Assembly (NCBI GenBank): GCA_947184155.2
Contig: CAMXCT020006201.1
Location: forward strand, 52,626 to 116,625
DNA from: Cladocopium goreaui
Lineage: Eukaryota; Sar; Dinophyceae; Suessiales; Symbiodiniaceae
Reading direction: 5' to 3'
Length of the DNA stretch: 64,000 nt
This document shows, piece after piece, positions 1 through 64,000 of the stretch. The translations under genes were made by a program, and so were the position numbers. The notes beneath the pieces are model-generated. The model made no database searches. It saw only the letters and a program-made list of their open reading frames with translations, and was not told the origin of the DNA. Numbering within the stretch: the stretch's first letter is position 1; each line of letters begins with the position of its first letter.

Positions 1-765
1 AACCAATATATTGACAAGTTGGGATGTTCCCGGATGTTTGAACAAGTGGAGATGAATGATGTTTTCCATGAAATTAAACATATGTTTGATCAGATACCGT
101 ATTACCCCCCCAAATCCACTGGTTACTCAGCATGTTCCCATCATTCCCAAGCTGACAATTGAGCCGTGGAGAAACCCAAGCTGGGCCGAGCCGTCTTGGA
201 AAATGGTTGCTATAAATTTCATGGAACATCCCAATCTAAAATGGATGAGAACTGGGGGTACCCCCATGACAAAACGGAAACCTCCATATGTATGATAATG
301 TGGGAAGACAATGTTTCAGGGTGGTTTTTTTCTTGGGCTTGAGACCTCCAAATGGTAGTATGGTTATGATTGATTAGTGGATTTACCGCATTGACCTGTA
401 GGAAATGCCTGGCTTTCAAGGAACCAGACACTCTGCAACGATTGACTGTGAACTTGACCCTGGGGTGAATGGGTAGACGATACAAGGTACCCCAAAATTG
501 TTAGGCCGTGAAGGCAATGCTACAAATCGGAGACCTGAATTTGACCAAATTGTATTCCGAAGTGGTTGTTTCTCCCAGAGTTCGTTGTGGTTACTTATTC
601 CCCTTCAATGTGTTCTCGCCCGTTTTGGTTGATGCAGTTTGATTTTTTTTTTTAAATATGCATCAATCATTCTTTAAACAAATGAGTGAAGTTCTCATAA
701 ACTGCCATTTTTTGAAACTGATTTACTGTTTTTTGGATCATGTAGCATCCATCAGCTTCATTTTC
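1..765. other. Intergenic DNA, nothing recognised
   Basis: No convincing coding region or named repeat. A piece near 245-290 (GGGGGTACCCCCATGAC followed by AAACCTCCAT) resembles sequence near 12535-12580 and 30970-31092, so a scattered repeat family contributes here. Confidence 0.4.
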
Positions 766-769
766 GGCA

Positions 770-903
770 GGGTCCATGTTGGTTGACCAACTGCCGCGAT
801 CGACCCATCGACCCAAACGTTGGACCCATGGCGACGCTTGCGCTGAGGCCGAGTTTTTGGTCACCGTCAGACACCCAGAGGTCCTGGGAGGATTTGAAAG
901 AGT
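770..903 (+). CDS. Candidate exon island, unknown protein
   Basis: A GC-richer island in AT-rich DNA. One plus frame is open and reads through residues such as ACAEAEFLVTVRHPEVLGGF before a stop near 900. A second plus frame and a minus frame are also open, so strand and frame are not proven. No family is recognised. Confidence 0.25.
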
Positions 904-1319
904 GGAAATAAATGCGTAAATCTAGATCAACTTAGTAGTTCAATATGTTGAACATATTGACATACGTAATCATACGTATATTAACTATGTTGAAATATGT
1001 TGAAATAGTATGAAATTGTATGAAATAGATTTAAATAGTATGAAACAGTGATAAATATAAACATAACAACCAGTTCTTTTTTATGCAGAGTATTTGAGAT
1101 TGGCCACGAAATGGATATACTATGCTAATCCAACCCCTTTTTTTTCTACAAGAAAAGGATATGATCTTCCAACATGCCATCTTATCAGGGGTGCATTTCC
1201 CCATGGTGTTTCCCCAGAAATAGGGAATTGACCCCCCACTATATGGCAATGTGGGTGAAAATGATGCTTTTGGGATACCCTATCCTCAAGGTTCAGAGCT
1301 GGGTGCCACAAATAAAAAA

Positions 1320-1424
1320 TACCATTTGGTTATTTAACATAGCCATGGAAAATCCCTTGTAAATAGGGGTTTTAATGGGAAAATCATCTATAAATGGGCC
1401 ATTTTCCAGAGGGTAACAGATATG
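1320..1424. mobile_element. Inverted-repeat element, family A (degenerate copy)
   Basis: Begins TACCATTTGGTTATTTAACATAG and ends CCAGAGGGTA, matching in degenerate form the TACCCTCTGGT...ACCAGAGGGTA family found at least nine more times in the window. The interior shares the 'ATGGAAAAT' and 'TATAAATGG' blocks of the other copies. Confidence 0.55.
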
Positions 1425-1499
1425 GCAGGGCTGAGTTATCCCATCTAATGCTATCCCATGGAAGCCCCAAAAGATAGACACATATAGAAAAGTTGAAAA

Positions 1500-1665
1500 C
1501 CTGGAAATGACAGTAATGGAAATTATATATATATATATTATATAATATATGTACTGTACTGTATATATATATTAAATTAATAGATATAAGTACGATATAT
1601 GCACATATATATATATATATATGATATATGAATATACATATCTACATACAGTCGTCGACAGAATT
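1500..1665. repeat. TA-rich microsatellite
   Basis: Runs of TATATA interrupted by GTAC and ATAC steps. No gene is seen. Confidence 0.8.
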
Positions 1666-1799
1666 ACGGCAAACATGTTAAACTTGGCAGGCGATCTCCT
1701 GTCTATCACGGTTTTGTTTTAGCATTGTTTTCATAACCCTTTACTTGCTCCCACGGTTATATATTTGTTATGTTTCAATAGTTACATGTTCCATATGTA

Positions 1800-2010
1800 T
1801 ACAGTATCTCCATGCATGCATGCATACATACATACAAACGTACGTACATACATAGATACATAAATACATACGTTACATAGATACATAGACACATATATAC
1901 ATCGATACATCGATACATAGATACATAGATACATAGATACATAGGTACATAGATACATACATACATACATCCATACATCCATGCATCCATACATCCATCC
2001 ATCCATACAT
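1800..2010. repeat. ATAC/GATACATA microsatellite
   Basis: Short-period CATACATA and GATACATA repeats that grade into the larger minisatellite to the right. Open frames here (MYVCIYVP types) are only repeat translations. Confidence 0.85.
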
Positions 2011-3793
2011 ACATTACCATACATTACCATACATAACCATACATAACCATACATTACCATACATTACCATACATTACAATACATTACCATACATTACCAT
2101 ACATTACCATACATTACCATACATTACCATACATTACCATACATTACCATAAACTACCATACATTACCATACATTAGCATACATTGCCATACATTGCCAT
2201 ACATTACCATACATTACCATACATTTCCATACATTACCATACATTGCCATACATTACCATACATGTCCATACATTACCATACATTACCATACATTTCCAT
2301 ACATTTCCATACATTTCCATACATTACCATACATTACCATACATTACCATACATTACCATACATTAGCATACATTACCATACATTACCATACATTTCCAT
2401 ACATTTCCATACATTACCATACATTTCCATACATTACATCACATTACATTACATACATTACATACATTACATACATTACATACATTACTATACATTACCA
2501 CACATTACCATACATTACCATACATTACCATACATTGCCATACATTGCGATACATTACCATACATTACCATACATTACATACATTACATACATTACATAC
2601 ATTACCATACATTACCATACATTACCATACATTACCATACATTACCATACATTGCCATACATTGCCATACATTACCATACATTACCATACATTACCATAC
2701 ATTACATACATTACATACATTACATACATTACATACATTACATACATTACATTACATTACATTACATTACACTACATTACATTACAGTACATTACATTAC
2801 AGTACATACATTACATACATACCATACATACCATACATACCATTACATTACATTACATTACATTAGATTACATCACATTACATTACATACATTACATACA
2901 TTACATACATTACTATACATTACCATACATTACCATACATTACATACATTACCATACATTGCCATACATTGCAATACATTACCATACATTACCATACATT
3001 ACATACATTACATACATTACATACATTACATACATTACCATACATTACCATATATTACCATACATTACCATACATTGCCATACATTGCCATACATTACCA
3101 TACATTACCATAAACTACCATACATTACCATACATTACCATACATTGCCATACATTGCCATACATTACCATACATTACCATACATTTCCATACATTACCA
3201 TACATTACCATACATTACCATACATTTCCATACATTACCATACATTACCATACATTTCCATACATTTCCATACATTTCCATACATTACCACACATTACCA
3301 TACATTACCATACATTACCATACATTACCATACATTACCATACATTACCATACATTACCATACATTACATTACATACATTACATACATTACATTACATTA
3401 CATTACATTACATTACACATTACATTACATCACATCACATCACATTACATTACATTACATTACAATACATTACCATACATACCATACCATACCATACCAT
3501 ACCATACCATACCATACCATACCATACCATACCATACCATACCATACCATACCATACCATACATACCATACATACCATTACATTACATTACATTGCATTG
3601 CATTGCATTGCATTACATTACATACATACATACATATATATATATATATATTTGCAGATAGACAGACAGACAGGCAGGCAGGCAGGCAGGCAGACAGACA
3701 GACAGACAGACATACATACGTAACCATACATACATACATAACCATACAGAACCATACAGAACCATACATTACCATACATTATCATACATTACC
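2010..3793. repeat. CATTACCATA minisatellite array, left part
   Basis: About 1.8 kb of a 10-bp unit TACCATACAT with variants (TTACC, TTGCC, TTTCC) and stretches of shorter TACAT and TACATACAT units. It ends in pure TACCA and ATAC runs, a CAGACAGA stretch near 3655-3715, and a final few TACCATACAT units at the retrotransposon junction. The same array resumes at 9198. Long open frames across it (HTLPYITIHY) come from the repeat and are not genes. Confidence 0.95.
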
Positions 3794-3847
3794 AGCCGTG
3801 AGGTTCAGGCGTGTGCAAGCTATTTTAGGCTGTAGGTTTCCCGAGCA

Positions 3848-5026
3848 ATGGAAAGCACAAATGGGCCCCGCCAATGGGGCCCAGGACAAGTGACAAAAAG
3901 AAGCCCAGAATCTAGAAGTCATCAGAACACACCAGTACAAGTCAAGAAAGGGCGAAGTGAAGAAAGAGAGCCAAAGGAGGAAGATATGCCAAACCAGAAC
4001 CTGGAAGACACTTTCAACACCACGCTCACAACCATCATCGAAGGCAAGATCAGCGACATAGTGGAAGACATCCGGGATTTCAAGGATCAGATGAAGACCT
4101 CTCGCAATCAACTGGCATACCTCTTATACCAAGAAGCAGAGAAACAACGTTCAGATGCGGCATGCAAAATCATGGTCAAGAACTGTTGGCAGTATGTAGA
4201 GTCCGATGAGAACTATGCACTACTTCGTGAACATAGGGAGATCATGATCAATTGGGCAGCTCAAGAGGCACGAATAGATGAGAAGGACATTAGGCACTTT
4301 CACTTTGACCACCGCCGAGGCAAATCTATTTCCCCCTTCACCATGGTGAACGTCGGTAACTTCTACACCAAACAGAAGTTGATGGAGTGGTATGCCCAAA
4401 ATTTTGACAAGAAAGGAATTACGGAATGGACCAGTGAGAAATTGAGCCACCTGACCAATGGCAACAACAAGGCCGAGGTGAATGGCATGATCGAAGTAGA
4501 ACCGTGTATCGCTGCATTTGACCGCATGCAAACCGAACCACTCAAGGCAATGATGGCCGTGATCACAAAATTGGCCCCAAATCTGAAATGGAGACATTCA
4601 TGGAAGCACCTCACCCTTCAAAACCCCGAGACAGAGGAGTACATCGCCTGGCTCGCACTCGACCACCTACAAGGAATTGCAAAGGTCTACTTTGACCGCA
4701 GGCTTTTCACAGCTAGACAGTTTGAAGATGAGTTCCATGCAGTTTTGGGCGCCCAGATGACCAAGAAAGCCGTCGGCGCCAAGGGCAAAGGCAAGAGCAA
4801 AGGAGGAGAAGGAGTACTGACTGACCCCGGAGGATTCCTCAAAGCAGTAGGCTTAGGAACAGATGGAAAAGGCTCATACTATAAGGTTTCTACTTTAAGC
4901 ATGAAAACAAAAATGCCTTTCACTTTTGAAATCAGGTGCATCAATCAGGAAGAATTTGCTACCAAATACACCGGGCACCTCGACAGGATTGCAAAGCGCA
5001 TCCTGCAGCCTGACTTGCTCCTGTAG
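3848..5026 (+). CDS. LINE ORF1 protein, RNA-binding type (predicted)
   Basis: Predicted product of 392 residues, intact from an ATG 54 nt inside the element to a TAG. The first 60 residues are polar and charged. A helical, probably coiled-coil stretch follows (about 55-130, containing IIEGKISDIVEDIRDFKDQM). Next is a mixed alpha/beta region (about 140-290) and a Gly/Lys-rich basic stretch (about 305-320). Coiled coil, structured core and basic region is the usual layout of LINE ORF1 nucleic-acid chaperones; no CCHC knuckle is seen. The assignment rests mainly on its place before endonuclease and reverse transcriptase. It is the only intact frame of the element. Confidence 0.7.
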   Translation: MESTNGPRQWGPGQVTKRSPESRSHQNTPVQVKKGRSEEREPKEEDMPNQNLEDTFNTTLTTIIEGKISDIVEDIRDFKDQMKTSRNQLAYLLYQEAEKQRSDAACKIMVKNCWQYVESDENYALLREHREIMINWAAQEARIDEKDIRHFHFDHRRGKSISPFTMVNVGNFYTKQKLMEWYAQNFDKKGITEWTSEKLSHLTNGNNKAEVNGMIEVEPCIAAFDRMQTEPLKAMMAVITKLAPNLKWRHSWKHLTLQNPETEEYIAWLALDHLQGIAKVYFDRRLFTARQFEDEFHAVLGAQMTKKAVGAKGKGKSKGGEGVLTDPGGFLKAVGLGTDGKGSYYKVSTLSMKTKMPFTFEIRCINQEEFATKYTGHLDRIAKRILQPDLLL

Positions 5027-5153
5027 GAACAACGCCTTTCAGCACGCGAGCGGGGAAATAATGACTGCTTACAGCGCGCACCTTGTACACAAAAAGCATC
5101 CATGCAAGCAAAGGAAACAACTCCAGATATTACACTTCCTTTTAGGCAGCGTC

Positions 5154-5395
5154 GTCACCGAATGATTCGTCACCGAACGAATCGTCACCGCATGTTGGCT
5201 TGTTAGGGGGGACTTCGTCCCTACCCCCCAAGGCAAAACCGAAACAAAGGGAACTGGAACAATGCCCTAAAAGACATAAGTATGCACAGCCTAGCTCTAC
5301 CCCCAAACTTTTGGTACGGCGGGAGTTGCGCCCACCTTTTAAGGGACGGTGCGTGAACCAAAAGAGCTCAGAACCCCACCTTCACTCGAAACGCA
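5154..5395. repeat. ORF1-ORF2 linker with CGTCACCGAA repeats and hairpins
   Basis: Three tandem CGTCACCGAA/CGTCACCGCA units (5154-5193) are followed by a potential hairpin GGGGGGACTT...CCCTACCCCCC (about 5203-5230). A longer one pairs CTTTTGGTAC near 5309 with GTGAACCAAAAG near 5355-5370. Related CGTCACCGAAT units recur at the 3' end of the element (8774-8832). Confidence 0.6.
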
Positions 5396-6907
5396 CACAC
5401 AGACGTGGAAAAAGATCAAGTATTCAAACCTTAATGCATACATGTAACAGGCGTCAAAGCAAAGCGACACACAGAAGGGAATTTAGACGAGTGCGGGCGT
5501 GCTGGAAGGCTTTAGCCAAGCACCCAGCTCAACACTCTTTGGCTCAAGAAAGAATCTTAGCCGAAACCCTTTTTACAGAAAACACGCAAACTTTTACAAA
5601 CACGAAACCTCCTGAGGAGAAACAGCCAGACCCGAAAATGATCAAAATATCGACAGCGAACGGAAAAACACTCCGCCTTGGAGTCTTCAATGTCCGTGGA
5701 ATGAATTTCATTTCCCGAAGGCAGCAGCTGATGTACTTAATGAAAAAACATGACATTGACATTCTTGCCTTACTGGAGACACATGTCAATTACACAGGTA
5801 AAGAAACGCACGGACAATATTCTTTCTACTTTTCTAGTACAGTGTCGGACGAAGACAGACAAAAGACTGAGAGGGAACTAGATGATTATAACAGAAAAGT
5901 TAAAAAAGAGAAAATCACCTTCGAAACAGCCCAGGCAGAAAGAATGCGAATCAGGCAACGCAGTGCAGAAAAACTAGGCTGCGCATTGGTGCTCAAACAC
6001 CAATCAGGACTGGAGTTTGACGTATGTGCAAGTGATAGCAGCAACATCGCCCTTAAAATCGGCACTAGGCCAATCCGGATTAACATTGCAGCCACACATG
6101 TCCCGCATGCTGGCCACAGCTTACAACGTAAAAGCAGCCACTACGAGCTTTTGTCCCAACACTTGCGCAAATGCAGCAACCACGAAATAAATATAGTTCT
6201 TGGAACAATTGCCAGAAGAAGCCCATGTCATAGGAAAGCACATTTATAGAACTTCTACTTCAACGTTGGAAGACTTGAGCGAACAACAAAGACAAAACCG
6301 ACAGCTATTTGTTGATTTTTGCTTGACTCACAAACTTATCCCCATGAACACCTGGTTTGAGAAACCAACTCCTAAGCTGGCCACATATCGCAGCACGACT
6401 ACCACACATTTTGACCTGAGTGGGGTCAGTACTGCAACGCACGCACAGCTAGACTATATTCTGATCAATGATACTTGGAGGAACAGTATCAAAAACATCT
6501 ACAACATTCACGGGACCCTGCTTGATTCAGACCATGCCTTAGTTGTAGCAGACATGCACGTCAGATTTGCATCTAAAAATAAAAGACAAAATGCCACTCA
6601 GGCAGTTCCGAAGTTCCGAAAACCAACAGAAGAACAACGACTAAGATACAACTTGTTGGTCCAACAAAAAATTGAAAGTGAAAAAAGGAATTGCACATGG
6701 AATGCGTCGAATTCTTTTGAGTCATTAGCTAGTATACTCATCGATGCTGGTAAGTCGGCTCTTCCTACACTTGCTCCGAAACAAAAGAAAGACTACCTAT
6801 CAGAACAGACATGGCAAAAAAATAGAAGCAAAACAGCGAGCCATCAACGCAGGTCAATGGAACACTGCAAAGCAGCTCGCACGCGACATTGGAAAATTAG
6901 CACGTAG
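5200..6907 (+). pseudogene. LINE ORF2 N-terminal part: AP-type endonuclease, broken
   Basis: Exonuclease-endonuclease-phosphatase fold domain of ORF2, which nicks the target DNA in non-LTR elements. The first metal-site motifs are visible in the 5200-6249 frame: LGVFNVRGMN with its Asn, then ILALLETHV with the catalytic Glu. The frame then shifts near 6200; the second frame (6200-6907) carries the closing SDH motif (TLLDSDHALVVADM). The expected GDFN motif between them is lost: the sequence after IVLG reads as a frameshifted stretch. The domain is therefore both frameshifted and missing a catalytic block. It would be inactive. Confidence 0.85.
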
Positions 6908-6964
6908 TGATAAAGAAAAAAGTTTGATCACCGAACTTGAACTCATGACGCAGGAAGGTTACTA

Positions 6965-8351
6965 AGAAAACCATTTCAACCAAAGAGATACAAATTCAAA
7001 AACAAACACGGCGATCCAATCAATGAGAAAGAATTTTCAGAAACAGCAGCGGACTATTTCGCAGATGTCCAGTGGGCAGCACCGCAAGACAATTACCTTG
7101 ATCCAGACAAAGAAAATTCACCTCTTATTGATGGTAACAGCAGCATGGATGATTCTCCATTCACACCTCACGAATTTGATGCGGTCTTGAAGGTGCTGAA
7201 GAACAACAAGGCACCCGGTCCAGACGGCTGTAGGTCAGAACTGATTAAATGGCTTTCTGGAATAAACAGGCTGTACTTGTTGGAACTTTTTCAATGATAT
7301 TCATATCAACGGCATTTACCCTGAATGTTTCACATTGGCCAACATTGCTGCTTTGTATAAGAAAGGGGATGCCACTCAAATGAAGAATTACAGGCCTATA
7401 GTCCTACTTCAGGTTTTCTATAACATCCTTGCTAGATTAGCCCGTAATCGATTTCAGTGCGCGTATGACTCCTGGATTCAAAATTCTCAATTCGGTTTTC
7501 GACCCAAGAAATCAACATCACAAGCCATTTTTGTAGCCAGACGGCTCTTGGACATAACCGAACGACAACAGTCGAATATGACGTTGGTTCTATTAGATTG
7601 GGAAAAAGCTTTTGACAAAATTAATCAATCTAAACTGTTACAAGTTTTGAGGCGCCTTAAGACTTAAGACACCCCCAAACATGTTACGACTAGTAACTCA
7701 CATGTACGCCCACCCAAAATTTAGAATTACAACTGAAGGTATCTCCTCCAGGTACAGAAGACAAGAGTCAGGCATCCGCCAAGGATGCCTCCTATCACCA
7801 TTCCTACTTATACTTCTTATGGGGGCCCTCTTTCATGATCTCAAATCCAAACTCAACACACCAAAACAACTAGAACCCATTAAAGGCATACGATATGCAG
7901 AAGTCCTCTATGCAGATGATACTTTGACTTTTGGCACACATACCCAATCAATCAATATTTTTTACATGCAATACCGCGGGAATCCTTATACTACAATCTG
8001 AATTTGAATTATGACAAATGCATTAACCTTGCGCTGCACCAGAAACAATCTAGCGTCAAATATCTGGATGGAACGCTTGTCCCCCGAAAACATGAAGCAA
8101 TATATTTGGGAACCGTGCTCTCAGATAGTGTAAATAACCAACGGGAAGTGCTTAACAGATTGGCAGCGGCAATGGCGACATGTAATAGGTTGAAAATATT
8201 TTGGGACAAAGCTCGTACCACCATCAAGTGGAAAATTTGTGTTTTTGATTCAATCTTGAAAAGTAAAGTATTATATGGACTCGAATGTATAGAACTTACA
8301 ACCTCAGATAAGGATAAAATTAGTGCTTTTCAAATGAAGGGTTTGCGATGA
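6965..8351 (+). pseudogene. LINE ORF2 reverse transcriptase, broken
   Basis: Reverse transcriptase spread over at least four frames. An opening segment (about 6965-7294) contains NNKAPGPDGCRSELIKWL, a typical early LINE RT motif. The 7335-7667 frame contains NYRPIVLL, QFGFRPKKSTSQA and LVLLDWEKAFDKI, the first catalytic Asp block. The 7681-8001 frame contains ESGIRQGCLLSPFL and the catalytic box YADDTLTF. The 8004-8351 frame has the thumb-like YLGTVLSD and a helical connector. Stops or frameshifts separate every segment, so no full enzyme can be made, although the catalytic residues themselves are still present. Confidence 0.9.
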
Positions 8352-8359
8352 ATTCTCAA

Positions 8360-8900
8360 GATTCCGCTTGCATTCATGGACCGTTCATACACGAATCAGA
8401 AAGTCTTTGAAATTCTCAAAAAACGATTTCGACTCTGAAGTTGAACTCTTCCCGTACATGGTTAAAGCGTAAGTTGAAACTGTTTGGCCACATTTTGAGA
8501 ACAAACCCAGGCTGTTTGAATACAGTTCATACACACCACGCATTGAACATCGAAGACCCGGAAAACCTCGAACTTCCTGGCTACTACAATCCTTCAAGGA
8601 TGCTTTTGGGATGCTAGGACGCAATGAAGAATATGATTACAACAACCGAGAGCACCAAAGCTTTGTAATCACAAATGCACTCAATAGGCAGAGCATCTTT
8701 GCCTAATGATCAACGTACCGAAAATATCATCATACGTGCCCAGCAATCGAAGATCTCACTGAATGTTTGTCACGGACTTTCGTCACTGATTTTTTCATCA
8801 TCGAATTTCGTCATCGAATTTCGTCACCGAATGCACATCCTGCCTCAGGTCAGGGTGAAATGTTATAGGTTGACTGGCTTGTTTGTTCCTTAAACACTTC
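8360..8900 (+). pseudogene. LINE ORF2 C-terminal remnant and 3' region
   Basis: Broken frames continue the RT C-terminal region past 8351 (for example ILKIPLAFMDRSYTNQK in the next frame). The 3' region 8774-8832 carries repeated TTTCGTCA(C/T)CGAAT units like those in the ORF1-ORF2 linker. Confidence 0.5.
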
Positions 8901-9197
8901 ACTTGCTAATGTTTTTCTTTGTTCACCTTCACTTTTTATTTATTTGTTTTATTTCATTCGATGAGACAACGGTTCCTGGTTCTGCTGCGCTAAATATACA
9001 TTCTCTTTCCGTTCCCCTTCAACTTCATACGGAATGACTACGCGAAAGGCGTTTGAAAATTTCCAAGATGTTTCACACATTCTTAATTAATTTCTCCTCA
9101 GCCGATTACCTCGCTACCTTTGTTCATATTTGTTTTTTCACAATTTCAACGGCTATGGTTCTGTGCACAGACTTCTGCAGTCTGCACGGGAAAAAAA

Positions 9198-10436
9198 CCG
9201 TACATTACCATACATTACCATACATTACCATACATTACCATACGTTACCATACATTACCATACAGTACCATACATTACGATACATTACCATACATTACCA
9301 TACATTACCATACATTACATACATTACATACGTTACATACATTACATGCAGTACATACATTACATACATTGCATACATTACACACACTACATACACTACA
9401 TACATTACATACATTACATACATTACATACATTACATACATTACCTGCATTACATGCATTACATACATACATTACATACATTACATACATTGCATACATT
9501 ACATACATTACATACATTACATACATCAGACCCTTTGCACGCATACATGGCATACATTGCATAGATTGCATAGCTTGCACAGATTGCATAGATTGCATAC
9601 ATTGCAAGCATTGCATAGATTGCATAGACTGCATAGATTGCATACATTGCAGACTTTGCATAGATTGCATACATTGCATACATTGCAAACATCGCATCGA
9701 TTGCATAGATTTCATGGATTGCATACATTGCATGCATTGCATACACTGCATACACTGCATACACTGCATACACTGCATACATTGCCTTACATTGCCTTAC
9801 ATTATGTTACATCACGTTACATTATGCTACATTACGTTGCATTACGTTACATTACGTTACATTACGTTACATTACGTTGCGTTACATTACGTCACATTAT
9901 GTTACATTACATTACATACAGTACATACATTGCATACATTACATACATTACAGTCATTACATACATTACAATTACATACATTACATACATTACAATTACA
10001 TACATTACATACATTGCATTCATTCCGTACATTACACAAATTACACACAAATTCCAAAACATACATTACACACATTACATACATTACATTAATTAGATAC
10101 ATTAGATGCATTTGATACATTACATACATTACAATTACATTACATTACATCACATACATTACCATACATTACCATAGATTACATACATTACCATACATTA
10201 CATATATTACATACATTACATACATTACATACATTACATGCAGTACATACATTACATACATTACATACATTACATGCATTACATAGATTCCATACATTCC
10301 ATTCATTACATATATTACATTACATACATTACATGGCATACATACACACATACATACCTACATACATACATACATACATACATTCATACCTACATACATC
10401 CCATGACATCACACGACTTGACATGACATGAAATAC
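9198..10436. repeat. CATTACCATA minisatellite array, right part
   Basis: Continuation of the array beyond the retrotransposon. It starts with 10-bp TACCATACAT units and passes into 8-bp TACATACAT-like units. A subregion of GCATAGATT and GCATACATT units (about 9545-9790) and a TTACGTTACATTA subregion (about 9790-9910) follow. Frames such as HTLHTLHTL and MQCMQCMQ are repeat translations. Confidence 0.95.
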
Positions 10437-10492
10437 ATATGAACATCACCTTTTCTTTAAACAAGTCTCGCCGTTTTGGCATCGACATCCAG

Positions 10493-10551
10493 GTCTGCTC
10501 CTATCAGCGGGTCTTTCCAAAGATGAACGAACCGCAAGAGAAGGACCGCTG
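10493..10551 (+). CDS. Candidate exon island, unknown protein
   Basis: Follows a possible acceptor CATCCAG|G. The open plus frame reads VCSYQRVFPKMNEPQEKDRW and then meets GATGGG, which could be a GA-type donor. The minus strand is also open here, so strand is uncertain. Confidence 0.35.
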
Positions 10552-10795
10552 GGATGGGATGAAACAAATATGAATAATTTGGGGGCGGGTAAATACCTTT
10601 TACCCTATAATTTCCATATTTGGATATATTTTGGGGAATGAACATCCATTAACCAGCTGTGCTGCGGTACCTAGGGTGCCATAGTTTTGACTTATCAAAT
10701 GGCGAGGGCCGCAGAAACATTGTGGCGAAGCCCTAGATGCGGCTCTAAGCATCGTTCCAGCTCACTGCAACAGGCCATTGCGCAAAAAATCTCAG

Positions 10796-10855
10796 CAGGA
10801 TGAAAAGACTGTGGCTGACGAGACAAGGCAAAGGCAAACAGAAGAATGCAGAAGA
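10796..10855 (+). CDS. Candidate exon island, helical charged peptide
   Basis: After CTCAG an open plus frame reads QDEKTVADETRQRQTEECRR, a charged helix-like peptide. No clear donor is seen. It belongs to the scattered plus-strand coding islands of this region. Confidence 0.35.
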
Positions 10856-11274
10856 TTGAACTTATTGAAATTTAGATACCTTGCTATCTAAGATCACATT
10901 GCAATGCTTAGGAGGCTACGACAACGGGGGTAAGCGCCGAGCCGAGGGTTTTTACCACTAGATGCTTCTTGGAAGAGGCATTCATACCTGGCAAAGAGGT
11001 CAGGTTTGTTGAATTACTACTGTACGGGTTGCCCAGTTGCTCAGATACCATACCAATTGTATCCAATTGTCAAGAAGACTTTGAACTGTGTCAAGTGTGT
11101 GGTTTATTTAGGATACCCACATTTTTTCAGGACTCTCTGATTCTCTGATCCCCTCGAAGGTAAGCGACCGTGAAGGAATAGACACTGATCATTGGCCGTA
11201 TGCTTTTAAAAACTTTTATAAATCCTCTGCTAGTTCTTTACATTTCTATACTATTGCATACTATTACTCTCTGT

Positions 11275-11381
11275 TAATGTGGGTAAAACAATAATAAACC
11301 ACCCATTTGGGAATGGTTTATACTATAACCAACTATTTATTCTGATTTGGTGGATAGTTTATTATTGTTTTACCCACATTA
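11275..11381. mobile_element. MITE-like element with 25-bp perfect inverted ends
   Basis: Positions 11275-11299 (starting TAATGTGGGTAAAACAATAA) and 11357-11381 are perfect reverse complements over 25 bp, with a 57-bp interior. There is no coding capacity. Its perfect arms suggest a recent insertion or a stable hairpin. Confidence 0.8.
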
Positions 11382-11434
11382 CTACAGTTTTTAAATTGTA
11401 ATGTGGTTTCAAATCTTTGTGACATTCTGACCAG

Positions 11435-11536
11435 CTGCTCCGAAGCCGTCCATTGGATCAGGAGCGCTTGGTGCAATTGGACAAAGCCGACGTTTTGTTG
11501 GTCGAGATTTGGAAGGCTGGAGCGGTTTGGCGTTGT
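11435..11536 (+). CDS. Candidate exon island, helical protein
   Basis: Follows GACCAG. The plus frame is open and reads RPLDQERLVQLDKADVLLVE and onward to WKAGAV, an amphipathic helix-like sequence. No donor of GT type is obvious; the end is approximate. No family is recognised. Confidence 0.45.
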
Positions 11537-11559
11537 AACCCTCTCGTGTCAATTTATAT

Positions 11560-12260
11560 ATGATAATATATATATATATAATAATAATAATAATAGAATA
11601 ATATATAACTAGAGATATACTGTATCATATTACATAATGTTCTGAAATAATACACAATAATATACATACATATTTGATTATATTATATTACATTATACTT
11701 TATTATAATAAAATATATTTTATTATATTATAATATATTATACGATTTTATATTATATGATTTGGTATTATATTATATTATATTTTATTTTACATTATCA
11801 TTTATTTGTTGATAGAATTATTATTATACATTTATATTTATATATATATACTAATACATATATATACATCATTATAGATATATCATTATATATTATTGTT
11901 ATCAGTACATGTATATATAAATGTATTATTCTATATTTTATATATATATTATGATTTATATTTGTATTATTATATATAGCTAAATATATATATCCTCATA
12001 TATATATATATTATGATATATATATATATATTTATTTATTTATGTAATAATATTATTATATATTTATTATTATATATGTATATAGAAATATATTCATTAT
12101 TCTATTTCAGCATGTATATTATATATATATTATATTTTTGTTTACATATTATAATATATATATATTTATTATCATATATACATGATTATATATATATTAA
12201 ATATATTACTGTGTATATTGTCAGTATTTATGTTTGTTTTATATATATACTCAGTATATC
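11560..12260. repeat. AT-rich low-complexity block
   Basis: About 700 bp of TA, TAATA and TATAT microsatellite-like DNA without supported genes. Confidence 0.85.
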
Positions 12261-13463
12261 CCAGAGAGCTGAGCTATGGTTATCCAATGGTATCCATGTG
12301 TTGCTACACTACTTGAGTTTCCCAACATGAAAAAAAAACATCGTTGGAGCTATCAACAGCCCCAAAAAATGCGATCAAAGCAGCTATATATCAAAGTTTC
12401 CCTACCACTTAAATCCAAAGCCGCAACATTTAAGTGGATTTCGACGTTGGAATGTTTGATCCTGTTCAGAGGTCACGATCCTTCCCGCTTTTGGACCTGG
12501 AGTCCCCGGAGTTCCCATGATACCATCCAGCTATTGGGGTACCCCCATGACTATAGAAACCTCCATAAACCTCCATGTTTATAATCAACAACAAAAGGTG
12601 ATTTTGTCCAATGAACGTGCAGTTGTCAAAGCAACAACATGCGGATTGAACAGTAATAAAGATATGTTAACCAACTAGCAAAACAACGACCACAAAATAA
12701 GAATCTATAGTAATATATGGTGGGCTCCGTAAATTGCCAAATCATCAATTTTCATTGTTTTTTTTTCAGCACAAACCACCCAATTTGGGGTACATCAACT
12801 ATAAATGATAGATTTTCACTAGATTTCCCATTGCAGGGTGTGATTACTGGAGGGTAAACCATTCCCAAAAGGTTTGTTTATCATTGGAACATCATGGAAC
12901 ATCTCTTATGAGAACAGAAAGGTGACATAGACGACAGTATGGGTCAAGATTTCAGACACCTCTCGACCCGCAGATTAGCAGATCGGCTTATGAATGTTTA
13001 TTTCTTTTGGTGACTGCTCTTGCTACTTGAAGTATCATCCCGCAAACTGGCATGCAATGGGGTTGCAACCTTTTTCTGTACACAATATTGGTTGGAGTTT
13101 CCCCACTGAGACAAAATCACCAATTGCTTTGGAGGGATCCTCCAAACAAAAACCAGCAGGAAGTGACCGGAAAAGATGATGACCGAGAGGCCGCGAGTTG
13201 GCGGAGTTTGAGAAGCTGGGTAGACCGGTAGGTGGTGGATGGATGTGTTTCATTTGTTTTTCATCCTTTTTCTGGTGAATGGTTGTTTTCTTACATCACA
13301 CTCGCAAGGCTCAACATGAAATCAAATAGTGTATTATATCATTGAATATTTTAGGTTCTACAGCCATGACAAAACGATATGAACTGTGATTTTTTTCGCG
13401 CATGGTTCCAACATATTCCAAACTGCTTCGTGGTTTGGAACATGTTTTGTTATTTTTTCCTTA
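12261..13463. other. Non-coding stretch, no gene recognised
   Basis: Contains a degenerate family A end (TTACTGGAGGGTAAACCA near 12843) and the GGGGTACCCCCATGAC motif near 12537. A possible small coding island near 13175-13235 (EAASWRSLRSW) is too weak to call. Confidence 0.4.
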
Positions 13464-13555
13464 CCCATAGGATCCATGTATGCTATATATGGTAACATTT
13501 ACCATCAATATACTCCAAATGTGAGCATATATACCAGCACCATGGATCCTATGGG
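13464..13555. mobile_element. Foldback element, family B
   Basis: Ends CCCATAGGATCCATG and CATGGATCCTATGGG are inverted. The interior GGTAACATTTACCATCAATA...GTGAGCATATATACCA is nearly identical to copies at 31946-32034, 36755-36860 and 41233-41330. Confidence 0.85.
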
Positions 13556-13607
13556 TTATATTGGGAAGTTCATAATCCCAACTGACTTTCACTCCATCAT
13601 TTTTCAG

Positions 13608-13670
13608 AGGGCTAGGCCAACCAACAGATGTCATGGAGATGAGTTCTGCCTCGATGCGACGCCCGGCCTG
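13608..13670 (+). CDS. Candidate exon ending exactly at a family A element
   Basis: 63 nt between TTTTTCAG and GTAAAC. Two frames are open; one reads LGQPTDVMEMSSASMRRPAW. The donor CTG|GTAAAC matches the splice-donor-like left end of the family A inverted-repeat elements, and a family A right end with TTTACCAG follows at 13762-13776. The 98-nt segment 13671-13769 therefore looks like an introner-type intron. Confidence 0.5.
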
Positions 13671-13776
13671 GTAAACATACACAAAACGACGGAAGGATCC
13701 AGCATTTTTAATGGGAAAACTCACTATTTCGACTGGGCCATGTTCAATAGCAAACTGCTAGTTTACCAGAGGGTAT
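13668..13776. mobile_element. Inverted-repeat element, family A, at an exon edge
   Basis: Left end CTGGTAAACAT and right end CTAGTTTACCAGAGGGTA enclose the family interior (GGAAAACTCACTATTTC, CCATGTTCAATAGCAAACTG). The left TACCCT portion is not preserved, its place being taken by exon-like sequence CGGC. Confidence 0.55.
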
Positions 13777-14169
13777 CTAACTTATCAGCAACTTATATAT
13801 TTGATGTATCTTGATGTGGGTAATGCCACAACATCCAGAAACCATTTACTAAAAAAGGGACCCGTGTTGAAAGGAATACAGCCTGCCATAAACCTGGACC
13901 CTTAAGAAGGCCCATCAAAGTGACCGGTGGTCGATGCTTCCCTAATATTATCTGATTGGATCTATAATATATATATACATATGTATATATATATATATAT
14001 GTATGGATGTGTTTTGGTTTGTTTGGACACATCTTCCCTCTATCTAATTCTTAGGAAATACTTCAAACTGTCTCACTCAGAATTTCACTCAGCTCGGAGG
14101 GTTGATGTCACCCCAGCCAGGGGGGATCTAGGAATCCTGGAAATTTGCTGCACAGCTATGGACAAATGG

Positions 14170-14242
14170 CCATAGAAATCGTTGATTTACACATGAATAG
14201 CATGGTGATTTTCCATAATTTATGTGAAATTACCAGAGGGTA
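14170..14242. mobile_element. Inverted-repeat element, family A, right part
   Basis: Shows ATGGTGATTTTCCATAATTT and ATTACCAGAGGGTAAGGG, the right half of family A. The left half is diverged or missing. Confidence 0.5.
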
Positions 14243-14299
14243 AGGGATCTCCATGATTTCAAGCATAACAATGTTCAACCAGTTTCACGCCATCTGGCA

Positions 14300-14396
14300 G
14301 TAGGCCTGGTCTACTGCCAGCCGCACCTTCCGGGAATCTGGTGGCGAGGACATGCGGCTGAGGGTTTGGTGGGGCCTGTGGACCAGCTTGTCATGT
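14300..14396 (+). CDS. Candidate exon island, weak
   Basis: GC-rich island. One plus frame reads HLPGIWWRGHAAEGLVGPVD before a TAG near 14396; a second frame is also open. No splice sites are certain. Confidence 0.25.
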
Positions 14397-15129
14397 AGGA
14401 TCAGGTAATTCAACAAGAGTTATATAGAGGACATGCTAGAATAATTTTGAATATCATGTTCTTATGTTCTTGACGGTTGATTACAATCATGTTCTATTTC
14501 TATTTCCAAGATCCTTTTGTCACACTGAGAGGGTTTTATGGTCAAGTTCTACCTTGACCTAAGCAGCTGCCGGGTAGGCCGCTGAATGTCGCTGAATTAC
14601 AACCTCTTGATGGCTACGTTAATAACTGATGACGAGATTACATGAATTTGCGTTTCAGGAATCTGTTCCATAGCTGGAGCCAAATATGTTCTAGAAAAAA
14701 GATACACTATTTTAACTTTAACTAAATGGTATCTTTACCACATGCTTATTGAAGTGAGAAGCTAAACAAAACAGATTGCCCCGGGGTCATCCCAGTAGAA
14801 CCGGTCTCCTGGTTTCTGTTTGTGTTCACTGATCATTCAAACTGCTCTTAATTCCACCTGGTTTGAGAAAAGAGACCCTTAAATGACTTATATAAATGGT
14901 CATGTCATGTCATGTCATGTCCCAATCTCATCCAATCTCAGTGAGCTATTATTTTGATGCAGTCCTACCAAACACAGATGACCAGTTTCCGTATCAATAA
15001 GTGGCTAAACATGGCAACATAATTGACATAACATGTCTGCTTCCGATGATTTCGGATCAAAGAGGGCCAGCAATGGTCACCTGCTGTGCTGCTTCGGAGT
15101 GTCAGCAAACGAGATGGAAAATGCGACAT

Positions 15130-16020
15130 TCCGCCACGCAAAGTGAGTTATACACTCAGGTTTCTAAAAGGGGACAGGGCATACGGATGCATACGGCACT
15201 ACTTGGAAACGACGGCTGGGTAGTTGCTTTCGGAAATTCTGACTATGGACAATGTATGATTCCACCTTTGACTTGGAGCCTGGAATTGTGTATACCCAGG
15301 TGTCTGCAAACTTGTATCAGACAGTGCTTCTGCGAAGTGATGGCTGTGCTGTTGCTTGTGGACAAAATGATTCTGGACAATGCAACTTCCCACCTTTGGA
15401 TGAAGCAAAGTCCTACACGCAAGCCTCTGCTGGAGGGTTTCATACCGTGCTTCTCCGACAGGATGGAAATGTTGTGGCTTGTGGAGATAATGTTTTTGGA
15501 CAGTGCAGCATTCCACTTTTGTAGGAAGAAATGTCACACACCCAGGTTTCTGCAGGTCTAGGTCACACAGTGTTTCTTCGAAGTGATGGCCGTGCTATTG
15601 CGGTTCCAATCGTCATGGACACTGCAACATTCCATCGGAGGAAGGAATGTCATACGTCCAGGTCTCTGCATGGGCCACTCATACAGTGCTTTGGAGAACT
15701 TGATGCAAAAGTGGAAGGTCAGACACTCCCAAGTCCACAATGGGAGGTCACACAATGCTTCTCCAAAGTGGTGGCTTACCGCCGCATGAAACAGCCTCCA
15801 AAATACACCATTCCGCCTCTGGATGAAGGAATGTCCTACACACAAGCTTCTGTTGGGGGGTTTCATACTGTGATTCTCCGACAGGATGGAAATGTTGTCG
15901 CTTGCGGAGACAATGAACATGGGCAATGCAACATTCCAGTGTTGGAGGAAGGAATGTCATATGTGCAGGTCTCCGCAGGGGCAATTCATACAGTGCTTCT
16001 CCGGAGTGATGGCATGTAGC
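15130..16020 (+). pseudogene. RCC1-like repeat protein, frameshifted
   Basis: At least five RCC1-type blades of about 38 residues can be read across several frames. Examples are SANLYQTVLLRSDGCAVACG with GQCNFPPL, and SAGGFHTVLLRQDGNVVACG with FGQCSIPLL. Each follows the pattern Y-T-Q-V-S-A-G...H-T-V-L-L-R-x-D-G-x-x-x-A-C-G-x-N-x-x-G-Q-C-x-I-P. RCC1-like beta-propellers bind proteins or chromatin. Frameshifts near 15250, 15525 and 15620-15800 and a stop at 16017 break it, and no start is clear. It is either a pseudogene or exons joined by unusual introns; the closeness of the repeats favours a decayed copy. Confidence 0.8.
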
Positions 16021-16049
16021 TTGCGGACAAGGAACTGATTGGCAATGTG

Positions 16050-17500
16050 ACATCCCATCTCTTGCTACTTCCCGTCGGTATGTTTGCAATCATTCAGGAC
16101 CGTTTGGGAAAGACGTTGTGTTGCAGCTAGACTTTATCTTCAAACATCGTGAAATCGCATGCATATGCTCAAGTCTTGCTGGCGAAGAAAAAATCAATCC
16201 ATCTGGCCTCGATCTGGCCTCTGATCTTCACAAGTGGATTGGGAACTGGGGGTGAACCTCAAAGCTCTTCGCTTAGTATTGCCCGACAGATCTTGACATC
16301 TATGGTGCAAATCTAGCAGCCACCGTGCAGATGCTGTCATGCATCAGGACCCGGTGACGCACGACGCAATAAAAGGGCAAAACAAGGGTGTCCAATTCGA
16401 GGTGTTCGGGGGCCAACTCATGTTCATTGTGCTTCTAGGTGCCTAATGCAGCAGCCTGAAGGTCAAGTTTACAACCTAGACCCTCCAAATACCCCACATA
16501 TTGGTAAAAGTTCAATGATTATAGGGAAAAGACACAATTTTCTGGATAGTTGTAAGATCTAGGAAGACATGTCATGGCATAGCTTTTTTCGCAAAACCAA
16601 TCAGGAGTCATATTGTGTAATTACCTCAGTCCAAGGACTTCAGCCCAGGTTACAGCGACCGGGTTCATCGTATACATTTGGCATACCAAATGGCTTACCA
16701 AAGCACAACTATCGTGCTGCTTCTTTGCTTAATGGTTGGAGCTGTTTCTAGGTTGGAAATGGTTGGAGGCTTATTCAAGGCAAGCCCAAGAAGCCAAAAT
16801 CCGACCGAAGTAAATATGTATCCACCGATGACCGATGACTGACGGCACGGACCGAGACTGCTAGTTTCTCGTAGATTTGGCGTGATTGATTTGATTAGGG
16901 TTATTGGCAGTCTGGCTCAATCCTTTTCATCATGGAAAGTTTACTGCTTCTGCGTGCGCCTGATTTCTCAACAATATCGCAAATCAAATTTATGAAATGA
17001 ATATGTCAACACGATCACAACAATATCCCAACAATGTCCAAACCATATAACAGCAATACCGCATTGAAAGTTACCACCAATTTGATTTATGTTGCCTTCC
17101 TGGGTTTACACTCCTGGTATTGAACTGCAGTTGTGGGGTCCGAATGAAGATCACAACGATCATTTTGTTTATGTTGTGCAAATGCGACAAGGGCCAAGAA
17201 CAGGCACAGCAAAATGGTATCTATATGATGTAAATATATAAATGTGATTATATTAGAATTATATTAGATATATGTTTGATTCTGATATACATATATATAT
17301 ATTAATATTATATATACACATAAAATTAACATTACTAAACTCCTTATTGAAGACCTGAAACGAAAAACGCGGGGAATCAGGAACCCGTTCTCCCAGAGCT
17401 CGCCAGGCAGGGTTGATCAGCCACCATGGGGAAATCTCCATTTTGGTGTAACCTAAATAGTCTATAAATGGAAGTTTATGGGAAAGTCATCGAACTATGG
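16050..17500. other. Non-coding stretch, no gene recognised
   Basis: Mixed sequence with a TA-rich block near 17220-17320. A weak coding-like patch near 17350-17430 (frames open on both strands) is not supported enough to call. Confidence 0.4.
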
Positions 17501-17508
17501 TTGGTGGA

Positions 17509-17592
17509 TTTTCATGGATTTTCATGGATTTTCATGGATTTTCATGGATTTTCATGGATTTTCATGAATTTTCATGGATTTTCATGGATTTT
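17509..17592. repeat. 10-bp tandem repeat TTTTCATGGA
   Basis: About eight head-to-tail copies of TTTTCATGGA, one with GAA instead of GGA. It lies within a degenerate family A-like context (CTATAAATGGAAG before, GGAGGGTAAACC after), so the expansion may have arisen inside such an element. Confidence 0.9.
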
Positions 17593-17619
17593 CCGGTTTG
17601 CCCCGGAGGGTAAACCTGG

Positions 17620-19395
17620 GCAAATTGATTTGGTTTTAATGAGTTCACTGGTGTTCATTGTAGCATATTGTAGCCATGGATGAGGGAATATATATGATTA
17701 TAAAATATTATAAACAAGGGTTGACTGCCTGGAATGATCCCTGAAATTCAGATCCTGGTTGGTCTGTCACATGGATTTTCCCAGTGATTTATGGATGCTG
17801 CGAACCACTTACGAACCTCTACGAAATGACCAGATCATGGACCTAACCCAAAAATTCTAGGGGAAACATCTTCCAAACCCATGTATTTTTTTGGAGGATG
17901 GAATTTCGAACAAGTTAAGCCCTGTACTCTTTGCACATCAAACTGCTGGTATAGCTGGATGTGTACCCCCGCAAGTTTGATATCTGTTTTCGTAGAATCG
18001 TATAGGTATTGACCCATCCATCCAAAAGCACTTGGATTTTGCAAAACCAGTATATCCGAATATATATCCGATATGTCTGGTGGTTTAAACATGTTTAAAC
18101 AAGTCTGGCTTTGTCAAAAAAGGTATCCCCATATTATCTGATTGTATATATACTGGAAGGCAAGCAGGACGATAAAAAGTAGTGTGTCTCACTGTTTTAG
18201 TATGATTGCATGTGTTTTTCTTGTTGGTGATTACTTATACTTTTTTATGCACGTTTGATTGGGAATGGGGTCAAGACCCATTATGGCATGTTTTGATGGA
18301 GGAACGTGCAGGTTTTGCTGTTTTGGTGTGAAAACCAGAGGGCCCCCAGGGTTTTGACTTTTACAAGGTAGTGACCCCCAGTTGTGTCTATTGATTGGTT
18401 AATTTTCACCTTTTCACCCAATCAACATAACATGTTCAAATTTTCTACCATGAATCCGGGTGAAGTGTTGGTGAATGAAACCAACGTGGCGATTCCGAAC
18501 TGGGTCCCATGACATATCCCATATGATAGCCATTAAATTCCAGCAAACCGTTATTGGTAGCTTACTCATCAAATGGGTGGCTATATCCAAAGGAATCTCC
18601 CATCAATATTCCATCAATATTCCATTGATCTCCCATGAAAATCCCATTACATAACCCATATGCTTTGTTTAAGGTTTTTTTGTTACCTGCATTTGGGTCA
18701 TTTTGTTGGTAAATGTTTGTAAAGGAGCACACGGGTAATCTACCATTAATATCCCATCAATATCCAGTTCATATCCCAATCTAACATGACACTTCCAATG
18801 GATATCGAATGAAACTTAATTTCATTAATTGTTCAGTGAAACTTACATGTACATACATCTACCCTAATTAGGGCAAACTAACATAGATGTCGATTTCGAC
18901 ACCACCATGAATGTAGATAATAAAATCCTGGGATTTCCCCATAGGTTTTCCACATCTATGTTTGTTAAAAAAACACCATGAATTAGTAAGTCATAAATTT
19001 ATCATCTATTTCTATGGGCCATGGCGTCCATAGCAAACTATAAAATAACCAGAGCGATCCAGAGCGTATTATCGGTCAGGTGTCCAAAATATTTGGGAAA
19101 GCATGGGTAAACCATCAAATAAACATGGGTATATTGAATATATATATATTTTCATGCCATGAACAGTGAATATCCATGTACCCTAAGTCATCCAAGTCAT
19201 GGATGACCTTTTAGTATTGAAGCCCATGGTTTTGAGGCACCACCTTTCTAGGAAACCCCCTGTTGGCTGTTGGTTAAATCATGTTAAATCCCATTAAATC
19301 CAGCCAGGACATAAACCAATAAACTACACTATATTTCTTGGTTAAACTGCTCTAGTCAAGTCGCTATATATCCCAATGTTCAGCTTCTGAAACTT
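17620..19395. other. Non-coding stretch, no gene recognised
   Basis: Repeat fragments such as CCCATCAATATCC and a family C element (listed separately). No open frame with coding character. Confidence 0.4.
18878..18966. mobile_element. Inverted-repeat element, family C
   Basis: Left AAACTAACATAGATGT and right ACATCTATGTTTGTT are inverted. A second copy with the same ends lies at 41342-41450. Confidence 0.7.
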
Positions 19396-19399
19396 CAAG

Positions 19400-19457
19400 G
19401 CCGTTGACGGAGGAGGAGGGCGAGTTGTGCGCGGAGCTGCGACAACAACGCGCCAAG
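19400..19457 (+). CDS. Candidate exon, charged helical peptide
   Basis: Lies between CTTCAAG (AG followed by G) and a GT donor (AAG|GTGGGC). The open frame reads LTEEEGELCAELRQQRAK, strongly helix- or coil-like. Codons are GC-rich against AT-rich surroundings. Probably joined to the similar island at 19963. Confidence 0.55.
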
Positions 19458-19962
19458 GTGGGCCGGATTTTACACCATCAAACTGCAGGGACTGTTGGGA
19501 GGCTTGTCCCAAAATATGGGACATTTACCAAATGGGCATCAATTATTTCCATTTCAAACCATTTATTTGGATGTGAGAAGAATCAAGTAGAGAAATCATG
19601 AGCAACTGTTCCCTGAAACACAGGAAAATATGAGGATAGGACATGATAGGACCCATTTTGAGGGCGCATTGCATTTTCGCGGTGTGGATTATATGTGTTT
19701 CATGGTGCCTGATGCTGTTCACACATATTATATATAGATATGGCAGTGGGTCAAAACCTTGTACCCCTGGTGAACATCAAAATAGCTTGTAAATGGATGT
19801 TCATTCCCCTAAAAATGGTATTAATAGGTATTAATCCATACCCATATCACATATATCCACATCTTAATTATAGTTATATCATATCACATCAATATTACGC
19901 TTGAGCAAACAGTCCTCATCTCCATGGTACTTGCCCTTGTCACGAGCCTCGTGCGCTGACAG

Positions 19963-20058
19963 ATTCAAGAAGAAAAGGGTGACTTGGGCAAAGCCATCCA
20001 GGAGGCACGGCCCGGCACGGCTCATGTCATCCTGGCGGGAGCTGATGGAGCTGTGGAA
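19963..20058 (+). CDS. Candidate exon, 32 codons, unknown protein
   Basis: Bounded by GACAG and a GT donor (GAA|GTTTTT), giving exactly 96 nt in one open frame. It reads IQEEKGDLGKAIQEARPGTA followed by HVILAGADGAVE. The charged helix followed by a hydrophobic strand and Gly-rich turn looks like a folded domain. The family is not recognised. Upstream GC-rich sequence (19905-19960) may belong to it too. Confidence 0.55.
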
Positions 20059-20579
20059 GTTTTTCGAATGGGGACCATAAAGGGGTTGATCTTCGGGGAT
20101 TTCATGGGAATATTGTCTGGGATATATGATATATATTATAGTACAATATTATAGTTATATCATTCTATATATATATATATATCATCAACACATCAGCAAT
20201 CTCTGGCGGGGAAATGCGCGGCCGCACTGGCGGATCTCAACATACCCTATCTCATATAGCGAATCATTCCAAAAATGTCCATGTTATGTTGTGTTGGGAA
20301 TCGCCATAAATCATCCCGAACCTGTGAACAAAAATAATCATGGCTTAAGTGGTGAGGACGCGATCAGTTCAGAGATTCAAGGTATACAATTCAATGCACA
20401 TATCATACATGTTTATTTGGTGGTTTACCCCATCATCCCAGATAATTAGGATACCTGCACTCCCGATTCCAGTGGATGTGACTAATCCTTATTACGCTAT
20501 TAAAGTGCTATAATTTGCGGTATACCCTAGTTTTAGACATTTTTAGACATTTTTATAGACATACCCATATTCATATCCA

Positions 20580-20690
20580 TATATATGTAATATATATCTA
20601 TCTGTATTAATCTATATCTATATCTATCTATATATAGATATATATTATATATATAGATGATATATATATATATATACTTTATGATTTACC
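20580..20690. repeat. TATATC/TA microsatellite
   Basis: TATATCTATC and TATATA runs. Confidence 0.85.
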
Positions 20691-20711
20691 CTATCATGGT
20701 GCGAAAAATCA

Positions 20712-20839
20712 GCAGATCTTCAGGTCCTTTACGCCATGGAATTCCTGCGTCGCTTCGCTACCACACAGAGCAGCAAGGAGTGGTGACCTTGGGACACTGG
20801 AGGGGAAACCTCGTGGGGGGACCTCCAGTTACCCTCTGG
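20712..20839 (+). CDS. Candidate exon ending at a family A element
   Basis: The open plus frame reads HGIPASLRYHTEQQGVVTLG and continues to GNLVGGPPVTL. It runs directly into TACCCTCTG|GTAAAC, the donor-like left end of the family A element at 20830. A TAA would follow if it were not spliced. The start is undefined. Confidence 0.4.
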
Positions 20840-20932
20840 TAAACTAAAATAACTATGGAAATTCCATTATAAATGGAAGTTTTACTGGGAACATCAACTG
20901 GCCATGTTCAATAGCAAACTGTTAGTTTAATG
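20830..20932. mobile_element. Inverted-repeat element, family A
   Basis: Left end TACCCTCTGGTAAACTAAAA, interior CTATGGAAATTCCATTATAA and CCATGTTCAATAGCAAACTG, right end CTGTTAGTTTA. The final CCAGAGGGTA is missing. Confidence 0.7.
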
Positions 20933-21313
20933 TTGATCTATGATTTGTCCATGCCCCCTGAATAAAGCTAAATGTTTCCCAAAATAAATAATAAATGCCC
21001 CCTAAATAAAGCTAATTTTTTTTGGCCCTAAAAGATTTGCCCAGATGGGGCTGAAAAAAAAATCCATGCTTTATTTGAGGGGGCTTTCATGTACTAATTC
21101 ATATTGCCAGCTCATTAGATCTTACCTTGATAACTTCAAATTTTCAAAAATAATGGTTGCTCTTTTCTAGTCAAAACCTTTATTCAAAATTATCCAAAAA
21201 CAATCCCAAATCAACTCGTCAAGGGTACCCCCTATGAGGTGCCTTGGCACTAATTAGAGTTTGACCCTGAATAAAGCTAATTGTTTTTGGCCCTAAACCC
21301 AGATTTGCCCAGA

Positions 21314-21902
21314 TCCATGACATGAATACTAAATCAATACTAAATCCATGACATGAATACGAGATCAATACTAAATCCATGACATGAATACTAAATCAAT
21401 ACTGAATTCATGACATGAATACTAAATCAATACTGAATCCATGACATGAATACTAAATCAATACTAAATCCATGACATGAATACTAAATCAATACTAAAT
21501 CCATGACATGAATACGAGATCAATACTAAATCCATGACATGAATACTAAATCAATACTAAATTCATGATATGAATACTAGATCAATACTGAATCCATGAC
21601 ATGAATACTAAATCAATACTAAATCCATGACATGAATACGAGATCAATACTAAATCCATGACATGAATACTAAATCAATACTAAATTCATTATATGAATA
21701 CTAGATCAATACTGAATCCATGACATGAATACGAGATCAATACTAAATCCATGACATGAATACTAATTCAATACTAAATTCATGACATGAATACTAAATC
21801 AATACTGAATCCATGACATGAATACTAAATCAATACTAAATCCATGACATGAATACTAAATCAATACTAAATCCATGACATGAGTACTAGATCAATACTA
21901 AA
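21314..21902. repeat. 31-bp satellite, about 19 copies
   Basis: Tandem unit TCCATGACATGAATACTAAA followed by TCAATACTAAA. Copies differ by few changes (ACTAAA/ACGAGA, CTAAA/CTGAA), and the length of 589 bp matches 19 units. The array has no coding content. Confidence 0.95.
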
Positions 21903-22063
21903 ACAATTGCTGGATTCCTTTTTTTTTGAAATTGCATTTTATGTATTCGTTTTCAATTGTGGTAATTTAAAACCTTTACATACAAACAAGTTTTATGGTG
22001 GCCTTAAGTCTATTTAGGGTCAGAGAGGGGGGGGGGGGCCCTATTGTTAAATCATAGGTGGAC

Positions 22064-22078
22064 ATTACCAGAGGGTAT
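22064..22078. mobile_element. Family A right-end fragment
   Basis: Solitary ATTACCAGAGGGTATG, an isolated end of the family A elements. Confidence 0.4.
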
Positions 22079-22731
22079 GATCCATTTTTGTTGGTGCTTT
22101 GTCCATGAAATAAACCGATAAACCAACCGTACATATGGGAAACTGGAAACCTCCAACTGAGAAAATCTACGGAAGTCCACAGAAAACACAACGAACAACG
22201 AGGTTTGGAAACGCCTGAGTGGCGCTTTTTTCCCGAGTGAAGATGGCACATTTCTCTGGGGATTGTTGGATTTTGGTGTACACGAGGTGAACTCTTGAGA
22301 CGAAGCTGTGGCGATTTCCAGATTTGTTTGACCCCAAATTTGAAGCGAAGAGGCATTGGAGCTTGTCAAGATATGTCAAGATATGGTCTATTGCAACAGG
22401 CTCCAGGAGTGAAGCCAGTTGTTTTCTTTGTGGTTTTGCAGTTTTGAGAGATGCCAGAACCACTCACAAGGTCCAACTCGCCTGTCAGATGCTGGGCATG
22501 GGTACATGATATCGCAGCAATGGTTCCGTTTCTTCCGGGTAAAACCAAAGTTGGTGCCGTTCAATGGCCAAGTGCAGCTGGTTGGTGACTCACTATTTGC
22601 CACCTGTTGTATAGCTTCTACTGTACATGTACACGTGCCCTATACAAACAGCTTAGATACCGTGTTGTAGGTACAACATGTTCGTTGGATAGTGTGTGAT
22701 TGGTAAGATCTTCGTTCTGGCTACTCCGCAG

Positions 22732-22826
22732 GAGTGCAACTTTGGCGGTCGACCTGACGTCTACTTACGTCGATTGCTCAGTCCATGTTTTGCCACGTCG
22801 GCGGAACGCCTCCTCATCTTGTGTGC
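22732..22826 (+). CDS. Candidate exon, unknown protein
   Basis: Follows TCCGCAG with G as first base. The frame reads GRPDVYLRRLLSPCFATSAE and goes on to RLLILCA; a GC or GT donor near 22825 would end it. GC-rich against flanks. No family recognised. Confidence 0.45.
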
Positions 22827-22829
22827 GTT

Positions 22830-23800
22830 TAAACCTCAAACATCCAATTATTGTCCTATTATGGTAGATACACTATATTACAAAATTATTCAAAACTATC
22901 ATGCAAATGGATAAAGATAGCAGCAAGTTTGAGTTTGATGGCCAATCTTTTGGGGCTCCAGACATGGAGGCCTTTGAGAGGTGGCCAAATACATCATAGC
23001 AACAACAGACTCGAAATACCCTGAACCAACGTAGACTCTGCCACGAGTTGTGCATTGAAAAACCACTTCATCTGACATTATGATAAATTATGCTATTCTC
23101 AGAGTTTATGTCAGTCGCTTTACATTTTCCATTCAACTATAGATAACGTTTGGCATAAACCCAACAATTCCAGTAAATTGTTTGCTTCAACCAACTTACA
23201 TTGTGGCTCTTTTTAAGTATGGGTTACCTCAAATCTTGACGATTGTGCCATGGTCCAAAGGTGGATTGTATATTCTGTTTTTGTTGGGCGTGTCATCATC
23301 AATCCATTTTCATAGGAATTTATACATCCGTTATTTTGGGATTTGAAATGATGGGATGGATGACCATAAACCATATACCATGAAATGTAATGACCCTGTG
23401 TATATATAGGTATCCCTATTAGCACCACTCATATTCGTGATATATTAACCTATTTATATCAGTCGCATATGTATATGTATACACACATGAATGGTTGATA
23501 TTTATATATATACAGTACATGGTTATTATTGTTATGTTATTCTTACTACTATGATTATTGGATGGATTGTAATACATATGTATATAATATATATATATAT
23601 ATACACATATTACAATTACAAATATGTATATAGATTATATCCCTAAATGCCCTACATGAAATGCTTTAAAAAACCGCAGCAAATTATAGGTGGCTGGTGA
23701 TTTTACGCAAAAAACGCCAGGGCTTCATCCCGGTTCCAAGATGTGGATGCGCCTCAGTGCCTTGGCATTTAAAAGGCTGAAAACACCATGGGAATTCTGC
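22830..23800. other. Non-coding stretch, no gene recognised
   Basis: AT-rich DNA with TATATA runs near 23480-23620. A patch near 23716-23772 has open plus frames but no clear splice sites. Confidence 0.4.
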
Positions 23801-23805
23801 TGATG

Positions 23806-23940
23806 TACCCTCTGGTTGTGTCAAAATAGCTATTGAAAATGGTAATTTAGCAGTTGGCTATTGAAAATGGACATTTATAGTGGATTTACCCATTAAACAT
23901 GGTGATTTTCCATAGTTTTTTGTATGTTTACCAGAGGGTA
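23806..23940. mobile_element. Inverted-repeat element, family A
   Basis: Left TACCCTCTGGTTGTGTCAAA, right ATGTTTACCAGAGGGTA. The interior has an internal duplication of GCTATTGAAAATGG, making this copy about 30 bp longer than the others. Confidence 0.85.
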
Positions 23941-24368
23941 CCAATGGAAATGCTGATTTTGTAGATGGTTTTCTAAAGATTCTACTCATGGAAATGCTAT
24001 GAAATGCTGATTTTTCAACACCATAATAATCATAATGGTTTAGTAAGGATTCTACATGATTCTAGTGATGGAAATGCATTTTTTGTCAGCAGCAGAGATA
24101 ATGGTTTCGTAAGTTGAAAAACTCATGAAGCTACCAAAAGAAATTGAGTAATTCGGGATTTATAGAATGTTGTATGATTTTCAACTCATTAGTATTTAGT
24201 AATTGGGATGTTCTATGATTTTTCGGCAGAAACGGTAGTGTGTTTGGTGTTCGGCTGCAATTTTGGGTGGCCTGGAGGTTGAAGAGCGATGTATCAAACC
24301 ACCCGTTTTTATCGCTGCCAAAAAACAAAAAAAGAGATCTAAACAACTTAGGGGATAATAATGGGATA

Positions 24369-24473
24369 TACCCTCTGGTAAATTAACATAGACCCTGGCA
24401 GATAGGGGTTGGAAGACTAGTTTCCATTAAAAATTGGTGATTTTCAGGGTCTATGTTTATTTACCAGAGGGTA
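24369..24473. mobile_element. Inverted-repeat element, family A
   Basis: TACCCTCTGGTAAATTAACA and TGTTTATTTACCAGAGGGTA are near-perfect reverse complements. Next to the ends, AGACCCTG on the left pairs with CAGGGTCT on the right in place of the usual AGCTATTG, so the interior differs from other copies while the arms still pair. Confidence 0.9.
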
Positions 24474-24939
24474 ATGGGATATAATGGGGTAATGGGATAT
24501 AACGGGGTATAATGTATTTATCATGGTGGTTGAATGGGATATAATGGGGATTTAATTGGGATCTTTGCGGATAATATATACAGTATATATAACTTAGAAC
24601 AACCTCATGTCGTGACGTCAGAACAGAATGATGGTTAGGAAATGATCAAACAATCCCAAACTGACCTTATTTCGGATGGGTGAATTACACAAAAATTGAT
24701 CCAGATCTGATATATCCATTGAGAAAAGCCATAGAATGCCATAGATACATCCACTTCCAGTAGTGGATTGAAGAAAGTACCAATTAGCTGGGTAAATTAT
24801 AACGACCTCACTACGACCACTGGATTCATGGTTAGTAAGGGAAATCATCCCCAAATGGCCTTAATTCAGGTTAGTGAAATATTATAATTTACCCAGAATT
24901 AGTCAACCCAGTGTTGCCATAAATCTACTCCGATTTGCG

Positions 24940-25029
24940 GACTGCGATCCGTCGAGGATGTGCTATGGTGCAGCTGCTCATCGGCCTGGGTGCTAATCGG
25001 AGCTGTTACCATCGGGCGAATCGGACAGG
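24940..25029 (+). CDS. Candidate exon island, unknown protein
   Basis: GC-rich island with two open plus frames. One reads AMVQLLIGLGANRSCYHRAN, the other SVEDVLWCSCSSAWVLIGAV. Ends near GACAG|GTTGAT, which could be a donor. The frame is undecided. Confidence 0.35.
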
Positions 25030-25440
25030 TTGATTTATGGGAGAAACGGGCACAGCCCGAAACTGCCAGTACTTATGGTGTGAGACAACTAGATAGTGAA
25101 TATGTTCATACGTTATGTATATATATATAATATTATATATATATATATATATTACGCATATAATATATATATATATATACACACATGACAATCATGTGTC
25201 ACTAGTCCAATCAGTTCGATGGATACAGTAGCGCCTACCACTTATGCACCTTTCAACTGGCACACAAGCCATTTCGACCACACTTAAATCCAATTATAAC
25301 CCAAAGCACAACTTGTAGGTACCACTTTGTGTTGGCCATCCCCAGTCATGGTAGCTTTATGGCATTTGTTTTTCCAGATTACATCCCTTAAACTCCATTA
25401 AACACTGATGAAACCACTGAAATCACACTATGTACATACT

Positions 25441-25580
25441 TACTCAGCCAGTGGCTACACTTTAGACTTTTTCCATTGGGTCACACGCGCGGCTCTAAAT
25501 ACGCCAAAAGCAGCTTGGCAAGGCGCGTGCGCGGACCCAATGGAACAAGTTCAAACTTTTTCAGGAAAACCGACTGAGTA
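25441..25580. mobile_element. Large imperfect palindrome (MITE-like)
   Basis: Outer TACTCAG (25441-25447) pairs with CTGAGTA (25574-25580), and inner TTCCATTGGGTC (about 25470-25481) pairs with GACCCAATGGAA (about 25533-25544). GC-rich CGCGCG/CGCGTGCGCG sequences sit toward the centre. No coding support. Confidence 0.75.
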
Positions 25581-25679
25581 TATATATATATATACATACA
25601 CTAATGTTGGCTCCTGATTAGTGTAGGGGCCCCCTCTAAACATTTTTTTTAAGTGTCGGGTACTGAATAATATTTGATC

Positions 25680-25917
25680 AATTGATTTTGATAGATTTCA
25701 ATTTACAATTTACTTTCAATTGAGTTTTTCAATTGATTTCAATTGATTTCAAGTTACGTTGAATTGATTTCAATTGATTTTCAATTTACTTTCAATTTAT
25801 TTCAATTTGATTTCAATTGATTTTCAATGGATGCCAACTTACTTTCAATTTATTTTCATTTGATTATTTAGTTTGAATTTATTTTCAATTGATTTCAACT
25901 TACTTTCAATTGACATC
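25680..25917. repeat. ATTTCAATTG-type degenerate repeat
   Basis: Tandem ATTTCAATTGATTTCAA units with variable spacing, grading into the next repeat block. Confidence 0.85.
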
Positions 25918-27010
25918 CCATAGTAATCACATAGACATATCATAGAAATATCGTGGAAATTCCATAGGGATCCCACAACAATCCCATAGAAAGATCATAG
26001 AAATAACATGGAATAGCATAGGAACCACAAAGAAAACCCATAAGAACCCCATAGAATTCCCTCAGGAATCCCATAGAAATATCATAGAAATATCATAGAA
26101 ACATCATGGAACTCCCACAGGAATGCCATAGGAATCCCAAGTAATCCCAAAGAAATCCCATAGGAATCCAATGGAAATCCCATAAGAATACCATAGAATT
26201 CCCATAGCATCCCTTCAGAAATCCCATAGAAATCCTCTAGAAATATCATAGAAACATCATGGAAATCCCATAGGAATCCAATATGGAAATCCCATAGGCA
26301 TCCTTTTTAGAAATACCATTGACATCCCATAGAAATCCAATAGTAGTCCCAAAGAAATATCATAGAAATACCATGGAAATCCCACAGGAATCCAATAGAA
26401 GTCCCATAGAGATATCATAGACCCACCATAGAAATTCTAAAGAAACCTCATGGAAATCCCATAGAATTCCCAAAGAAATCCTCTTGAAATATCATAGAAT
26501 CAGAAATCCTTTTTAAATCCCATAGGAATCTCATAGAAATATCATAGGAATCCAATAGAAATATCATGGAAAAAACATAGGAATCCCACAGAAATCCCAT
26601 AGAAAGATCATAGATATAACATGGAAATAGCATAGGAACTACAAAGAAATCCCATAAGAATCCCATAAATTTCCTCAGACGTCCCAAAGAAATCCCATAG
26701 AAATATCATAGAAACATCATAGAAATACCATAGATATCCCATAGGAATCCAATGGAAATCCCATAAGAATACCATAGAATTCCCATAGCATCCCTTCAGA
26801 AATCCCATAGAAATCCTCCAGAAATTATTTATAGCAACATCATGGAAATACCATAGGAATCCAATGGAAATCCCATAAGAATACCATAGAATTCCCATAG
26901 CATCCCTTCAGAAATCCCATAGAAATCCTCCAGAAATTATTTATAGCAACATCATGGAAATACCATAGAATTCCCATAGCATCCCTGCAGAAATCCCACA
27001 GAAATCCCTT
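25918..27010. repeat. CCATAGAAATCCCATAGG degenerate repeat block
   Basis: More than 1 kb of loosely repeated CCATAGAA(A/T)(A/T)C and CCATAGGAATCC words. It includes a larger duplicated segment of about 115 bp at roughly 26728-26840, repeated at 26850-26955. The same word family returns at 46800-47110. Long minus frames (MGFLWDF types) are repeat translations. Confidence 0.9.
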
Positions 27011-27049
27011 GGTTGGCTGAAGTTCACCCTTTGGAAAAACCTTTTGATT

Positions 27050-27660
27050 TGGACATGTTGGGAATTCCAAAAGAATGGAACTAAGAAAGTAAAGACGAGA
27101 AAAGTATTAGCAAAGAAAAGGAAAAGGAAAGGAGTGAATGATTTTGAAAATTTTCACCTCAGACAACAGCTGGACGCAATAGTGAACCCCCACAACAAAC
27201 ATACTATTGAGAATCAGGGTTGCTCATGAACTACCCCCTTGAAAAAATGTTTGAGTCATTCTTTTTAATTGGGTTATAATAACGCATCCTATATAATTAG
27301 CTAATCATTGCTGATGGGTTATAATTAACCTTAAGAATGTTTCTTCAGACAGCAGCTTGACACAATAGAGGACCCCCACAACAAACATATTATTTAGGAT
27401 CAATATTGCTCATGAAAAAAACTGAAAAAATGAAACAAAAAACTGCAAACTATATAAGTTCAAAAAAATAGAAATAAAAATAAAACAAATTGAACAATGA
27501 AAGTTAAAAAAGAAACACATATGTTCAATTAAAAAAAGGAAAAAACAAACTGAAAAACATACCCAAAAAAAACATACACAATAGCGACCCCCCCAAAAAA
27601 ATCACAGATCCTAAATTATTTTGGAAAATACACAAAAGCGACCCACCACACTAACCAGGA
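27050..27660. other. Non-coding, A-rich stretch
   Basis: AAAATGAAACAAAAAAC-like A-rich sequence. A diverged duplication CAACAGCTGGAC/CAGCAGCTTGAC followed by CCCCCACAACAAACATA occurs at about 27165-27205 and 27350-27390. No gene. Confidence 0.5.
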
Positions 27661-27664
27661 ACCA

Positions 27665-27975
27665 ACATTATATATATACAGATACATATGCACTCTATCT
27701 ATCTATCTATCTATCTATCTATATATATACATACGTTTATTTATACACATACATACATACACTTTATACATATATATATACTATATATATATGTACTGTA
27801 TATATATATATACTACATATATATATGTATATATATACTATATATATTATATATATAGTATATATATAGTATATATATACTATATATTATATATATAGTA
27901 TATATATATACTATATATATAATATATATATATACTATACTATATACACTATATATACTATATATACTATATATC
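27665..27975. repeat. TA/TATC/ATAC microsatellite block
   Basis: CTATCTATC, ATACATAC and long TATATACTA runs. Confidence 0.9.
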
Positions 27976-28036
27976 TGCCATACCTTGGAAGGTGAACATC
28001 AAATCCGTTGGCTTTGAGGTCAAGGTCGCTTGGCAG

Positions 28037-28118
28037 CTGCCAAGGCGCACATCCAGCAGGCGGGGATCACAAAAAAAACGGCAGTGGAGCCTTTGGCTGT
28101 GGATGATTCGGCTATGGA
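28037..28118 (+). CDS. Candidate exon island, weak
   Basis: After TTGGCAG one open frame reads AAKAHIQQAGITKKTAVEPL; another plus frame is also open. No certain donor. Confidence 0.3.
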
Positions 28119-28149
28119 TGGGTGATTTATCAACGATTTAGGGATGATT

Positions 28150-28292
28150 TATCATGTGATGTAATGTAATGTAATGTATTGTAATGTAATGTAATGCAAT
28201 GTGGGGTAGGGTAGTGTAGTGTAGTGCAATTGAGTGTAGTGTGGTGTGGTGTAGTGTGGTGTAGTGTAGTGTATTGTAGTGTAGTGTAGTGG
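28150..28292. repeat. TGTAA/TGTAG pentamer repeat
   Basis: AATGTAATGTAATG passing into AGTGTAGTGTAG; the complement resembles the TTACATTACA words of the large minisatellite. Confidence 0.9.
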
Positions 28293-28299
28293 TTGTAGT

Positions 28300-29230
28300 T
28301 GAAAATGCTACAAAACCCTGACGTTTGCGACTTATGGGTTGGATTGGTCAAAAACACGGACCTCGGCTGCGATAGGCTACCAAAGGAATATGGAATTGGT
28401 ATCAAATGCATACTTGTATAGATATTTTTTGAGCATACCCAGCAAAGCCGAGGAATATATGATAATATATGGATATCCGCGGTAGCCTCCATTGGTGGCT
28501 TGGAAATGTACGAGGGGGGGTGGGCTCCCCGCTAACTTGTAGGGATCATGTGTTTTTCAGGCAACTTGTAGATGATTTAAGGTGATTTGGCTATTAACAG
28601 TGAGAATTTTCCAGCTCGCAACAGGGAACATGATGATAACAAAAGGATTTTGGCGTATGGTACCATATTTTCTGAGAAACAGAACTTGTATATTTGCGTT
28701 CAATTTATCACCATTAGGATTTTACTTGTCCACATTTTTGGGAGTTGCTGTAGTTCAACCATAAACAAAGACAGCACTGTGAGCCCCCACAGTTATCATT
28801 TGATTTATGAACCCATTCAACTACCCACCATGAATCCTAGCCATTGTAGTGATGGCCCCATATCGTCGGTGTTCATAGGTAATTTGTTGGCTATGTTGAC
28901 GGAGGAAAGGAATATTGTCTATCTGAAAACTTGACTTTTGTGAAATACGGAAATGATGCCCGTGGTCTCAAAGTGACCATATAGTTTAAGCACCAACATG
29001 AACTTACCAATTTACCAATATGTGTTTTTTTGAAGCAACACTACGAATATCAATAAAATGAGAATGATACAGTGTCCTGGTGAACTCTCCAATGTTAGTA
29101 GTTAGAAATTGTAAATGTATTATTAGTTAGGTACCCAAATTTCACATCAAATTGATGATTTATGTATGATAAAATATGTTTTAACACATACATATGTATA
29201 TATATATGTATACATGCACAATATTATTTA
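28300..29230. other. Non-coding stretch, no gene recognised
   Basis: Scattered short open frames without coding character or recognisable domains. Confidence 0.35.
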
Positions 29231-29390
29231 TATTTTTACATACATACATACATACAGACAGACAGACATTACATTACATTACATTACATTACATCACATC
29301 ACATCACATTACATTACATTACATTACATTTACATTTACATTTACATTACATTACATTACATTACATACATACATACATATATATATATA
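29230..29390. repeat. ACATT/ACATAC repeat
   Basis: ATACATACAGACAGACAG followed by ATTACATTACATCACATC words, as at the ends of the minisatellite near 2 and 3.6 kb. Confidence 0.9.
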
Positions 29391-29713
29391 ATGTTACATA
29401 TACATATTCATACATATTCCGTACAATCCCGAAATATCCCCATTGAACCATGAAATATTGGTTAACCCCCCAAGTTTGATGGTCAAATCGCCATTTGTTG
29501 ATGGTTAAATCCCATGAAATCTTATGAAGTCCCCTATGTTTTTCCATTGTTTGTGCTGGTTTGAATACCATTCATTAAGTCTCTTCAATACCATTAATTC
29601 CCATCAAATACCACTAATTCCCATTAAATTTCATGAATTACCATGAATTCCCAGTGAAACCCCAATGTTTCATGGTTAAATCGCCCTTCACCCCGTCTCA
29701 TCTTCGCTCACAG

Positions 29714-29818
29714 GGCCTCGAAGAGACCAGCGCCACGCAGAACGACGTCTGTCGTGTGGAGCTGTTGATGGCGAAGGTTCGGGTGGAGGCGCAGGGCCGA
29801 GCCGGAGCTCAAAGATGG
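29714..29818 (+). CDS. Candidate exon, 35 codons, helical protein
   Basis: Bounded by CTCACAG|G and a GT donor (AGATGG|GTGAAA), exactly 105 nt in one open frame. It reads GLEETSATQNDVCRVELLMA and then KVRVEAQGRAGAQRW. It is GC-rich against AT-rich flanks. A helix-like charged protein of no recognised family. One of the best supported islands. Confidence 0.6.
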
Positions 29819-29849
29819 GTGAAAAATGTTTTGTTTGTTTTCTAAGAAC

Positions 29850-30960
29850 ATCGGACTTCACTTGAAGACATTTGGAATTACTGGGAATTGATATGATTTT
29901 TTCGTAGGGATTTACATGGGATTTACTGCTATAGGATTTACCATTAATTCCCATGGAATGTGGATTTCACCAGAGAAAAATCAACATCACCAGGGAAAAT
30001 CTTACTGGGTTTTTCACCATGGGATTTGCTGATTTGGTGGGATATTCTCCATCAACATTGAGCATGGTAAATCCATGCTGACCAAAAAATTGAACTCAAC
30101 ATTTTCATTTCATGTAGCACAATGCGTATCATGGTTGAATGGGGATATGATTTATTGATATTTATTGGTTTAATGGTGAACCGGGTGAACCATATGTAAA
30201 AACCACCGATGAACCGTAGATGAACCTCCGATGAAGCGTCACAATCCATCACATACTGTTGTGTTTTACTGTATCTTATATTACACAATTTTTGTTTAGT
30301 CATCAAAATATGATGAATGACAACTGAATATATAACCATGGAACATGGGCAAATTAAATTGTTTTACTATCAAATATGGGTAAATGTTTCTTTAGTTGCC
30401 AAAATGTTGCTCAACGAAGAGGTTGAGGATAGTTTAAGGATAGATTGTTGACAACAGTTGCGATATATATTAAACTACCCAGTTTCCATTGTATATCATT
30501 GTCCACCTTGTAGCCTTGGTACCCAAAAAGACACAATTTTGATGTTTTTATTCTGTACATGAAGCAAATGGGTACACACACACACACGCTATACAAACAA
30601 AATTAGAAGGTAAACATGGCCCCACAGACTGTATATACTGTTGATGGAGAATCTCCCAAACATCTGAAGCATTTTCGTCATCAGCGGTGCGTGTTTGTTT
30701 GGCCGTTTGAAATATTGAGGTTTCCAAAGTCTTGGGGGTACCCTCGAATCATCCAAGGCATTCGACCATGACTTACAATATCGAAACCTATGGTGACTTG
30801 GGGATATCCCATTTTATGCCATCCCCATATCTAGGTATCATCGTATTTGTTATTTTTTCCCAGTTGCAGGCCACTTGACCGTCAGATCAGATTGTTTGTG
30901 GGCCCAGAAGGTGCTGCCCCAGTCATAAGACAGACATAGACTGTCGATATCGCCACAAAG
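29850..30960. other. Non-coding stretch, no gene recognised
   Basis: Repeat words such as GGGATTTAC and CCATTAATTCCCAT; no supported gene. Confidence 0.4.
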
Positions 30961-30970
30961 CCGGGTGAAT

Positions 30971-31092
30971 GGAGGTTTCCTAAATCATGGGGGTACTCCC
31001 AGTGAGCCCTAGTGATCATCCATGTTCCATGGGATTTTCCATGAAATAAACCGTTCAGCTAGTGGGGTAGCCCCATGACTTAGGAAAGCTCC
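30971..31092. mobile_element. Inverted-repeat element with GGAGGTTTCC ends
   Basis: GGAGGTTTCCTAAATCATGG (30971 onward) pairs with CCATGACTTAGGAAAGCTCC (to 31092), and GGGGGTAC pairs with GTAGCCCC. Related words occur near 250 and 12540. Confidence 0.7.
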
Positions 31093-31112
31093 ATGGCATG
31101 GCATGGTGCCAG

Positions 31113-31176
31113 GTGTTGTCCGGCCGACTGCTTGAACTGCAAGGCGCTGGCTGGGGCTGGGGCTGGGCTTTGACAG
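31113..31176 (+). CDS. Candidate exon, unknown protein
   Basis: Between GTGCCAG|G and GACAG|GTGTGG, 64 nt. The open frame reads VLSGRLLELQGAGWGWGWAL. The Trp/Gly repeat reflects a GGCTGG microduplication. Confidence 0.45.
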
Positions 31177-31488
31177 GTGTGGCGATGGAACATGTTGTTT
31201 CTGTTTAGATGTACTATGATGTACTGTAGATATATGATGATATATGTAGATATATGAGACTATGCATGTGTATATCTGATGTACATTTACATTGATGTAT
31301 GATATGATATGTATAACATCGCATTTTTGTTCCAGGTGCTGTTCTGTGTATATGCATATATTATAAGATAATGTATGATGCATGTATACGCTGGATGTGA
31401 ATATGTGTGTGATTGTATATAATTGTGTATATATAATATATGTATATCACTAGAAATGTACTTCAGTATATGGTTGTCCTGTCACCAG

Positions 31489-31632
31489 GCCATCCACACA
31501 GAAATCTTTACTGGCCATGATTCTCCAATGGACAAGTGGCACAGTGATTTCAACAAAAATTTCACGTGCTCATGCATATTTGAAGTGGTGATGCCGAATG
31601 GTCGGGTGCCGGAGCCTGAAAAAACACAGGCG
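31489..31632 (+). CDS. Candidate exon, unknown protein
   Basis: Follows TCACCAG|G. The open frame reads AIHTEIFTGHDSPMDKWHSD, then FNKNFTCSCIFEVVMPNGRV and PEPEKTQA, with protein-like composition and no repeat character. The end lies before a TA microsatellite and no donor is certain. No family recognised. Confidence 0.5.
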
Positions 31633-31945
31633 AACATCATATATACGTATATATATATATATATACTGTATATATATATATATACATACATATATATATA
31701 TATATATAGAGTGTACCTTCATCTATTGATAATTAAGCCATTCACTTGTACTTAAGCCATAGTTGATCAAAACTTTCGACTTGTGAAGTGGTTTAACCTT
31801 CTCAAATTCCGGCTTTAAAATGCTTTTATAGATTAATGCTGATGGTTAATCATCAGTTTACCATTAAAGTTGCCAGTTTAGATTTTCAGATTAATTTCAT
31901 AGAATTTCCCATTAAAGTTAATCATCTATGTTATGCATATTAATG

Positions 31946-32034
31946 CCATAGGATCCATGTATGCTATATATGGTAACATTTACCATCAATATACCCCAAA
32001 TGTGAGCATATATACCATACATGGATCCTATGGG
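31946..32034. mobile_element. Foldback element, family B
   Basis: CCATAGGATCCATGTATGCT ... ACATGGATCCTATGGG; the interior is almost identical to 13464-13555. Confidence 0.9.
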
Positions 32035-32078
32035 AATGCTATTTGATGGTTAATCCCATCAGTATACCCCATTTTCAG

Positions 32079-32203
32079 ACACACCGGGCACTGCACAGGG
32101 CATCGCCATTTGGGCGCTCTGGCAGCTGCTGAGTGTTGCCTGGCACACGCAAGGACAGCCGAGCCTTCGGCATGGCGCCTTTGGGGATGGGTTCAAAGTC
32201 TGG
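32079..32203 (+). CDS. Candidate exon, hydrophobic segment
   Basis: Between ATTTTCAG and TGG|GTAACA, 125 nt. The open frame reads GTAQGIAIWALWQLLSVAWH, then TQGQPSLRHGAFGDGFKVW. The IAIWALWQLLSVAW stretch could be a short membrane or buried helix. No family recognised. Confidence 0.55.
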
Positions 32204-32919
32204 GTAACATAAAAGTCAAGCGTTTATGGTAATTTTGGACATGATGGTTATACCATCTTTAGTGTTACCCAGATTTTTGACCATATTTTGGAGATGATTG
32301 ATTGATTGATTATTGGTTTTACCACACCAACAAATTACAAACTCACGAGAAGTCACTGTACATGATGGTTAGTAGGGTGAACAATTCCAAAATTTATTTC
32401 TTTCAGATTTTATAATTATGAACTGTGAACATTTGCCCAGAAACTTGGGTACCCACCAAAACATCGCAATGGATGTGTTCATCAATCTGCCAAAAAGTGC
32501 AAAAAGCAACGACATATTATGCGCACCATTTATTACCAATACATCAGGTTTGCCTTTGTGAAAATAAGTTTTGGCTGGTTCCATCTCAGGTTTCGAGCCG
32601 GCAAGTATTTGCATAGAGCGTACACAGGTTTTTCTACAGTAGCGATTGAACTGAAAAAAACAATGCGGATGTATGTAAGGATGATTTACTCATGTAACCA
32701 TTTATATGCCTTATATAAATATAGATAATTATAAATAAGACGGGTCTCACCTTTTACAGGGTGATATAGCCGGTTCGTTTCAGTTCGCGCATGTATTCGG
32801 TTCTGTTTGGTTCGGTTCGCGCACGTGTTCGTTTCCACTTGTGATACTTGTGTTTTTTGTTTTTTCCAGAAACAGCAAACTCCGATACTTCATGTTACTT
32901 CGACTTTTGCTTTTTGCAG

Positions 32920-32961
32920 GCCCTTGAAAAAGCAAATTCCCCTTCGCTTCGAATTGTGCTG
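32920..32961 (+). CDS. Candidate short exon, 14 codons
   Basis: Between a T-rich tract ending TTTTTGCAG|G and CTG|GTGGGT. The 42 nt encode ALEKANSPSLRIVL. The strong polypyrimidine tract plus acceptor supports it despite its size. Confidence 0.45.
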
Positions 32962-34110
32962 GTGGGTAACTTGACAGGAAGTGACCGAAGTCTGGCAGTG
33001 TTAGGGTTGGTTCTGATGGAAGGGTTGGTTAGAGTTTTTTTTGTTTGAAGAAACAAAACAGAACTTCCATCAAAGTTGCTCAAGTACCTGCTGGCATCGC
33101 CTGTGTCCCTTTTTCGTAGACATGTCCAAGATGCTTGCGAGTCATCTTGCTTCTCCTGCGCTCTCGAAGCAGCCTGCCAGATTGACGTTGATTGGTGTAC
33201 CCCCCCCCTTGGAGAGTGAGAGCCGGGAAGGGCAAGAGAGGGTAGCCGCAAGGCACCTTGAGTCGGGGAAGTAGTTTCACGTAGATCCATGTAGAAGATT
33301 GTGGAAGGGCGGTAAGATTTGGTCAGGAAAAAAATATCATTGGAAGGCGCACATACCTCAGGAATACCCACGTGATAGAGGCGTGTGAGTGATTTAACGG
33401 GAAATATGATCGGCATATTTTTTTACATACCATCTGGTTATTTAACATAGCCATGGAAAATCACCATGCTATTAATAGGTAAACCATGGTAAACCGTCTG
33501 TTTCTATGGGCCATTTCCCATGGCTATGGCTAGTCCAATGCAACCCCGCTTCGGCTTCGTTTCCCGCTTCGTTTCCCGCTTCGCGCTTCGGCTCCGGCGG
33601 CTTCCGTATTTGACATGGCGTATTTGACCGTCAGTTTGACCCCTTGAAAATTCGTAAAACCCGGGTTCCAGTCAAGTTGTCGATGTGGTTGATGATTGTT
33701 TTTACGATTTTTTGTTGATTTGCCAACTATTTTATAGTTTTTTTTGTTGGCTTTTGCAAAGGCCCATTTTGTTGATTATCTCATCTCATGTAGTATCCCG
33801 ACAAGTTCCCCCACATTACCACAATTTGAACGGATTAAACATGAATCACCTGAATCACACCACCAACAAGCCATTTCTTGTCAAAAAATGAAACTCGCAG
33901 CTACAGTAAGGACCCCCCAACTTATAATATGTTTAAAGTTTATATATATATAATTATATATATATAAGTTGGTTTATAATCCCATCCAAGTAAAGATATG
34001 TTTATATATATATCCACCATGAATCCAATCATTAGCCTAGTGAACCAACAGAAACCTATCCCCATGTTGTACTGGTAAACTCCTCATTCCAATCCATTCT
34101 TATGAAGTAA
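32962..34110. other. Mostly non-coding stretch
   Basis: Contains a degenerate family A-like segment at 33431-33540 (TACCATCTGGTTATTTAACA...) and GCTTCG repeats near 33547-33585. An open plus frame at 33121-33270 is not clearly coding. Confidence 0.4.
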
Positions 34111-34125
34111 ATCTCGGCCTTGCAG

Positions 34126-34180
34126 GAGGCTTCCAATGCCCACCCCCAGCGCCATCTATGCGCGGATGATGCTAGTTTCG
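34126..34180 (+). CDS. Candidate exon, unknown protein
   Basis: Between CTTGCAG|G and TTTCG|GTGTCC. The frame reads EASNAHPQRHLCADDASF. It may extend to about 34198 if another donor is used. Confidence 0.4.
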
Positions 34181-34199
34181 GTGTCCGGATGGCCCTGTT

Positions 34200-35000
34200 T
34201 TTTTTTTCCGGATGGGAAGCGAAAGAATGGGCTGAAAACGGAAGTTCATCAACAAACGCAGGGGGACTCTTGACATATATTATTATATCAAATAGGTTCA
34301 AATAGTTGGTTGTGAGAAACAGAAACATGGAAAAATAGGACAGGCGTTTGTTATTTGAACAACCCTGATTTAGCATATTTTAGCATCAAAAAACACATGA
34401 CTGGTGATTGTTAGGTGGATTGGGTTATATACAGTATACTTTGGCAGATCTTCATAAGGGAATATCTATGGGCAGTATATACATCCAAGGTGATCCATGC
34501 GCTTGCTAGTTTCAATTACTTGAGTCTGGAATGAGGGACCCCAAGGGCCGCAGTCCTTGAGTCCTTGCACGGCAGTTGAAAATAGTATCTTATAGATATG
34601 GGTAAGTCCAGAAATAAAGTATACAGTACCCCCAAATGACAATTTTTTCATAGGAACCATGATGATAATATTCATTGGATTTGGGGGTACCAAAAACAAT
34701 CGTTTTGGACACACCCGTATCACACCTAGCTTCTGTACGTGTTGTGTGTCCCGCTACATGCCTATGCCCCGGTGATGTGGCATCCACGACTGAAATCCGG
34801 ATCCATTTAGCTGCTTCATTTAAGGTAAACTCAATGCCATAAACCATCGCCATTTTTTGAAAATGTGGCTGATGGGTCTTACTGTAAATCACCATCTAGT
34901 AGTGGGCAATATTCATGAATTTTCATTCTCTAAAATCCACATTGTGCTCCTGACGTGCTGATCTCGGTAGAATCACTATGAAGCTGCCCAGTAAGTCACC
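34200..35000. other. Non-coding stretch, no gene recognised
   Basis: No convincing coding region; short open frames on the minus strand only. Confidence 0.35.
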
Positions 35001-35018
35001 ATTTTGTTGCTGAAATCT

Positions 35019-35120
35019 CTGCAAATTTCGCCCACGGCAAAAATTCCACTCCAAGGCTTGAGCAAAACCCCTCCCTGGCATCACTGCAGCGAAGTGAGGA
35101 CTCGCCAGAGGCGGAGATTG
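35019..35120 (+). CDS. Candidate exon island, unknown protein
   Basis: The open plus frame reads ANFAHGKNSTPRLEQNPSLA and continues SLQRSEDSPEAEIG. Composition is protein-like; splice sites are unclear. Confidence 0.4.
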
Positions 35121-35680
35121 GGGATACTTCAGGGGGATACTTGGGGATAATATACAACATTATAATTCAATATGATATGATGTATCATGAAATAGAGGAT
35201 TGGGTTGGATTTATGTTGAAGAATAATCAGCAAAGATCGGGATTTCCAGGATTTAGTCAACCATCAGCCGGGAGAGTTTTTTTCCGTCGATGAGAAAGGT
35301 GGATTTAGATGTAGATGGTTCATCAGTCAGCAAAAACATGATGAACTCCAACTGGAATCTAGAATCAAGACATGTTGATTGAACCAGCAAAACATGGAAT
35401 TTGTTGTCGCAGCACAGTGATTTACCCTCCAGTAATCAAACATAATCAAACATAGCAATGGACTCAATGGACAATTCTGTATTTATGATGTTCAATTTGG
35501 GATCTGCAAACTGTTTGATTTGGATTAACATATATAAAATTAGTGGATACATATATGGCTATATTTTAATATGTTAATTTTATATTTAACATATATGTTT
35601 TAATTCCCATATGAATATGTTCCCATTAAAACCTCTGAATTTCGTGCGGGGATGTCCGAATTTGCCATTCGCATTTCCAG

Positions 35681-35758
35681 GCTTTGGAAGCCACGGGTGG
35701 GGCAGAAGAAGAGGCCGGGACCGGGGCAGAAGGCGATGGCCACGGGAAATTGCTCGGG
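35681..35758 (+). CDS. Candidate exon, acidic Gly-rich peptide
   Basis: Follows CATTTCCAG|G. The open frame reads ALEATGGAEEEAGTGAEGDG then HGKLLG, ending before GATGAA, which would be a GA-type donor as known in dinoflagellates. Strongly GC-rich against flanks. Confidence 0.55.
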
Positions 35759-36385
35759 GATGAACCATTGAAAACGGATATATGAAGACCTACCATCATG
35801 GGGGATGCATAATTTGAGTCAAATCATATTTCTGAGATCCTTAGTTTTTGCATATCACATGTTTGGAAATTGTTAGCGAAAAACAACAAATCTTAGCATA
35901 CACATTCTCTCTCATACTCCCTCATACTCGCTCAAACAAACAAGTCTTACGGCAATGACGTTTAAATATGTGGAGGGCGCCAGACCACAAGGCCCCGGAG
36001 GTAGTATGAAACACCAGTTCCAATTTTATCTGCTGTGGAAATGTATGGAGGTGCCATATTTTGGCAGAATGAACATCCATAAAGTCCTCCAGGGTGTCGG
36101 CCCATTCTCAGCTGCATCCAGCTGCCACGACCTGAATCAATAGGTGGACATGGCAAATCAACATGTACTCAATAATTATGCATTATATCAATTCATGCAC
36201 TCACTATAATCTCACTATAATCTCACTGCAGTTATAAACTGGTTTTAATTACAGAAAGACCTAACTCAACCTTTATTAAGTATATATACATGTATATACC
36301 ATGTATATACCCATGATTTCAATATCTACTCACAAAATATCCCACGATATTCCCATGACATTCCCATGGTAGCCATCTCTTCCAG

Positions 36386-36491
36386 GTCATCGATGCCTCC
36401 GAGATGTCCTTGCTGGAAGCTGCAGGGTGGGCTTCGGGCTTCGGTCGGCGGGAGTGGAACGGAAGGAGTTTCCAACGAGAAATGACGCGTC
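36386..36491 (+). CDS. Candidate exon, unknown protein
   Basis: Follows CTTCCAG|G. The open frame reads VIDASEMSLLEAAGWASGFG then RREWNGRSFQREMTRL. A GA donor after CGTCT is possible. No family recognised. Confidence 0.5.
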
Positions 36492-36754
36492 TGAACAAAG
36501 GAAAAACATGGAAACCCATATTTTAACTAAGAACATCATGGAATCATGAGTCAATTGAATAACTTTGGTTTATACATATAGGTGAACTATAGATTTTGGT
36601 TGGTATGAATTGTTGGTTTGGGGATATCTCGGCTGAAGCTGGTTTCGTTGCGGAGTCCAGAAGGTCAGCCATGGTTCATCCTACTTCAGCGTATGTAGGG
36701 TGAGTCAACTTCAACTTTTTGCCTTCACCTACTAAATGAAGTGCTTGTTCTATC

Positions 36755-36860
36755 CCATGACGGATCCATGGTGCTGCCATATATGGTAACATTTATATAC
36801 CATCAATATACCCCAGTCATGTGAGCATTTTTCTACCAGCACCAGCCGGATCCGTCATGG
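36755..36860. mobile_element. Foldback element, family B, with altered arms
   Basis: Ends CCATGACGGATCC and GGATCCGTCATGG still pair perfectly but differ from the CCATAGGATCC ends of the other three copies. Interior TATGGTAACATTTATATACC and CAATATACCCCAGTCATGTG is the family sequence with two small insertions. Confidence 0.85.
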
Positions 36861-37436
36861 CTATTGGGCTCCTTAGTTTCAGTGATGCTCCATCCGACCT
36901 ACTTGGCTTGGATAGAGACCAATACTCAGAGATCAGTGCCTGAAATGTGAATACAGTTGAATCGGATGTTTCTCAATAATGGTACGGTATACCCCTAATT
37001 TTTATAATTACAACATATTACAACAATTTCAATGGAAAACTGCGGATGTTTTAATCATGGAGGTATACCCCTAATTAATACAACCAAAATTCAATGGAAA
37101 ACTGCGGCACTGGATGTTTTGAGGTGCCAAATGCAGTTGCTGTTGGCTAAGCCAGTGGCTGTGTGGATTCAGCAGATTAGGACATTCGGTGTCATCTCCT
37201 GATATCTCCTGATATCTCCTGATCGTTTTTGTCCCGCCTGTGTTGATCAAATCACACAGTTGAGATTTTTCAATATTCAATATTGACCTTGAATATGCCG
37301 AAATGCCCGAAGTTGCTGTATGACATGATTTATGCCAAGCAAACAATCTCAATTCTGAAACTATCTGTTTCTTCATTGTGAATTCTGGGTATGCAGTAGT
37401 TGATTGATGGGTCATTCATCCACAGTCTCTTCTCAG

Positions 37437-37594
37437 TTGGTCGCCAGGTCAATAATCATCTCACCCATGGCGAAGGAATTGCAGAAGAAGGGCAAAGATA
37501 AGGCAGCGATGGAACCAGCGAAATGTCTGGTGTTTCCGGGAATCTTTCCACACCGGGATTTTTTGAGGCCCAGCAATCCGCTCGGCGCTCCAAG
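37437..37594 (+). CDS. Candidate exon, 158 nt, basic protein segment
   Basis: Between TCTTCTCAG and CCAAG|GTTTTC. The open frame reads LVARSIIISPMAKELQKKGK, DKAAMEPAKCLVFPGIFPHR and DFLRPSNPLGAP. Protein-like and longest of the isolated islands. The family is not recognised. A first Met at SPMAKELQ could be a start, but the context suggests an internal exon. Confidence 0.55.
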
Positions 37595-38154
37595 GTTTTC
37601 TTTTGACTCCAAACATATTGTATGATGTGCTTATGGAGTAAGATGTTTGGATGTTTGGATGTGGAAGGCATATTGTATGGTGTTTAAGTAGCTCCATACT
37701 TACTCTACCTTACTCTACAACATTAGTATGATGTGCTGATGTTGATTTGATATGTTCTGTTTTAGACCACTTTTTTTCCACGCGGGATGTGTCAAAAAAT
37801 ATTGGGAGATCAGAACCAGCCTGGGGTCCAGGGAATACCCTGCTACCATTGGATAAGTTTGGGGTCTGGCAAGTTAGAGCAAAGGGGTTTCACTGGGTTC
37901 CAAGATGTGAAACGTTTCCATCGTTGGCTATGTCCCCAGGTTGAACAAAGCTATCACCAGCAGCAAAAGATGCTGGAAGTTTGAGCCCCAGCCACCTGGA
38001 CCATCACTTGACATACAAGCTCAGGATAAAAACACACACACACATGATGAGCAGTTTGACACTTATCGTATCTTATCGTTGCTTGATGGTGAAATGTTGG
38101 CTTATCATATCGTGTAGTTATAATTAACAAAACTAATATATGGGTGCAAGTCAA

Positions 38155-38275
38155 AATAGGAGGTCCGGAACAAGCTCCGGGACCACACCCGTTCCATACC
38201 CCCGTTCCATACCCCCGTTCCATACCTCCTTGAAGGATCCGTTCCATACCTCTGTTCCATACCTCTGATTCATAC
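38155..38275. repeat. CCGTTCCATACC minisatellite
   Basis: GTCCGGAACAAGCTCCGGGA followed by five or six CCGTTCCATACC(C/T) units. Related units recur at about 38850-38915 and 39375-39432. Confidence 0.75.
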
Positions 38276-38279
38276 GTTA

Positions 38280-38440
38280 TGATATATATATATGTATGTA
38301 TTTAATATATATATGTATTTAATATATATATATATGTATGTATTTAATATATATATATATGTATGTATTTAATATATATATATATATATATATATATCTA
38401 TCTATCTATCTGTCTGTCTATCTATCTATCTATCTGAATA
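38280..38440. repeat. TATATG and TATC/TGTC microsatellite
   Basis: ATATATGTATGTATTTAA units then CTATCTATCTGTCTG. Confidence 0.9.
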
Positions 38441-38444
38441 TGTG

Positions 38445-40320
38445 CAGTCTGATTTTACATTTGTACGCGCATACTTGAGCGCACATACATACATGAGTGT
38501 TTACATGCAAGAATACGTTTACTATGCCCAAGCCCTGTGATTGTGTTGGTAAGTCTGTGCCTGCGGCGTTTGTTGTGTGATGGTAGGGATGTGCTTGGCT
38601 GTTGTCAGCTGGCAGTCTAAGAATGGATTGCTTGTAACCCTCCCTCCCTCTCAACCTGTGGCAGGTTTGCGCCTGCACCACTTACAGTTGCTGCCGGCTG
38701 TGGCACAGCTGTGATGTTTGATGGTAGAGATGCGCTTGGCTGTTGCCAGCTGGCAGTCTAAGAATTGCTTGCTGCGCTACTCTCGCTCCAAACTGCCAAT
38801 TTTGATAAAGATGTGCTGCATGGTGGCAGAGCTGTGCTGGAGTCGGCCCCGTTTCGTTCCAGACCCCGTACCATACCGTTCCATACCCGTTCCAGGCCGG
38901 GACCACCCATGTACCATCCCTGACCCACTTCCGGGTGAACAAATGGCAGGTTCTCACATAGACTGCTCCTAAGCCATCCTTTGCGCGTGGGTTTTGGGAG
39001 CCTAGAGTCTTGCTACGTGGGGACACAATCTACCCCATAGGGACCCGGACCTCTGAGTTTTATGGGACCTGCGTGACAGGTCTGAAGCTGAGTGGACAGC
39101 TTCACATAGTAGCCAGTGGATGAGGCTGGCGACCGGTTATGTCCTATCTAGTGCACGAGCACTAGCCATGCAAGGCAAACCTGCGTTGAACAGGTGTACA
39201 ACAAGGATGCCGCGCAGATGACAAGTGAAAATGAGCGGCAGCCAGCGGTAGTAGCTTCAACGCGCATATCCTTGAGATGTATATTATTTACATATATTAT
39301 ACATATATACAGCGTACACATATATTTATACTTACGTACAGCTTATATTTCATCACATTCCAAAGGTCCGGAACAAGACCAGTTACGAAACCCCTTCGTT
39401 CCATACGTCCGGAACAGCGCGGAACGTTCCATACACAATTTTGATTCATAGCCATATATATATATATATTTACATATATATATATATATATGTAATATAG
39501 CGGTAAGAATGGGATTAGTAGCACCATCCACTGTGGGTATCCAATGGTATCCGTATCGACCAAATATCATGCGGATTGGTTAAAACATGCACTGGAACCT
39601 TCCCATTTAAGACGAGAAAAGCATGTGGCTGGAGCCATGTAGAATACCAGGTACCCGAAAAAAAATGTCACGATTTACTAGCAACAATGTCTTGGTTTAC
39701 TACCAAACATCACATGTTTTGTTCCAAACAAACCTTGTTTGTTTAGCACAAGGTTTGTTCTTTCCTTTTTTCTTCTTAGATTGCAATTAAACATGTCCAA
39801 CTGCTTTGCAGGGTCACAAAATCTCCATTCTCAGGGCAATCCATCCAGTCTTCACTAACGTTTCAGTGAATTGAAAAAACATGCCATGTTTTCCATTGTT
39901 TTCCCACTTCAACTTAGTACAACTTTGTTGTTCTTGGAATGGCAGATGATCACAAAAAAAACCTTTTCAGATCTTGAAATCCTGTGAAACATCCTGTAGA
40001 TATGACCGTATATATATATATATGTATATTTAATATGTTTATACATAGAAACCCATGTATATTCATGATTTATTGTTGACTTTCTAGACCTATAAGAAAG
40101 AACAACATCTGTTGAATGGTGATGAATTATCCAAACAAACTCTATTTTTCCGCAAAAGTAATGTGGGAAACCCAATGCCACAAACAATCCGCATTCCATC
40201 GCCATTTTGATGGGTGCTATGTTTGCCATCCCCAGTCATGGCAGTTGTTTATGGCCACCAGGGTTGTCCACATTGCATCCATTGAATTACATTAAACACA
40301 ATTAAATCCTATCAAATCAT
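38445..40320. other. Mostly non-coding stretch with repeats
   Basis: A 40-bp duplication (GCTTGGCTGTTG(T/C)CAGCTGGCAGTCTAAGAAT) lies at about 38592-38625 and 38735-38768. CCGTTCCATAC units recur, and TA runs occur near 39450-39500 and 40010-40040. No supported gene. Confidence 0.5.
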
Positions 40321-40444
40321 GATGTGTATATATATATAATATTATATCTATACATATTATATTGTGTATTTTATACATATGAAACACTTACAATCTATGT
40401 AGTACAAAACCTATATCCCATGTTGATCCACTTTTATCCGCCAG

Positions 40445-40527
40445 GAGTTGGTGGCGGAGAGTTTGCAGGACGTCGAGAAGTTGCTGAAGATTTTGGGGCT
40501 GCCCGTCCTGGGATCGGAGAAAAAAGG
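40445..40527 (+). CDS. Candidate exon, helical protein
   Basis: Follows CCGCCAG|G. The open frame reads ELVAESLQDVEKLLKILGLP then VLGSEKK. A TGA follows at 40568, so the exon should end before it; GAGTCG near 40528 could be a GA donor. A consensus GTAAGT at 40573 lies beyond the stop. Confidence 0.5.
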
Positions 40528-41087
40528 AGTCGACTGGAGTCGAGAGTCATATCCCATAGGCAGCCATTGAAAGTAAGTGATAACTGATAAGTGATAACCA
40601 AACAGATTGGTTTGGAATATGAACTGGTTAGCATCCAGACATATTGAAAGATGCTGGAATGCTGGCTCAGAAAAACATTGAAAGTTGAGATCACGGTTGG
40701 TGTTGGCCATCGAACAGTTGGATTTTGCCCTGCTGAGATTATCTGAGCAGAGGAGTTGTAAAGTTCAATCATCTTAATCTTCGACCTAGTGCCTGTGGGT
40801 TTCTATGAAAATAGGGGACAACCATGGAACACTTAAATTGCCAGGGAAGATCCATGGATAACTAGCCATGGCTGCTGAATCTTCACTGTTGCTGGATCAG
40901 AATCATCGAGATGCCCAGGCCAGTCATCCATTACGTGCAAAAAAATAGTGATGTTATTCCTTGGCATACTGCCAGAGCTACACTGATTGGTGGTTTAAGG
41001 AACATGACTTTTATTTTCCATTTCATATATGGAATAATCCTTCCCATTGACGAACTCATATTTTTCAGTTCTGCAACCACCAACCAG

Positions 41088-41203
41088 TAGAGTTTCTGGC
41101 ATCTCCCGCCGAGGCTTCAAATGACCCCCCGGAACCTCAACAGCTACTGCGACTTCGGCGACCATGGCCAGGAGGCGTTATCTGCTGGGGAGCATGGCTT
41201 GGA
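41088..41203 (+). CDS. Candidate exon, Pro-rich segment
   Basis: Follows CAACCAG. The open frame reads EFLASPAEASNDPPEPQQLL then RLRRPWPGGVICWGAW before a TGA near 41203. It may be a terminal exon or end at an unseen donor. Family unknown. Confidence 0.5.
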
Positions 41204-41232
41204 TGATTATTTTTCGTTAAAGGATTGCAGTA

Positions 41233-41330
41233 CCCATAGGATCCATGGTGCTGGTATATATATATATGCTCACATTTGGGGTATATTGATGGTAAATGTT
41301 ACCATATATAGCATACATGGATCCTATGGG
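41233..41330. mobile_element. Foldback element, family B (reverse orientation)
   Basis: CCCATAGGATCCATGGTGCT ... AGCATACATGGATCCTATGGG; the interior is the reverse complement of the copies at 13464 and 31946. Confidence 0.9.
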
Positions 41331-41341
41331 GTATTATTCTA

Positions 41342-41450
41342 GGGTAAACTAACATAGATGTGGAAAACCCATGGAAAACCCTGAGGAAATTGATCCAAAT
41401 ATGGGTTGGTGGGTCTTCCAGATTCCACATCTATGTTGGTTTAGAGGACG
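41342..41450. mobile_element. Inverted-repeat element, family C
   Basis: AGGGTAAACTAACATAGATG(TGG) pairs with CCACATCTATGTTGGTTTAG(AGG). It starts only about 11 bp after the family B copy. Same ends as 18878-18966. Confidence 0.85.
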
Positions 41451-41675
41451 GTAATCACTGAAAGTGTTGCTTTGAACACCTCTGAGCCAAGAAATTTGGG
41501 TATGTACTGGAACATATGAACCATCCAACATTTTACAACATGGTTGGAGCTTCAAGCACGGATGTTTCATTTATAGAACCAATTCATGTTATATTGGGGC
41601 TTGGAATTGATAAAACTATCGAAAGACTTGAATTTCCGGCTCACAAGACCACGGATTTTGCCCTGATGATTGAAT

Positions 41676-41779
41676 TACCCTCTGGTTATTTAACATAGCT
41701 ATTGAAAATGGTGATTTATAGTGGATTTTCCCATTAAAAATGGTGATTTTCCATAGTTATGCTAGTTTACCAGAGGGTA
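41676..41779. mobile_element. Inverted-repeat element, family A
   Basis: TACCCTCTGGTTATTTAACA ... GCTAGTTTACCAGAGGGTA with interior CTATTGAAAATGGTGATTTA and the matching inverted CCATTAAAAATGGTGATTTT. Confidence 0.9.
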
Positions 41780-41789
41780 ACAATCCACT

Positions 41790-42255
41790 TTTTTGCGGTA
41801 CCCCAATTAAGGCCAAGCAACGGTCTGCCTCTGGGCAGATCGTGGAGCATCAGGGCGGAAAACCAAAATCACTGAGTAGCTGATCCCACCAAAACCGGAA
41901 AGGTCGGTTAAGGGAACATAGCGATTTTTTTTTCTGCTGGTACCCTTGAAATTATGTAATTCATGTGTTTCTTTGGTTGCTTGAAAAAATCCCATCTCTA
42001 CTTATGGGAGTGTCAACATGCTGTTCTGAGCTGCCGGAAAACGTCCGTTGAATCCGCTTGACACCAGTTGATCTATCATATTTATTTGTTTGCCACGATG
42101 TTTGATGGTGAATCACATGAGATATCCACAAGATTTCCCTCTAAAATCAGTTCTTGACATGTCCAAGGAGATTCCGATATGTTCTGATGACATCCCCAGG
42201 GTGTTCCTAGTCCTATGAGATCCCTATAAAATCGAACTGGTTTGAATGGAACCTT
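41790..42255. other. Non-coding stretch, no gene recognised
   Basis: No open frame with coding character on the plus strand; a 62-residue minus frame is not convincing. Confidence 0.35.
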
Positions 42256-42266
42256 CGGATCTCCAG

Positions 42267-42327
42267 GCCTTCAAGGCTCCAGCCGATCCCCCATTGATGC
42301 CTGGTGGAGCAAGTGAGGGACTCCCAG
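42267..42327 (+). CDS. Candidate exon, short Pro/Gly-rich
   Basis: Between GATCTCCAG|G and TCCCAG|GTGGAA, 61 nt. The open frame reads AFKAPADPPLMPGGASEGLP. The splice sites on both sides are good. Confidence 0.5.
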
Positions 42328-42334
42328 GTGGAAA

Positions 42335-42860
42335 TCATAATATATCTACAATTATATATATAATATGTTTATGTACAATATAACAGAATAATTCATGTAA
42401 TATAGTATAATACAATATTATGTAGTAAAATATTACATGATATATATTTATATATAATAAAACTACAACATATAATATGATATAATATGATATATATATA
42501 TATATCATGTAATACAACATATAATATGTGATGTAATATAGCATATTATAACATAATAAAATATAACATAATATACTATACTATAATATACTATAACATA
42601 ATATAATATGATATATATATATAATCATATATAATATGCTATGATATGATAGGATATGATATATGATATGATATGATATGATATGATATAATACTAATAA
42701 TAATAATGATAATAATAATAGTAATAATAATAATAACATAAGATAAACATATGATATAATGTAGCATAATAAAACATGTTTAAAGTAATATTTTATATAT
42801 CATACCATAATACTATGTAATATATTGTTGCATGTATATATAATGTAAAACATAGTTGAA
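42335..42860. repeat. AT-rich block with TATGA and AATAATA runs
   Basis: ATATGATATGATATGATATG and AATAATAATAATA microsatellites; no genes. Confidence 0.9.
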
Positions 42861-43014
42861 CAATGGTAAGTTTCTGGCTTTATCCATGAAGTATTGTGGT
42901 TAACCATTCCTGTAACAGAAGGGATATTTGTGTATGTATGTATTATATTCACCATCAATCAATCATCAGCAGAAGGGGTTTACCATCCAAGTTTGGGGGT
43001 TGCAGTATAATGTA

Positions 43015-43135
43015 TATACATATACATAGATACATATATACATATATACATATATACATATATACATATATACATATATTATCATATATACATATATACA
43101 TATTATACATATTAATATATATATATATATATACA
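43015..43135. repeat. TATACA microsatellite
   Basis: ATATACATATATACATATAT tract, broken by TATCATA, directly before a possible acceptor ATACAG. Confidence 0.9.
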
Positions 43136-43167
43136 GGCTGCTGCGAACAGCAACTTCGAGCCTCATG
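43136..43167 (+). CDS. Candidate very short exon
   Basis: After ATATACAG|G the GC-rich 32 nt read [11 protein letters not shown] before returning to AT microsatellite DNA. The contrast with its surroundings is the main support. Confidence 0.3.
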
Positions 43168-43608
43168 GAAAATATATACATATATAATTACATATATATA
43201 TATACATACACATAATATTACTAATTGCTTGTATCTCATGGGAATTAATCATGAATCTTATGTGGTGTGTGTAGGGAACGGAATCTAACCAGCAGAAATG
43301 GCAAAGAATGGATTTAACCATCAAGACTGAACAATAGGGACAAACTGGGAATTAATGGGGATATGATGGGATATAGAATTAACACACCATAGTAATTTGG
43401 GATGGATATAATAGGCAAGATAGCCTCCTAGCAAACATACAAAAAGCGATGGACATCACTCGAATTTCATGGGTGTCCGGTTCGGACATGATCTACATGT
43501 TTGAATTCTATGTTAGTCTACTAGAAGGTAACCAACAAAATGGAACCCCAGCAATTATATGTGGCTTATAAACCCCCCCTATCAGTTAGTATCAGTTATA
43601 TCTACCAG

Positions 43609-43695
43609 CCGAAGCCTCTTGGATTTCTGTGCAAACCTTAGCTTCAAGGCCCCACCTTGAAGCTGTTTATCGGCCTCGAAAAAAGTCACAGCCAG
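43609..43695 (+). CDS. Candidate exon, unknown protein
   Basis: Between ATCTACCAG and GCCAGG|GTGGGT. The open frame reads EASWISVQTLASRPHLEAVY then RPRKKSQPG. A basic tail (RPRKK). Family unknown. Confidence 0.5.
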
Positions 43696-44099
43696 GGTGG
43701 GTCCATGTTTTGCAGTTGGAAGAAATGATAAGAAACAAAAACAAGTAGTACGTATCAGTGTATTTGATTCTATATGGTGTATGTTTAAGTCCCATGTTTG
43801 TAGCTTGCAATTGATGTCCAGGTGAGGGTGGGTGAACTGGGTGAACTTGGCGCTGCCACAAGGTGAGGTAGCTGGTTATATTATTAGCACTGGAACCACT
43901 GCAGCGGCAATGTTTTTTATTCATGTTCATTTACATGCACATGATTCACATGATTGCAAAGCCCCGTGTTCTCTGACGTTTCCTTAAAACATGTTCTTTG
44001 CAACCCCTAGGTTTGCCCGCGGCCAATCCCGCATATCCTTTGACATGCTCAAATCCCTTCGCAGGGTTTAAGTTTTTTACTTTCCAAAACAACAAATAC

Positions 44100-44165
44100 C
44101 AAAACCCTAAAACCTAAAACCCTAAAACCTAAAACCCTAAACCCTAAACAAAAACCCTAAATCCT
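44100..44165. repeat. Interstitial telomere-like tract (CCCTAAA)n
   Basis: About nine units of CCCTAAA, ACCTAAA and similar variants, i.e. TTTAGGG on the other strand, the plant/dinoflagellate-type telomere repeat. Units are degenerate and flanked by ordinary sequence, so this is internal and not a chromosome end. Confidence 0.85.
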
Positions 44166-44441
44166 GAAAACTTAAAGTCAAAATCACTGCGTATAGCAAG
44201 TGTTTTCATTCATCCTCTGGTGATGATTATATATATCATATTGTTTGGATGTGTTGTTTGAGTGTGGGCGAACCAGGGGGTTGCGGGGAACATGTTCAAA
44301 TGCTATGTTTGCCACCCTTCGAACTACAAAATCGATGCCACATAAATTCTGGTATCCTGGGTTGTAGATTAACATTACCCATTTCCATCAAACACTAGGA
44401 CTTTCCAACTAGTGAATCTTAAACTATGAGTATATAATTAC

Positions 44442-44551
44442 TACCCTCTGGTAAATTAACATAGCTATTGAAAATGACCATTTATGGTGGATTTATATAC
44501 CCATTGTTTCAATGGTGATTTTCCATAGTTATGTTAGTTTACCAGAGGGTA
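44442..44551. mobile_element. Inverted-repeat element, family A, at an exon edge
   Basis: TACCCTCTGGTAAATTAACA ... GTTAGTTTACCAGAGGGTA, with the GCTATTGAAAATGACCATTT interior. The right end's TTTACCAG is a possible acceptor for the open frame that starts at 44546. Confidence 0.9.
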
Positions 44552-44692
44552 AATGTCAACTATAACTTGCAACTACCAGTTTCAGTTGTTCCTGAGGCTT
44601 CCGAAGCCTATCAAACAGCGATGCACGACAGCTGCTTGGGACCCCGGTTTCGAACGGCTTTCGGTCGCCGGGGATGGCGGTGGTCTCAATTT
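44546..44692 (+). CDS. Candidate exon beginning inside a family A end
   Basis: From the AGGGTA of the family A right end the plus frame stays open. It reads RVNVNYNLQLPVSVVPEASE, then AYQTAMHDSCLGPRFRTAFG and RRGWRW. A nearer acceptor (TTTCAG at 44580-44585) is also possible. The GC-rich part 44590-44690 is the coding-like core. Confidence 0.45.
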
Positions 44693-45919
44693 ATCCTATT
44701 GACCTGGGATTTCGTGAGATTTTGGGATTCAAAGGGATATAATTATGAGATTATTACGGGAAATGATGAGATTATAGGGCTATAATTATGGGATATCATG
44801 GGATTGTTATGGGGAATGATGAGTAATATACCCGCTGGTAGAGCTTCACATAGCAAAACTCACAATTTTTGGACAGGTAACGGTAGGCAATGAAAAAAAA
44901 ATGGTTGCCCTCTCACAAACAAATGCGGCAATGAATAATGAGTTTTATACGTAAATCATCTCCAAACGTTAATTTGTTTCTTGCCATGTTTGAGCGCAGT
45001 CCATGATTCGACTGTTGATGATTGGACATTCCTTTGTTTTTTGGGGATACTTCATGTGTGCAGCCATTAGCGGTCCTGGCTTCCCAATAGGTCATATGGG
45101 TTTCTCCGAAACTGGTGGCCGCCATTCGTGGCCATTTTAATAGGGAAGATGTTAACATGTTTTTTCAACCATTGGATGTACCTGTAAAGAGCGTTTTTTC
45201 AGAGAATCCCTGATGAGCCCAATGTACAAACCCGTACGTTTCTGATGGATTGAGACCACCAAGCTAGATCGGTTCTATCTTGTTCTGGACCCTGGGGTTT
45301 CTTGTACCCTGCGGTGGTGTACATGTATACACACCTATCCACATTTATGTATTATACATATACACGCGTATATCCAGTTGTAGTGTGATTTTTGCTTATG
45401 AATTCTATCTAGGATGATGATCCCAATTGACATGCTAACTTTTTCCGATGGATTGACACCACAAACCAGACAAAGTATGCGTTCTTAGGACATGTACTGT
45501 GCGTTTCTATTGTGGTTGCCATTGTTACCAGATGCTTCCGATACAGGAGCTGTGGCTGAAACTGTTGACAAGGGCAGTTGCTAATCGATCTACCCATAGG
45601 TGTGTGTTCCAGTGTGTAAGTAAGTAATATATAAGTTTATTTTAGATCCCAAGCACATCATATTATGTTTTTTTTTAAATGTAAATATGTATTAATATAT
45701 ATATATATATTGAATAATTATAGCAATGATTGTAGCAATCCCAAAAATATGGAAGGATCATATCTTAAAAGAAACTGGGAAAAATAAACCAATGCCGCAT
45801 CATTTTCGGGGTTACTATGCATAATAATAGTGGTTAATAAGAGTACTTAGACGATCCAAGTACTCTTGAAAATGGACTGAAGTCACATATGTGACCACAT
45901 CTTACATCATTTGTCTAGG

Positions 45920-46026
45920 TACCCTCTGGTAATTTAACGTAGCTATTGAAAATCACCATTGAAACAATGGGAAAATCCACTATTAATGGTCATTTTCAAT
46001 AGCTATTTTGACAAAACCAGAGGGTA
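45920..46026. mobile_element. Inverted-repeat element, family A, at an exon edge
   Basis: TACCCTCTGGTAATTTAACG ... TTTGACAAAACCAGAGGGTA, interior in the opposite orientation to 41676 (ATCACCATTGAAACAATGGG). The right end precedes the coding island at 46021. Confidence 0.9.
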
Positions 46027-46161
46027 CCTGCTGTAGCAAAGCTGGCGCCATGTTGCCTTTCACGGCGTTGCCTGCTCTGCCGCTGAATCGTCCCGACAGC
46101 GCGCGGGGACACGGCACGCCGCGGGAAGTGCAGCGCCTACCCTTGGGACAGTGGCTGAAGG
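46021..46161 (+). CDS. Candidate exon, 47 codons, unknown protein
   Basis: GC-rich island. If the acceptor is the AAAACCAG of the family A element, the open frame reads GTCCSKAGAMLPFTALPALP, LNRPDSARGHGTPREVQRLP and LGQWLK, ending at a GT donor (AAGG|GTGGGT). An alternative acceptor is TGTAG at 46034. Clear codon-like composition; no family recognised. Confidence 0.55.
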
Positions 46162-46799
46162 GTGGGTTCTACTTGGGTCATACCATGTCATACCTGGTAA
46201 CTGGGATATAGTGGAGACTACATGACTATAAGGAATTATAAGGACATATATGGATATATTATATATAGTATCTACTTGATGTCTCCAAACTGCGATATTT
46301 TACGTAGGAGATTCATGGAACAGAAAGGGACGCTCTCAGTCCCCACGTTTCTCAGTCCCCACGTTTCTCAGTTCCCACGCTTCCACATGTCTGGACAGAC
46401 GACGTGACAGATTACATATGAATCTTTGTTAGGAAAAATGTTACGTCTACGGAATTCATGCTTATGAATCTGTAGTGTCACTAACAAGCAGACTTGAGGA
46501 ACACCTGACTCTGATTATATTTCTAATTCACAGGAAAGAAAGAGCCACACAGAAAACAAACATTTTTTTTTGGGGGGGGGGCTGACCCCCCCTTTACCTC
46601 TCCCAAGACGGCCTATAGAGCAAACCCAGATATATTATTTTCTTGTCGTGGAGCTTCTTACATTTGTGTTCTGTTCTTGTTCTTGTTTCTTGCTATTTTT
46701 CTTGTTTCTGTGGATATCTCATATGCTTACCTGATGCGTCCTGATAATTTGCTTTGAAGAGTGTTTGCAAACGCAACGGACAGGCGTATAAACTAACAA

Positions 46800-47170
46800 G
46801 GTAGACATACCATAGAAATCCCATAAGAACCCAGTGGAAATCATATAAGAATAACATATGAGACTGTAGCAGATAACATGGCCCAGAGAGCCACCTAGAG
46901 CTACCAAGATAGCCCAGCTAGGGGAGGGGAGGAATCATCTGAAAATATCATAGATATAACATAGAATTAGTATAGGTACCACAAAGAAATCCCATAAGAA
47001 TATCATAGATTTCCCTCAGACATCTCATAGGAATTCCATAGAAATATCATAGACATACCATAGAAATCCCATAAGAACCCAATGGAAATCCCATAAGAAT
47101 ACCATACGAGGCTGTAGCAGGCAAGATGGCCCAGAGAGCCACCTAGAGCCACCAAGATAGCCCATCTAGG
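46800..47170. repeat. CCATAGAAATCC words and a 55-bp duplication
   Basis: The CCATAGAAATCCCATAAGAA word family of 26 kb returns. A segment with ATGGCCCAGAGAGCCACCTA and GAGC(C/T)ACCAAGATAGCCCA is present twice, near 46865-46920 and 47108-47170. Related inverted words (CTCTCTGGGCTATCTTG) follow at 47336-47600. Confidence 0.8.
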
Positions 47171-47885
47171 GAGACACTGTCCTGTCTCCTATTCTGTTTG
47201 ATTGGTCTCTGCCCCATAGTAAGCAGACTGGGATCCCCTCCATTGCTTCGATATCCCATGGCCTTGACAAGAAAACAAAAGGAGAACAGGTATAAAGGGA
47301 ACACGAAGAATAAGATGAAAAAAAATCTGGATGGCTCTCTGGGCTATCTTGCCTCAAGCAATGTCATCTGTCTCTAGGTGCCTCTCTGGGCTATTTTGTC
47401 TATTACAATGTTGTCTGTCTCCAGATAACTCTCTGGGCTATCATGTTGGCTGCACACTCGTCTGTACCTTGGAGGCTCTTTAAGCCATTGAGTCTTCAGC
47501 CTCATCCTTGTCCGTTACACGTGCATCTGTCTCTTGGCAACTCTCTAGGGTATCTTGTCTGCTAGAAAAGTCATTTGTCTCTAGTTGGCTCCCTGGGCCA
47601 TCATGCATGCAATCATACTTGAATGTTCAACCAAATAAGGATCACGATCCATATTCTGCAAAAGGTCAAAAAAAATTAAATAACAATATCTATAAAACGC
47701 CAATAAATAGAATTATATTCACGATACTTCTAATCTGTAGTTCAGCTGCAACAAATTCCGGATCGCTTGTCACACTGCCAGCATCCACTCATGCTGTTTG
47801 TTGATTCTGACTGTGCTTTCTCATGTGCAGTCTGGCTCTGCATATCGCTCGCTCTATAAACTTGTGTAAAAGATTCTTCGAAGCA
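47171..47885. other. Non-coding stretch before the large transposon gene
   Basis: Several TCTCTGGGCTATCTTG(T/C) words. No terminal inverted repeat of the outer transposon could be identified by eye. Confidence 0.35.
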
Positions 47886-48270
47886 ATGGCCTCTGGACCA
47901 CCTCCTATGCTTTCCGATACCCAGCGTTCCATGAAGAGGACAATGGCGCGAGATGGGATGGTGCGGAAATATGACGAGATCATTCTGCGCTATGCCAATG
48001 TTCAACCTTTCATCCCTCGCGTCGATGACATCGTGCCAAAGAACATCTGGGAACGACAAATGCAACGAGCCAGAGAGCTGTTACGTTCCATCCAAGTCTG
48101 TGACGAAGAAGGCCGTCGGCAAGATCTTCACCGCATCGTTCGCCGACTTTGCCCATTCGAGGTCGATGAGCATGCTCGTTTTCGTCCGATGTTACCTGAT
48201 CCCGCTGATGACTGTGCAGATAGTGAATGGATCAATGCCAATCTTCTTTTCTTGCAATTAGTATGGACTT
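47886..48270 (+). CDS. Outer transposon gene, first coding segment
   Basis: Open from an ATG at 47886 and protein-like: MASGPPPMLSDTQRSMKRTM, then IILRYANVQPFIPRVDD and a basic helical region RARELLRSIQVCDEEGRRQD. Codon use matches the later segments of the outer gene and not the nested genes. It ends at a TGA at about 48270, but the true exon end is probably earlier, since the last residues lose coding character. No domain recognised. It may be a separate small protein or the N-terminus of the large one. Confidence 0.5.
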
Positions 48271-48688
48271 GATCGTCTCGGGCGATTGTTCCAGTGATGC
48301 CACATTTATGAACACGTCATGGAAAGACGTATCAGCATATGTCTCTCCGTGCTAGCGATTGGACTTGGATGGTCGGAAAAGAAATTACGTGCACTCTGTC
48401 TTGTGTTGCATGTTGTCTTCCAAACATTCTCGAAACTCTGCATTCATCATTGCATGTCAACATTGGCAGCCGCATTTTTGATTTGTGTTAGATGTTGTCT
48501 TTCGAGTGTTCTCGACTGTCAGCATTCATCTTTGCCTGTCAAGTATTGGTCCGCATATTACTTATGTGCGCATGAACTTCGACAGTCTCGTCGATCATGT
48601 TTGTGTTTCATATGTTTACTCTCCCGCAGCACGCCTGACCAGCTCACGAACTTCCTAAGTTTTGTCTTTTGTGCGTCCATCGTTGCTC

Positions 48689-48848
48689 ATGTCTGAGTCA
48701 GTGGGGTTGACTCAAGAGATCGAGATGGCGATGGACGCCGACTATCCGGATGGAGCACATCTCCAAGCCTCATCGCCCGAAGTGCAACCGCCCGAAATCG
48801 ATGCGCCTCCTGCGAAGCGTCTACGTGGTCGTGATCTGTTTCTCGGAC
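48689..48848 (+). CDS. Outer transposon gene, short acidic exon
   Basis: The open frame from ATG at 48689 reads MSESVGLTQEIEMAMDADYP and ends with PPAKRLRGRDLFLG, then a GTATGT donor at 48849. PPAKRLRGR looks like a nuclear localisation signal. A polypyrimidine-type acceptor TTTTCTTTCAG lies at 48959-48969. As read, the phase of this donor and that acceptor does not agree with the next open frame, so one boundary is probably different. Confidence 0.45.
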
Positions 48849-48970
48849 GTATGTTTCCAGCTTTCCAGTATTCGGATTTCTCTAGCCATACAGTTTCGTA
48901 TTTCATGTTGTTCATATGGCTGTGGCAGACCGCTTCATAGACTTGAGTTGTCTCCTGCTTTTCTTTCAGG

Positions 48971-50769
48971 TTCCGTGCGTTTTCCGATGTGCAGCGCTCT
49001 GCCCATCTCGCTCCTCCTCCTCCTGATGTTCGACCTGAACAAGCCAAATCACTCTTGGATGTATGGAAGAACTATCGCACATGGGGTAGCAACAATTATC
49101 CAAATCTTCCTGTCCATGTTCGCACAATGATGGAGCTCATGAACTGCATCGCATCCATGAATGTTTCCAACTACCAAATGTCGACGAAGCAGAAGCTTCT
49201 TCTCATTATGCTTGTTGATGGTGAACACTGGCGTGCACATGATCGTCAAATGTTCTACTATGAGAATGGTGTGTGGAAGATGAAGCCGTCTCTCACCATC
49301 GAAGTCTGGGATCTATTTCTTGCTGTTGAAGGTTTGTTGTTGACCGTCTCGAAGCGCTTCGAAGATCAAGAAGGAGATGCAAGACCAGCATGGAATTGGA
49401 ATGCTATTCGGGATGTTGTCTCTGATACGATCCAAGGACATGTCCATGACGCTCTCCATTTCTTCGGGAATGTGGCCAAAGAAGCAAGTGACCATCTGCG
49501 GCAAGTCACATCCAACAAGGCATGGAAAGCACTTTGGCTTCGTCGATGTGCAGACATGCTAGCTTCATTCCGAGTGAATTGGGATTCGAACAAGGTCCAG
49601 TCACTCTCAAAGCTTTTTCTTCTTGAATGGGATACTCCATTGCCAAAGTCACAGGGTGTTTGCTTCAGAGACGTGTACTTGGATGCAGATTGGAAACCTG
49701 CAAGCAAAAGCCCGTCCAATGACTGCTACATGCATGTGGACTATGCCTTCTACATAGAAAACCTCTTGCAGGAGTATCCGAACATCAATCTCCAACAGCA
49801 TCAAGAAGGATTACGTTTGTTCTTGGAGTCGCTCTACTTTCAGAACGAACATATCTTTCAAGTGAAACTTTGTTTTTTACATGCCGCATTCAAAAAGGCT
49901 TGCACTTCAAAGATGATCTTCGAGATTGGCAAAGGCGGCGATGGCAAGGGGATGGAAGCTTATCTTGATCGTGCTGTATTAGGTGAAGATCAATCTGCAA
50001 CTTTGGATTGTGGCGTGTTCTTGGATCGACACGCAAGTCTGCCGAGTTCGCATGGAACAAGGCGAATGTGCGTATCCAGGAAATGGATCAGCACGCAAGA
50101 TTCGTTGCAGATCTTTGGAAAAGATTCATCGTCGATGAAGAAATAGATTGTCGTGTCAATTATGGATTTACATCCAAACGACGATTTGGGTCATCTATGA
50201 AAGTTCAGGAACTTAACTTTGAGAACATCCCGACCATCGAGGAGTGTCGAGATCGACTCCAGGCTTGTGAGCATCTCAAGCGTCGCATCGTTTGCTTTCG
50301 TATAGGGAAGGCTCGCTTCGTGCTTGACGACCATGCAGTGAACTATGAACACGGGGTTTTCCGTCTCATTCCGCAAGATGAGCTGGTCCCTTTCTTGACA
50401 CATCCTGCAACGGCTTCATGTTTCTTTCGAGATTGGTGCTTGCCCTTCTTTCAGGAAAACTCTTTGGATGAATGTTTGAAAATGATCCTGGATCTTAGCC
50501 ATGTACATGAGGACTTGGTCAACGACACCAATTGGTTGGCTTCTCGCTTGTCCGGCTGGAATGGCCCTGCAGGCACAGACATTGACCTCCAGACAGAGAA
50601 CGACGAATTGATCACGATCGTGCATCGGAAAACGCCCATGAAGACATTCATCAAGGAGTATCTCATTTCAAAGGTTGAAGATATTCCAGGAGCTGTGCAG
50701 TCTACCCGTGATCGACGAACCAAGTTGCAGTTCTTTCTTTCTGCCTTGGACCACTCCACCATCAAACTC
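48971..50769 (+). CDS. Outer transposon gene: D5/SF3-like helicase region, frameshifted and cut by the insertion
   Basis: The first frame runs to about 50030 and the second from about 50030 to 50769; a single frameshift joins them into continuous protein-like sequence. The N-terminal part contains QMFYYENGVWKM, like the YxxxGxW stretch before viral/plasmid D5-type helicases. Around 49927-49958 lies a P-loop-like GKGGDGKG, which has Gly in place of the usual Ser/Thr after Lys. Downstream comes TLDCGVFLDR and a charged helix NKANVRIQEMDQ. Superfamily 3 helicases of this kind unwind replicating viral or plasmid DNA. The odd P-loop leaves activity doubtful. After residues HSTIKL the frame enters the nested element, whose TIR supplies a stop at 50773. 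Confidence 0.6.
49927..49958 (+). other. P-loop-like motif of the outer gene
   Basis: Encodes IGKGGDGKGME. It fits the GxxxxGK pattern of Walker A, but the residue after Lys is Gly. Confidence 0.55.
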
Positions 50770-50801
50770 CCCTGAGCATCGGATATTGATTGTAATCAAT
50801 A
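50770..50801 (+). repeat. Left terminal inverted repeat of the nested transposon
   Basis: Starts CCCTGAGCATCGGATATTGA. Its inner part (TATTGATT GT AATCAATA) is itself a palindrome. It also supplies the stop codon TGA that truncates the outer gene. Confidence 0.95.
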
Positions 50802-51000
50802 CTATTCTGAAAATATTGATTTTAGAGTTTTTTCAATATTTTCTATTGATTTTAACACAGTTCAAAATCAACAGGAATTCTGCCTTTTGGGAATCCACAA
50901 CACACCAGATAGGATCAACAACTTAATCAATACAAAAATCAACAACATAATCAATATAAAGAAGCTTGAACAACAATAAAATCAATCAAAACCCACAGCT
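50802..51000. repeat. Left subterminal ATTGATT/AATCAAT repeats
   Basis: At least seven copies of ATTGATT or AATCAA(C/T)A in both orientations. They are likely binding sites for a transposon-encoded protein. Confidence 0.7.
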
Positions 51001-51090
51001 TTTTAGTGCTAGTGTGGACACTCCAGGCTTTATATTACAGTTTTCTTTTTCATCTTCTTTCTTATTTGTCTGGTGAGACTGGGAAGTGAA

Positions 51091-51110
51091 GCATCCTTTG
51101 GTCAAGGATG
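51091..51110 (+). repeat. Short palindrome, arms CATCCTT/AAGGATG
   Basis: Perfect 7-bp arms around loop TGGTC, downstream of the transposase gene's stop. Confidence 0.9.
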
Positions 51111-51148
51111 GCAGACCTATCAGCTGCTTGTGCTGGGTGTCTCCAGAT

Positions 51149-51165
51149 ACCCTTTTGCCAAGGGT
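51149..51165 (+). repeat. Short palindrome, arms ACCCTT/AAGGGT
   Basis: 6-bp arms, loop TTGCC. Confidence 0.85.
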
Positions 51166-51195
51166 GTGGCAGAAAGACCTTTGGTCAAGGACCAT

Positions 51196-53094
51196 CTACC
51201 ATTCTTCACCATCACTGTCTGGAGACACACCCAAGTCAAACCCAAGCCTTGTCAGCTGCATGTGCAAAAGAATGCGATACTTAATCATGAGCTTGCCTGA
51301 AAGTCTTGTTGATTTGACTCCCATAGCCAATGATCTGGCTAATGTTGCCACCCTCCCCACAAAGTCTTCAGATCTGAAGTTCCATGTGTACCTGGGATTC
51401 AAGAATTGTGCCTCCTTGACCAGGTGATGTTGGCAATGGTGCTTGTAGACAATGTGGTAAAGTTTATGGTCATTCTTCTGGGCCCACTTGTTCAGCTCTG
51501 TGTAATGCCTGCAAAACCTTTGGTCAAGGTCCTGCATGGCTTGAAATTCCTTTGGGCAAGGAAACAGCCCTGCTGCATCAAATGCAGCAACCAAGTCCAC
51601 CATTGCCTCCAGAGCTCCCACCATGTGTTGGTGAAGGATATTGTTTGGTTCTAGTATGCTTTTCAGCACTGGTAAGAATGCACTGAGCAAATGTTTTGTC
51701 TCTGCTCCTTTTGCTTCTAGTTTGGCATACTCTTGGTGAGGCTTGGAGGGATCACAGATCATGCTCAATCTGAGGTTGGTGAGTCGAGTTGGTGTCTGAA
51801 GTTCCTTGTAATTTTCCTGGATCTTGGAGAAAATCAATGCCAGCCTTTGGCTGGGCTGCTTGTTTTGCTTGCCTCTGCCTTGGTTGTAACACACATGGTG
51901 AAGCAAAGAGCCAAGCAGGTGTGAACACACACCTTTCACAAAAAGCACATGCAGCCCATCCTGTCGAACCATTCTAATGGTGAGGCCTGGGGTTTCAAAC
52001 AGCTGGTGCTGGCTACCTTTTGTTAAGGCTGCTGCTGTGTCAGTGTAAATGAATTTTTGGTTCTCTGGCAGCAATTCTTTGAAACTCTTCCCCTTCCCAC
52101 AAGGCTTGCCTTTTATGAAAGGTTGCTGGGCATCACAAGCATGGCAGCAGCTGTGGGAATTCCAATGGGGCAGGTGAAGAACATTGCTGTACATTTCTTG
52201 GTCCCCTTGAATGGACCAAAGCACAGCCCTGTAACCTCTGCCTGTGAGGGGCTGCCCAGCAAGCTGTTCAAAAATGGACCCTTTTGGCAAGGGTTCATTG
52301 TCAGGGCCAAAACATGGGTGTAAGCCTTCTTGCAGTGCTTCCAAAGACCATTGCACCCATTGCATGATGGGGGTCCAGGTGTCAGAGACTGTTGCAGATT
52401 TTGGCCAAGCACAGATTAGGAAATGGGAAGTCAAACTGCTATGTGCATTGAGAAACCCACCCCAATTCCAAATCATCAGGGAGTCTCTACTCTGGAACTC
52501 GACTCCATCAGCATGAATGAAAATTGGAATGGTAGTCTCAGGGTCTTGCACCTGCCTTTTGGCAAGGCCCTGCCTTTTGTCAAGGCAGATGGGGTGGCCC
52601 TGCAGTCGATCATCCTGGGAAGCTTCAACTCCTCTCCAAAAGTCATTCAGATGTTCAACACCAAACAAAGTTTCAAACTGATCTGTATAATGGTGGAAAA
52701 GGTCTGCAAATAAAATGTGTGGCAGCAGAATGCCAGCTTTTTCCATAGACACCTGTGAAGTCTTTGGGTCTTTGCATTTTGTTTCAACTGGTGTGCTGCC
52801 AGAAATCTTGCAGTCCTTGGTGAAGCTGGCACACAAATCTCTGTGGCAATTCCCAGGTAATGACCCATGACTTCCTGTTTTGGCATTGGTTGCCAAGTCA
52901 TGGCCACTGGACCCAGTGAGAATTGCTTTGTGGGCAACATCTTGAACTAGTTTTGCACTAAGCTGCCCATGGCTCCACAAGGACAAAAGTGTTTGTGCCA
53001 GCACACTCTGCTCACCATCCCCTTTGGTCAAGGGCTCTGTCTCTAGCTTGGCCAGCTCCAAACCATGGCTCCTCAGTCTTTTGACTGGCTTCAT
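51196..53094 (-). CDS. Transposase candidate, Tnp2-like (632 aa)
   Basis: Intact from ATG at 53094 to 51196. A central block resembles CACTA Tnp2-type transposases. IPIFIHADGVEFQSRDSLM has a candidate first catalytic Asp (HADGVE). A spacer with a Trp-rich stretch follows (TWTPIMQWVQWSLEALQEGL), then RAVLWSIQGDQEMYSN with a second Asp (GDQE) and SHSCCHACD, a Cys pair like the CPYC of Tnp2. The C-terminal third is helical with many His and Lys, ending acidic. LTKG and LDKR peptides come from in-frame copies of the short palindrome. Being the only transposase-like gene inside the TIRs, it should mobilise the element. The similarity is by motif order, not strong identity. Confidence 0.6.
   Translation of the reverse strand: MKPVKRLRSHGLELAKLETEPLTKGDGEQSVLAQTLLSLWSHGQLSAKLVQDVAHKAILTGSSGHDLATNAKTGSHGSLPGNCHRDLCASFTKDCKISGSTPVETKCKDPKTSQVSMEKAGILLPHILFADLFHHYTDQFETLFGVEHLNDFWRGVEASQDDRLQGHPICLDKRQGLAKRQVQDPETTIPIFIHADGVEFQSRDSLMIWNWGGFLNAHSSLTSHFLICAWPKSATVSDTWTPIMQWVQWSLEALQEGLHPCFGPDNEPLPKGSIFEQLAGQPLTGRGYRAVLWSIQGDQEMYSNVLHLPHWNSHSCCHACDAQQPFIKGKPCGKGKSFKELLPENQKFIYTDTAAALTKGSQHQLFETPGLTIRMVRQDGLHVLFVKGVCSHLLGSLLHHVCYNQGRGKQNKQPSQRLALIFSKIQENYKELQTPTRLTNLRLSMICDPSKPHQEYAKLEAKGAETKHLLSAFLPVLKSILEPNNILHQHMVGALEAMVDLVAAFDAAGLFPCPKEFQAMQDLDQRFCRHYTELNKWAQKNDHKLYHIVYKHHCQHHLVKEAQFLNPRYTWNFRSEDFVGRVATLARSLAMGVKSTRLSGKLMIKYRILLHMQLTRLGFDLGVSPDSDGEEW
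51547..51563 (+). repeat. Short palindrome, arms TTCCTT/AAGGAA
   Basis: 6-bp arms, loop TGGGC, inside the transposase gene. Confidence 0.85.
52278..52294 (+). repeat. Short palindrome, arms ACCCTT/AAGGGT
   Basis: 6-bp arms, loop TTGGC, coding for LPKG in the transposase. Confidence 0.85.
52554..52588 (+). repeat. Two adjacent short palindromes
   Basis: GCCTT-TTGGC-AAGGC at 52554-52568 and CTGCCTT-TTGTC-AAGGCAG at 52570-52588. They lie one base apart and encode LDKR and LAKR. Confidence 0.9.
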
Positions 53095-53096
53095 GC

Positions 53097-53115
53097 TGCC
53101 CTTTTGTCAAGGGCA
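53097..53115 (+). repeat. Short palindrome at the transposase start, arms TGCCCTT/AAGGGCA
   Basis: 7-bp arms, loop TTGTC, ending two bases before the ATG of the minus-strand transposase. Confidence 0.9.
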
Positions 53116-53836
53116 CTGAGCACAAGCCTTTGGGCAAGGCATGGCTCTTTCCCCTTTGAGGAAACACTTGAACCAAAACTTTGCACAACACTTGGCTTGC
53201 CAACCCTGCAGACCCTGCCAACCCTGGAGGCTTACCAACCCTTGGTGCTTCTTAAGCTGTATGCTTTTTACAGCCCAAGTGGCTGACTTACTTATTAGAT
53301 ACCCAGAAAAAACTTGTGTGGTTTAGACCCTTGGTGCTTCTTAAGCTGCATGCTTTACAACCCAAGTGGCTGACATATTTATACATACCCAGAAAAAACT
53401 TGTGTGGTTTAGTGGTGTGGTGTGCAGCCCCCCAACCCCCTGAACCACTTAAGTGGCTGTGCTGCAGCATTTTTTTGACTTGATGCCTGCTGTCGGTTTG
53501 CCAGCCAAGAGACCCTACATCACCCTTTGGTCAAGGGGAGAAGGTCTCATGTGGCTGCCTGTACCTGCCAATTGCCTGGGCAATGGCAACATCAAAAACT
53601 GAAAGCCAATCACCTTTTGTCAAGGATATGGCGACATCAAAAACTTGAAGCCAGTCACCTTTGTGCAAGGTAGCACTGGAATTTAAACAAGATACTACCC
53701 TTTGCCACTAGCTATAGGTGTACTCTTTTGTCAAGAGCACACAGGGTCCTTTGGTCAAGGGCCCCTTTCAAAGCATTGTTGCTTCACTTTTTGCTGCTTT
53801 TGGAAAAGCTTTTGTTTGCCAATGCCTTGTATTCTT

Positions 53837-54997
53837 TCACTTCTGTTTTGACTTGGTTGGTGCATACCACTGCATCTTTGATGGTTTGCTTTGCTGCTTC
53901 CACATTGCCACCCTTTTTTTATTTGTAATTGCTTTGAGCTTTTGTTCCCATTCTTGGGCATGTTTCAAAGTCAGGTGTGCTTCCTTCCTGTCTTGCTTGG
54001 AAGTTCTGCCTGCTTGGCTAGCAGCTTCCAAAGCTTCTTCCAAGTTTCCCACTGCCACCCTGAGATGCTCTTTGGATTTTTGTGCTTTTGTCAAGCACTC
54101 AGCCCATTGCTCTTCAGGTGTCTTCTTGTCTTTGTCATCTTCTGTGTCATTTGGGTTACCATCCTCTATGGCCAGCACTCCTCTGCCTCTTCCTTTGCTT
54201 CCTCTGCTCCCTTTGCCTTTTGTCAAGGCACCTTGGCCCTTACCTTTTGTCAAGGCAGGGCCCTGGCCTTTGAAGGCAACTTCAGCCTCCTGCATGCTGG
54301 CCAAAGAGCCTTTGCCCCAGTAGCTCATGAACTCCTTTTCATCCTCTGCATCATCCATTTCCCTTTCCTGCCCCACTGTGACTTTGTGCTTTTTCTTCAA
54401 CTGGACCTGTTTGGTCAGGTCCCCCTGGTCACAGTATTGGTAGATGCCAGGGGTCCATGGGTCTGAGCGCCATTTGACCCTTCCTGATGCCAAGTGCTGT
54501 TCAAATTCATCTTTGCTGAAATCCTGCAGCATCTTGTGTTCACTGACCCATTTCTCACCTTTTGTCAAGGTTTCACTGGCTTCTTTGGAGGTTTCTGTAT
54601 GGAAGAACACACCTTTCTTGTGCTTGAGAAACCAAAGAACAACTTCAAGTCCTTTTTCCTTCTTCCCCAACTGCTCATGAGCCTCTTTCTCTTCTTCCTT
54701 TCCCTTCAAATAGGTTTTGTGCTTGGACCACAGCTTAGCAGATTCATCTTTTGTCAAAGAATCTTTTAAGACTATGGCTGCTTCCTCTGCTGTGTTTGCT
54801 TTTTCTGTTGCTTTTTTCACTTTCTCATCCAAAGTCAGCTTGCCCAGCTGGGCAAGCTTACCTTTTGTCAAGGTAGCTCTCTGATGTTTCCCTGTGGCTT
54901 TGCTTTTGCTTTTGGCCTTGGCCTTACTTTTTCCCTTTGGGCAAGGGCTTGCTTTGTTTTTCAAAATTCCAGGTTTCACTTTCTTTTTTGGTGCCAT
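53837..54997 (-). CDS. Lys-rich coiled-coil protein of the nested transposon
   Basis: I start it at the first ATG of the frame (54997, MAPKKKVKPGILKNK); the frame stays open 27 codons upstream without an ATG. The N-terminus is very basic (KSKAKAKSKSKATGK) and probably nuclear. A helical middle with KLWSKHKTYLKGKEEEKEAH follows. Next come an aromatic patch VKWRSDPWTPGIYQYCD, a Gly/Lys-rich hinge with two palindrome-derived LTKG peptides, and a C-terminal coil (ALEAASQAGRTSKQDRKEAH). No known domain. It could be a DNA-binding accessory protein analogous in role to TnpA of Spm, but that is inference from position only. Confidence 0.6.
   Translation of the reverse strand: MAPKKKVKPGILKNKASPCPKGKSKAKAKSKSKATGKHQRATLTKGKLAQLGKLTLDEKVKKATEKANTAEEAAIVLKDSLTKDESAKLWSKHKTYLKGKEEEKEAHEQLGKKEKGLEVVLWFLKHKKGVFFHTETSKEASETLTKGEKWVSEHKMLQDFSKDEFEQHLASGRVKWRSDPWTPGIYQYCDQGDLTKQVQLKKKHKVTVGQEREMDDAEDEKEFMSYWGKGSLASMQEAEVAFKGQGPALTKGKGQGALTKGKGSRGSKGRGRGVLAIEDGNPNDTEDDKDKKTPEEQWAECLTKAQKSKEHLRVAVGNLEEALEAASQAGRTSKQDRKEAHLTLKHAQEWEQKLKAITNKKRVAMWKQQSKPSKMQWYAPTKSKQK
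54082..54098 (+). repeat. Short palindrome, arms GTGCTT/AAGCAC
   Basis: The arm pair GTG/CAC replaces the common CC/GG; loop TTGTC. It encodes CLTKA. Confidence 0.9.
54214..54230 (+). repeat. Short palindrome, arms TGCCTT/AAGGCA
   Basis: 6-bp arms, loop TTGTC; encodes LTKG. Confidence 0.9.
54855..54878 (+). repeat. Short palindrome, arms TACCTT/AAGGTA with extension
   Basis: After one bulged T the arms continue as AGC/GCT; loop TTGTC. Confidence 0.85.
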
Positions 54998-55026
54998 GTG
55001 CAAGAAGCTAGAGCTTGCAGATCCTA

Positions 55027-55043
55027 CTCCTTTGGTCAAGGAG
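55027..55043 (+). repeat. Short palindrome upstream of nested gene 2, arms CTCCTT/AAGGAG
   Basis: 6-bp arms, loop TGGTC, about 30 nt before the ATG at 54997. A further TA/TA pairing is offset by two bases. Confidence 0.85.
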
Positions 55044-55123
55044 AGTACATTTGCCTTTTGAACCAAAAGACTGAACACACAGAAACAGAATCAAACTTGG
55101 ATGCCTTCCTATTTGCCTGTTGA

Positions 55124-55145
55124 GAAACTTTGACAAAAGAGTTTC
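55124..55145 (-). repeat. Short palindrome in reverse orientation
   Basis: GAAACT...AGTTTC arms around TTGACAAAAG, the reverse complement of the usual core, in non-coding spacer. Confidence 0.75.
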
Positions 55146-55227
55146 ACATAAGCTTTTTAAACACATATATGTTCCTAGGCCAACAGCTTTGGGAAAAATA
55201 AATTTAGATTTTTCTTGTTCTTGGATG

Positions 55228-55250
55228 AACAGCCTTGACAAAAGGTTGTT
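55228..55250 (-). repeat. Short palindrome in reverse orientation, G-T wobble in the stem
   Basis: AACAGCCTT and AAGGTTGTT pair over nine positions with a single G-T mismatch; loop GACAA. Confidence 0.8.
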
Positions 55251-55342
55251 ACATTCAATTCTATGCTACCAACCATGTGGAAACAACATTGGGAAAAAAC
55301 AATATATATTTTTTAAACCTTTTTCTGAATATATATAAAAAA

Positions 55343-55420
55343 ACAAATTTTGACCAAATTTGACCAAATTTGACCAAATTTGACTTTTGGTCAAATTTGG
55401 TCAAATTTGGTCAAATTTTT
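55343..55420. repeat. Long hairpin of TTTGACCAAA/TTTGGTCAAA units
   Basis: Three and a half AAATTTGACC units are followed by the same number inverted as TTTGGTCAAAT. The arms are about 33 bp and the central TTTGACT is nearly all loop. The word TTTGGTCAA is the core of one loop type of the short palindrome family. It sits in an intergenic spacer. Confidence 0.9.
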
Positions 55421-56444
55421 ATTTTTCTATTTTTTATTATTATGTTTTTTATTATTTTTTATTTTTTTGTATTAAAACAGTTTCAAAGGTGAAAATCTGG
55501 CCACAACCTTTTGTCAAGGCTGCAATCCAGACAGCACCCAATGCTTATACCTTGGATTCACTCTGAGTTTGAAAGTGGAAAACCTGTGCCCCAAATGGTT
55601 TCTTACCAATTGTGTTTCATACTGGAATGAATTTTGGGGAGAAATGGTTTGAAATACAAAATTCAAAAACTCCTATGGCTGCTGAACCCCTTGAACAAAA
55701 CAAAATTCAAACTATTTCTTATAAAGATTTGAAAGGCAACTGGAAAATATTCCCTTGGTTGTAAAATTGCACCAAGAATACCAACAAATATATGGACACT
55801 TCCAATGAACAATTTATTTTTGTCAAAGTATATTGTTTCAGAATAGTATCTACCTTTCTATTTATCTATATATATATATTTAAATACATATATATATATA
55901 TATATATATCTATTTATATTTAACTATATGTGCAAAACATGCCCAGATAAACAAATAATATATATATATATATGCCTCAAAGCCTTGTTCAAAATAACAT
56001 TTACAACTATCACCAGAACAAAAGTTGAACAACATTGAAACCATTTACTGTATTTCAAAATACTCTGAATGAAAGAATTGAAAGATAACCACTACCCATA
56101 GGTTCCATATATTGTAAAGTAAGTGCAGTTTGCCCAAAATAGTTCTTAATAAAATTGGTATGTTTTTCAAAAATATTCTTATTGAATTTTATTATAATAT
56201 TTATTTATTTATTATTTTTATTTTTCATTTTCATCCATATTGTGTGCTCATCACCTTGCTTCATTCCTTTTGTCAAGGAAACAGCAGTGATGTGAAACTG
56301 GCTGGTCCCTTCTTGTCAGGGATGCAAGCGCTTTGGTCAAGGGACTTGCCACCAGCCATAAAAACTCTGCAAAAACTACTGGCAATTCCCTTTTGTCAAG
56401 GGGAGGTGCCTACAAACCCTTTTGTCAAGGGAATGTGTGGCCCC

Positions 56445-57647
56445 CTACTTGCCATCCAAAAAGTGCCACACAGCCACATCAAAAGTGGGGTAGGTGTTCA
56501 TACCCCAGCCATGGGCATTCCACCAGGGCACAATGGCAAAGCACTCAATACCCCACTGGCCACACTCTTGGATCACATCCCACCTGTCATCAAACAGGAT
56601 CTTGATGCCTGCCCTGTGCAGAGCTTGGGCCTTCCCCTCCCTGCCACATGGTTTGTGGCAAAAGATTTTGCCACACCAGTTGCTGTACACCCCATCACTC
56701 AGGAAATCTGTTTCCTTTTGCCTGTCTGGCCCAGAGTATGAACATAGGAAAATGTCATACCCTGCATCCTCCAGCTTCTGCAAGGCCCTCCTGTTGGCAC
56801 CAGACACATTATTTCTGATTTCCAAGGTGTGGTGCCAATCCACTGCAATTCTTGGCCTCTTGGGCTGCCAGCTGTACCTTTTGTCAAGGTACCCTGGTCC
56901 TTCTTTGAGTTTGATGCCCTCCTCCTCTTTCACCTTTTTGGCAGGTGGCTCATGGTCTGATGATGAAACATCAGATGCATCCCAGTCAGGTGATGAACTT
57001 GCTGGTGAGCTTGATGAGCTGCTGGTCTGGGGCTTGCTCTCCTTTTGCTTTTCTTTTGCTTTTTCTTTTGGGCTGGGGCCAAAAACCAATGGTTTTGGAA
57101 CCTCCCTTTTGTCAAGGTTGGTTCTTTCTTCCCATTTTTCAACCTCTGTTTGCACTTTGCTTTTGTTTGGTTTGGGTGCCTCCTGCTTGATCTCTTGTTT
57201 GGGATCTACTTTTTCCATTGCTTGCTTTGCAGCCCCATCTGATTTTGGATCTCTTTTGTCAAGAGATACTGGCTCAGGTTTGGCTTGGGCATCCTTGGTG
57301 TCAGGACTAGCCTCCCTTTTGTCAAGGTTGGCTGAAGAGCTTGCCCTTTTGCCATCCTTTGCTGCTTTGCTGCTTTTTTTCAACTTTTTGCAGTCTTGCT
57401 CCAGTTTTTCTTTCTCCTTTCTTTTTTCTTCTGCTTCCTTGGGCCACAAATAGTCATGCAACTCCTGTTTTGTCAACAGGTGTGGCTTTCCATATGTTTT
57501 GTCAGCAGCTGCTTTTGCCCAATCTATGTTGACATCTTCAAGTCTCATGTTTTTATTTTCTCTTTCCATTCCTTTTTTCCTGAATTTTTCTTTCCTGGCC
57601 TCTGTGGTGGTGCCAGTGCCCTGTTTTTTCCCCTTGTTGTTGAGCAT
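56445..57647 (-). CDS. Protein with C-terminal HAD-like domain, nested transposon
   Basis: The first ATG is at 57647; the frame is open 25 codons further up, starting just after a TAA. The first 250 residues are charged and low-complexity (EKEKLEQDCKKLKKSSKAAK), with several LDKR peptides from in-frame palindromes. A Ser-rich acidic stretch leads to the C-terminal domain. RIAVDWHHTLEI fits HAD motif I with the second Asp replaced by His, and DIFLCSYSG fits motif II. Conserved Lys residues and IKILFDDRWDVIQEC resemble motif IV. HAD-fold proteins are mostly phosphatases; the changed motif I makes catalysis uncertain. It lies between two other minus genes with the same hairpin context. Confidence 0.6.
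   Translation of the reverse strand: MLNNKGKKQGTGTTTEARKEKFRKKGMERENKNMRLEDVNIDWAKAAADKTYGKPHLLTKQELHDYLWPKEAEEKRKEKEKLEQDCKKLKKSSKAAKDGKRASSSANLDKREASPDTKDAQAKPEPVSLDKRDPKSDGAAKQAMEKVDPKQEIKQEAPKPNKSKVQTEVEKWEERTNLDKREVPKPLVFGPSPKEKAKEKQKESKPQTSSSSSSPASSSPDWDASDVSSSDHEPPAKKVKEEEGIKLKEGPGYLDKRYSWQPKRPRIAVDWHHTLEIRNNVSGANRRALQKLEDAGYDIFLCSYSGPDRQKETDFLSDGVYSNWCGKIFCHKPCGREGKAQALHRAGIKILFDDRWDVIQECGQWGIECFAIVPWWNAHGWGMNTYPTFDVAVWHFLDGK
56874..56892 (+). repeat. Short palindrome, arms GTACCTT/AAGGTAC
   Basis: 7-bp arms, loop TTGTC; encodes YLDKRY in the HAD-like protein just before its domain. Confidence 0.9.
57098..57124 (+). repeat. Short palindrome with two-step arms GAACC..CCTT/AAGG..GGTTC
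   Basis: Outer GAACC/GGTTC and inner CCTT/AAGG are separated by a TC/TT internal loop; encodes NLDKRE. Confidence 0.9.
57249..57267 (+). repeat. Short palindrome, arms ATCTCTT/AAGAGAT
   Basis: 7-bp arms with a different sequence from neighbours; loop TTGTC; encodes SLDKRD. Confidence 0.9.
57309..57333 (+). repeat. Short palindrome with two-step arms AGCC..CCTT/AAGG..GGCT
   Basis: Same TC/TT internal loop as the copy at 57098, but the outer arms are AGCC/GGCT. Confidence 0.9.
57464..57480 (+). repeat. Short palindrome with changed core, arms CCTGTT/AACAGG
   Basis: The usual CTT/AAG core is GTT/AAC here, a matching change on both sides of loop TTGTC; encodes LLTKQE. Confidence 0.85.
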
Positions 57648-57650
57648 TGC

Positions 57651-57665
57651 CCCTTTTGTCAAGGG
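57651..57665 (+). repeat. Short palindrome upstream of nested gene 3, arms CCCTT/AAGGG
   Basis: 5-bp arms, loop TTGTC, three bases before the ATG at 57647. Confidence 0.85.
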
Positions 57666-57675
57666 AGCTTCCACA

Positions 57676-57698
57676 AGCTTTCTTTTGTCAAGAAAGCT
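57676..57698 (+). repeat. Short palindrome, 9-bp arms AGCTTTCTT/AAGAAAGCT
   Basis: One of the longest perfect arms; loop TTGTC. Confidence 0.95.
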
Positions 57699-57709
57699 AA
57701 AGAGGGGAA

Positions 57710-57726
57710 GCCCTTTTGTCAAGGGC
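57710..57726 (+). repeat. Short palindrome, arms GCCCTT/AAGGGC
   Basis: 6-bp arms, loop TTGTC; third copy in 80 bp upstream of nested gene 3. Confidence 0.9.
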
Positions 57727-57919
57727 CTTTACTCCTAGTAGTCAAGCTTGAGTTTTCAAACAGCTGCAGTGGTAGAAATGCCTGCCAGGTGTGAACCCCC
57801 CTTTAGTCAAGGCACCCAAAAGAACATGCATTGCATATTTTTCAGTGTGTTTCTCTAAAATTCCATGAAAAAAACACCCTGAGAAAGTTTCCATACATTT
57901 GAAATCAAGTTGGTGGGGC

Positions 57920-58260
57920 CAAACCATGAGAAAACCATCATGACACTTTGGTTGGATTATCCACTGTTGTATCTGTTTTCATGTGGTGTATATCTTCATT
58001 TGTTGTCAGAAAATGTGTACTTGATTGATATATACATAATATATATATATTTGTGTATATAATCAGTTTTCAAAATTTCAGTATATACTTAAAAATGTAT
58101 ATGCATATGAATGTATATATATATAGTGTTTTTTTTGTAATATATATATATATACAGATTTTTGTTTTTTTACATATATTTATTTAAATATATAATTCAA
58201 TTATTTATATTTAGTTCATTTATTTCATTTATTTATTAATATATTTTCACCCCTTAATAA
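57920..58260. other. Spacer between nested genes 3 and 4
   Basis: AT-rich with TATATA and TTTATTTAT runs, no gene. Confidence 0.6.
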
Positions 58261-58321
58261 TTTGTTCTTGTTGGCAACCTTTGGGCAAGGAGCCTGGGGT
58301 GAAACATACATAGCCCAACCA

Positions 58322-58348
58322 TGTCAAACCTTTTGTCAAGGAATGACA
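58322..58348 (+). repeat. Short palindrome with outer arms TGTCA/TGACA
   Basis: Inner CCTT/AAGG, AA/AA internal loop, then TGTCA/TGACA; loop TTGTC; spacer DNA. Confidence 0.85.
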
Positions 58349-58423
58349 GGTATCTGTGCAAGGGCCAGCCATGCATCAATTGGGCAGATATCTATAGCAC
58401 CACCATTGCCTTTGCTGACTGAA

Positions 58424-58467
58424 ACCCTTTTGTCAAGGGTAGGGGGCCCTTTTGGCAAGGAACCCCC
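58424..58467 (+). repeat. Two adjacent short palindromes
   Basis: ACCCTT-TTGTC-AAGGGT at 58424-58440, then GGGGG-C-CCTT-TTGGC-AAGG-AA-CCCCC at 58442-58467. Confidence 0.9.
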
Positions 58468-58480
58468 AGGGCCAAAAGCC

Positions 58481-59590
58481 CTAGCTCAGCAACTCTTCTC
58501 TCAAAGCTCTGGCTTGCTCTTTGGTTAGATGCTCAGCTTGCAGCCTTCTGTGGATAACCCCAATCACCTCTCTGTATTGTGGGGTCATTTTCTTTGTCAC
58601 TTCGACTATGTGGTGAATAGGTTCAGGTGGCCCATGGCTTCCTTGGATGTAGGCCCTTTCTGGGTTCCTGGGATAGGTTACCTTCAAGGTTTTCCATGGC
58701 TGTTTTTTTGTGCTTACTGCAGCTGTGCTTACTGCAGCTGCAGGCCTTTTCATTTTGGAACCCTTCTTCTCTTTTTTGCATGTTTGTTTTTTACCCAAGG
58801 CCAAAGCTTTTGTCAAGCTTTGGTCTTGGTCCTTTGAGTTCCAGCTTGGTCTCTTTAGCACCAAAGAACCCTTTCTCCTTTTCAAAAAAGATCCCTCATC
58901 AGGTAATGCATTGGAACTGCTTGCTGCTGCTCCTTTTGTCAAGGGGCTGTCCTCCAATGGCAAGGCATTGGATTGCTGTGGGCTTTGCAAGCACTTGGGG
59001 AAGCCACTGGAATCCATGGAGATGGCAGAATCTTCTTTCTTAAGCTGCCTCCTTTTGGCAAGGGGGCCAGCTTCTTCTTCCTCTTGCTGCCCCCTTTTGT
59101 CAAGGGAAGCAGCTTCTCTTTCCTCATCACTGTTTTGCTCTGTGTCCTTGCCTGCCAAGTTTTGTGCAAGCTCTTTCAGCAGCTGGTATTCTTTTCCACT
59201 CACTTTTGCTGCTACTTTTGCAAGCTCTTCCTCAGATTTCAACCTTCTAAGATGAAGGAGGACAGTTGTAACCCTTTCTGCTCTCATGTTGCAGTATACC
59301 AGTCCATTGAAGTCTGTTGTGTTTATCTTCGGTTTGTGCTGGACCAGCTTCAGCAATGCTTGCCTCAGAGGACCTGGGTGGATCTCACCTGTGGGGGAAA
59401 GATCCAACAAAGCTTCCAACAGAGGCAGGCAATGCACTAGGCCCTTGGCATCTGTGGCTTGCTGCCTGCTGACAGTCTCATACCTTCCCAGTGAAGACAC
59501 CAAAGAGACATGTTGGTTCAATGTTTGGAAAAGCACAAAGGGGTCCACCATTGGCTTGGAGAAGTGCCTTGCCCCACCCTTGCTGGCCAT
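58481..59590 (-). CDS. Helical protein of the nested transposon (369 aa)
   Basis: Intact from ATG at 59590 (MASKGGARHFSKPMVD). The N-terminal 150 residues look folded (LVHCLPLLEALLDLSPTGEI, then LVYCNMRAERVTTVLLHLRR). The middle is acidic and low-complexity, with LDKR, LAKR and LTKG peptides from in-frame palindromes and a Lys-rich stretch KKEKKGSKMKRPAA. The last 70 residues form an amphipathic helix region (YREVIGVIHRRLQAEHLTKE). No domain recognised. It is the gene closest to the right TIR and points into the element. Confidence 0.6.
   Translation of the reverse strand: MASKGGARHFSKPMVDPFVLFQTLNQHVSLVSSLGRYETVSRQQATDAKGLVHCLPLLEALLDLSPTGEIHPGPLRQALLKLVQHKPKINTTDFNGLVYCNMRAERVTTVLLHLRRLKSEEELAKVAAKVSGKEYQLLKELAQNLAGKDTEQNSDEEREAASLDKRGQQEEEEAGPLAKRRQLKKEDSAISMDSSGFPKCLQSPQQSNALPLEDSPLTKGAAASSSNALPDEGSFLKRRKGSLVLKRPSWNSKDQDQSLTKALALGKKQTCKKEKKGSKMKRPAAAVSTAAVSTKKQPWKTLKVTYPRNPERAYIQGSHGPPEPIHHIVEVTKKMTPQYREVIGVIHRRLQAEHLTKEQARALREELLS
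58801..58823 (+). repeat. Short palindrome, 9-bp arms CCAAAGCTT/AAGCTTTGG
   Basis: Perfect arms, loop TTGTC; encodes SLTKAL in nested gene 4. Confidence 0.95.
59093..59120 (+). repeat. Short palindrome with outer arms GCTGC/GCAGC
   Basis: Inner CCCTT/AAGGG, outer GCTGC/GCAGC; encodes SLDKRG. Confidence 0.9.
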
Positions 59591-59603
59591 TGCTTCAAAA
59601 CTA

Positions 59604-59624
59604 GAATCCTTTGGTCAAGGGTTC
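59604..59624 (+). repeat. Short palindrome upstream of nested gene 4, arms GAATCCTT/AAGGGTTC
   Basis: 8-bp arms with one T-G wobble, loop TGGTC, 13 nt before the ATG at 59590. Confidence 0.9.
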
Positions 59625-59635
59625 CCCCAAAACTA

Positions 59636-59658
59636 AGCTAGCTTTTGTCAAGCCAGCT
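59636..59658 (+). repeat. Short palindrome, arms AGCT.GCTT/AAGC.AGCT
   Basis: Outer AGCT/AGCT and inner GCTT/AAGC with one mismatch, loop TTGTC. Confidence 0.85.
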
Positions 59659-59749
59659 ACAAAATCTTGATGGATCCTACTTGAGACAAATGGTTACATA
59701 TGGCTCTCATGCAGTTTGGCCAGAAGCTTGGCCCATGGCACACACTCAA

Positions 59750-59940
59750 GGTGAAAATCAACAGAAAAATCAATAGGAAAATCAACAACTTAATCAATAC
59801 TGCAGAGGCATCAAAACATGTACATCTGAAGCCAAATCAATATTTTCGGATGAAAACAAATCAATAAAAAAACTTGGTAGTTCTATTGATTTTTTCAATA
59901 AAAATTGGAAAATCAATATCAATAGAAAACTATCTGTTCC
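59750..59940. repeat. Right subterminal ATTGATT/AATCAAT repeats
   Basis: About ten AATCAA(C/T)A or TATTGATT words in both orientations, mirroring the left subterminal region. Confidence 0.7.
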
Positions 59941-59972
59941 TATTGATTACAATCAATATCCGATGCTCAGGG
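59941..59972 (-). repeat. Right terminal inverted repeat of the nested transposon
   Basis: Exact reverse complement of 50770-50801. The ATG inside it (59963) is an accident of the insertion and not the start of the downstream gene. Confidence 0.95.
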
Positions 59973-59974
59973 TC

Positions 59975-61954
59975 TTTCGTCAACATGATCAGCATGCTTT
60001 CGAGAAACTCTTGGTGGATTGGGCTTCTTTGGCTGCAGCTATGGATGCTCATGGTGGTGCGCTTGCTTTCGGTCAGTGGAAAGATTGGGGCTGCACCTTT
60101 GATCTGCGGCATCTGCAGCAAGAATGGGAGTCAAATCTCTTTGTGGACTTGCAAAATGAATGTCAAGGAAATGTCACGCATCACGGAAGTCTCTCATCTC
60201 AAATCCGGCCGACTGTAGCAACATTGCAGGAAACAGTGGACTTGGAGGCTTTGCAAGCCTACTTGGAAAGTGGCTCAGACAGAAGGACTTCGCAGCTTCG
60301 GGCCTATGTTGATCGTCATGCTTCTGAAGGAGTTCGCGTGGGGCGCTTTTCTACTGTCTCTGTCGGGTACTACAAGGCCCCCAATTATGGTCGTTTACTT
60401 GCTCGTGGCCCTGCTGCACAAAAACTCACTCGAGAAGCTCGTGGAAAAGCCTTCCCCCATGCCATTGAGATTGATGCAGCTTGTTGCCATCCTCGTCTTC
60501 TCTTGCGAAAACTTCGAGATATGGGATTGGACGAGGCAGGTAGTTTCCAGATGCTTCGTCTCTTCTGTGAGAACTACAAGTCATGGCGGTCAGTTTTGGC
60601 TCAGTATCTTTGCGTTGATGTCCAGGAGGCAAAAAAGGAACTTATCCGCATCTTCTACGGTGGCAACCCGCGTTTCGATATTCCATGGCTCCGCAAGCTT
60701 GGGGAAGAAGTTCAGGCAGCTGCTCATCTGATTCTACAAGATCACAGACATACTCATCTTTCTGATTTGTACAATGATCGCAGACATCCTGAATTCAGTC
60801 GGCCTTGTTCTTTGCTATCATTCGATGAAGCTGACCTATTGGACACCATTCGGACCCATGCGCATGTGAAAATGGAGGTTGCTCTCTTTGACGGAGGCAT
60901 TGTGTCGTGCACATCTGTGCAAGATCTCTTTTGGTTGCATCGTGCTTGCGCAGAAACTTCCCACAACATCATCCCCGTCGAGATCAAAAGTGAGCCGCAA
61001 AGTATGAAGACTTTCTTGCATATGTTGGTGTGCAAGAACATCGTGAACATGATGGAAGTCGAAATTCCTTCCACTCCGGCAAACTGTTTGCTCTTTGCTG
61101 TTCAAGGTGTTGCACCTCATGTTGATCTCAGTAGTTTGCGCCAAGTTTTGCAAGACAAGCCAGAGTCCTCGCTTTCCGCTCATCAATTCAATGAAGCTTT
61201 GGCAGATGCAGACTCTGCAGCCGACACTGCTTGGCAATTGCATTGCATCTCCAAGGATGAGTTGCTCTCCGTTGTCCCAGCGCACCCGATCCTTTGTCAT
61301 GAACGTTCTGGAGAATGTCAAGGACACTGGTGGTCCTTTGTGATGATTGAGGATGAGGCAAGGCTATTTGATTCTGAGATTCCTTCTTTCGAAGTGACTG
61401 CTCGATGGGAAACCTTTGCATCTGCTTTGGAAAAATCTGATGCATTGACTTTCTTCGAACTGAAACAGATGCACTTGAAGACGGAAATGTCGATGTCAGA
61501 GGCATATCACTTGCAAGGTCGTGGCCGTGCGGATGGATCCTCCACAGTGAAGTCCGTGCGAACACCCCTCAAGAATTGTGCTCTGTGTGGATCTTGTCTA
61601 TATCCCAAGCGCAAACAGTTCTCTACGGCAACAGTTTATAGACTCGAAGGTCCCGAGACTGTCCTGCACCAGCCTATGCGATGTGGACAGAAGTCATGCC
61701 AAGCCTCCCACTACTACAACTTCGTGTGGAGCAACGGCATCAAGACCAATTCGCTCGATCCCAACCAGGCCGAGTATATCTTCGTGACCGCCAACACCGG
61801 GTTCCACGTCTCCTTCCTTGCTTATCACGATGCCCTGCAATTCAGAGGCTACTTGAGCAATCACGCCATCGCCTGGTCCCAAACGAACGCATTATGGGCA
61901 GATGACCATGCACATGCTCGATTTCACAAGGACTATGCATTGGCTCGTCTCTTG
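59975..61954 (+). CDS. Outer transposon gene, middle part: palm-like motif, protease-like signature and Cys cluster
   Basis: Continues the frame broken at 50769 (FRQHDQHAFEKLLVDWASLA). About 60452-60510 it reads FPHAIEIDAACCHPRLLLRK, which recalls the Asp-containing palm motif of family A-type polymerases (D-x-x-x-x-H-P). At 61072-61375 there is a protease-like set. It has a Cys in TPANCLLFAVQ, a His in CQGHWWSFVMI and an Asp in ARLFDSE, the order and spacing of papain/Josephin-fold enzymes. At 61575-61720 lies a Cys cluster (NCALCGSCLYP, then RCGQKSCQASHYYNF) followed by a region like the CxC domains found before KDZ transposases. The exon ends phase 0 at a GT donor (CTCTTG|GTATGG). Confidence 0.65.
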
Positions 61955-62209
61955 GTATGGATGAAAAAAATTGCTTCAATCTATTAACCAGTCTGATGCA
62001 GTACATATATATATATATATTTAATTTTCGTATATGTATGTAAGAGAATATTCATATATATATATATATCATTATTGTTTTCTGTTGAGCAATTACTTAA
62101 TACTATTGGTAGCCCTATGTGTATATTATCAGTTTCTCCACTGTGTTTGGAACGAGTCTGTCATGATGAAACAATCAATATGTAGGAATATATATGCATT
62201 GTTCTGCAG
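61955..62209 (+). other. Intron of the KDZ gene (GT-AG, phase 0)
   Basis: 255 bp, AT-rich, from GTATGG to TTCTGCAG. Both flanking frames are phase 0. The unspliced frame stops 11 codons in (after KKIASIY). The acceptor side opens with HYKQGLLWNVMSELS, continuous with the transposase frame. Confidence 0.8.
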
Positions 62210-63085
62210 CATTACAAACAAGGTCTTCTCTGGAATGTCATGAGCGAACTGTCGGTCATGTGGAAATCCACTATGCCAAGCACTTCCATTCAGAAACTTC
62301 GCACAATTCGCGTAGATGATCCTGTGCATGAAGGGCATCTTCGGGACTTCCACCGATGGTGGCAAACCATCGAAACTCCCCATCGCATGTCGCAGTCTGT
62401 CAAAGAGATCGCTGTCGATGGCCACGAGAAGATCGCCACAAAGTGCTATCATGAAGCACCAGCTCGCGGTGGTCGTCCTCGGAAGGATGGCCATGTCAAA
62501 TTGTTCTACAACGGCTGGTTCATGGCGACACACCCTGGGACCGGAGTCATCCTAGGCCTTTTTGAGATGAAAGATCCAGAGAATTCGGATGTTGCGCTCA
62601 ATCTTGTGCAAAATTTGCTACCGCATTATCCCAAAGTGGATGCAGTACTCTACGATCGAGCCTGTAGCATCTTCAAGAAGGCTAAGAACACACAGGATTT
62701 GAAGCCTGTCAAGTTCTGGTGTGTAGACAAATTCCACGCAAAGGGACATTGCAACAAATGTAAATGTTCCCCGTCTGTGGTGCCAGCAATCGATAAGCGA
62801 CTGAAAAGAGTCAACACATCGATTTCTGAACAGGTGTTTTCGTGGTTCCGTGGGTACAGCTCCACATTCAACTCCATGAACGCGAAACACCAAAGATTCT
62901 ATGTGTTGGCTTACTCGCGTCGACACAATCATTTGCAAAAATTAGATGACATGCAGCACCTCAATCCTTGGTCTGCCCGTAAGTCCACTTTGAAGCGAGC
63001 CGGCGTGCTGCAGAAGCCAGCCAGCCGCAAATATAAGTGTAGGGTCAAGAAGCAAGCCGTCTTGAAGAGACCCGCACAGAAATGA
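62210..63085 (+). CDS. KDZ transposase domain, C-terminal exon
   Basis: The exon opens phase 0 at 62210; an internal ATG at 62240 is not needed. KDZ (Kyakuja-Dileera-Zisupton) transposases use an RNase H-fold D-D-E triad. Candidate residues, numbered from Met 62240, are Asp60 (KEIAVDGHEK), Asp139 (AVLYDRACSIF) and Glu197 (NTSISEQVFSWF). Between the last two is a Cys/His cluster KFHAKGHCNKCKC, typical of the family. YSSTFNSMNAKHQRFYVLAY follows, and a basic tail of KKQAVLKRPAQK ends the protein. This domain should cut and join the ends of the outer element. It is intact here, but its gene is broken upstream. Confidence 0.85.
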   Translation, partial: HYKQGLLWNVMSELSVMWKSTMPSTSIQKLRTIRVDDPVHEGHLRDFHRWWQTIETPHRMSQSVKEIAVDGHEKIATKCYHEAPARGGRPRKDGHVKLFYNGWFMATHPGTGVILGLFEMKDPENSDVALNLVQNLLPHYPKVDAVLYDRACSIFKKAKNTQDLKPVKFWCVDKFHAKGHCNKCKCSPSVVPAIDKRLKRVNTSISEQVFSWFRGYSSTFNSMNAKHQRFYVLAYSRRHNHLQKLDDMQHLNPWSARKSTLKRAGVLQKPASRKYKCRVKKQAVLKRPAQK

Positions 63086-63089
63086 TTTG

Positions 63090-64000
63090 ATGATGTGGAC
63101 TAGAAGATATTTCCAACATCTTCCCAAACCCAAACTCTTCCGCCATCATTTTGCAATTCCGTCATTCGTTGGTGCAATGCATCAAATCAAAGGTGCCAGA
63201 GCGGTTCCGCTTCAAAATCTCTCACAGCTGTCTCGCTCGTCGGACAAAAAAGAGAAGATGCACGCACTGAATCGTTACTGCTTGCTCATGAAATCTTCCA
63301 CGTCTCAATGCCATAATCAGCAATAGATTGCAACACGCCATACAAGAAATTGTCCATGTGAATACACATATTGTTTAAATATGTATAACCTAGAACTGCT
63401 AAGACGCAACCCCTTGTAACATCCAAATAATGGATTTCCATAAATCAGAGAAGCAAAATGAAGCACCGGAAAAAAACATGGATTGACATTAACGTTTCGG
63501 AGTCTGGGTACGAAATTTCTTCTTTCCATTTGGTACTTTCTGAACCTTCATGCCTTGGTCCTCTTTTTCTTGGCCTTTGTTTCATCAGGTGGCTTGCAGC
63601 TGGTGTTCAGCTCATCTTTCTTTTCGTGATCTTCCTTTCAAGACTCCTGCAACCATATCATATTTGATTCTCTAAGGCACTGTCATATCTCCACTTCTAT
63701 CGCACTGGCCTCCACTCTATCGACTAGCATTCTCTATATTGCTCTGCCATCCCATTGCAGTGACATACCATTGGCTTTGAGATCCCTTTCCTTTGACACT
63801 CCTTTGCTTTGGCATCCCCAATATGTAGCATAGATTTTGTTTCGTCATTATTTGAATTCAAATGCGATTTAGGGTATGTGCCGCAGTATATAATTTTAAT
63901 AAAAATGTTCATATTATGTCTTAACTTGATGAACTTAGAATAAACTTTGTCATATCTAGAACCATACTTAATCAGTAAGAATTTATTTGAAGAAATAAAA
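63090..64000. other. Downstream of the outer transposon gene, nothing recognised
   Basis: No supported gene. The outer element's right end should lie here or beyond, but no TIR was found by eye. Confidence 0.4.

Follow-up and report, generated by a model that had tools for sequence, protein, structure and literature searches.

Rickettsia palindromic elements are palindromes that lie in genes and in spacers and are tolerated in frame; they are insertional and much longer than the hairpins described here. In phages, boxB is a short antitermination signal present at few places in an operon. The P22 boxB pentaloop GACAA is described as adopting a GNRA-like fold with its C looped out, and boxB loop variants mediate binding of the cognate N peptide (PMC12550061). 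Single-stranded RNA viruses and hepatitis B virus are described as having many dispersed packaging stem-loops with a common loop motif and one protein reader (PMC7612645). In the dinoflagellate Amoebophrya, introner elements are described as spliced-out introns with terminal inverted repeats of 8–20 nt, and hairpins (PMC7789003).

We analyzed a window of 64,000 nt from Cladocopium goreaui (assembly GCA_947184155.2, contig CAMXCT020006201.1, positions 52,626 to 116,625 of the forward strand), in which 52 small hairpins lie within one transposon. Coordinates are those of the window.

The element and its proteins

The element and its large open reading frames are as follows:

50770–59972, no strand assigned: whole element, 9,203 bp, its ends being 32-bp perfect terminal inverted repeats (TIRs)
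50770–50801, plus strand: left TIR, 32 bp, 100% complementary to the right TIR
59941–59972, minus strand: right TIR, 32 bp, 100% complementary to the left TIR
51196–53094, minus strand: ORF1, 632 aa, RAG1-fold DDE transposase candidate; 7 hairpins within
53837–55078, minus strand: ORF2, 413 aa, lysine-rich, 74 relatives among the matches listed; 8 hairpins within
56445–57722, minus strand: ORF3, 425 aa, 6 relatives among the matches listed; 7 hairpins within
58481–59590, minus strand: ORF4, 369 aa; 4 hairpins within

ORF1 has no sequence match in Pfam or the PDB, and its features are those of a RAG1-type fold. In an alignment of 75 family sequences, D196, C320 and H557 are invariant and D298, C317, H553 and E576 are nearly so; judged by the spacing in RAG1, these may correspond to the D/D/E residues and the CxxC and HxxxH-type ligands of RAG1. 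RAG and Transib elements have TIRs that start with CAC and a target duplication of 5 bp, whereas the TIR of this element begins CCCTGAGC and its flanks have only TC in common, tentatively a 2-bp target duplication. We regard ORF1 as a candidate RAG1-fold DDE transposase, which would thereby place in dinoflagellates a RAG1-fold transposase family that has no Pfam model.

The proteins of ORF2, ORF3 and ORF4 are basic. Fold searches, RNA-binding folds included, found no known fold for ORF2, whose structure model has long low-confidence basic stretches, and no capsid-like or loop-reading coat protein was recognized in the element by Pfam, PDB or fold searches.

Hairpin density, orientation and pairing

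An earlier note on this DNA had described dense, tiny palindromes with a CTTN5AAG core in both genes and spacers, and had proposed a regular-expression search against shuffled controls. The palindromes are real: we counted 48 CTTN5AAG sites with at least one extra base pair in 50770–59972, far above the mean of 1.02 and maximum of 5 seen in 60 dinucleotide shuffles. There were 30 sites with at least two extra pairs (0.43 in shuffles) and 17 with at least three (0.10 in shuffles). The remaining 54,797 bp of the window contain 3 sites with at least one extra pair, compared to 2.67 expected from 15 shuffles, so the note's statement that there are none in the other 54 kb was right in effect. Nor did we find any earlier description of this hairpin family in the literature searched, in keeping with its remark that it knew of no described nuclear family of this form.

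Our working set consists of 52 sites: 51 with no more than two mismatches to CTTTTGTCAAG in a scan of both strands, and one (53659; three mismatches) added by hand. A covariance model made from these sites gave no match outside the element, in the window, better than E = 0.22; its matches inside the element arise by construction, because the same 52 sites trained it. The hairpins are listed below as 27-nt spans, each with a covariance-model match except as indicated:

51088–51114, minus strand: hairpin in spacer
51144–51170, minus strand: hairpin in spacer
51171–51197, minus strand: hairpin in spacer, adjoining the end of ORF1
51510–51536, minus strand: hairpin in ORF1
51542–51568, minus strand: hairpin in ORF1, loop GCCCA where GACAA would read TGA in frame
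52009–52035, minus strand: hairpin in ORF1
52273–52299, minus strand: hairpin in ORF1
52548–52574, minus strand: hairpin in ORF1, no separate covariance-model match
52566–52592, minus strand: hairpin in ORF1
53014–53040, minus strand: hairpin in ORF1
53093–53119, minus strand: hairpin in spacer
53120–53146, minus strand: hairpin in spacer
53517–53543, minus strand: hairpin in spacer
53606–53632, minus strand: hairpin in spacer
53651–53677, minus strand: hairpin in spacer, the hand-added site, core with 3 mismatches
53717–53743, minus strand: hairpin in spacer
53741–53767, minus strand: hairpin in spacer
54077–54103, minus strand: hairpin in ORF2
54209–54235, minus strand: hairpin in ORF2
54236–54262, minus strand: hairpin in ORF2
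54551–54577, minus strand: hairpin in ORF2
54740–54766, minus strand: hairpin in ORF2, TTT/AAG base
54854–54880, minus strand: hairpin in ORF2
54927–54953, minus strand: hairpin in ORF2, loop GCCCA where GACAA would read TGA in frame
55022–55048, minus strand: hairpin in ORF2
55121–55147, plus strand: reversed hairpin upstream of ORF2
55226–55252, plus strand: reversed hairpin upstream of ORF2, long stem
55500–55526, minus strand: hairpin in spacer, long stem
55809–55835, minus strand: hairpin in spacer, TTT/AAA base
56259–56285, minus strand: hairpin in spacer
56323–56349, minus strand: hairpin in spacer
56382–56408, minus strand: hairpin in spacer
56411–56437, minus strand: hairpin in spacer
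56870–56896, minus strand: hairpin in ORF3
57098–57124, minus strand: hairpin in ORF3, near-twin of 57308–57334 with one A-U to G-C pair swap
57245–57271, minus strand: hairpin in ORF3
57308–57334, minus strand: hairpin in ORF3, near-twin of 57098–57124
57459–57485, minus strand: hairpin in ORF3, GTT/AAC base
57645–57671, minus strand: hairpin in ORF3
57674–57700, minus strand: hairpin in ORF3, perfect 9-bp stem
57705–57731, minus strand: hairpin spanning the listed start of ORF3
57793–57819, minus strand: hairpin in spacer
58271–58297, minus strand: hairpin in spacer
58322–58348, minus strand: hairpin in spacer
58419–58445, minus strand: hairpin in spacer
58441–58467, minus strand: hairpin in spacer, weak covariance-model match (E 0.27, core only)
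58799–58825, minus strand: hairpin in ORF4, perfect 9-bp stem
58925–58951, minus strand: hairpin in ORF4
59044–59070, minus strand: hairpin in ORF4
59086–59112, minus strand: hairpin in ORF4
59601–59627, minus strand: hairpin in spacer
59634–59660, minus strand: hairpin in spacer

The element is one genome along which many stem-loops have a common loop motif, 52 sites over 8.5 kb. Their mean spacing of 168 bp is near the 180 bp that had been noted, but the spacing is irregular (CV 0.90, compared to 0.97 for random placement; P = 0.29) and therefore there is no phasing. Density is 3.6–6.4 per kb inside the four ORFs, which hold 26 copies, and 7.1 per kb in the rest of the element, which holds the other 26. 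All but two of the hairpins (50 of 52) match the strand of the four ORFs, and the two reversed ones (cores at 55129 and 55234) are neighbors. An introner or MITE would be spliced out or would bear TIRs and target duplications of its own. The sites do not look like either: 26 of the 52 are inside ORFs and are read through in frame, and the paired arms are the only ends that they have.

The stem base is CTT/AAG in 48 of the 52 sites (TTT/AAG in two, TTT/AAA in one, GTT/AAC in one). The loop has the pattern G-N-C-N-A; 36 loops fit G-N-(C)-R-A, 31 of them being GACAA, and 16 do not fit. These loops, the covarying stems and the tetraloop peptides of related clades (below) all point to a GNRA-like loop on a paired stem. 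The outer arms differ among copies, with only CC..GG in common, and yet they covary: 69.9% of cells are paired, compared to 58.9 ± 1.6% in shuffles (0 of 500 as high), and the covariation score is 0.343, compared to 0.160 in shuffles (0 of 500) and 0.091–0.165 in slid registers. Two weaker covariation measures were not extreme (20/500 and 28/500). Covariation is significant at six pairs outside CTT/AAG and not at pairs farther out, so the pairing extends farther than the earlier note had described. In the 26 coding copies, 3.54 of the 6 outer pairs are formed on average, compared to 2.40 after synonymous resampling (p = 5e-5): synonymous codons favor hairpin pairing. A constant loop, on an outer stem that varies in sequence yet stays complementary, points to selection on a structure and not to a mobile sequence.

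The arms also bear on whether a dimeric protein of the element, for example an anti-silencing or coating protein, could bind these sites as duplex DNA. Dense, element-wide sites with a palindromic core would suit such a protein, but a dimer site conserves the sequence of both half-sites, whereas the outer arms here conserve complementarity only, and in nearly every copy the loop lies on the same strand; we regard this as very improbable. Outer pairing is equal in coding and non-coding arms (3.54 and 3.38), as it might be under a functionless mutational process in which template switching in quasi-palindromes keeps perfecting the arms of any core that has arisen; the paired swap between the two ORF3 near-twins could arise likewise. 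However, such a process, which we judge improbable, leaves unexplained the constant loop, the single orientation, the confinement to the element in the window, and the way in which the loop differs between clades in three reading frames together.

A further alternative is that the hairpins work at the level of DNA, single-stranded or cruciform. A protein would then read one of the two strands of the element when it is excised or replicating, and hairpin orientation would follow the DNA strand and not the transcript. Folded single-strand sites are read by proteins in other mobile elements. DNA strand and transcript are inseparable here because all four large ORFs are on one strand, an arrangement that suits DNA hairpins too. 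Sense and antisense folds differ by no more than they do with shuffled flanks (p = 0.77), and G-U pairs are not preferred over A-C (P = 0.52), so neither fold energy nor G-U use favors the RNA strand. Moreover, a GNRA-like fold is described in DNA as well (PMC12550061). Against this, a role of sites on a DNA strand would not obviously require copies in every gene, it is from RNA that loops of the GNRA and P22 types are best known, and ORF1 resembles a cut-and-paste DDE enzyme, for which a long single strand would not be expected. We therefore consider DNA hairpins rather unlikely.

Peptide traces and turnover in related elements

Among relatives of ORF1 and ORF2, peptides encoded by the hairpin are enriched in the three sense frames, and antisense peptides are near chance. 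In the 120 ORF1 relatives among the matches listed, ten sense-frame peptides occur 216 times (10.8 expected) and thirteen antisense peptides occur 16 times (16.3 expected); one antisense peptide, FWQG, occurs 4 times (0.24 expected). Neighboring residues also fit the DNA motif: in ORF1 relatives LTKG is preceded by P, A, T or S in 79 of 80 cases (background 0.25) and PCQK is followed by a Gxx residue in 11 of 11 (background 0.29), and the same two checks gave 166/168 and 7/7 in the ORF2 family. Within the window the palindromes are confined to a single TIR element, as the earlier note had claimed, but these peptide traces show that the family is not limited to one transposon copy.

Related clades lack the GACAA-type loop and carry CCTT-GNRA-AAGG peptides, and a third clade has neither. 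For the GNRA form, we derived the frame-0 peptides from the loop first and counted them afterward: [PTSA]L[EKQGR]K[GADEV] occurs 151 times (6.8 expected), with 40 LEKG and 3 LDKG. Pyrimidine-type peptides are somewhat raised too ([PTSA]L[TIPLAVS]K[GADEV] 51 times, 11.6 expected; P[CW]QR twice, 0.12 expected), and a single homologous P..RL site accounts for 14 of the 20 frame-0 peptides listed for the T clades. The GNRA form is also backed by its distribution across clades and by the codon class of the loop. Together, these peptides, from which the tetraloop form is known, suggest that related elements keep the stem and bear a GNRA tetraloop on it; on the reading favored below, the DNA of the tetraloop clades would be expected to carry CCTTGNRAAAGG with paired arms.

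Hairpin copies turn over among relatives, mostly at unchanged length. When motif gain was compared with local length in aligned relatives, 115 of 181 comparisons showed no change (111 of 177 when four empty windows are removed), and a given aligned site may have LTKG in one relative and LDKR, from another reading frame, in the next. These patterns, together with arms that are unrelated among copies, do not support the earlier analogy to the Rickettsia palindromic element, and we give hardly any credence to a very small mobile palindrome capable of inserting into reading frames, even though it would suit the copy number, the presence inside ORFs, and the extra residues that some copies bring in relatives (for example, P0016 and P0019). 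The unrelated arms and the comparisons without length change are not what insertion of a single related sequence as a unit would give.

A proposed RNA role and its parallels

The explanation we favor, with moderate confidence, is that the palindromes are stem-loops acting as single-stranded hairpins, most likely in the sense RNA of the element, where a loop-specific binder would read them; selection would maintain them along what we take to be a RAG1-fold DDE transposon. A constant loop on a CTT/AAG base, with any outer stem that pairs, would fit recognition of the loop and the stem end by a protein. With about 50 copies in genes and spacers, such a protein, perhaps one of the basic proteins of ORF2–ORF4, could coat or count the RNA of the element and distinguish it from other RNA, serving assembly, export, protection or translation of the element RNA. 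The sites would have been made and kept by selection through ordinary substitutions at tolerant places, and not by insertion. The loop sequence varies by clade while its shape appears to be kept, as would be expected if the reader protein changes alongside.

More speculatively, dinoflagellate RAG1-fold transposons may tag all of their RNA with a hairpin code that differs by clade: either a GNRA tetraloop or a P22-boxB-type pentaloop, set on one common stem, repeated dozens of times across all genes and spacers, and read by an element-encoded protein. We see this as possible but doubtful. By such tagging an element could gather, protect or package its own RNA while ignoring the RNA of rival families. 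If so, class II transposons can bear an RNA-level identity code along their whole length; to our knowledge, a whole-length code of this kind is known only from RNA viruses, as dispersed packaging signals, and its single-site counterpart from phage antitermination. Such a DNA transposon, its whole genome bearing an RNA identity tag akin to viral packaging signals, would give a direct handle on why some elements thrive in huge dinoflagellate genomes. It would also be a caution for gene annotators, because runs of LTKG, LDKR and PCQK in these proteins would be traces of nucleic-acid structure and not protein motifs.

Like Rickettsia palindromic elements, the hairpins occur in genes and spacers and are tolerated in frame, but they are structures of 13–27 nt with a constant loop and variable arms, and their gain is mostly length-neutral. 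Amoebophrya introners, as described, likewise combine a dinoflagellate host with inverted repeats and hairpins, but they are spliced out (PMC7789003), whereas the hairpins here stay within open reading frames. The pentaloop described for P22 boxB is the same as the commonest loop in the element (PMC12550061), but the element is a eukaryotic DNA transposon, and it is tiled with about 50 copies that extend through its coding regions as well. The packaging signals described in viruses (PMC7612645) are similarly many stem-loops with a common loop motif across a genome; those are viral genomes packaged as RNA, whereas this is, as read from its sequence, a TIR element with a DDE-type protein.

The hairpins of the inserted element

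The palindromes lie in an inserted element bounded by 32-bp perfect terminal inverted repeats, all four of whose large ORFs are on the minus strand. Because a KDZ domain lies to its right and large ORFs abut it on both sides, this element probably interrupts a host element of the KDZ type.

Features of the element and its flanks
50770-59972: the 9,203-bp inserted element
48989-50775 and 59963-63085: large ORFs abutting the element on its two sides
62240-63082: KDZ transposase domain PF18758, right of the element (36.4 bits, cut-off 26.6)

Subterminal ATCAAC/ATCAATA repeats are abundant at both ends of the element (50800-51000 and 59740-59950). Elsewhere in the window, long plus-strand ORFs (2184-3723 and 9053-10115) consist, by eye, of HTLPYIT-type repeats and are simple-sequence arrays, not likely to be genes; plus-strand ORFs at 3848-6907 resemble, again by eye, a LINE-type endonuclease region.

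An earlier note had described a palindrome family confined to the element, and within the window both parts of this claim held: we found 48 sites inside the element (1.0 expected) and 3 in the rest of the window (2.7 expected). Further analysis used 52 sites, and a covariance model made from them gave no match with an E-value below 0.22 elsewhere in the window. The copies are irregularly spaced, half of them inside ORFs and half outside at similar densities, and 50 of the 52 share one orientation. The two reversed copies adjoin a near-perfect 80-bp hairpin (55338-55426; 29-bp arms, 5-nt gap) made up of units of 10 bp that resemble TTTGACCAAA and are close to the motif core; this hairpin is possibly a control region.

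Read in the sense of the genes, the site is CCTT-GACAA-AAGG. The loop is GACAA in 31 copies, GACCA in 9, GCCCA and GCCAA in 4 each, and GGCAA, AACAA, GCACA and GACTA in one each; 36 of the 52 match G-N-(C)-R-A and 16 do not. Only 2 of the 26 coding copies use the frame in which GACAA would encode a stop, both with TGA-free loop variants.

The motif is a hairpin, and more than a repeated word. Its outer arms vary among copies yet pair, with a covariation score of 0.343 compared to 0.160 in shuffled data (0/500) and 69.9% paired cells compared to 58.9% (0/500), and the score is far lower once the register is slid. Two further covariation measures rose only mildly (20/500 and 28/500), and individual pairs beyond CTT/AAG are significant up to the sixth, none past it. 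Since the arms of different copies lack homology, shared descent does not explain the pairing. In the 26 coding copies 3.54 of 6 outer-arm positions are paired, as against 2.40 when codons were resampled with the peptide fixed (p = 5e-5); the value in non-coding copies is 3.38. Of two near-twin copies in ORF3 (57098-57124 and 57308-57334), one has an A-U pair where the other has G-C, and some copies have long stems, for example 55220-55262 (-18.3 kcal/mol, z -6.9).

Motif peptides in relatives of ORF1 and ORF2

The motif was read as DNA in one copy of the element, and in relatives as protein. ORF1 (51196-53094, minus strand) has 138 protein relatives, 120 of them listed; P0001 matches it at 98% identity along its entire length, and P0015, from Cladocopium goreaui, at 99% across 42%. 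By these matches the dinoflagellate host is probably a Cladocopium. The family has no Pfam model and a RAG1-type fold, and its relatives include Cladocopium and Symbiodinium. Among the 120 listed relatives, whose counts are not phylogenetically independent, the three strict sense-frame peptides are far in excess: LDKR occurs 42 times (1.2 expected), LTKG 75 times (1.7) and PCQK 11 times (0.33). Ten sense peptides sum to 216 against 10.8 expected and thirteen antisense peptides to 16 against 16.3, with one antisense exception, FWQG (4 against 0.24). The neighbouring residues also agree with the nucleotide motif: in 126 proteins the residue before LTKG has an xCC codon in 79/80 cases, the residue after PCQK a Gxx codon in 11/11, and the residue before LDKR a codon that can end in C in 62/62, this last being weak (background 0.78).

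The same peptide pattern recurs for ORF2, which is lysine-rich and unrelated to ORF1. Across 73 of the 74 relatives listed for it, LTKG occurs 168 times (1.9 expected; correct neighbour in 166/168) and PCQK 7 times (0.05 expected; 7/7), while the antisense peptides tested total 6 against 2.8. An ORF1 relative, P0018 (eukprot s605_g17), and an ORF2 relative, P0132 (s605_g16), have adjacent gene numbers, so the gene pair seems to be conserved in another genome.

A tetraloop form and the turnover of sites

The strict peptides are absent from 73 of the 120 listed ORF1 relatives, which show LEKG, LGKG, LQK and LKK in their place, and this suggested the form CCTT-GNRA-AAGG. The tetraloop patterns were partly derived from the same proteins; the frame-0 set alone had been predicted ahead of the counts: PWER 9 (0.13 expected), PWKR 6 (0.27), PCER 4 (0.10) and PCKR 3 (0.22). 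A purine is favoured at the third loop base, with 40 LEKG to 3 LDKG, 151 L[KQEGR]K forms (6.8 expected) to 51 L[TIPLAVS]K forms (11.6), and in frame 0 22 of the purine type (0.56) to 2 of the pyrimidine type (0.12).

A tree of 92 sequences (the query and 91 of the 120 listed relatives, 590-799 aa; alignment A2 has 75 rows) separates the forms, with clade supports of 0.96-0.999. Clade P (38 members) has the pentaloop peptides and lacks the tetraloop ones; in T1 (16) and T2 (19) the tetraloop set is present and the pentaloop set, apart from one LTKG, absent; N (19) has neither, apart from one LDKR. Under midpoint rooting the two T clades are paraphyletic to P; tip P0050, which lies inside P, scores as T, and P0004 scores as neither. 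One homologous site holds 14 of the 20 frame-0 peptides listed by clade, so these represent few independent events; the remaining frames are spread over as many as 19 sites in T2. At P-type sites the loop codon is NCN in 115/138 cases (ORF1) and 228/231 (ORF2), and at T-clade ORF1 sites it is NRN in 129/166. Runs of FDKR and FEKR/FEKS in two relatives, P0126 and P0186, suggest from their protein sequence that further elements may have TTT/AAA stems below the loop.

The fraction of shared sites is 0.88 at 70-80% protein identity, 0.54 at 50-60% and 0.18 at 40-50%. This comparison used an eight-peptide pattern, wider than the strict three, with 217 instances that are related by descent and hence not independent events. 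When a site was set against the nearest relative that lacks it, no local length difference appeared in 115 of 181 comparisons (more fairly 111/177, since 4 of the 115 are empty windows at a protein end), and a few are true insertions. In some aligned positions one clade has LTKG and another has LDKR, which comes from a different frame.

Proposed recognition of the loop and known parallels

A constant loop, a stem that is free but paired, orientation with the genes and a clade-wise change of loop fit a hairpin recognised by a putative loop-specific protein, most likely as RNA. The assignment to RNA is tentative, since neither G-U use nor fold energies of the element's hairpins show a strand preference and all large ORFs are on one strand.

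The commonest loop of the element, GACAA, is identical to the boxB pentaloop of phage P22. The phage loop adopts a fold resembling that of a GNRA tetraloop, and its C loops out toward the N peptide (PMC12550061). On this reading clades P and T vary the form of the loop and keep its shape and the stem. The closest mode of action known to us is that of viral packaging signals, in which scattered stem-loops show a shared motif in their loops and are read by one protein (PMC7612645); the parallel lies in the array of hairpins, and packaging itself would be hypothetical for the element.
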